Positions 1 to 29,593 of a stretch of DNA of 29,593 nt are shown piece by piece. The notes below the pieces were generated by a model. The model did not search any database and was not told the DNA's origin. It saw only the letters and a list, made by a program, of their open reading frames with translations. Both the position numbers and the translations under genes were made by a program. Within the stretch, counting starts at the first letter, position 1. Each line of letters starts with the position of its first letter. Source of the DNA: a virus. The DNA lies in IMG/VR virus record IMGVR_UViG_3300021373_001372, positions 1 to 29,593 of that record. One strand, 5' to 3'.

Positions 1-1105
1 CATATGCTTCTGTTTTTCCAAGAGTGTGTATGTTTCTACACATAGCGTTCATGCTTATTTTCAATTCCTCGTTTTCATTTGCAGTAAGAGTAAGCGTATT
101 TACTCGTAGTCCTCTAGCAATACGAACAAAATTAGTGTCCTCATCAGCATCAGCAGTATTTGTTCTGTAAGGATTGCTAGATGGTAACTTAGAAAACGAC
201 TGTTCCAAAGCAAAAGAAGGTAGATTGTCTCCGTCTTCTTCACCAAAAGTATATGTTATTGCATTGATAATTGACCCATCGGTATGTAGAGCAGGGGCAG
301 TAATTACTTTCATATCGGTTTCGGAATCATGCCCTCTTACAACAGGAGGAACAATAATATTAGCAGTCCCTCCCTCGGTAAGAGTTCTATAATAAAAAGG
401 CCCACTATGTTCGGGAGTAACTTCAACAATAAATGAATTTGTTGAGGAAGCAATATAATGTGCCGGACTACCTGCTGAATCAGCACTGTAAGTAATAGTA
501 GAGCCATTAGCCGCCAAACCTTCATGGATATTTGTAACCTTTCCAAAGAAGTAATACAACCAAGCCGCATGATTAGCGACGACACCAATATCTGCCGCAC
601 CTGCTGTTTCAATTCCCTTGTATTGATAGGTGTAGTTTCTACTACCGCCAACAAATAGATTTTGTTGCTTAGTCTCTACTTCATTATCGGGGAATGTCAA
701 TGACTCAACAATGCCCAACCAATTATCAGCATTAAGTCTAGCAATAGTCGTTCCATCTGCCTTTGGCGCAGGGCAAGGTGCGCCATATCTCTTAAGTCTA
801 AAGAAATCAGCAGTAGCGTCAATCGTCCCTTGTATTTGATTAGAAAAAGTAATAGTATTATGGGCATTAGAAGTGACTCTATGTCTAGAAGTAAAGGTAG
901 CATTGTCGTAGTATTCAATAATACAACCCACATATAGGTTTTCGACTAGACGAAATCTGTCTGTAAAATTAGTATCAATAGTAACTGTGCTAAAACCCGC
1001 TACAGTATTATCAATAGTATTGCTATTCGATTCAATGTATAAATCAACTTCCGGTACAAATGTTACCGATGTTCCGCTTCCTAAAAATATGTTATTGTTT
1101 GTCAT
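1..1105 (-). CDS. Putative major tail (tube) protein, 3' end cut by window edge
   Basis: An open frame starts at ATG 1105 and runs without a stop to the left edge, giving about 368 codons, so the C-terminus is missing. The start is preceded by a good purine-rich site (GGGTGAGGG). The protein begins MTNNNIFLGSGTSVTF and is rich in Thr, Ser, Asn, Gly and aromatic residues with few charged runs, which suggests a mostly beta structure. It lies directly after the head-tail connector and the tail-terminator-like gene, where the tail-tube gene normally sits in siphoviruses and myoviruses. The assignment rests on position and composition; I recognise no diagnostic motif. A tail-fibre or other beta-rich virion protein is the alternative. 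Confidence 0.6.
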   Translation of the reverse strand, partial: MTNNNIFLGSGTSVTFVPEVDLYIESNSNTIDNTVAGFSTVTIDTNFTDRFRLVENLYVGCIIEYYDNATFTSRHRVTSNAHNTITFSNQIQGTIDATADFFRLKRYGAPCPAPKADGTTIARLNADNWLGIVESLTFPDNEVETKQQNLFVGGSRNYTYQYKGIETAGAADIGVVANHAAWLYYFFGKVTNIHEGLAANGSTITYSADSAGSPAHYIASSTNSFIVEVTPEHSGPFYYRTLTEGGTANIIVPPVVRGHDSETDMKVITAPALHTDGSIINAITYTFGEEDGDNLPSFALEQSFSKLPSSNPYRTNTADADEDTNFVRIARGLRVNTLTLTANENEELKISMNAMCRNIHTLGKTEAY

Positions 1106-1134
1106 GCTAAATCCCTCACCCTTTTACTTACTTA

Positions 1135-1656
1135 CTAGGGGATTGTTTGTGCGTATCGTTTTGCTTCTACATTTACTTTATATCCGAATAGTCTTTTATT
1201 ACGGTCATTTGCTTCACTTCTACTTCCTAAAAATAGTAAATTAAAACATGTACCGTCGCTCGCTTCATACCCCTTCCGCTTGCTCTCAATTGCGTGACGA
1301 ACTATCAAGTATAAAGCCCTTAGCCTATCTTTGCCAAAATTAGCATCTGTAGAACCAACCCCAACTGCTCTTTCATCGTGAATACATCTAATATGCAAAG
1401 TAAATGAATAAGTTTCGTTTCTTACATCATACAACATTGTTGGATAATCAACAGTATTACTGTCCTCAAATACGACAATAACATCTTTTGTAGACAAATC
1501 ATATCGAACTCCCTTGTTCTTTTCTAATGAACGAACATCAACAAAGTTTGGTTTTGCCACATGAGAAGAAGAGATGTCTCCCGAACTGACTAGTGAAGTG
1601 GCGGAAGTAGACCATTGATTATCCAACAAATCCAAAATTAACGCTACTTCATCCAT
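1135..1656 (-). CDS. Putative tail terminator / tail completion protein
   Basis: This 173-aa protein starts with MDEVALILDLLDNQW. It has a central alternating beta pattern (DVIVVFEDS, SFTLHIRCIH) and a helix rich in basic residues (RLRALYLIVRHAIESKRKG). The size, and the order connector, small protein, this gene, tail-tube candidate, match the tail terminator or completion proteins that cap the tail tube and join it to the head. Its start overlaps the end of the preceding 66-aa gene, and a GAGGAGATGA site lies upstream of the ATG. The call is from gene order and fold-like pattern, not from a signature motif. Confidence 0.5.
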   Translation of the reverse strand: MDEVALILDLLDNQWSTSATSLVSSGDISSSHVAKPNFVDVRSLEKNKGVRYDLSTKDVIVVFEDSNTVDYPTMLYDVRNETYSFTLHIRCIHDERAVGVGSTDANFGKDRLRALYLIVRHAIESKRKGYEASDGTCFNLLFLGSRSEANDRNKRLFGYKVNVEAKRYAQTIP

Positions 1657-1844
1657 GCAGTCATCTCCTCAATCATCATCTGTTCGTAATATTTAGCCAT
1701 GTCTTCTTCTATGTTTTTTATTAACTCTTCTTCGGAAAAAGAAACATCAATACCCAATATCTCCGAAACTCTTTGCATCTCTAAGTTTCTTTCAGTATGT
1801 TTATCAATAACATCTTGGAGTTTCTTCTTAGCATTTTCAAACAT
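1644..1844 (-). CDS. Small helical protein between connector and tail terminator
   Basis: This 66-aa protein, beginning MFENAKKKLQDVIDKHTERN, is almost entirely charged and helical, with a probable short coiled coil and a Met/Glu-rich C-terminus. It starts just beside the stop of the connector gene (spacing TGATATG) and its own end overlaps the next start, so it is translationally coupled on both sides. I do not recognise a family. In this position a small neck or adaptor accessory protein is plausible, but that is inference from gene order. Confidence 0.6.
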   Translation of the reverse strand: MFENAKKKLQDVIDKHTERNLEMQRVSEILGIDVSFSEEELIKNIEEDMAKYYEQMMIEEMTAWMK

Positions 1845-1845
1845 A

Positions 1846-2967
1846 TCAATCCAACATATAAACTAAATCTTTCTTACCATCAATAAGTTCCATTGCTTCT
1901 TTCTTAAGTATGTCATACTTTTCTTTAGTGCTAATATTTGCACCTGTTTCAGCAATTAAAATTGTTTGGTCGTCATGTCTAATTAGTTCAGCCGCTACTA
2001 ACTTAGTAGCCGCCTCATGAACTGTGGCAGGAACTCTACCATCTCCGGCGACATAGGACACAATAACTGAGTTTTTATTATGGTAAGGGTATTTCTTATT
2101 AAAAAATATTCTACCATCATCTCCTATCATCCAAAAATCTCCCAGTCTTTTCATGTCTTGCTTATCTGTGAAAACTGTGGCAACTGTATTTGAAGTAGTT
2201 CCCGATTTATCAGCAATAGTAATAGTACAATCCGAACCATCTTCACCCGCCAATAAACTAGAAATATTTACTTTAGTTCCGTCTTGTTCATCAACACTAG
2301 CATAAAAAAAGTCCGAGATGGCAATAGAAGAATCGGCCTCGGAGTTTTTAAATTTAGCAACAGTAGCACCTGTAAATTGAGAAGTTTTAGAAGGAAACTC
2401 TTCATTTATTAGATGACAGATTTCTTGAGCAGTAGTCTTAGCACCTAGAGAATTGTTGAAAGTGTTATTAGAACTAGTACCCGATTCACCAGTATAATAT
2501 AAAATCCAACTAGAACCACTATTAGGTAGTTGTAAAGTAATACTTCGCAGGTTGTTATAAGAAGAAGAATCCAAAGAAATACTCGCTTGTGCCGATGCTA
2601 ATTCTCTATAGGTGTTCCCTTCCCATACTTTTAGACTAACTATTTTACGAACCTTCATTTGAGATAGTTGAACAAAACCGACATATCCACCATAATAGGC
2701 ATGTATAGGATGCCTTGAAAACTCAAAGTCTTTAAACTCGTTTTTCCAAATAATAGGCCTATAAGAACGATTTATTTTCTCATCAATCATTCCCTCTATT
2801 CTTTTTATCACTGAGCCGACTTGAGCCGCCGAAGGGTAAGTTGATGAAGTAAAGGCAGGTACTTGTAATAAATCCGAGACTGCGCCTATATCTGTATAGA
2901 AGCCATATCCAGTAGTATAGTTTGGACTAATGGTAGTATAGTCACTAGGGGAGGATGCTACAGGCAT
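1846..2967 (-). CDS. Head-tail connector (gp6-like adaptor) with large internal beta insert
   Basis: This 373-aa protein. Its N-terminal part (about residues 25-110) has the layout of phage gp6-like head-tail connectors: a short helix ending in LLQV, a helix with IEGMIDEKINRSYRP, then an aromatic and basic strand region. The C-terminal part (about 305-373), with VPATVHEAATKLVAAELIRH, matches the helical end of the same family. Between them lie roughly 190 residues of Ser/Thr/Asn-rich, beta-like sequence, whereas typical family members are far shorter. Such adaptors form the dodecameric ring under the portal. The start (TAATG overlapping the previous stop) is preceded by GGGGATGA. The family call is moderately sure; the role of the insert is unknown. 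Confidence 0.65.
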   Translation of the reverse strand: MPVASSPSDYTTISPNYTTGYGFYTDIGAVSDLLQVPAFTSSTYPSAAQVGSVIKRIEGMIDEKINRSYRPIIWKNEFKDFEFSRHPIHAYYGGYVGFVQLSQMKVRKIVSLKVWEGNTYRELASAQASISLDSSSYNNLRSITLQLPNSGSSWILYYTGESGTSSNNTFNNSLGAKTTAQEICHLINEEFPSKTSQFTGATVAKFKNSEADSSIAISDFFYASVDEQDGTKVNISSLLAGEDGSDCTITIADKSGTTSNTVATVFTDKQDMKRLGDFWMIGDDGRIFFNKKYPYHNKNSVIVSYVAGDGRVPATVHEAATKLVAAELIRHDDQTILIAETGANISTKEKYDILKKEAMELIDGKKDLVYMLD

Positions 2968-4277
2968 TAAATGTCATCCCCCAAAGAATCTATTGCTCGC
3001 CTCAATCTGTTTTTTCTTCGATTTAGAGATATGAAAAACTCTTGTGCTTCCTGTTTAAGTTTACCATCATTAGAATAATAAAGCGTATTTCCTTTAGAAT
3101 CCTTTTTAGGATTTCCAAAAGTTAAGTGAGGTGGCAATGGATAGTTTATTGTTTGTATTCCTTCTTTTTGGCTTTTTTTACCGTACAATTTGGATGGACT
3201 GTCTTCACCCTTATCTCCTTCCAATAGTGGCTTATCTGTCAAATGTAGTTGTTTTTGTTCTATTTGTAGAACCGGCTCTATGATTGCAGTTGTATTAGAA
3301 GAAGGGCCTTCAATACTTTTAGCGTTCTTAGGTATCTCCAAAGTAAGGTTTTGAGCATTCAATATGTCTCCTAAAGAATCCCTATAGAGATTTATAAAAA
3401 ACAGTTTGACATCATTATCTGTTCCTATTTTTTCAGCAGTACCTTTTCCCCTTTGCCTTGGTAAGTTTCTTGGGTCATAGAATGATTTCATATCATTCAA
3501 GGCAGAAGTATTAGGAATATACCTTTTGTCACTATCTAAAATACTAGACCAACCTTTTTTGTTTTTTGCATCTAATATAAACAAATCCTCATCACCCCCC
3601 GTAGAAAACGAAGGTTCGCCATAAATATCATCAATTGTTATTTGACCCTTTCTAGTTTCTTTTTTAGACCCACCTAGCCTCAACATGGTAATTCCTGCCT
3701 CTTTTAATAATCCCATTTTAACATTTATTAGATTACACCTAATAACAATACTAGTATTTGTGTCTATAACTTCTATGTTGTCAGCAATACTTTTGAAAAG
3801 TTTCCGTTCCAAGTTGTTTTCTTCCCTATCATATAGTTCTTCAAACTCTTCCATATCAACTTCGGAGATTTTAGACTTCCCCGAAACACTTAATATTTCG
3901 GGAGATAGGTTTGAAAGACCCGAAAGTTCACTGATTAGTTGAGAGTTGTCTAATTCATCAATGGAGACATTAACCTTTTCTAAATCAATAATTTCTTTTT
4001 TACCCGCTTTGGGTAGTTGTAGGTTTTTCTTTTTAACATACATATTGCTAGAAACCAATTCCGATATTTTCATTTTTATTATTGCAAGAAACTTTTCATC
4101 TAATGCAGTATAAAATTCCTCTATATTTGTTTGCTCTATATCTGTCCTTCCGATAAGAGATACTAAGTTCCTTTCACCATCATAGTATTCTCCAAAAAGG
4201 TATTCAGCAATATATCTATCACCGACATTTTGAAAATTAATGGTATCATAACCACCAAGTCGTATTTCGATTGACAA
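2967..4277 (-). CDS. Unknown 436-aa protein in the head-tail joining region
   Basis: This protein begins MSIEIRLGGYDTINFQNVG and uses a TTG start at 4277. The choice is supported by GAGGTGAT about seven bases upstream, fused to the previous stop. The N-terminal third is helical and acidic. The middle has beta-like stretches (SIVIRCNLINVKMGLLKEAG). The last third is rich in Lys, Pro, Gly and Ser and ends in a basic helix (FFISLNRRKNRLRRAID). I recognise no domain. It sits between the GTPase/membrane cassette and the connector and overlaps the connector start by one base, so a neck or head-completion role is possible, but this is only inferred from position. Confidence 0.6.
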   Translation of the reverse strand: MSIEIRLGGYDTINFQNVGDRYIAEYLFGEYYDGERNLVSLIGRTDIEQTNIEEFYTALDEKFLAIIKMKISELVSSNMYVKKKNLQLPKAGKKEIIDLEKVNVSIDELDNSQLISELSGLSNLSPEILSVSGKSKISEVDMEEFEELYDREENNLERKLFKSIADNIEVIDTNTSIVIRCNLINVKMGLLKEAGITMLRLGGSKKETRKGQITIDDIYGEPSFSTGGDEDLFILDAKNKKGWSSILDSDKRYIPNTSALNDMKSFYDPRNLPRQRGKGTAEKIGTDNDVKLFFINLYRDSLGDILNAQNLTLEIPKNAKSIEGPSSNTTAIIEPVLQIEQKQLHLTDKPLLEGDKGEDSPSKLYGKKSQKEGIQTINYPLPPHLTFGNPKKDSKGNTLYYSNDGKLKQEAQEFFISLNRRKNRLRRAIDSLGDDI

Positions 4278-4288
4278 TGTGAATCACC

Positions 4289-4939
4289 TCACATTAACCA
4301 TTTGCCCCAAGCCGCTAATTTCTGTGCTTTTTGAGCCAAGTGTAGTCCACTTTGCGGAGGTTCATATGTCATTTGTCCTGTTTGTTGGTCTATCCAATAT
4401 GGCCTACCGTAATTGTCTTGACCACTAGGAGGTATAGGATAGCCACTATTGTTATTCATGGCTAGACCTGTTGCGCCATATGCCCCTCCTTGTTGAATTG
4501 CTTGACCCTGCATTGGCATTTGTCCCGTTGCTTGCGGTGAACTAAAGCCTTGAGATTCCAAATATTGTTGTTTCGCCATTTTTCTTTGGGCAATAACTTC
4601 TGTATTTATTGCGGCGTTGAGGATATTAGTCATGTCGGAATTTATGTTTTCTTGAGTAATAGTGTTTAATGAGTTTTTACAGTCGCCACTTATTTTTATG
4701 TTTCCGGTAGTAGAGTCTTGAACGAACTCCAAATTAGAAAGCATTCTACTTACTACTCTTTCAGTGACATCTTCCATTAGTTTTTCCATCGTTGAAAGGA
4801 ATTGTTCGCCATGATATTGAAAGAACTCCTCTACATGGTTTTCTTGTAGAGATAAAAGGTTGTTCATTGACTTGAACTGTTGGTCGTTTTGTGCCTGTAC
4901 TGCACCCATAACTGCTTTATTGCTTGTCCCAAATACCAT
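4289..4939 (-). CDS. Unknown protein with Gln/Gly-rich linker and WW-like C-terminal motif
   Basis: This 216-aa protein. Residues 1-125 are helical with coiled-coil character (SMNNLLSLQENHVEEFFQY). Residues 125-172 form a Gln/Gly/Pro/Met-rich flexible linker. Residues 173-195 contain GRPYWID-QQTG-QMTYEPP, which resembles the second and third strands of a WW domain (Y181, W182, D184, T187, Y192, P194/P195), although the first conserved Trp of WW domains is absent. It ends in a short Trp-containing helix. A GGAGAATGATATT ribosome site precedes the ATG. The gene closes the cassette holding the small GTPase. No family is recognised and the WW comparison is by eye. Confidence 0.6.
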   Translation of the reverse strand: MVFGTSNKAVMGAVQAQNDQQFKSMNNLLSLQENHVEEFFQYHGEQFLSTMEKLMEDVTERVVSRMLSNLEFVQDSTTGNIKISGDCKNSLNTITQENINSDMTNILNAAINTEVIAQRKMAKQQYLESQGFSSPQATGQMPMQGQAIQQGGAYGATGLAMNNNSGYPIPPSGQDNYGRPYWIDQQTGQMTYEPPQSGLHLAQKAQKLAAWGKWLM

Positions 4940-4943
4940 AATA

Positions 4944-5570
4944 TCATTCTCCTTTTTCTATTAATGTGTTCATTCGTTCACTAGCCAACCTTATTTCTGT
5001 AGATAGTCTTACTACTTCTTCGATTGTGGATTCTTCCCCTTTTACATTAGGCGGTTTAATTTGCCATCCCACTCCAATAAGTGAAACTACATCAGCCTTT
5101 GATAGAGTGGTAAGCGCACCCTTAGATAAAACTTGGGGCATTCTTGGCTTAGGAATAAATGCTTTAAAGTCTAATCCATGTTCGTCAGCGAGTATTTGTT
5201 GTTGTAGCATTTCTAATTGTTTATGATGAGTTGCATGTTTAGGGCAGTATGTCCCTCTCATTGGCCTACCTTTAGTAACATGGCTTAGAGGAATTGGTGG
5301 CCTCATGTAGTCGCCGTTTTCCCAAATGTGGTGCATACCACATACAATACACCTGTCTTTTAGATTGAATTTCCAACCGTATTTAATAAAAAGAAACTTT
5401 TTCTTTTCAGCCATTAAAACCTTAGACAATTCCTTGAGTTTTTTCTTTGGTTTAATCTCTCTAAAAGTGTATTCGTCTATTGGCCCTGCGGCTCTAGCCT
5501 GTGCTAATGGTGGTAAAAAAGCCACCCCAACAGATGAGTTTGCTCCTATTAGTGTCGGTTGTTGAAACAT
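4944..5570 (-). CDS. Putative zinc-binding protein next to the GTPase
   Basis: This 208-aa protein, beginning MFQQPTLIGANSSVGVAF. The central region carries potential zinc ligands: C74-x2-C77-x2-H80-H81, followed 30 residues later by C109-x2-H112 and H115/H116. Flanking it are a Lys-rich helix (residues 40-60) and a helical C-terminus (180-208). It starts three bases after the GTPase stop, with GGAGTATTAAAT as the ribosome site, so the two are almost certainly co-expressed. The zinc site is visible; the function is not. It could be a partner or scaffold of the GTPase, or an independent virion component. Confidence 0.65.
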   Translation of the reverse strand: MFQQPTLIGANSSVGVAFLPPLAQARAAGPIDEYTFREIKPKKKLKELSKVLMAEKKKFLFIKYGWKFNLKDRCIVCGMHHIWENGDYMRPPIPLSHVTKGRPMRGTYCPKHATHHKQLEMLQQQILADEHGLDFKAFIPKPRMPQVLSKGALTTLSKADVVSLIGVGWQIKPPNVKGEESTIEEVVRLSTEIRLASERMNTLIEKGE

Positions 5571-5572
5571 AT

Positions 5573-6235
5573 TTAATACTCCTTAATCATCGTCATTACG
5601 CCTTTATAGACCATTTCCGGTTGAGATTTAGCCGACACAATGTATTTGAAAGTTGGTATTCCTTTATCATTTAGTCTTTGCATACCGTATTTGAAGGGTT
5701 CATAGATTGAATGTTTTGTCAAGTCGTCGCCTTCCTTGTATTTTTCACCCCAAATATCAAACTTATTAGCCCAAATACTAATCGCTAATGGATATTCGGA
5801 GTTCTTCTTTTTCTTACCATCATCCCATCTATCATTGCAAACGCAATCTACTAGATACTTCCATGCTAATTGATGGTCTAAATTAGCAGGGGAATCTAAA
5901 TGTCTATGGTCTATTACAAAAATAATATATTTTACTTTTCTAATTCTAATGTCTTTCATCCATTCCTTCCAATAGATTGCCTCTCCTCCAATATCAGCAG
6001 TCTTAAGTGTATGAGTTTCACCGTCTAGTTTCACTGTCTTTCTAGTGGCTCTTTCTTTACCAACAGTTCTTTGTTTTATTTCGGGAACTTCTCCCTTGGT
6101 TCTAAGTTGATGATGTAAAGTTGTTTTACCGACCATAGTTGCGCCATAAATACCAAAATTAATAGCATGTATTCTTTTGTAAAATGCAACAGTGGCTTCA
6201 ATAACAACGACTGCGAAACCTGCTAGAACAGACAA
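5573..6235 (-). CDS. Arf/Ras-like small GTPase with hydrophobic N-terminal segment
   Basis: This 220-aa protein contains all five G motifs of a Ras-superfamily GTPase in order: G1 GATMVGKT (31-38), a candidate G2 Thr near 57, G3 DIGGE (81-85), G4 NKFD (157-160) and G5 SAK (200-202). The G3 form D-x-G-G resembles Arf and SR-beta types, with Glu where Arf has the catalytic Gln. Residues 1-18 are hydrophobic and may anchor it in a membrane. The start is TTG at 6235, abutting the previous TGA, with no ATG in a suitable place. It lies between two membrane proteins and a zinc-binding protein inside the virion gene cluster. GTP binding is well supported; the role in infection is unknown. Confidence 0.85.
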   Translation of the reverse strand: MSVLAGFAVVVIEATVAFYKRIHAINFGIYGATMVGKTTLHHQLRTKGEVPEIKQRTVGKERATRKTVKLDGETHTLKTADIGGEAIYWKEWMKDIRIRKVKYIIFVIDHRHLDSPANLDHQLAWKYLVDCVCNDRWDDGKKKKNSEYPLAISIWANKFDIWGEKYKEGDDLTKHSIYEPFKYGMQRLNDKGIPTFKYIVSAKSQPEMVYKGVMTMIKEY

Positions 6236-6457
6236 TCAATGACCCCCAAATATGGACTTAACCCCTTCAATCATCCACCCCATAATATTAATGTCGAAAA
6301 CACCCATTATGTTACCTATAAGGAACATGGATAATGTAGCACAAGAACCCCAAAACCATGCTCGCATTTTCATAAAAAACATGTCGGCGGAATGCGCCCT
6401 TGATTGGTTATATGCGTAGTCGGAATCGGAAAATCCCATTATGTCTCCTAAGACCAT
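6236..6457 (-). CDS. Small single-pass membrane protein
   Basis: This 73-aa protein has one clear membrane segment at about residues 33-54 (WFWGSCATLSMFLIGNIMGVF), preceded by a polar, aromatic N-terminus with Asp/Ser/Tyr and followed by a second weaker hydrophobic stretch ending in IFGGH. The start at 6457 has a strong GAGGTGG site fused to the previous stop. An internal ATG at 6439 also has GGAGAC upstream and would give 67 aa. It immediately precedes the GTPase (its TGA touches the GTPase TTG), which suggests that the two proteins work together at a membrane. No family is recognised. Confidence 0.65.
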   Translation of the reverse strand: MVLGDIMGFSDSDYAYNQSRAHSADMFFMKMRAWFWGSCATLSMFLIGNIMGVFDINIMGWMIEGVKSIFGGH

Positions 6458-6466
6458 TTAACCACC

Positions 6467-6829
6467 TCATTGAAGAGTGGCTAAGAAGTCAGCACTTACA
6501 GTATCGTTATCGTAAGAAGTGGCTAAAGGTATTCTTGTAGTTTGATTTTCTTTTTGAAAGTTTTTAAGTGATTCCTGCATCTTGTTTCTTTGTTGTTCGT
6601 CTTTAGCAATTCTTTCCCAGTATGACTTGATTCTTCTATCCAGTAGCCACATTTCTATTTTGTCATTTAGGGCCAAATCGAATAGTGCTTTCATAACCAT
6701 AACTGCACCAACAGTAATCAAACCAAATAATATTCCGTGCATTAGGATAGTATAAGGAAAGTTCAATCCGAACTTTGCATAAGCCCAAACATTAGCACCG
6801 CTAATTGTACCAACAAAAAGAATAGTCAT
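6467..6829 (-). CDS. Two-pass membrane protein with cytosolic helical tail
   Basis: From ATG 6829 this is 120 aa: a first membrane segment at residues 1-21, a second at about 24-52 (ILMHGILFGLITVGAVMVMK), then a charged helical tail (IKSYWERIAKDEQQRNKM) that may form a coiled coil. AAGGTTGATA precedes this ATG. The frame stays open upstream, and a perfect GAGGTGG site fused to the previous stop sits five bases before in-frame ATT codons, so a longer form from a non-standard start near 6862 is possible. With the 73-aa membrane protein and the GTPase it forms a tight three-gene membrane group. No family is recognised. Confidence 0.6.
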   Translation of the reverse strand: MTILFVGTISGANVWAYAKFGLNFPYTILMHGILFGLITVGAVMVMKALFDLALNDKIEMWLLDRRIKSYWERIAKDEQQRNKMQESLKNFQKENQTTRIPLATSYDNDTVSADFLATLQ

Positions 6830-6867
6830 TATCAACCTTGTATCGTGATTAAGAGCAGGAATAATAA

Positions 6868-6874
6868 CCACCTC
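6868..6874 (-). promoter_or_regulatory. Strong ribosome site without a standard start codon
   Basis: The sequence GAGGTGG is fused to the TGA of the 99-aa gene exactly as at neighbouring junctions. At the expected spacing the downstream frame reads ATT ATT rather than ATG, TTG or GTG; the first ATG is 33-39 bases further on at 6829. Either translation starts at AUU or the site works by re-initiation. Confidence 0.45.
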
Positions 6875-7172
6875 AATTGAACTCAACTGATACATGGGCC
6901 GTTGAAGACCCTGCTTCTGCAACTTCTAGAAACAGTCCACCTGTTGCTAGAACACCGTGCATATCGTATTCTATGTTGTATTGACCTGTAGTTGTATTGT
7001 GTATTCTAGCCAATTCTGTTCCGGTATTATCAGTTCCATCGAATACCTTGATTGTAACTGCCGCATTACTAACAACAACAATATTAGCATGAATGCTCTT
7101 AAGTCTACATTGAGTCCTAGAAACAATTGCGCTAGCACCTAATACTCCACTACTTCTGCTTGCATCTGCCAT
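6873..7172 (-). CDS. Small beta-rich virion protein (decoration/spike candidate)
   Basis: This 99-aa protein, beginning MADASRSSGVLGASAIVSR, shows regular alternation of strands (ANIVVVSNAAVTIKVFDGTD, GLFLEVAEAGSSTAHVSVEF) typical of a small beta-sandwich. Proteins with the pattern VFDGT...GTELA...GL.LEV are common near capsid genes of marine phages, where they are thought to be minor capsid or decoration proteins; that memory is not verified here. The start at 7172 follows a clean GGTGATTAT site. Its stop is fused to the ribosome site of the next gene. It lies behind the capsid and decoration genes and just before the membrane/GTPase cassette. Confidence 0.6.
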   Translation of the reverse strand: MADASRSSGVLGASAIVSRTQCRLKSIHANIVVVSNAAVTIKVFDGTDNTGTELARIHNTTTGQYNIEYDMHGVLATGGLFLEVAEAGSSTAHVSVEFN

Positions 7173-7194
7173 ATAATCACCTTTCTATCTAGTG

Positions 7195-7230
7195 GTAATT
7201 ACAACTTCTTAATGAAGGTTGCGTAATTAC
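7195..7230 (-). other. Inverted repeat (hairpin) across a stop codon
   Basis: The arms are GTAATTAC at 7195-7202 and again at 7223-7230 (self-complementary, so they pair), extended by AACTTC (7203-7208) against GAAGGTTGC (7214-7222) with small bulges, and a five-base loop TTAAT. The 3' arm on the plus strand covers the TAA stop of the 136-aa gene. The structure could slow ribosomes, mark RNA processing or tune expression between the 136-aa and 99-aa genes. No U-run follows, so a simple terminator is unlikely. Confidence 0.45.
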
Positions 7231-7637
7231 TCTTCTTCGGTTTTGGCCTTAGAAGTTTGTTTTTTAGGTGTGGATTTCTTAGCAGTTGTCTTTTTTGCAG
7301 TAGATTTTCTAGTTGCTCTTTTAGCCGTAGCCTTCAACTTTTCGGGAACAGTTGGCTTCGTCTTTGCAGGAAGAAGCCTTGTCTCAAGTTCATGGGTTTG
7401 GCAATTGAGATAAGAAGTAAGTATATTTGCTTCTCTTTCGGGAAGAGAACATAGTTCTTCTCTATCCTCCTCAACAAAAAGTACTTCTATGTTTTTACCA
7501 CCGTAATAACGAGAGGCTACCAAGGCGGAAACTGTTTTAGCCTCCACCTTGGTAACTTCAATCATTCCTTCGACACCATTACGCACTACAAGAGATTCAG
7601 CCTTTCGGTATGAGTCTTTTAATCGTAGAGTTGCCAA
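7227..7637 (-). CDS. Virion-region protein with histone H1-like basic tail
   Basis: This 136-aa protein. Residues 1-90 look like a compact mixed domain (MIEVTKVEAKTVSALVASRY). Residues 91-130 are a Lys/Thr/Ser/Ala/Pro tail with repeats such as KKTTAKKSTPKK, closely resembling histone H1 C-terminal tails, and the end is acidic (KTEEE). It starts with TTG at 7637, set by GAGGTGAT fused to the preceding stop. Located between decoration-like genes, it probably binds nucleic acid, perhaps packaged DNA inside the head. The tail is plain in the sequence; the DNA-binding role is inferred from composition. Confidence 0.6.
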   Translation of the reverse strand: MATLRLKDSYRKAESLVVRNGVEGMIEVTKVEAKTVSALVASRYYGGKNIEVLFVEEDREELCSLPEREANILTSYLNCQTHELETRLLPAKTKPTVPEKLKATAKRATRKSTAKKTTAKKSTPKKQTSKAKTEEE

Positions 7638-7648
7638 ATTAAATCACC

Positions 7649-8227
7649 TCAAAGGTTTCCTATTACTTCAACGACAATATATCCCAAATCACTTACTGCC
7701 GCATTAGCACCAGTAGACATCACAGTTGCACCAAGTTCTAGAGTGCTACTTGATAGTCCTAGAGTTGTTTCCCCACTTGTCCCAACTATTTTGTTGAAAG
7801 AGTGTATAGTAGATTCTTGACCTATTACCCTAAATGAACTAATGGTACTTAGTCCAAAACTAGAAGCACTTAGAAGTTCATAAGTTGGTGTAATGGTTAT
7901 TTCATCATTAGTAGCATCATCAGTAATACCGTCTGATTCTACAACAATTGTACCCACATCAGCCGAAACAACTACTTTAACTCCGTTATTTCCGCTACTG
8001 GCCGCACTACCAATTGTAATGTGTCTTCCAACTGCGGGTACAGTAAACGCTGTTCCACTGTTATGTGCAATAATTTCTTGTGCATCATCTAAGTCTACAG
8101 TGCTTGTAACTGTTGCATCTCTATACGCAGTAATGTTTACCTTTGCTCTTACCACATATTCATCACCCAATACTTTAGGGCCATCATGTCCTTTATGGTC
8201 TGCCAATAATGTAACTGTATGTGTCAT
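7649..8227 (-). CDS. Putative capsid decoration protein
   Basis: This 192-aa protein, beginning MTHTVTLLADHKGHDGPKVL, is dominated by Val, Thr, Ser, Ala and Gly with many beta-strand patterns (VKVVVSADVGTIVVESDG, DEITITPTYELLSASSFG) and very few Lys or Arg. It directly follows the major capsid gene, with a TGA-GGTG stop/ribosome-site fusion, a place typical for head decoration or stabilisation proteins. The composition and position support a virion surface protein. I recognise no named family, so the precise role is an inference. Confidence 0.6.
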   Translation of the reverse strand: MTHTVTLLADHKGHDGPKVLGDEYVVRAKVNITAYRDATVTSTVDLDDAQEIIAHNSGTAFTVPAVGRHITIGSAASSGNNGVKVVVSADVGTIVVESDGITDDATNDEITITPTYELLSASSFGLSTISSFRVIGQESTIHSFNKIVGTSGETTLGLSSSTLELGATVMSTGANAAVSDLGYIVVEVIGNL

Positions 8228-8236
8228 TTAAACACC

Positions 8237-9574
8237 TCAAGCCACATTTGTGATTTTTCCTTGACCCTTAAAGAATGAACAACCGACTTCACCGATGGTT
8301 CGGTAAAGTGCTTGGTTTCCTAGACGACCAACACCGAATGGGTTTCCATTTGAAATACCGTCCTCAAAGTATTGAGTCGGCTTAAGAACAGAAAGCCATA
8401 GATGGTCTGTATCAAGGAAAAGCAAATCGCTAATTCCTGTGTCCGAAGAGTTCAAAGTTGAGGTCATATCCTTACAAGGAATAAGGGGAATGTCGTAGTA
8501 AGTTGCCACACGGAAACCAACTTCAGCACCCTTAATTCCACGAACACCATTATGTGTCGGGATAACTTCCTTTCTATCCATGAATCTCTCTTGGCTTTGT
8601 AGCAAATCAGCAATTGCTTGAATAGTGTCATATCCAGTAAGAATACACTTAGGAGAACCACCTGCAATTCTCAAGTTGCGAATCATGTTGTTAAGCAAAG
8701 TAAGAGTCAATGGTCGAACAGAAGAAGCCGCATAAGAAGAGTTGAAATCTACTTCAGCATCAAGGAAAGAAGCCGCAGTAAATCGCTCATCACCGTAGAT
8801 TTGAGCGAGGTTGTTTGTAGCATCATTCATTGTATCAGTCATAAGAACTCCACCATCAGCCGCAAGAAGTTCTGCTCGGCTAGAGACGACCTTCAAGAGA
8901 GAAGTATAGTTTCTTTCAATATTTGCTAGAGCCGAAACTTCACCGTATGCTTTCAAGTCCATAAGTAGCATTTTGTTTTGTGCTTCTGCGTGTGCTTTAC
9001 CCATGTCTTCACGGATAATAGCACGAATATCTCCAAGTCCATCATCAATTTGAGCCATTTCCATAGCAAGTTCGGAAATATCGAACTGATGTGCAATAGT
9101 CTTAGGACTCATAAAGAGTTGGGCGTAAGTTGGGGACATTGAACCAAGTCCATCATTCGCAGTAGAAAGTCCTGCGTTTTCGGGAACGCCACCTATTTCA
9201 TCTGCTTGTGGGTCATCAGCACCTATACCGCCACCGCTACCATCAAATTGTAGTGTAAGTTTTGAATCCGAACCACCAAAAGGTCGGCTCTTTAGTATTC
9301 TCCAACCGGATGAAGTGTAAGGTCGCTTTGCTAGCATAGCAAGAGCATTTACTTCTCGGTTTAGCATAGACCAAACTTTTTGTCCGTATAGTTGATTATA
9401 CATTCCAGTTGTAGTACCAATACCAGTTACGCCGGATGCTCCTGCGTCTGCAATATCGTGTGCAGTGTGTAGTCCTTGAACTGCACCTGCTTGTTTCAAT
9501 AGGGAGTTTCCGCCAAAGGCAGGTAGTCCATATGTCGCCGCTTCTAAATCTCTAATTGTGTTAATATATCCCAT
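8237..9574 (-). CDS. Major capsid protein (HK97-like fold expected)
   Basis: This 445-aa protein, beginning MGYINTIRDLEAATYGLPAF. It has features usual for tailed-virus capsid proteins: a Gly/Ala-rich N-arm (about 1-60), a long mixed region with FMSPKTIAHQFDISELAMEM (E-loop and spine-helix area), a helix with IIREDMGKAHAEAQNKM, and a C-terminal beta part with DLLFLDTDHLWLSVLKPTQY. It lies directly after the protease/scaffold gene and before a decoration-like gene, the standard order. It is preceded by GAGGTGAA fused to the protease stop. Assignment is from gene order, size and overall pattern and is strong. The first 60 residues could be a cleaved delta-like region, but no separate delta domain is evident. 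Confidence 0.85.
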   Translation of the reverse strand: MGYINTIRDLEAATYGLPAFGGNSLLKQAGAVQGLHTAHDIADAGASGVTGIGTTTGMYNQLYGQKVWSMLNREVNALAMLAKRPYTSSGWRILKSRPFGGSDSKLTLQFDGSGGGIGADDPQADEIGGVPENAGLSTANDGLGSMSPTYAQLFMSPKTIAHQFDISELAMEMAQIDDGLGDIRAIIREDMGKAHAEAQNKMLLMDLKAYGEVSALANIERNYTSLLKVVSSRAELLAADGGVLMTDTMNDATNNLAQIYGDERFTAASFLDAEVDFNSSYAASSVRPLTLTLLNNMIRNLRIAGGSPKCILTGYDTIQAIADLLQSQERFMDRKEVIPTHNGVRGIKGAEVGFRVATYYDIPLIPCKDMTSTLNSSDTGISDLLFLDTDHLWLSVLKPTQYFEDGISNGNPFGVGRLGNQALYRTIGEVGCSFFKGQGKITNVA

Positions 9575-9584
9575 TTAATTCACC

Positions 9585-10766
9585 TCAAATGTTTCCGCCG
9601 ACTGCTTTATGAATTTCACTCCAAGACATTTCAGCAATCTCTTCTGTAGAGAAAACCTTTGTCGTTGTAGCGGCTTCTGTAGCCTTGCGAATGTTGTTCT
9701 TTTCTGTTGTAAGAGACTTGCGTAGTTCAGCAAACTCATTTGTAAGTGCGGTAATTTCTGCTTGGGCATCATATTCCGACTTAGCAACCATAGATTCTCT
9801 ATGAGCAGTTTCTTGTTCAAATCTCTTAGCAAAAGTTCCTGCTAGGTTATCGTAGGCCAACTTTTCTAGTTGTTCTGCTCGGTATTGAGCATATGCCTTC
9901 TCGATATTTTCAGCACTCAAGTTAAGAGTGTTAAACTCGGAGTTGTCAAATGCCTTTGAAACCATGCCTTCTTTCTTTGCTTGAAGTCCTGCTTGTTCCA
10001 TAGGCTTTCCTGCTCCACCTAGGTTTTCATCATCGTTACCGTCAAGAGTAGTGGCTTTCTTTTCATCATCCATATACTCCATAGATTCTTCTTCGACTTC
10101 CATCATTTCGTCTTCCATTTTCTCATTCAATGGGTGGCCTTCGCCCTTATCCATTGATGGTTCTTCTTCTTCTTTACGCAGGGTATTGACTTCCTCAAGA
10201 AGAGTGTCAAGTTCCGCTAGTGCTTTTTCTAATTTGCTCATATTTTTGTCCTCCTTTAATATATCGAACTTCGCTTCGGGATTGATTCCTTTTTCACATA
10301 TGGTTACTTCATGTAGTTCGAGTTTGCTTATTTCGCTATACTCTCCCAATTCTTCATGGTGTTTCTTCACTTTTTGTAAAGCCTGTCCCCCTATGCTAAA
10401 ACTCCTCAATGTTCCTTTGCGAATACTTCTGTTTATCTCTTTGGCCTTTTCAATATCATCTCTTAATTTTATTACTACAAAAAACCCGACATCATCTACT
10501 TCTGTTTTCCATAGTTTGCCGCTTGAATCTCTATATGATTGAATGACTTCTCCGACTTGAACATTTGAATGGTTTGTCATTACATTTCTAAATTTATTTT
10601 TTTCCATGAACTTTTCTACTGCTTCATTCAATGCTTTTAGAGTAATCAAATCATTTTGTTTATCTACCATTTCAATAGAAGCATAACCACCAATCATTAG
10701 TTCATCGCTTTTAGCCTTAATGATTTTAAAGTCATTTTCCTTTTGAGCAATAATGGTCTTCAACAT
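9585..10766 (-). CDS. Prohead maturation protease fused to scaffold domain, with C-terminal MSW tag
   Basis: From ATG 10766 this is 393 aa (an in-frame TTG nine bases upstream is less likely). Residues 10-175 match HK97/XkdF-type prohead serine proteases: catalytic His candidate H66 in MTNHSN, catalytic Ser candidate S124 in LRSFSIGG, then the strand LELHEVTICEKGINPEA. The rest is acidic, coiled-coil scaffold (Glu/Met-rich 180-270, helices 280-360). It ends with STEEIAEMSWSEIHKAVGGNI-like sequence, where MSW at 380-382 is the same motif that begins eleven other proteins here. The enzyme normally digests scaffold and processes capsid proteins inside the prohead. A TATA-like element upstream suggests it opens a capsid transcription unit. 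Confidence 0.85.
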   Translation of the reverse strand: MLKTIIAQKENDFKIIKAKSDELMIGGYASIEMVDKQNDLITLKALNEAVEKFMEKNKFRNVMTNHSNVQVGEVIQSYRDSSGKLWKTEVDDVGFFVVIKLRDDIEKAKEINRSIRKGTLRSFSIGGQALQKVKKHHEELGEYSEISKLELHEVTICEKGINPEAKFDILKEDKNMSKLEKALAELDTLLEEVNTLRKEEEEPSMDKGEGHPLNEKMEDEMMEVEEESMEYMDDEKKATTLDGNDDENLGGAGKPMEQAGLQAKKEGMVSKAFDNSEFNTLNLSAENIEKAYAQYRAEQLEKLAYDNLAGTFAKRFEQETAHRESMVAKSEYDAQAEITALTNEFAELRKSLTTEKNNIRKATEAATTTKVFSTEEIAEMSWSEIHKAVGGNI

Positions 10767-10795
10767 ATTACCCAATTTCCTTTGTTTCCCTTCGA

Positions 10796-10803
10796 CTATA
10801 TAA
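10796..10803 (-). promoter_or_regulatory. TATA-box-like promoter for the protease-capsid genes
   Basis: On the minus strand the sequence TTATATAG lies just after the DNA ligase stop, with its centre about 34 bases before the protease ATG. An archaeal transcription start about 25 bases downstream would fall near 10774, leaving a leader of under ten bases. The protease gene has only a poor ribosome site, which fits a leaderless or short-leader transcript. The match is to a short AT-rich motif only. Confidence 0.4.
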
Positions 10804-10804
10804 C

Positions 10805-13321
10805 CTATTCCATATTTTTTGGTAAATCTAGGTCAATATACTTGTCTTTATAGATATTCCATACACCTTCATCACTATCTTTATCAACAGGTTTTTGTTC
10901 ATAACCCGTCCAAGAAAGCCACATTAGTTTTTCATCTACAGGAATTACTCGGAAGTGCATTTTAGTTTCAAACTTATTTCCTTTAATAATATATTCATGA
11001 TAACCATGTCTTTGAACTCCTATCTCTACAGTACCTTCATCTATCAACTGCCCCTTTTCAATATTTTTAGATATTTTAGCAGGGTACTTGTTTGCTTTAC
11101 CAAACAAAGAAAATATATCATCATCATTAGGTAAGTCAATAAGCCAAGCGAGAGTTTCTCCCTTATGTTTAATAATAAAGTCTAAATTGTCGTCTTTTCT
11201 AGAATATATTTTGAACTCGGACATTTCTTTTGTAATATCTGTCTCATCCACATGTAATTTACCATTAGAAAAATGTAGGCCCTCTCTTCTATTAGCCCAA
11301 TCCTTTACATCGTTATCGGATGCCTTTGATAAAACCTTTAACATTTTAGAAGAGTCACTATCAAAAAGAGTTTCATATTCACTTGGCATTTTTTCTCTCA
11401 AATATAAGTGTATTTCTTTAGGAGTTTGTGGGCCTTTTTCTTTAATTCTATTTTTTATGGCTATTGTTATTTTTCCTTGTAGTGTTTTTAATGTTAATTC
11501 TGCTTCCTCTTTCCACATATCTAGGTCGGCTAGTGCGTTTTTAGACATTAAATTAGATTCTTCAAATCCATAAATTGTAAACCCATCCATTGACTTTGCA
11601 ATCAATACTGCTTCGCCATGTATGTTATCAGTAATGGTGATTCCCTTTTTTAACGCCTCTATTTTATATTTCAAAGAAGGCTTAGTGTTCTTAGATAACA
11701 TCTCTAAAGTAACTATTTTATCGGGAGTCTCCACTTCGGGGACTTCAATAACATTAGCGGAATAGAGAGTGTACCTACCATCGGATTCCTTGACTTCATC
11801 TACCTTTACTCTAATAATGTCTCCAACTTTGACATTGGTTTTAGTATTCAATGCTTTTCCGACATTCATGTATAGAGTGCCATTTAATTCAACAATGTGT
11901 TTTCCTTCTTCTAGAGATGGCCCTGCTCCTAAAGTGTAAGAGTATAGGTTTGATTTTGTAGTCTTCTTATCTAGAACAATCATATCTAAATCTACAAATT
12001 TCTTCCATTTAATCCATTTAGGGTTTTTCTTAGTGCCTATAAAATAAGTAGATGTCAAATCCTTTATGACAACTCCCTCGGAAGTCGGCATATTCATAAT
12101 TTCCTTAGCATACTCTTCTATGTCTTTTAGAGAGTCAGCAGTTCTAGTGTCTTTCTTAGAAGGGAAGTGTAGGGCATCCGATGTCTTGGCCGAATAGTTG
12201 TTAAAAAGAATATTGATTCTTTGTTCTAGTTCCTCATCCGTCATGTTCTTTTCCTCATGTCTCATTATGTCAAAAACATGTGCCTTAAGTTTGGCATTAG
12301 GATATTTATTTTTGAATACATGCGATATAGTGTCGGCTCTATGTAGAGCATCTTCACCATCAAATAATATTAGTTCAGCATCTAGTATACAATCCCCGTA
12401 AGATTTCTTCTTCATTTCAGTAACTTGTTCGGGACACTTATCAGTAATATCCTTTTCATTATATGAATAGATTTTAACTTGATTGTCTATTTTATGTATT
12501 TGTATTCTCATACCATCATACTTTTCTTGAACTAAGTAGTCGCCGGAAAAACCTTGTAGTTCCTGCATGTCTTCTATGTCGAATATTCTATACATTGGTT
12601 TGTTTGGTATGATGAAGTGAGATATTGATTTTTCTTCTGTGGATTTTTTCTCGGCTTTTTTAAGTTCCACTTGGGTAAGAGCATTCCACTTTTCCTCGGA
12701 ATATTTTTCTACGAACTTCTCTTGTAGTAGTTTTAATGCCTGTTTGAAACTAGACTCTACCTTTTTACTGTCTTTATTATCACCATAATGTTCTATTACA
12801 AACAATGGTATGTCTTTAACTTGAAGGTCTAATCCTTCCAAACCATCGGTAATGTCATCTCCTTGAAACTCCATTGATTCATAGAAGTCTTCGGGTAGTG
12901 CGTCATCGTCGGAACGAATAGCATAATGAATAAACTTTACAAATGTGCTTTTGTCCGACAATAGGCTCTCTAAAACATTACCTTTGAACTTTTTAGCGAA
13001 TGGGTCATTAACATTTTCCGAGTCAAAACGCATTTGTTTAATTGCCTCATAGACAATTTTTGCACTACCACTAGACGGACTTCCTGCATCATCAGCCTCT
13101 ACATGGCGTTCATCAAGGTATTCTTTTATCTCTTTACCTAGAGGGGATATAGAATCATACGCTTCTTTTATTTCTTCTAGTGCGTTTCTCCAACGACCCC
13201 CGTATTCTTTAGGGTCAGTTCGTGCTGATAAATAGGCTACTCGCACCTTTTCAAAAAGTGAAAGTATTTCATTTGAGATTGGGTTGCTGTCCTTCTCAAA
13301 CATTAAGCCAGTGGTTGCCAT
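10805..13321 (-). CDS. ATP-dependent DNA ligase with extra N- and C-terminal domains
   Basis: From ATG 13321 (AGTGAT upstream; an in-frame GTG at 13330 lies inside that site) this is 838 aa. Residues 1-230 are helical and unrecognised. The ligase core follows: adenylation motif E-K-Y-D-G with Lys267, then LDAELILFDG, HVFDIM, EGVVIKD and WIKWKKF, and an OB-like segment with GDIIRVKVDEV. Around 610-680 is a winged-helix-like stretch. Residues about 700-820 (FIIKHKGETLAWLIDLP, HFRVIPVDEKLMWLSW) resemble the LigD 3'-phosphoesterase fold, but its catalytic His/Asp cluster is not evident. It would seal DNA nicks. Unusually it lies inside the structural operon, between the portal and the protease. 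It lacks the MSW tag. Confidence 0.85.
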   Translation of the reverse strand: MATTGLMFEKDSNPISNEILSLFEKVRVAYLSARTDPKEYGGRWRNALEEIKEAYDSISPLGKEIKEYLDERHVEADDAGSPSSGSAKIVYEAIKQMRFDSENVNDPFAKKFKGNVLESLLSDKSTFVKFIHYAIRSDDDALPEDFYESMEFQGDDITDGLEGLDLQVKDIPLFVIEHYGDNKDSKKVESSFKQALKLLQEKFVEKYSEEKWNALTQVELKKAEKKSTEEKSISHFIIPNKPMYRIFDIEDMQELQGFSGDYLVQEKYDGMRIQIHKIDNQVKIYSYNEKDITDKCPEQVTEMKKKSYGDCILDAELILFDGEDALHRADTISHVFKNKYPNAKLKAHVFDIMRHEEKNMTDEELEQRINILFNNYSAKTSDALHFPSKKDTRTADSLKDIEEYAKEIMNMPTSEGVVIKDLTSTYFIGTKKNPKWIKWKKFVDLDMIVLDKKTTKSNLYSYTLGAGPSLEEGKHIVELNGTLYMNVGKALNTKTNVKVGDIIRVKVDEVKESDGRYTLYSANVIEVPEVETPDKIVTLEMLSKNTKPSLKYKIEALKKGITITDNIHGEAVLIAKSMDGFTIYGFEESNLMSKNALADLDMWKEEAELTLKTLQGKITIAIKNRIKEKGPQTPKEIHLYLREKMPSEYETLFDSDSSKMLKVLSKASDNDVKDWANRREGLHFSNGKLHVDETDITKEMSEFKIYSRKDDNLDFIIKHKGETLAWLIDLPNDDDIFSLFGKANKYPAKISKNIEKGQLIDEGTVEIGVQRHGYHEYIIKGNKFETKMHFRVIPVDEKLMWLSWTGYEQKPVDKDSDEGVWNIYKDKYIDLDLPKNME

Positions 13322-13326
13322 ACTAA

Positions 13327-13713
13327 TCACTTATGCTTTAGATATGTTACTAATCGTCGTTTAAATTCATTTAGAATGATTTCTACCTGTTGTACCTTCT
13401 CTTCTTGTTCAACCCTACTGTCTTCTCCTGTTTTTACCAAATATGCAATTTCTTCTATAACATCTTTAAACATTGAATCCATGCTTACATCAACTGCTTT
13501 ACCAATAGTTTCTCCGCCCATCCCGTAGCCTTCTTTCTTTTGATTTACATTATAGTTTTCAGCCTTTGGTCTCTTAACTTTAACATGTTCAACTTCATCA
13601 TCATAAGGGAGTTCTGTAGAACTACCTACTAGTTTAATAGTCTCTTTTGCTTTGCGAACAAGTCTAATCGCTCTACTAATTTCTGCCTCTTCCTTAGTCA
13701 TTTTCTCCGGCAT
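13327..13713 (-). CDS. Unknown charged helical protein
   Basis: The start is placed at ATG 13713 because GGAGG lies at the right distance upstream; a more upstream in-frame ATG (13728) overlaps that site. The 128-aa product begins MPEKMTKEEAEISRAIRLVR. It has a basic N-terminal helix, a Gly/Lys linker (about 50-65) and a C-terminal coiled-coil-like helix ending in RRLVTYLKHK. Its TGA is fused to the ligase ribosome site, so the two are coupled. I recognise no family. It might be a small virion or ligase-associated protein, but nothing in the sequence decides this. Confidence 0.55.
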   Translation of the reverse strand: MPEKMTKEEAEISRAIRLVRKAKETIKLVGSSTELPYDDEVEHVKVKRPKAENYNVNQKKEGYGMGGETIGKAVDVSMDSMFKDVIEEIAYLVKTGEDSRVEQEEKVQQVEIILNEFKRRLVTYLKHK

Positions 13714-13714
13714 A

Positions 13715-13942
13715 TTACTGTCCTCCATTTACGAATCTCTCAATGTCACTCCAACTCATTTTATGAATTGCGTCACTATCGGGTACTGTGCTGTTGTTCA
13801 TTGAAGGAGTTGGTGAATCAACTACAACAAAACCGGACTTCATTAATAGATTATCCTTGTTGTAAACGGCTGTTTCTAGTTCTCTAATCCTGCCGACTAA
13901 TTCTTTCAAAATAACCAACATGTCTTCGTTTGTATCACTCAT
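13715..13942 (-). CDS. 75-aa protein ending in the MSW tag
   Basis: The protein begins MSDTNEDMLVILKELVGRIR, forming a short coiled coil (about 5-28), followed by a Ser/Pro/Asn-rich linker, and ends IHKMSWSDIERFVNGGQ. The MSW at 62-64 and the shape of the whole ending parallel the C-terminus of the prohead protease/scaffold (MSWSEIHKAVGGNI). The two therefore share a C-terminal peptide although their bodies differ. It overlaps the stop of the preceding tagged gene. Its function is unknown; a small scaffold or core component is a reasonable guess from the shared ending. Confidence 0.6.
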   Translation of the reverse strand: MSDTNEDMLVILKELVGRIRELETAVYNKDNLLMKSGFVVVDSPTPSMNNSTVPDSDAIHKMSWSDIERFVNGGQ

Positions 13943-14285
13943 CTCTCAAATCCCCCTTTCTCTTAGGATATACAATTGACCGTAAATCTCGGTACAGCAA
14001 CTCATACTCCTTACGGAGTTTGCTCGACAACGCAACCATATCAATGTTCCTCTCATCAATACTTACAAACTTCTTTTTCATTTTATCATCAGCCTTAACC
14101 AAATCCAAATCTCTTAGCATATCAATTAACTCCCCCATTCTAGTAAAATCCTGCCCGAAATATTCTGTTGGTTCGGCTGATTGAAGGGTCTTCTTCAAAG
14201 ACTTCTTCTTTTTCTTATCCATACTTTCTAGTATAGGGCTATACTCTTTTTCAATCTGTTCTTTCAATATGTATTCCCAAGTCAT
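13935..14285 (-). CDS. Unknown helical protein with N-terminal MSW-type tag
   Basis: This 116-aa protein begins MTWEYILKEQIEKEYSP, matching the shared tag M-x-W-x-x-[IV]-[LI]-[KR]. The body is strongly helical, with a Lys run (KKKKKSLKK, about 24-32) and alternating charged residues up to a basic end (YPKRKGDLRDE). It overlaps the stop of the 573-aa gene by four bases and its own stop overlaps the 75-aa gene, so the three are coupled. No enzymatic motif is visible. The tag links it to the group of presumed cargo or core proteins. Confidence 0.6.
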   Translation of the reverse strand: MTWEYILKEQIEKEYSPILESMDKKKKKSLKKTLQSAEPTEYFGQDFTRMGELIDMLRDLDLVKADDKMKKKFVSIDERNIDMVALSSKLRKEYELLYRDLRSIVYPKRKGDLRDE

Positions 14286-16003
14286 TCTTGTTCACTTTCC
14301 TTTTGGTTTCTTTCTCTAAATTGTCTTTGCAATATTTCTTCAATATTTAACATAGACTGTCTTATTTTTTGCGCTTCTTTTTTGCCTAGAAGTATAATTT
14401 CACCTTGGACTTTAACATCTCTAAGAATAATGTCTAAGAGTTTTACTTTTTCTTCATTAACAGGATTATCTGTAAGTGAATCATGTGCCGTCTCAATTTC
14501 TTCGGATATTTCCCCAGTATGTTCAGTAATAACTTTACCATACATTATTGTTTTCTCTTCATCATAGAACCAACCTTCCAGTTCTGTTTGTAGAATATTT
14601 TGAATGTCTTCACCTAAATCTATAAGTTTATCATAGTTGTTGAATAACGGAGTGTATGTTTTTTGTTCACTATCATCGAGTAGTTTTTTTTTAGTTCTAG
14701 ATTGAAAATTAATTAAACCGTCTTTTGGTGAATAATCATACGCCCCGATTTTATACGGATTATCGTGAATATATTTCAAAAAAGAAACTACTTTAAGAAC
14801 ATCTCCCTTGGTTTTAGCATTACCCGCAGTCAAAACTTTATAGATATCAGCCGGTTTGTTTGTTTCAACCTTTTTGAGATATCTGTTCAATCTAGAAAGT
14901 AAGTCTCTATGATGTTTCATAGTACTTTCTCTTATCGAGTTTTTCTTTTTGCCCGACTTAGTATTATCCATTTCATCCCTAAGAGATTTAAAGTAACTAC
15001 TAAGTTTAACCACACTATTAAAGTCCTCGTCGTAAGTTTCTTCGACTTGGTTTAGTTTATCTGCATTGTTTTTAAAGCGTTTTTTCTTATCAAAATAAGT
15101 GTCATTAACTTGTTTTTTTAGTTTATCTAGACTTGAAAGTATTGGCTCTATTACTCTTTTTCTAGTTTTAGGGTCTGTTAATATGTCGGGTTTTGCGTCG
15201 TCATCAAACGATGTTCTTGTTATCTCTAGACTTGCAGTTTTATTTAACATCAACAACAAGTTACCGTACTCTCCATAATTTTTTAATTTCTTTAGTGCTT
15301 CCATAAACTCACTATAGAAAGACTCGCTTTCATTGGGGAAAAGGATTTCAAACACTTTAGTAGTTGGTTCTAATTCTACTTCTTCTGTTTCTTTATCGGG
15401 CTTTTGTTCTAAAACCTGCAAATTTTCATCACTTATGCTTTCTTCTAAAAGTGCTATAGTTTCTTTTTTAATATTATCAAAATGGTTTTTTAAGAACTTA
15501 TTATACAACGCATTAACTCTCTTAAGTTCTTTCACATTTTCGGAAATTAAAGCCTTCAATTCTTTTTTAGGGGTAAGAGTTTTTTTATCATCGGCCGACT
15601 CTACAATTTCAATTTGGCCCGAATAATATTCTATGTCTTTTTTATACTCGTAATAGGTATCTCCTATTGACTGCCCGCCTAGTTTGCTTTTTTCATAATC
15701 AAGTATAGGTTCATACGGAAAGACCTCTTCTTCAAAATATTCAAGGTCTTCCTCGTTAGGGCTTTTCAGTTTGTTGTCCTTAGTCACTTGGTATTTTATT
15801 TTAGATACAGTAAATGCCTTTATTTTTTTAATTGCTTCTTCTGTTTCGGTTTTATAGGCTTCGTATTCACTAGGTTCAGTTATTTCACGAAATTCGACTG
15901 CCCACCTTTCCTCTCCGTCATCATCCAATCCAAGACTTACTGTTGTAGGAACTCTACGAACTCTAGGAGTATCGGGGAGTTTAGTAGCCTTTTCGATTGT
16001 CAT
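14282..16003 (-). CDS. Large unrecognised helical protein downstream of portal
   Basis: This 573-aa protein begins MTIEKATKLPDTPRVRRVPT, with a strong GGTGATTGT ribosome site. After about 60 residues that may form a small beta domain (ERWAVEFREITEP), the rest is Lys/Glu/Asp-rich and mainly helical with several coiled-coil-like segments (around 120-215 and 290-400). No catalytic motif, signal peptide or membrane segment is visible. Located between the portal and the protease, it may be a minor capsid or internal head protein; a lone cytoplasmic role cannot be excluded. The call is hypothetical. Confidence 0.6.
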   Translation of the reverse strand: MTIEKATKLPDTPRVRRVPTTVSLGLDDDGEERWAVEFREITEPSEYEAYKTETEEAIKKIKAFTVSKIKYQVTKDNKLKSPNEEDLEYFEEEVFPYEPILDYEKSKLGGQSIGDTYYEYKKDIEYYSGQIEIVESADDKKTLTPKKELKALISENVKELKRVNALYNKFLKNHFDNIKKETIALLEESISDENLQVLEQKPDKETEEVELEPTTKVFEILFPNESESFYSEFMEALKKLKNYGEYGNLLLMLNKTASLEITRTSFDDDAKPDILTDPKTRKRVIEPILSSLDKLKKQVNDTYFDKKKRFKNNADKLNQVEETYDEDFNSVVKLSSYFKSLRDEMDNTKSGKKKNSIRESTMKHHRDLLSRLNRYLKKVETNKPADIYKVLTAGNAKTKGDVLKVVSFLKYIHDNPYKIGAYDYSPKDGLINFQSRTKKKLLDDSEQKTYTPLFNNYDKLIDLGEDIQNILQTELEGWFYDEEKTIMYGKVITEHTGEISEEIETAHDSLTDNPVNEEKVKLLDIILRDVKVQGEIILLGKKEAQKIRQSMLNIEEILQRQFRERNQKESEQE

Positions 16004-16007
16004 ACAA

Positions 16008-16232
16008 TCACCACTTGTTTTCGGTTTTTCTTCTCTTCTTAACAGGTAGTTGTACTACATCGGGTGTATCTGCTGAACCTCTAGATGGCTTATGGCTTGT
16101 ATCGGGAGGCAAACCACCAACTGAATAGTCTCTACTAATTTTAACTGTTCTATCTTCGGCGGCTCTTTGAGAGCGAACATTTGCCAATTCCTTTGCTAGT
16201 CTTCTTTCTTTCTGTGCTATGTCTTCTGTCAT
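16008..16232 (-). CDS. Small basic protein after the portal
   Basis: This 74-aa protein begins MTEDIAQKERRLAKELANVR, a helical, charged N-terminus, followed by a disordered Ser/Pro/Asp-rich centre and a basic C-terminus (VKKRRKTENKW). A clear AGGAGAATACCATA site precedes the ATG, which overlaps the portal stop region. No family is recognised. A small head accessory protein is plausible from position only. Confidence 0.5.
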   Translation of the reverse strand: MTEDIAQKERRLAKELANVRSQRAAEDRTVKISRDYSVGGLPPDTSHKPSRGSADTPDVVQLPVKKRRKTENKW

Positions 16233-17869
16233 TATGGTATTCTCCTTTCACTTCTTCTATCCACATTTTGATTACCTGCATCCGCCGGTAGTCCTGTCAT
16301 TCGCTTATCCGGCCCTACGCTCATTGACGGTTTATTTCTTGTGGTTGCCGGATTTTCTTGAGGTTTAGAACCTCCTTCCATCATATTCCTCATATTCTCA
16401 TCTAAATCTCTTTGGTCTAAATTAGAACCTGCTAGTGGGTCTATGCCACTTTCGGACTTATTTTCTTCTTGAGGTTTTTCTTCTACAGGTTCGGGTTTCT
16501 TAAAAGTAAAGTTACCGTCTTCATCCATATCCACTTCAAATCCTAGATTCTTAACAGAAGCCGCAATATTAACTTCTATTTCTCTCTTACGAAGAACGGC
16601 TATTTCATCCTCTTCTTCCGAAGGAGGTAGTTTCAAGACCCAATCCGTTACTCCGAATTGTTTAACTAAGAACGGGAATACATAATTATTATACACATTT
16701 TGAGCCATTTGAACTGCTCGATTAGTTACAAGGATTTGCATACCTTCATTATTTAATCCCCCACTAGTGGTATTGTCAGCCATGAAAACTTTACTCACTC
16801 CATAGAATGCTGATATTCTATCTCTTAAGTCATCCTTAACAGCCGTATATTCCATCTCTTTTAGACTATCCATAAACTTAATCCATTCAACAGAACCCTT
16901 TCCATTCTCGGCTTCTATACCCATTACAGGAATGTAATGAGGGTCTTGTTCCATTCTTTCTTTTACACTTCTCCAAAAACTAGACATTGATTCCATGTTT
17001 CTAGTTTGAACTGCTAGCAATCCTCTAGGCATTCTACTCTTTGTATATGATGAATTAATATAATTCTCCATAGCAATTAGCGTCATAATGTGATTGAATA
17101 GTGTCATAACCGGAGAATGCCCGTATAATCTACTAGGACTATACTTACTAAAGTGTAGAACTTCTCCCTCAATGTAGTGTTGTTCTTCACCATTGGCCCT
17201 ATTTACATAATGAATAGGGAACAGTGGACTGCCACAATCATTACAATTTTCATGGGCTTCTTGAGAGATGTACCCTCTATGATTAATACAAGTAAATCCC
17301 TTAGTGCCTCTAATACCTAATTCATCGGCGTAGATACTCATAGTAACAGGGTCGCCTCTAAACAATTCCTTTATTCTGTGCATTCGGATTTTACCATTAC
17401 CGTCTAGGTAGTATTCCTTAACAAGAACAATATACGCATCATCCATAATGTTTAGGTCGTCTTCTAATTCTTTGAATACATCAATGAATAGTTGTTCGGA
17501 CTTATTGACATATCCTTCAATAAACTTTTCAGCATACTCCAATTGTTTTGGGTCGGGTTTCTTTAGATTGGTTGAACCACACCTAGCACATTCTGTAACG
17601 GGTCTTTTATGTGTCTTTTGACACTCATTGCATCGGGCTTCGTATGCTTTTTCCCAAACATAACCCCTTCTAAATATCTCCTGCTTTAGTTGAGTAATGC
17701 AAGTTCGGACAATAACAGACTGTTGAGTAATGTTATAGACCATTGGCCCAGTCATCATGTAAGAGTTTTCACGCTCTTGTATTCCGATATTGTAGACCTT
17801 TCTATCAGCCGGTTTAGGGGTAGACCGTCGAAACAAATTGCTTATTTTGAATTGTCTCTTTTCCGCCAT
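16232..17869 (-). CDS. Portal protein with two zinc-ribbon-like inserts
   Basis: From ATG 17869 (GGGGATGA upstream, as at the connector gene; another ATG at 17878 overlaps that site) this is 545 aa. Portal features include the central stretch VLHFSKYSPSRLYGHSPV, the following helices (MTLIAMENYIN), DLRDRISAFYGVSKVFM with a Gly/Asn-rich loop, and a Pro/Glu-rich disordered tail. Two Cys/His clusters interrupt the N-terminal half: C80, C83, C94, C97 and C194, H197, C209, C212, each shaped like a zinc ribbon. The portal forms the ring at one head vertex through which terminase packs DNA. The call is supported by sequence pattern and by position after terminase. Confidence 0.8.
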   Translation of the reverse strand: MAEKRQFKISNLFRRSTPKPADRKVYNIGIQERENSYMMTGPMVYNITQQSVIVRTCITQLKQEIFRRGYVWEKAYEARCNECQKTHKRPVTECARCGSTNLKKPDPKQLEYAEKFIEGYVNKSEQLFIDVFKELEDDLNIMDDAYIVLVKEYYLDGNGKIRMHRIKELFRGDPVTMSIYADELGIRGTKGFTCINHRGYISQEAHENCNDCGSPLFPIHYVNRANGEEQHYIEGEVLHFSKYSPSRLYGHSPVMTLFNHIMTLIAMENYINSSYTKSRMPRGLLAVQTRNMESMSSFWRSVKERMEQDPHYIPVMGIEAENGKGSVEWIKFMDSLKEMEYTAVKDDLRDRISAFYGVSKVFMADNTTSGGLNNEGMQILVTNRAVQMAQNVYNNYVFPFLVKQFGVTDWVLKLPPSEEEDEIAVLRKREIEVNIAASVKNLGFEVDMDEDGNFTFKKPEPVEEKPQEENKSESGIDPLAGSNLDQRDLDENMRNMMEGGSKPQENPATTRNKPSMSVGPDKRMTGLPADAGNQNVDRRSERRIP

Positions 17870-17903
17870 AGCACTCATCCCCGTCTATGTTGTAATATCA
17901 AGA

Positions 17904-17913
17904 CTTTTTAATA
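17904..17913 (-). promoter_or_regulatory. Weak TATA-like element before the portal gene
   Basis: TATTAAAAAG on the minus strand lies in one of the few real gaps (17870-17920), about 39 bases before the portal start. A start of transcription 25 bases downstream would fall just before the GGGGATGA ribosome site. AT-rich sequence is common here, so this is only a candidate. Confidence 0.2.
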
Positions 17914-17920
17914 CTACCCT

Positions 17921-18208
17921 TCACCAAAGTTTCTTACAGGCTAAACATTTAGGAGTTGTAATTCTACCTTTACATTGATGGCACTTATGCCTAGCCTTGA
18001 ATGACTTTCTTCTTTTTGGATTTTTATGTGTTCCACCACCACGATTTTTTCCTTTCTTTTTGTAGTTGCCATATCCTTTAGCACCTGCATGTATTTTCTT
18101 ACCTTCATGTGTAAGCATCATAATTTTTTTTCCGCTTCTATCACTTGGATATACTGTACCGACTCTCATATCCTTTTTGTCCTTCTTAAGAATCTCTTGC
18201 CAACTCAT
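17921..18208 (-). CDS. MSW-tagged basic zinc-ribbon protein
   Basis: This 95-aa protein starts MSWQEILKKDKKDMRVGT, carrying the shared tag. The middle is very basic and Gly-rich (YGNYKKKGKNRGGG and following), and the C-terminus has C76-x2-C79 and C88-x2-C91, a zinc-ribbon pattern. The high Lys/Arg content and zinc site suggest nucleic-acid binding. It is the last of a run of seven tagged genes and precedes the portal. I infer a DNA-binding protein carried into the capsid; no family name is recognised. Confidence 0.65.
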   Translation of the reverse strand: MSWQEILKKDKKDMRVGTVYPSDRSGKKIMMLTHEGKKIHAGAKGYGNYKKKGKNRGGGTHKNPKRRKSFKARHKCHQCKGRITTPKCLACKKLW

Positions 18209-18211
18209 TCT

Positions 18212-18523
18212 TCATCTCTCCAAGAGTTTCTCTTCTCTTTCCTTTAGAACGCTTTCTATTTGTCTAATGTGCCAAAAGTATTCTTCGGGGTCTTTGCTTC
18301 TCTCTTCAATTAGGGCTTTAGTAGCCATGAACATATCATCTTTTAGTTCGGGAATATCCATCTCCATTTCTAATTTATTTGCTAATTTTTGAATACCCGA
18401 TAAAGCCCCTTCATATGTAGAAACTGCTTCTATTAGTTCCTCTTCTAAATTTTTAAATTGCTCGGATAATTTATCGTAAGGCTGTTCGTCATATTCTTTT
18501 TTTATTATCCTTTCCCAACTCAT
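18212..18523 (-). CDS. MSW-tagged coiled-coil protein
   Basis: This 103-aa protein begins MSWERIIKKEYDEQPYDKLS. Nearly all of it is predicted helix by eye, with heptad-like Leu/Ile spacing (LEEELIEAVSTYEGALSGI) and a Glu/Lys-rich end (VLKEREEKLLER). There is no Cys cluster, unlike its neighbours. Its start is preceded by GGGGAGAAGA and overlaps the stop of the 133-aa gene. The tag with a purely helical body argues that the tag is not tied to DNA binding. Its function is unknown. Confidence 0.65.
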   Translation of the reverse strand: MSWERIIKKEYDEQPYDKLSEQFKNLEEELIEAVSTYEGALSGIQKLANKLEMEMDIPELKDDMFMATKALIEERSKDPEEYFWHIRQIESVLKEREEKLLER

Positions 18524-18921
18524 TCTTCTCCCCTCACTTGGTTTTCTTTAGAAGTCTTATCATCATCAATTGGGCCTCCTTTAGCCCAAGTGTAGCAGGT
18601 TCTAGCCGAATGGCATTTGAAATCGTGCATCCAACAGTAGCCTAAGCGACCGTCTTTATCTGTAGAAAGAGGCATACATTCATCCATTCTAGGTGAAATA
18701 TCAAAGGCAATACAATTACTACAGTTTGATTCTTTAGCAACATCAGCAGTAGTATTCCATTTTTTAGCATATCGTTCCCAATAATCCTTATCGTCTAAAT
18801 TAAGAGGGCCGTATTGAATATGTTTTTCTTTAACAGCCCTATCTCTATTTTTAGTATTGAGTTTCAAGTCTTGAGTCGCTCTAGGACAAGCGAGTTCTTT
18901 TAGGATGATATGCCAAGACAT
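18520..18921 (-). CDS. MSW-tagged cysteine-rich protein (possible metal or Fe-S binding)
   Basis: This 133-aa protein begins MSWHIILKELACPRATQD. The C-terminal half has C67-x2-C70, C82, C96, C103 and C109 set in the aromatic context GYCWMHDFKC and ARTCYTWAKGGP. The spacing C-x2-C ... C ... GYC loosely recalls high-potential iron-sulfur proteins, but a zinc site or disulfides are equally possible. A GAGGAATAAAA ribosome site precedes the ATG. The tail is acidic. I have seen similar Cys/Trp patterns in marine virus proteins of unknown role but cannot confirm this here. Confidence 0.65.
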   Translation of the reverse strand: MSWHIILKELACPRATQDLKLNTKNRDRAVKEKHIQYGPLNLDDKDYWERYAKKWNTTADVAKESNCSNCIAFDISPRMDECMPLSTDKDGRLGYCWMHDFKCHSARTCYTWAKGGPIDDDKTSKENQVRGEE

Positions 18922-18923
18922 TT

Positions 18924-19301
18924 TTATTCCTCTTCGTCTTCGGGTAAGTCTAGACCATCTAGGAGTATGTAATCTCCTTTGTCATGTTGAACAACATTCT
19001 CCATTTGACTAAGCATCTCTTTAACTTCGTCTTTAGATAGTTTAGTTGCTTCTTCAAGAGGCTCTAGTCCCGACGCACCACCTTCTTTTTCTAAAGTGGA
19101 GACAATTGTTTCTTTTGGCCCTTCGGATTTTTTCTCTCTAAGTTGCCTAAAGTCATCAGCATCAATTTTATTATTCTTGTTTCTATCTAGTTTTCTTTGC
19201 TTAGGGCTTAGTGCTTTACTTGTTTTTTCACTACAAGTAGGACAATCGCAACCCATTTTTTCTGTTCCGCAGTGTGCTTTTAATATTGTTTTCCATTTCA
19301 T
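18924..19301 (-). CDS. MSW-tagged protein with EF-hand-like loop and Cys cluster
   Basis: This 125-aa protein begins MKWKTILKAHCGTEKMGCDC. Cys residues at 11, 18, 20 and 23 may bind a metal. Residues 39-50 (DRNKNNKIDADD) fit an EF-hand calcium loop: D39, N41, N43, I46, D47 and D50, with a helix on each side. The remainder is acidic and helical and ends DLPEDEEE. Only one loop is present, so calcium binding might need dimerisation. It overlaps the previous gene end by four bases. Its role is unknown; the tag places it with the presumed cargo set. Confidence 0.65.
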   Translation of the reverse strand: MKWKTILKAHCGTEKMGCDCPTCSEKTSKALSPKQRKLDRNKNNKIDADDFRQLREKKSEGPKETIVSTLEKEGGASGLEPLEEATKLSKDEVKEMLSQMENVVQHDKGDYILLDGLDLPEDEEE

Positions 19302-19654
19302 CGTGTAAATCCTCTCCCTTTACTTCTTTGTGTTTTTCTTTTGCTAGATTCTTTCCTATCTAATGCTACTTTATGTGCCGCATTTAATCTCTTTTTTGTT
19401 TCGGGGTCTTTTGCTCTTTTAGCCGCCACTCTTGCTCTTTGTTCAACTAAATTAATTATTTGTGATTGCCTTTTATGTGATTTTGATTTGAAAGCCGAAC
19501 TTGCGAATGTTTCTCTCACATCATTTGCTGTTTTAAACTTAACCGGAACTGTGTCTTTTGGGTTTTCATCTGTATATAACCGCCTTGAAGAACCTTTAGG
19601 TTTTTTACCCGTTCCTTTTTTGGGTTCTGTTTTTAGAACATTTCTCCAACTCAT
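19298..19654 (-). CDS. MSW-tagged highly basic protein
   Basis: This 118-aa protein begins MSWRNVLKTEPKKGTGKKPK. It is rich in Lys, Arg and Ser with a helical centre (IINLVEQRARVAAKRAKDPE) and a disordered basic end (RKTQRSKGRGFTR). Such composition is usual for nucleic-acid-binding virion proteins. A GGAGGAAAGGAGC site precedes the ATG, which overlaps the previous stop. No family name is certain. Together with its neighbours it forms a run of small basic proteins sharing only the first eight residues. Confidence 0.65.
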   Translation of the reverse strand: MSWRNVLKTEPKKGTGKKPKGSSRRLYTDENPKDTVPVKFKTANDVRETFASSAFKSKSHKRQSQIINLVEQRARVAAKRAKDPETKKRLNAAHKVALDRKESSKRKTQRSKGRGFTR

Positions 19655-20088
19655 GCTCCTTTCCTCCTTTTGTAAGTTTTACAAGCGGCACAAGTTGGGC
19701 GACATCTTCTCTTTCTGCCCTTTGAAGCATCTTTTCTACCACAAGGTTTAGGGCCGTCTTTTTTTCCACATGAAGAACAGTCAATCCATCCTCCCTGTGT
19801 TTTCTTTCCTTTGCCTTCTTTTCCACCTCTTCGTGAAAACCAACCGTGAAGTCCTTCTTTTTTTTCTCTAGAGAAATTATCTCCGCCTTTCAAAAGACTA
19901 TCCTTCGATACGGTTTTTAACATAGCCCCTCTTTGCTTTCCTCCTGTTTTATCTCCTAAAATTGGATGATTAGGTATGTATGGATATGCTCTTTCGGGCG
20001 AAATAAAAAGGTATTTTTTTCCATCCCTTGAAGTAATTACTCTTGGTTTGTAACCATCTCCGCCCTTTAAAACTTCTTTCCAAGACAT
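19651..20088 (-). CDS. MSW-tagged basic protein with C-terminal Cys motif
   Basis: The start is placed at ATG 20088, giving 145 aa with MSWKEVLKGG at the N-terminus. An in-frame GTG at 20097 lies inside the ribosome site GGTGAT and would hide the tag. Residues 78-120 (LHGWFSRRGGK, QGGWIDCSSCGKK, PCGRKDASKGRKR) resemble a short module common in marine virus proteins, where a Gly-Trp-Val/Ile-Asp-Cys strand precedes PCGR. I recall it as a domain of unknown function. Cys at 104, 107, 116, 129, 133 and 136 could bind zinc. Nucleic-acid binding is likely from charge, not proven. Confidence 0.65.
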   Translation of the reverse strand: MSWKEVLKGGDGYKPRVITSRDGKKYLFISPERAYPYIPNHPILGDKTGGKQRGAMLKTVSKDSLLKGGDNFSREKKEGLHGWFSRRGGKEGKGKKTQGGWIDCSSCGKKDGPKPCGRKDASKGRKRRCRPTCAACKTYKRRKGA

Positions 20089-20093
20089 AGTAA

Positions 20094-20327
20094 TCACCTT
20101 TTCTTAGATTTATTGCCCCAATTTTTAGCACCAACTTTACGGCATCTAACTAAAGCACCACTAGCGTAAGCGGAAGGCCACTTATCATATCTGCTACGAA
20201 CTTTGTAATAACAAGCATCTTGTTTTTTATCGGACTTACTATTCCTACGACCTTTTTTCTTAGCCCTCTTAGAACCTCTCTTTCTTCGAGACTTGCTCTT
20301 TTTTCTAAGAATATCTTGCCAACTCAT
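20094..20327 (-). CDS. MSW-tagged very basic small protein with PSAYASG motif
   Basis: This 77-aa protein begins MSWQDILRKKSKSRRKRG. Residues 10-36 are almost all Lys, Arg and Ser. Residues 39-70 hold CYYKVRSRYDKWPSAYASGA followed by LVRCRKVGAKNW, a compact two-Cys module I recall from several marine virus proteins of unknown function. A GAGGGATAAAA site precedes the ATG, and the TGA is fused to the ribosome site of the next tagged gene. It probably binds DNA or RNA through its basic region. It is the first of seven consecutive tagged genes. Confidence 0.65.
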   Translation of the reverse strand: MSWQDILRKKSKSRRKRGSKRAKKKGRRNSKSDKKQDACYYKVRSRYDKWPSAYASGALVRCRKVGAKNWGNKSKKR

Positions 20328-20337
20328 TTTTATCCCT

Positions 20338-20532
20338 CTAAGATTTTGTCACCGCTACAATAACAATACTACCCATAACAACTTCCATATCTAAATGGAC
20401 TATTTTAGTAGTATCTCCACTCCCTCCGCCTGTTGCCGTTCTAAGTAATGCTTGTAAATCGCTAGCCATATCTTCGCTTTCAAAAATTCTTTTTGGGTGG
20501 TAAGTATATACATTTACATTCAATGTTCCCAT
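20338..20532 (-). CDS. Small unknown protein
   Basis: This 64-aa protein begins MGTLNVNVYTYHPKRIFESE. It shows two beta-like ends (TLNVNVYTYHP and EVVMGSIVIVAVTKS) around a helix and a Gly/Ser linker. It starts five bases after the mini zinc-ribbon gene, whose end GGCGTGATATT may serve as the ribosome site. It has no tag and no recognisable family. The gene is supported mainly by its fit in the tight tandem arrangement. Confidence 0.5.
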   Translation of the reverse strand: MGTLNVNVYTYHPKRIFESEDMASDLQALLRTATGGGSGDTTKIVHLDMEVVMGSIVIVAVTKS

Positions 20533-20536
20533 AATA

Positions 20537-20647
20537 TCACGCCTTTACTATTTGTGGTTTTCCTGCCTTCTCCCAACACTTTTGACAAAAGCCAAACGGG
20601 TGAACATCTCTTGAAGTATAACATCTAGTACAATAAGTATTTTTCAT
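20537..20647 (-). CDS. Mini zinc-ribbon protein (36 aa)
   Basis: A 36-aa frame from ATG 20647 to TGA 20537 reads MKNTYCTRCYTSRDVHPFGF followed by CQKCWEK and a short basic end. C6-x2-C9 and C21-x2-C24 make a classical compact zinc ribbon. A GGGGG run sits upstream of the ATG. It fills the gap between the LAGLIDADG gene and the 64-aa gene. Very small Cys-ribbon proteins are frequent in archaeal and viral genomes and often bind nucleic acid or proteins; its own role is unknown. Confidence 0.6.
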   Translation of the reverse strand: MKNTYCTRCYTSRDVHPFGFCQKCWEKAGKPQIVKA

Positions 20648-20679
20648 CTAAAACCCCCAACTATCAAACGGATAACTAA

Positions 20680-22209
20680 TCATCTCTTTCTCCTCAAAGT
20701 ATTTTGCCAACTTCCTTTTGCTTGCTTGGCATCCGACAATCCATATTTTCTTTTAACAGAACGAATTGCGGCTTCTTCACTCATGTTTCTAAATCGAACC
20801 AAGTCCTTTACTTCCTGCTTTTGCTGTTCATTCAAATCAGCCTTTGTAATAATACCACCAATGTTTTCCATTTCATCCATAACAGACATTTTACAATTGT
20901 CTTGGTATTTTGAAATATCATCTATGTATATTCCTTCTTTAGAAAAGTCAAAACCCACATGGTCTTTATGGTTCTCCCATTTCATTAACTTAAATATCTC
21001 ATCACACCGGCTTTTATACCAATCGGCTTTCTTGTATGACTTCTTCATTCTAATTAATTCCAGTAACAAATTAGCATTTCCTTTTTTCATTCGGAAATGA
21101 GGTAGACATTTTGTAAGTAACTCCGAAACTTCCGCTTGAGAATAAAAATTAAGACGATTTACAGGTCTAGTGTCTTGAGGTGATTTTTGGTCTAGATGTA
21201 ACTTACCAATACCTCCAAGTGCCTTATGTATTTCGTACATAAATGCCTTTCCTCTCTCTCCGGTAGCAACTAACCCAACTCTAGGATTATGGTTTCTATC
21301 CATAGTAATGTAACCATCCGAGTCTATGAAAGCGGCGGTATAGGCCCAAATATTCTTTTTAATATCGGAATCTAATTTGTAGTAGTTTCCATCAATTGAT
21401 GTAATGTCTAATTTCTTAACCATTTTAGATACTGAATGCCAAGAACTTCTATCATATAGTTGAGAAGGCATTCTATCATGTATCTCTCTAGCCGATATTC
21501 CTTGATTTTGAGAGACTTGTTTTATGATAAAGTCCTCGGTTTTTTCCTTGAGAGATTTTCTAATTGATGAATCAGTTATGGACTTTATCTCACTTCTAAA
21601 GTCTTTTTTAGCGGCATTCATTTCTTTCTGTAGTTTTGAATATTGCTTACCATAAGAGGTTTCTTTTTGGTCTAGTTCTGCTTCCCAATACTTACAAAGA
21701 GAATCAATGACTCTTCTTCTTTGGGGCAACTCTTTCATTTTATTTAACTTGGATAAGTCCTTCTCATCAAATCTCATTTTTACTAGAGCCTCTCTATATG
21801 GGCCTATCCAATAAACGCTATCTATGCACTTAGAGAGGTGTTCCGAATATCCTTCAATAACATTGTCTATTGCCTTAGTCATTTTTTCTTTGTCTTTGCC
21901 TTTTAGATTCCTTCTTTCCTTTCTCATGGCCTTAACAACATCGGGTATAGTTTGCCCATACAATTCAAATGTTTTAGGAAACGATTCGATATGTTTTTTG
22001 GCTTGAGAAGCATTGATGTTGTATTGGCTACAGACCTTAGCAACAACTTCATGTTCGGATGAAATAGATAAATTGTTTCTCAAACTTAATTTAATTTCAT
22101 CACCAATAAGTTTCTTGGCTTCTTCCAAATCATTATTTGCCTCTTCTTCTAGTTCAGCAACCTGTTCTAGCCTTTGACTAGCCTCTCTTAGTTCATCCGG
22201 TGTTGCCAT
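20680..22209 (-). CDS. LAGLIDADG-domain protein with winged-helix-like region, next to terminase
   Basis: This 509-aa protein begins MATPDELREASQRLEQVAEL. Residues 1-215 are helical and charged. About 225-280 look like a winged helix (GISAREIHDRMPSQL ... SVSKMVKKL). Residues 286-390 form a single LAGLIDADG-type domain: core motif AAFIDSDGYI (292-301) with candidate acidic residue D298, then GLVATGERGKAFMYEIHKAL and LNFYSQAEVSELL. The end reads GSWQNTLRRKR (W501), loosely like the shared MSW tag. It may be a homing-endonuclease-derived DNA-binding or cutting protein. It is not an intein, as no splice-site residues or host protein halves are seen. AGTGATAGC precedes the ATG. Confidence 0.7.
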   Translation of the reverse strand: MATPDELREASQRLEQVAELEEEANNDLEEAKKLIGDEIKLSLRNNLSISSEHEVVAKVCSQYNINASQAKKHIESFPKTFELYGQTIPDVVKAMRKERRNLKGKDKEKMTKAIDNVIEGYSEHLSKCIDSVYWIGPYREALVKMRFDEKDLSKLNKMKELPQRRRVIDSLCKYWEAELDQKETSYGKQYSKLQKEMNAAKKDFRSEIKSITDSSIRKSLKEKTEDFIIKQVSQNQGISAREIHDRMPSQLYDRSSWHSVSKMVKKLDITSIDGNYYKLDSDIKKNIWAYTAAFIDSDGYITMDRNHNPRVGLVATGERGKAFMYEIHKALGGIGKLHLDQKSPQDTRPVNRLNFYSQAEVSELLTKCLPHFRMKKGNANLLLELIRMKKSYKKADWYKSRCDEIFKLMKWENHKDHVGFDFSKEGIYIDDISKYQDNCKMSVMDEMENIGGIITKADLNEQQKQEVKDLVRFRNMSEEAAIRSVKRKYGLSDAKQAKGSWQNTLRRKR

Positions 22210-22218
22210 GCTATCACT

Positions 22219-23640
22219 TCAAAAGTTTAATCCCATAACTCCACTACGCCCAACATTTCTAGGCGCATCGAATAGTCCCAAGTCATCTAGCAATAAGAAT
22301 GTTTCACTGACTGTTTTAGTAGCGGCATTGGCTAAAGCCAAACTCATAACCATGTCGTCATGTGCGCCAATTCCCTCAAACTTACCTTTGTCTGTTATGG
22401 CAAACATAGACAATTCTTCTATCAATGTTGCCGTAACTCTTCTACTTTCTTCATTACCATACGGCAAATGTATTTTTTCGTTTTCAAAATTCATCTGTAG
22501 ATTAAGAATAATGTCCTGCTTCTTTTTCCTAGTAGTGTTAAAGTCATGCACATTCAAATCCGATATATTCCTCAACTCTTGAGTAAACGACTTAGCGAAT
22601 ACATTTGTTTCAAACAATATTACCTCCGGTTGAAATATTTTTCCAATAAGACGAACCTTCTGTAGATTTTCCCTAAACTCTACATTCTTAGACCTATCAA
22701 CATATACTATGTTTTTATTATCATTCTCGTCCACTTCTAAAACTGTAATTACATTGTAGTCACCATCAGTAGAGATAGCAGGGTCAATCCCAACATAATA
22801 CTTGTAGCCTTCTCTCCTAGTTGGTTTCAGTACGAAGTTTTTGTCCTTTGCTTTATCTAGATATTCGGGATTGAATAGAGATGTTCCAGTAGAAACAGGA
22901 ACACATAGATATTCTCTAGTAAACTTAAGAGAACCAATTTCAGCCTTTCTAGCCATCAAGGAATCATAGTCCCATCTGTTCGGCCATAGTGGTTCATTTA
23001 ACGAATTGAAACAAGGATATTTTCTTACAGTATATGCTTCGTTCTCTTCTAGTTGAGTATAAATATCTGTGTAACTGAAAGGAGTTCCAATGACTCTCAA
23101 TGATGCAGTATGGTGAAGTGTCGGTATCATGTCACCATAAAACCAATCAGTGACCTTTTGAATTGCACTAAGACTAAACTCTTTCAAAGGGTCATCAATA
23201 ACAATCTCTTGAGGGTGAAGTCCACGAATCTGTGAACCAACGGAACGCTCTAGTATTTGATTGCCATTTGTCAAAGTAATATTTCCAATAGCCCAACCCT
23301 TAGCCGGTTTGAAATGTTTTATTGCAGGGTGGTTGAATACCTTATCTATGTCTCTCATGTGAACCATAGTCTGTTTTTGGTTCGATGAAATGTATAGCAT
23401 TTGATATGGAGGTGGCTGAAATATTAAATTCCAAACAACCCAACTGTGCATGAAGACTGATTTACCATGACCTCTACTACAAATGATAACTGTTCTTTGG
23501 GTTTCATTCATAAGTTCTAGCCACTCTTGCTGATGAGCCGCAAAGTCCCAACCTAAAACATGTTCAAAAAAATACGGGAACGATGTCTTGGATAGTTCCA
23601 TATCCATTTGATGTTCTAAGTTGAAGCCTTCTATCTCCAT
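22219..23640 (-). CDS. terL: Terminase large subunit (DNA packaging ATPase/nuclease)
   Basis: From ATG 23640 (GGTGATTAC directly upstream; upstream in-frame starts at up to 23667 overlap the previous gene) this is 473 aa. The ATPase domain has Walker A CSRGHGKS (54-61), Walker B IVIDD (146-150) and a coupling motif VIGTPFSYTD (about 183-192). The nuclease domain has the RNase-H-like acids D286 in VGIDPA, E344 in FETN and D428/D429 in GAHDDMVMSLALA. The enzyme pumps DNA through the portal and cuts the concatemer. No small terminase subunit is recognised nearby. This is the firmest call in the window. Confidence 0.93.
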   Translation of the reverse strand: MEIEGFNLEHQMDMELSKTSFPYFFEHVLGWDFAAHQQEWLELMNETQRTVIICSRGHGKSVFMHSWVVWNLIFQPPPYQMLYISSNQKQTMVHMRDIDKVFNHPAIKHFKPAKGWAIGNITLTNGNQILERSVGSQIRGLHPQEIVIDDPLKEFSLSAIQKVTDWFYGDMIPTLHHTASLRVIGTPFSYTDIYTQLEENEAYTVRKYPCFNSLNEPLWPNRWDYDSLMARKAEIGSLKFTREYLCVPVSTGTSLFNPEYLDKAKDKNFVLKPTRREGYKYYVGIDPAISTDGDYNVITVLEVDENDNKNIVYVDRSKNVEFRENLQKVRLIGKIFQPEVILFETNVFAKSFTQELRNISDLNVHDFNTTRKKKQDIILNLQMNFENEKIHLPYGNEESRRVTATLIEELSMFAITDKGKFEGIGAHDDMVMSLALANAATKTVSETFLLLDDLGLFDAPRNVGRSGVMGLNF

Positions 23641-23644
23641 GTAA

Positions 23645-26077
23645 TCACCTAAAATTAGCCTTGACAAAATAAACTACTTCTTCGGAAACACCGACACTCT
23701 TTGAAATGTTACTAAAAGCATCTATCTCTTCTACCATTTTAACAATTTCAGTACTCACAATGTCAATGTCAAATATATTTTTAGCAACATCTATGACCTC
23801 GCTTAAATCATCCATAGAGGATAAAGAGCCACGCCCATAATAGATAGGCAGTCCTTTCAATATTCTTAGAGAATCGTGAACTTGTAATATTTTATTTTCA
23901 ATATCCATTTTTTTGATACTGCTTATTTCTTGTTCAATTGCTCTTAGTTTACTTGAGTGTTTAGAAAGAAGCCTTAGAATATTAGGGTCAGTAAAAATAT
24001 CCTGTATAACCATAATAGCACTTACTTCATTTAACCTCATTGTTTTATTTTTAGCAAAGTCATAGGGATTTTTTCCATATAACTTAAGCCCTTTGTTTGA
24101 GTTTGTTTCTAAAAGAATAGTCCCTAAATAGAGAACCATGTCCTCTTTATAGTCATCTACAAGTTCCTTATCACCATCCACTAATTCGGCATAGACTTGT
24201 CTTAAATCCTTTATTTTATTCACTACTTCTCCTATGTCTATATTAGCCTTATTTACTTCCTTTAAAAAATTCAATATGGTAGTTAAGTCATTTGCTTCTA
24301 TATTACCACCATCGGATTCTATTAAACCTCTAGTTATTTTTTTACGGGCCTTTGCGAAGTCATCACTTGTAAGTAACAATAATTCAGTAAATGATTTATT
24401 CTTAGAAAAAGTATAATCTAGACCTATTCTCATTTTTGGGTCTTGGAGTGGCTCAAAGAAATATTCTTTAATAGCACTTAAAACATCATCTACTTCCTTC
24501 TTTATACCTAATTCTCTAGTTACAGGAGAGATGCTAGAATAGTTGATACCATACATTGATTGGCCTACTTTTTCCTTATCGGGGTCGTAAGTTTGCCCTC
24601 TAGGTGCGGTACTAGATGTCCCTACTCTAAGTCTTTGTTCATTTAACAAGTTCAATAATTTATCAAACAAATCCTCTATTGTTCTATTGATTGCCTTACT
24701 ATTTCTATTTCCTTCTTTGAATGGGCTAAATATGTTTCTAGTTCTCACATCATCTATAATATATATTGGCAAAAAATGTTTCCCCTTTACCGGCTTTACT
24801 TTTTGTAATTTATTCAAGTGCTTATTGAGTTGAGCCACCTTCTCTTCACTTTCAAAACCAAAGTCTTCTTTCATTGTTTTTCTTGTTATGTTTTTCAAAT
24901 TAGGCAAACTCAATTCATTTATGAAAATGCCGTCTAAGTGATTTTGAACATAAAAATAACCTAAAATATCTAAAGAGTCATTGAACCTAGATTCAGCACC
25001 CATTCGTAGCCTTTCAGTTACAAGTGAATCGCCTACAAGTTCTTCATCAGCCTCTCTATTTTGACTAACAGAGCCACTGTCTATAACAATACCTAGTTCT
25101 TTTTCGACATATGCTGTAATTATTTTACGGGTAACTGTTAATTCATCATCCATATTTTCCGCAATTGCTTGAGCCTTGAACTCTATTACATACTGTCCGT
25201 CTTTTTCAAATCTCTTATTTGATGCCAATAGTTCATCCTTAAGTTGCTCTATTTCACTACTTCCTTCCGGCATAGCATTGACTAATTTATTTATTTTAGA
25301 AACCACTGTAGAATGTAGTCCGTGTACTTTAGACCAACTGTCGTAAATGTTTTTTCTTGTGGATACCTTATGGTATTTACCCCAACCCATCAATTCCTTT
25401 ATGGTATCTCTTATCCTAATAACTTTCATTCCTTTAGCATCCCCTAGTTCTCTAGTGGATTCCTTTGCACCAAGTTTTTCTTCTCTATAAGCATCAGCAT
25501 ATTCAGAAATTAGCAGTATTCTTTTAGTAAGTTCTTCTTCTTCGGCATCTGTAAAAATGTGTCCGTGTTCTTTAAAATAATTAGGTGTTGTAATAAGTTC
25601 GCTAATGTCTTCTAATGTTCTATTTTTACCTGCGCCTTTCAATGAAATTGACTCTTCATTTATATTCTCATAAAAGTTTTCGATGTTAATTTTTTTCCCA
25701 TTGATTAATATTACACCGCCAAAAACTTCCTTGAATATATTAGCCAAAGCAGTATTTTTACTCGCTTCGTCATCAACATATAATTTGTCTCTAGTTCTTT
25801 CTTCCTCACTATCAGTAATTCCCCCTACAGTACTTCCTTCAAGGCCATAAAGGTCATTTTCAAGTATATCCTCAAAAGCCGATACTAGTTTAGAAGTATC
25901 GGAAGAAGAGTATTCTATATCGGAATCGTCTTCAAACTCTTCTACCAATCTAAGAATATACCTTTTTTTGCTAGGTCTTGTCAAGTATTTTTGTCTCAAC
26001 CCCGCCCAATATTCTTTGTCACTATTTGTAGCCATTAATGCTTGTCTAGCGTCATCAACACTGTTTAACTGATTCAT
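23645..26077 (-). CDS. Large unrecognised protein upstream of terminase (810 aa)
   Basis: The protein begins MNQLNSVDDARQALMATNSD, with GGAGG eleven bases before the ATG. It is acidic and mostly helical throughout, with short hydrophobic beta-like islands (GGVILINGKKINIENF, KHFLPIYIIDDVRTRN). No nucleotide-binding loop, protease triad, membrane segment or repeat is visible. It follows a 665-aa gene of similar character at two bases distance and its end overlaps the terminase ribosome site, so all three are likely co-expressed. Candidates include an internal core or ejection protein; I cannot support any function from motifs. Confidence 0.65.
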   Translation of the reverse strand: MNQLNSVDDARQALMATNSDKEYWAGLRQKYLTRPSKKRYILRLVEEFEDDSDIEYSSSDTSKLVSAFEDILENDLYGLEGSTVGGITDSEEERTRDKLYVDDEASKNTALANIFKEVFGGVILINGKKINIENFYENINEESISLKGAGKNRTLEDISELITTPNYFKEHGHIFTDAEEEELTKRILLISEYADAYREEKLGAKESTRELGDAKGMKVIRIRDTIKELMGWGKYHKVSTRKNIYDSWSKVHGLHSTVVSKINKLVNAMPEGSSEIEQLKDELLASNKRFEKDGQYVIEFKAQAIAENMDDELTVTRKIITAYVEKELGIVIDSGSVSQNREADEELVGDSLVTERLRMGAESRFNDSLDILGYFYVQNHLDGIFINELSLPNLKNITRKTMKEDFGFESEEKVAQLNKHLNKLQKVKPVKGKHFLPIYIIDDVRTRNIFSPFKEGNRNSKAINRTIEDLFDKLLNLLNEQRLRVGTSSTAPRGQTYDPDKEKVGQSMYGINYSSISPVTRELGIKKEVDDVLSAIKEYFFEPLQDPKMRIGLDYTFSKNKSFTELLLLTSDDFAKARKKITRGLIESDGGNIEANDLTTILNFLKEVNKANIDIGEVVNKIKDLRQVYAELVDGDKELVDDYKEDMVLYLGTILLETNSNKGLKLYGKNPYDFAKNKTMRLNEVSAIMVIQDIFTDPNILRLLSKHSSKLRAIEQEISSIKKMDIENKILQVHDSLRILKGLPIYYGRGSLSSMDDLSEVIDVAKNIFDIDIVSTEIVKMVEEIDAFSNISKSVGVSEEVVYFVKANFR

Positions 26078-26079
26078 AA

Positions 26080-28077
26080 TTATGCCTCCTCTATCTCATG
26101 CGATTTATATCCGATAAACCCTTCCTTTCTCAATTGTTGAAGAATCCCTATTTTAGTTTCATTTTCATAATGTTCCTTTCTTTCTACAACATCATCCAAC
26201 TTAGATTCAACAGCCTCTTTCAAACTTTCACCAATTGAACTTAAATTATCTTGAAGTGTCTTAAGAAACTCTCTTATTGCCTTTCTTGCGACTTTTATCC
26301 CAGTCTCTTCTTGATTGAGTTTTTCTTCTAAGGAATTAGATTCTTGTTCAATGTTTGGGTTAAATAAATATGCCAAATTGTAATATGACTGAAACACTCT
26401 TTTCGGGTCATTTCTAATAGCAAAGTAATCAACATCGGAATAGCCAATCTCACTATTCAAAGCCATACCGTATATGACTTTGGCATTTGTAGACAATTTA
26501 GACATTCCAGTACTTGTAATAGATTCCCTTTGTTTTCCTTGGGTTTCTGTATATTTTCTTTGTCTTCCTTGTTTTGGTTTTTTACCTTGACTGAAATCCT
26601 TACCACCTTCCGACATAACTCTTGATGTTCTAGTAAGAACATATGGATTTTTGATTCCCTTTCTTTGAAGTATTGTTTGAACTGACGGTTCTTTTAAAAT
26701 AAAATCAAATACAGAACTCACATCATATTTGCTAATTTCCTCTACACTGTATATATTCATAGGGCTACCTTGTCTTTGTTCAATAATATTTAATTCCGGC
26801 TTAGGGCTAATGTAGTCTTGATAGGCTATTTTAATTTCCCCTTTTGTATCTCTTTCCTTTACAATATCAACGAGGACTTTCTTTTCATCCTCATCTAAAT
26901 CATACTTGTCTAGAAGTTCGTTGTCTTCAACGCTAGCCCCTGCTATCACTTCAAACAAATCCTCATAGAAATATTGCTTGTTGTCTTCTTTCTTTTCTCT
27001 TTTACTAGACGAACCGCTTACTGACTCTCCAAAAGTAGCATCGCTCATATACATGTCTCTAGCAATTCTATCCAAACTATCGTTTATGATATCTACGCTG
27101 TCCGTTTCCAAAACTTCTAGTAGGTAAGGATTAATTGTCTTACCTTTTTTAACAATAGACATATCAAGAGTACCGTCTTCTAGTTCGGGATATAATGAAG
27201 ACACATTGGTTTGACTGTTTAAGAACAACAAGTATTCCTTAGCGATTGTCGGAGTTACTTCATTAACTTCATATTCTTGTTCCACTTCGAGAACCATTTC
27301 CTTTCTACCGGCAATGGCTTCATATAAAAAGGGCCAGTCTAATTCAATACCTGCTATTTTGTCCTTGTTTTTTTGAAATGACTGTAGGCTTTCTATTGCC
27401 GACCTAACATTGCTTTCGGCTGATTTTATTTCAATGAAATCAACAGTCTTAGTAACGGCAGTTCTTTCTACCTCTCGACTCTTTCCCTTTTTGTCTTTGA
27501 GTTCAACTTTTTCTTTTTGCTTTCCGCCAGTGGTATAAGACGCACTGTATTTTAAATACAAGACTTGAGGTGATGTTTCAAACTCTTCTTCACTTGTTGG
27601 TTTCTTACTTCCGGCATCAGTGCTAGCAATTGCTTGAATTAATTTTGTTTTTGTTGTATTGGCATCCGGTATTTCTTGGCTTATGGTCTTTCTTTCAAAG
27701 GCAAAAGTACCTAATGCTTGAACCAATTCATCGGAAGGGGAATCAACCAATTGTCTAATTGTCCCAACCAAGGTTCTTTGCCCTTCTCTAAGTTTTAGAA
27801 GAGTTGCCAATGGTCTAGTTACCTTTCTTCTAAACTTCATAGCAGTGATGTTTTGCTTTTCAGCGAGCCTATCAACGACTTCGGAAAACTCGCCCTTCAA
27901 TGCTTTATTAGCCGCATCATTAGTGTTGCTCGTAATTGAAGAAAGGAGAGAAGTTATCTTCTGTTTTCCTTTAAACTGCCCTTCCATTATTTCTCGAAAG
28001 TCCTCCATGCGACCCTTGTATAAGTCCATTAAGAGTCTATCTATTGAATAATTAGGACTTACGAAAGAATCACGCAT
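26080..28077 (-). CDS. Large unrecognised protein (665 aa)
   Basis: This protein begins MRDSFVSPNYSIDRLLMDLY and is preceded by GGTGGAGTAA. The N-terminal 110 residues are helical and basic (MKFRRKVTRPLATLLKLREG). The middle is mixed, with charged linkers of Lys/Glu (about 180-205) and Ser/Lys (about 355-370). Residues 510-545 are Lys/Gln/Arg-rich and likely disordered. The C-terminus is a long helical region (about 585-665). I see no catalytic motif. Its pairing with the 810-aa gene suggests partners in one structure, perhaps internal virion proteins, but this is position-based only. Confidence 0.65.
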   Translation of the reverse strand: MRDSFVSPNYSIDRLLMDLYKGRMEDFREIMEGQFKGKQKITSLLSSITSNTNDAANKALKGEFSEVVDRLAEKQNITAMKFRRKVTRPLATLLKLREGQRTLVGTIRQLVDSPSDELVQALGTFAFERKTISQEIPDANTTKTKLIQAIASTDAGSKKPTSEEEFETSPQVLYLKYSASYTTGGKQKEKVELKDKKGKSREVERTAVTKTVDFIEIKSAESNVRSAIESLQSFQKNKDKIAGIELDWPFLYEAIAGRKEMVLEVEQEYEVNEVTPTIAKEYLLFLNSQTNVSSLYPELEDGTLDMSIVKKGKTINPYLLEVLETDSVDIINDSLDRIARDMYMSDATFGESVSGSSSKREKKEDNKQYFYEDLFEVIAGASVEDNELLDKYDLDEDEKKVLVDIVKERDTKGEIKIAYQDYISPKPELNIIEQRQGSPMNIYSVEEISKYDVSSVFDFILKEPSVQTILQRKGIKNPYVLTRTSRVMSEGGKDFSQGKKPKQGRQRKYTETQGKQRESITSTGMSKLSTNAKVIYGMALNSEIGYSDVDYFAIRNDPKRVFQSYYNLAYLFNPNIEQESNSLEEKLNQEETGIKVARKAIREFLKTLQDNLSSIGESLKEAVESKLDDVVERKEHYENETKIGILQQLRKEGFIGYKSHEIEEA

Positions 28078-28129
28078 TTACTCCACCTAGTTTATCGCAA
28101 TACCCCATACTTCAAATAGTTATAGGGTT

Positions 28130-28984
28130 CTACCTTCTACTAGGATATTTTTTCCTAAACTCATTCCTAAGTTCTAACTCTACTTTTTTGGCGGCATCAA
28201 GTTCCTTGGCTTTTTTATTTTTAGCGTCAAGAAGTTTATTTTTGTCTTTTTCATACTCTCTTAGTACTTTTTCAAATTCATCTTTTGATGCTTCAACTCC
28301 TTCAATAAGTGTGACTATCAATGTATTCAATACACTTTTTTGTTCATCGGGCATAGGGCCGTCAGCAATAGTTACTCCTTGTTTACCATTAATTAATATG
28401 GAATCCTCCAACCACGAATCGCCCTTAGAAACCAATTCCTTATTGTTTTTTAATGACTCCTCTATAAAATCCAAAGTAGAATAAAACTCCGAGTTAAAAT
28501 ACCGTTCTGCGATTTTTTCCTCAATTAAGGAAACTGATTCAACACTCACCCTATTCAAACTACTTAATTCTACATATTTTTCTTTAAAGAACATCTCTTC
28601 TATTCTTTTATTCAAAGAGTTTTTTCCGTCATAGCGGTTTGGATAGGGGAGATTCATGCTATGTATTCCAAATCTATAGAAGTTTTGCATTATTTCAAGG
28701 TTATGAAGTCCTTGAATAAATTCTAAAAGGATTGGGTATTCATTCAATGCCTTGTATTGTACCTCTAATTTTTTAGAGTTTTCTTCCGCTTCTTGTAATT
28801 TAAGCAATGCTCTACCCTTTGGATTTCTAGACATTGATTCTTTCTTTTGTCGTTCTTTGTCTTCTTCTTTTTTCTTTTGGTCTTCCTTTTCTTTTTGCCT
28901 TTCAGCCCAAGTCTTACCACCCCAACTCCTAACTGGCTTTTCATCGTCCCATCTCTTTCTTTTTAGAATATTTTCCCAATTCAT
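28130..28984 (-). CDS. MSW-tagged coiled-coil protein (284 aa)
   Basis: The protein begins MNWENILKRKRWDDEKPVRS, the longest body found behind the shared tag. Residues 27-60 are a dense Lys/Glu/Gln coiled coil, residues 60-200 are a mixed helical region with a Tyr/Phe-rich part, and residues 220-284 are again coiled coil with a basic end (FRKKYPSRR). The start overlaps the preceding stop by four bases and has GGAGAGATTAAA as its ribosome site. No family is recognised. A long rod-like form would suit a structural or scaffold-core role. Confidence 0.65.
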   Translation of the reverse strand: MNWENILKRKRWDDEKPVRSWGGKTWAERQKEKEDQKKKEEDKERQKKESMSRNPKGRALLKLQEAEENSKKLEVQYKALNEYPILLEFIQGLHNLEIMQNFYRFGIHSMNLPYPNRYDGKNSLNKRIEEMFFKEKYVELSSLNRVSVESVSLIEEKIAERYFNSEFYSTLDFIEESLKNNKELVSKGDSWLEDSILINGKQGVTIADGPMPDEQKSVLNTLIVTLIEGVEASKDEFEKVLREYEKDKNKLLDAKNKKAKELDAAKKVELELRNEFRKKYPSRR

Positions 28985-29241
28985 TTTAATCTCTCCTGCA
29001 TTTTGTTATGAGCATTAATACCATCAGTTATTTTTTCTTGAACTCCATTATGTACTATTCCAATAAAAGTCGGCCCGTTATCAGTAATAAAATCCTTTTC
29101 ATCATCTGTTAATTGTCTTACTATTCCTTCTACTACTTCCGGTTCGTCTTTAGCATTCACCGTTAAGTCATATGCTTCCATGTAATCCAAAATAAAATCA
29201 AAGAAAACCATATCTAATTTCAATATTTTTTTCCAAGTCAT
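28981..29241 (-). CDS. MSW-tagged small acidic protein
   Basis: This 86-aa protein begins MTWKKILKLDMVFFDFILDY. After the tag comes a hydrophobic and aromatic helix (about 10-22), then an acidic mixed domain (VEGIVRQLTDDEKDFITDNG) and a helical end. GGAGGAATTACA precedes the ATG. It is unlike the basic tagged proteins downstream, which shows that the tag is joined to chemically different bodies. Its function is unknown. Confidence 0.6.
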   Translation of the reverse strand: MTWKKILKLDMVFFDFILDYMEAYDLTVNAKDEPEVVEGIVRQLTDDEKDFITDNGPTFIGIVHNGVQEKITDGINAHNKMQERLK

Positions 29242-29252
29242 TGTAATTCCTC

Positions 29253-29570
29253 CTATATCAATTTCTTTGCTTCAATTAAATACAAATATTGTTTTCTTAA
29301 TCCCAACTTTGAAGTAACCGCCCCTGCTAGTTTCTTTAAATTGGCTTGAAAACTGAAAAAATCGGGGGAGTAAAGGTCTTTTAACTTATCTTTATCCTCT
29401 ATCCTTTCGTAGTATTCATCAAATTTATTCAATAGAGCCTCACCTGCTTGTTTTAATTTAGGGTCTTCATTGTAAGACATAAAGAAAAGTAACTCTTGAA
29501 TATTGTCGTGCAAAGGGGCATGTCCTTCTTCAACATACCAAGCAGTTTTCAATATGCCCTTCCAACTCAT
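29253..29570 (-). CDS. MSW-tagged small protein near right edge
   Basis: This 105-aa protein begins MSWKGILKTAWYVEEGHAPL. The body is helical with aromatic residues (ELLFFMSYNEDPKLKQAGEA, FDEYYERIEDKDKLKDLY) and a basic C-terminal helix. GGAGAGATTACA precedes the ATG. Only 23 bases remain to its right in the window, too few to say which gene lies upstream, though the spacing suggests the tandem series continues. Its function is unknown. Confidence 0.6.
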   Translation of the reverse strand: MSWKGILKTAWYVEEGHAPLHDNIQELLFFMSYNEDPKLKQAGEALLNKFDEYYERIEDKDKLKDLYSPDFFSFQANLKKLAGAVTSKLGLRKQYLYLIEAKKLI

Positions 29571-29593
29571 TGTAATCTCTCCTGAATCTTCTT

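Follow-up and report, generated by a model that had tools for sequence, protein, structure and literature searches.

In phage T4, internal head proteins open with a short capsid targeting sequence (CTS), MKTYQEFIAE in ipIII and MKTFKEF in ipI, in which residues 4 and 7 contribute most to targeting (PMC9026906). An N-terminal signal of no more than 30 residues in DarB of phage P1 likewise carries a reporter into capsids (PMC9024508). Encapsulin cargo is loaded through a short peptide at its N- or C-terminus, which binds a pocket on the luminal side of the HK97-fold shell (PMC7355545). In herpesviruses, the protease-scaffold and the scaffold have a common C-terminus that binds the major capsid protein, MCP (PMC12474303).

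We compared with these systems a 29,593-nucleotide stretch of viral DNA (IMG/VR record IMGVR_UViG_3300021373_001372, positions 1 to 29,593), which we refer to as the window. Magroviruses are very common in the surface ocean and most of their genes have no known function. The window is the head-gene block of one of these tailed viruses, whose hosts are the abundant marine group II archaea (Poseidoniales). The assignment rests on halovirus kinship and on the literature description, with no named reference magrovirus among the sequences compared. The capsid and portal proteins of the window lie near those of marine magrovirus contigs and far from those of haloviruses; the MCP is 73-93% identical to that of the listed IMG/VR contigs and 25% identical to those of haloviruses HCTV-1 and HVTV-1. 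Three head genes serve as landmarks:

8237..9574, minus strand: HK97-fold MCP (SU10_MCP match), candidate receptor for the peptide described below
16232..17878, minus strand: portal protein, without the tag
22219..23667, minus strand: terminase large subunit, without the tag

Tagged proteins of the window and of related viruses

Eleven proteins were reported earlier to begin with a similar octapeptide, and all eleven reading frames do so:

29253..29570, minus strand: 105 aa, MSWKGILK
28981..29241, minus strand: acidic protein, 86 aa, MTWKKILK
28130..28984, minus strand: charged protein, 284 aa, MNWENILK
20094..20327, minus strand: very basic protein, 77 aa, MSWQDILR
19651..20088, minus strand: basic Cys-rich protein, 145 aa, MSWKEVLK
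19298..19654, minus strand: basic protein, 118 aa, MSWRNVLK
18924..19301, minus strand: EF-hand protein, 125 aa, MKWKTILK (EF-hand_6, E = 3.5e-4)
18520..18921, minus strand: Cys-rich protein, 133 aa, MSWHIILK
18212..18523, minus strand: probable coiled coil, 103 aa, MSWERIIK (weak Nuf2_DHR10-like and T4 scaffold matches)
17921..18208, minus strand: basic Cys-containing protein, 95 aa, MSWQEILK (DUF5754, E = 3.6e-7)
13935..14285, minus strand: 116 aa, MTWEYILK

The N-terminal consensus is M-[STNKD]-W-x-[DEN]-[IV]-[LI]-K. With a simple gene caller, 9 of 35 minus-strand genes matched the tag, against an expected 0.0005 when residues were shuffled within proteins (20,000 trials, maximum 1), and the reversed pattern gave no match in the window. 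A search of about 200 related loci collected 298 distinct tagged proteins, the bodies of which fall into 132 unrelated clusters; one of these, large and basic, was probably joined partly through low-complexity matches. When 146 representatives were aligned, their common part was MxWxxILK only. The bodies are thus unrelated, as had been claimed from the window alone, and the alternative that all of them are homologous is ruled out by the cluster count and the lack of alignment past the tag.

The bodies themselves gave few usable matches in Pfam and PHROGs (EF-hand, DUF5754 and DUF5872). Three of those in the window have untagged relatives in other phages. Residues 35-76 of the 77-aa basic protein correspond to a domain present in 365 records of marine phages, and its 355-aa cyanophage relative lacks the tag. 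The 133-aa Cys-rich protein, whose predicted structure was unusable (pLDDT 44), has phage relatives annotated as high potential iron-sulfur protein and an untagged relative that adjoins capsid maturation proteases and MCP. The DUF5754 protein has a relative without the tag in a Flavobacterium phage. The homologue of the 105-aa protein in genome G006 opens with the same kind of tag (MSWENILK), and relatives of the 116-aa protein from other clades bear a split version. A PAP2 match among the clients (E = 1e-11) may, we suspect, belong to a 479-aa protein of genome G014, which has a weak tag and lies outside the head block.

A motif search of related viral genomes, suggested in the earlier note as a check, found the tag throughout the magroviruses sampled. 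Twenty magrovirus records contained 211 matches, nearly all on the same strand within each genome, and one match to the reversed control. Tags were concentrated in the head block, which opens the late operon and runs past terminase, portal and protease as far as the capsid gene. Of 314 late-strand genes within 45 positions upstream of the MCP gene, 163 carried a tag; the counts were 9 of 241 for the remaining late genes and 10 of 526 for early genes (Fisher p = 4e-71 and 2e-39). Strong tags (MWxDILK) also occur in a few genes downstream of the MCP gene, near a GTPase, so the confinement to head genes is not absolute.

Magrovirus homology accompanied 96 of 108 matches when IMG/VR was scanned with the pattern. 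Among 11 other IMG/VR records searched whole, seven without magrovirus homology had one match only, consistent with chance or fragments; four further records had 3-13 matches and showed no magrovirus homology in the short stretch first tested. The sole return from a scan of genome contigs, with Poseidoniales proteins outside its scope, was a contig of magrovirus origin that had been assigned to a Maricaulis genome bin. Among haloviruses, a looser version of the pattern had no match in HCTV-1 and one in HVTV-1, no common N-terminal pattern in HCTV-1 rose above shuffles, and the peptide was absent from the protease ends. A tag of equal kind was therefore rejected for these haloviruses.

Related peptides at the C-termini of the protease-scaffold and other proteins

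Three further proteins of the window end in a related peptide, which the earlier note had not recorded:

9585..10775, minus strand: S78 prohead protease (Peptidase_S78, 2.8e-10) with a fused helical scaffold region, ending MSWSEIHKAVGGNI; core MSWSEIHK at 9606-9629
13715..13942, minus strand: 75-aa scaffold-like protein, ending MSWSDIERFVNGGQ; core MSWSDIER at 13736-13759
20680..22209, minus strand: LAGLIDADG-like protein with a C-terminal extension ending GSWQNTLRRKR; tag-like copy GSWQNTLR at 20692-20715

The C-termini of the protease-scaffold and the small scaffold-like protein follow the consensus M-[SDE]-W-S-[DE]-I-H-K and have M, [SD], W, [DE], I and K in common with the tag. Most tags have Leu at position 7 where the protease has His, hence the peptides are similar rather than identical. 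Across 50 protease sequences, M383 and W385 were the sole invariant columns after residue 351, and a tag score as high as that of the protease C-terminus has a chance of about 8e-4 over ten C-terminal positions, as estimated from early proteins. The scaffold-like protein (75-80 aa) is unrelated to the protease, yet its terminal peptide is nearly identical. In unique pairs of the two proteins, the residue before the Trp was Ser in both in 9, Asp or Glu in both in 26, and mismatched in 4 (uncorrected for phylogeny). The predicted structure of the protease, with a low overall pLDDT of 46.6, has a long helix at residues 288-370 (pLDDT mostly 78-89) and a short terminal helix at 385-392 that covers the motif. 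Copies of the tag also occur at other C-termini (KSWKEVLL, KSWQEILRK, KWMEVLKWN and KSWLELLKDF) and inside proteins (for example, KKSWFDIL).

Capsid targeting as the proposed role

The tag nearly copies the tail of the protease-scaffold and is probably, for this reason, an address label into the growing particle. We propose, with a probability of roughly 0.7, that it is a capsid-targeting (cargo-loading) peptide that mimics the C-terminal docking peptide of the scaffold. The scaffold peptide would dock, perhaps as a helix, on a prohead component, for which the inner face of the HK97-fold MCP is the simplest candidate. Clients would display a mimic of this peptide, in most cases N-terminally but at times at the opposite end or between fused domains, and could enter the prohead via the docking site used by the scaffold. 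Once packaged, they might stay with the DNA or reach the host. The wider claim of an address code that serves many clients irrespective of terminus, with cargo imitating the peptide by which the viral protease-scaffold docks on the capsid, seems to us evenly balanced.

The earlier note had suggested a T4-like targeting code. It is supported in part and remains the best reading, given the concentration in the head block, the likeness to the scaffold C-terminus and the T4 spacing. In both systems a short peptide opens proteins that are otherwise unrelated, often basic and encoded alongside head genes. The T4 peptides run aromatic-x-acid-hydrophobic, comparable to WxDIL, and the key residues are three apart in each (Y4 and F7 in ipIII, W3 and I6 in magroviruses). 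The analogy fails at the cleavage site, however. The gp21 site lies inside the T4 CTS, whereas positions 9-16 after the magrovirus tag have no conserved residue and no protease cleavage consensus was seen. T4 also has few clients, compared with 11-20 N-tagged genes (about fifteen) in each of eight whole magrovirus genomes; its CTS is not known to copy the scaffold C-terminus, as the magrovirus tag appears to do; and magrovirus copies are found at C-termini too. The Dar proteins of P1 differ in that no consensus emerged among them, whereas magrovirus clients all have one motif.

The likeness to herpesviruses lies in a C-terminal peptide common to the protease-scaffold and a separate scaffold protein. 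The herpesvirus peptide is common through overlapping genes, however, whereas the magrovirus pair are unrelated proteins, and the magrovirus clients bear a similar peptide mostly at the opposite end. As in encapsulins, short peptides at either terminus mark varied cargo whose genes lie near that of an HK97-fold shell, although encapsulins are cellular compartments with few cargoes. The likeness is one of kind and need not imply kinship of peptide sequence or binding site.

If the proposal is true, magroviruses would have an encapsulin-like loading system in a true virus, and a new cargo gene could be recruited by adding about eight codons, a simple rule for the viral gain of internal proteins. 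The signature would group more than 100 unknown protein families as probable capsid cargo and predict what magroviruses carry alongside their DNA. It would also bring together, within a single system, capsid targeting in phages, scaffold docking in herpesviruses and the loading of encapsulin cargo, and it offers a candidate tag for loading HK97-type capsids that have been engineered.

Alternative readings of the tag

The peptide could bind the scaffold core or pair with itself in helical bundles rather than bind the MCP. The T4 CTS has been described as having an affinity for the core of the scaffold (PMC9026906). In a short amphipathic helix, W3, I6 and L7 would share one face, through which the helix could pair with itself, and the long rod helix in the protease model would permit bundling. 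Yet both scaffold-type proteins bear the peptide at their extreme C-termini, that of the protease after a helix break, the place where the herpesvirus scaffold binds MCP, and a common receptor is the simpler explanation for why cargo and scaffold peptides look alike. We consider this reading unlikely. Quite improbable, in our view, is an amphipathic helix that docks on membranes or a host factor and recruits late proteins to a membrane or a site of assembly instead of capsids. The tag is indeed short and amphipathic with a conserved Lys8, and a few tagged genes adjoin a viral Ras-like GTPase and small membrane-like proteins, but such a role fits poorly with the concentration in the head block, the near absence among early genes and the presence of a related peptide at the end of the protease-scaffold. 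That tagged proteins dock at one vertex, on the portal or the packaging motor, and assist ejection or DNA packaging is a slightly poorer candidate still: tagged genes group around terminase and portal, but many lie far upstream of terminase, and it is the protease-scaffold that has a related peptide, not the portal or terminase.

Common ancestry of gene starts, or an effect of translation initiation or operon packing, could make the tag a mere by-product. Ser2 is encoded by AGT in 79% of tags, compared with about 31% of position-2 Ser codons in untagged genes, and ATGA stop-start overlaps occur at 96 of the 298 tagged genes. Because the overlap forces codon 2 to begin with A, the [STNK] class at this position is partly a genome-packing effect, which in part explains the AGT excess. 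The bodies are unrelated, however, and the C-terminal copies have already largely refuted a by-product, which we regard as scarcely credible; together with the internal copies, they rule out a start-codon or DNA effect. Codon variation had been taken earlier as a sign of selection on the peptide. This holds at positions 6-8, where the Ile, Leu and Lys codons are background-like, but not at Ser2.

Unrelated proteins with a common N-terminus

The octapeptide M-[STNK]-W-x-x-[IV]-[LI]-[KR], read in an earlier note as a tag opening eleven named proteins, was present at the N-terminus of all eleven (11/11). Automatic calling with a simple longest-ORF method matched the tag in 9 of the 35 minus-strand genes of the window, against 0.0005 expected from shuffling. 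The tag is not confined to the window genome: 20 records of 65-185 kb held 211 matches, nearly all on a single strand per genome, whereas the reversed pattern matched once in the same records, and eight whole genomes carried 11-20 N-tagged genes each (mean 14.75). The collection comprised 298 unique tagged proteins. Their bodies (the remainder after the tag) formed 132 clusters without a common alignment beyond the tag, in agreement with the claim that they are mutually unrelated. An alignment of 146 representatives yielded the consensus MxWxxILK and nothing further. In weighted frequencies, position 2 is S (46%), T (22%) or N (17%), position 4 is K (38%) or E (23%), position 5 is D (34%), N (26%) or E (14%), and position 7 is L (70%) or I (22%). 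Position 3 is W by construction of the pattern; I makes up 84% of position 6, where the pattern admits I, V or L by construction, and K 98% of position 8, where it admits K, R, Q, S or H. A variant, MW[KEQF]DILK, lacks position 2. Tagged proteins in two related loci (L111, 828-1418; L123, 1701-2264) carry HEETH, a zinc metallopeptidase-type motif, and some clients (tagged proteins, presumed capsid cargo) may therefore be enzymes. Relatives of the window protein at 13935-14285 in other clades (loci L054, L108, L123 and others) open with MTWD-[FY]Y-x-x-G-...-FILK, which looks like a tag divided by sequence inserted after W and before ILK.

Codon variation had been taken as a sign of selection on the peptide. 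This reading held for Leu7, Ile6 and Lys8, whose codons resemble those of the bodies, but not for Ser2, encoded by AGT in 79% of tags compared to about 31% of second-codon Ser in untagged genes. The start codon overlaps the preceding stop as ATGA in 96 of the 298 tagged genes, so that codon 2 must have A as its first base and mostly encodes S, T, N or K. Thus, tight gene packing accounts for part of the M-[STNK] class. The peptide-level signal is the core W-x-x-[IV]-[LI]-K.

Distribution among magroviruses and along the genome

The minus strand holds nearly all genes of the window (29,593 bases of one IMG/VR virus record), among them four head genes:

22219-23667, minus strand, terminase large subunit
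16232-17878, minus strand, portal
9585-10775, minus strand, S78 prohead protease
8237-9574, minus strand, HK97-type major capsid protein (MCP)

The MCP shares 73-93% identity with its counterparts in the 80 listed viral contigs and about 25% with those of haloviruses HCTV-1 and HVTV-1. This sequence similarity identifies the window as part of a magrovirus; magroviruses infect marine group II archaea. Kinship between magroviruses and haloviruses has been described (PMC10160649). The motif search beyond the window suggested in the earlier note bore out a wider spread, as a collection-wide pattern scan returned 108 stretches, 96 of them coding for magrovirus-like proteins. One of the 12 stretches without such similarity shares its record with a stretch of magrovirus homology; the other 11 records, searched whole, had one match each (seven records) or 3-13 matches (four records, whose tag clusters look magrovirus-like). 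The tag was not found in haloviruses, and the motif is unmentioned in the magrovirus paper (PMC10160649) and the literature searched, a scope beyond which most subscription papers lay. One record (G015, IMGVR_UViG_3300021958_000021) is, at 184.7 kb, about twice the usual size, with tag groups at 77-99 kb and 171-184 kb; it is either a giant relative or an assembly of two joined genomes. Another locus (L204, NZMJ01000101.1) is a magrovirus contig binned in a metagenome-assembled genome of the bacterium Maricaulis.

In the genomes mapped, the tagged genes begin where the late operon begins and continue via terminase and portal to the protease. Tag-like peptides occur in 163 of the 314 genes of this block, in 9 of 241 other late-strand genes and in 10 of 526 genes on the opposite (early) strand, an enrichment with Fisher p=4e-71 and 2e-39 when genomes are treated as independent of kinship. 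Confinement to the head block is strong, not absolute, because the nine peptides in other late genes include six strong N-terminal forms. Most of the six are MWxDILK, and several adjoin a GTPase gene. In the window, a late-operon gene (5573-6235) codes for a Ras/SRPRB-like small GTPase and adjoins the genes of two small proteins that contain hydrophobic stretches (6236-6457 and 6467-6922); the GTPase is about 58-80% identical across the magrovirus genomes examined.

Portability and scaffold C-termini

At the level of sequence, the tag was shown to be a short peptide that is portable, concentrated in the head genes and akin to the peptides that end the protease-scaffold and another scaffold-like protein. 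Copies occur at C-termini (KSWKEVLL, KSWQEILRK, KWMEVLKWN, KSWLELLKDF) and between fused domains (KKSWFDIL, KKGWKEVLK). A LAGLIDADG-like protein (window 20680-22209), whose gene in the mapped genomes lies between those for terminase and portal, ends in GSWQNTLRRKR, and the domain preceding this end resembles, by inspection, a stand-alone protein N-tagged elsewhere (locus L010). Three window bodies have untagged relatives in other phages; the untagged relative in phage DSL-LC01, annotated as a high potential iron-sulfur protein, adjoins capsid maturation proteases and MCP.

The prohead protease is fused to a scaffold-like region, modeled as a long helix (288-370, pLDDT mostly 78-89) followed by a short one (385-392) in a model of low overall confidence (46.6). 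Its C-terminus in the window is MSWSEIHKAVGGNI. Most relatives' proteases end in M-[SDEN]-W-x-[DE]-[IL]-[HN]-[KR] or near it, and only M383 and W385 are invariant after residue 351 across 50 proteases. A separate protein of 75-80 aa has a nearly identical C-terminal peptide; in 35 of the 39 unique pairs of the two proteins, their residues before W belong to the same class (kinship uncorrected). In an alignment, these ends share M-S-W-x-[DE]-I-x-K with the tag; an early protein would reach such a score within its last ten positions with a probability of about 8e-4. Two unrelated head proteins carry a tag-like C-terminus throughout the group, and a deeper clade (MCP 59%) keeps ISWSDIH and MDWSEIN at these ends. 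The original list of tagged proteins, correct for all eleven, had overlooked these scaffold peptides.

Parallels with capsid targeting systems

By analogy with known systems, the protease-scaffold C-terminus would dock the scaffold to the inner face of the capsid, and clients carrying a mimic of it would gain entry to the prohead. The protease-scaffold and scaffold of herpesviruses have an MCP-binding C-terminus in common (PMC12474303), as do the magrovirus protease-scaffold and its second protein if their shared end binds MCP. The HK97-fold shells of encapsulins have a luminal pocket to which cargo peptides bind (PMC7355545), a likeness that presumes client entry in magroviruses. P1 DarB also has an N-terminal capsid signal, but the Dar proteins have no common consensus (PMC9024508). 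The nearest functional parallel, judged by analogy, is the T4 capsid targeting sequence, in which residues 4 and 7 matter most (PMC9026906). The T4 N-termini of ipIII (MKTYQEFIAE) and ipI (MKTFKEF) have the aromatic-x-acid-hydrophobic spacing of W3-x-D5-I6 in the magrovirus tag. Unlike in T4, no conserved cleavage site was found at or after the tag, and for this reason we do not class it as a T4 sequence, although it probably acts like one.

An ATP-dependent DNA ligase gene (window 10805-13330) lies in these genomes between the gene for the 75-aa scaffold-like protein and the prohead protease; the early half contains another ligase-like gene (22-25% identity). The head-module ligase may be a packaged enzyme.
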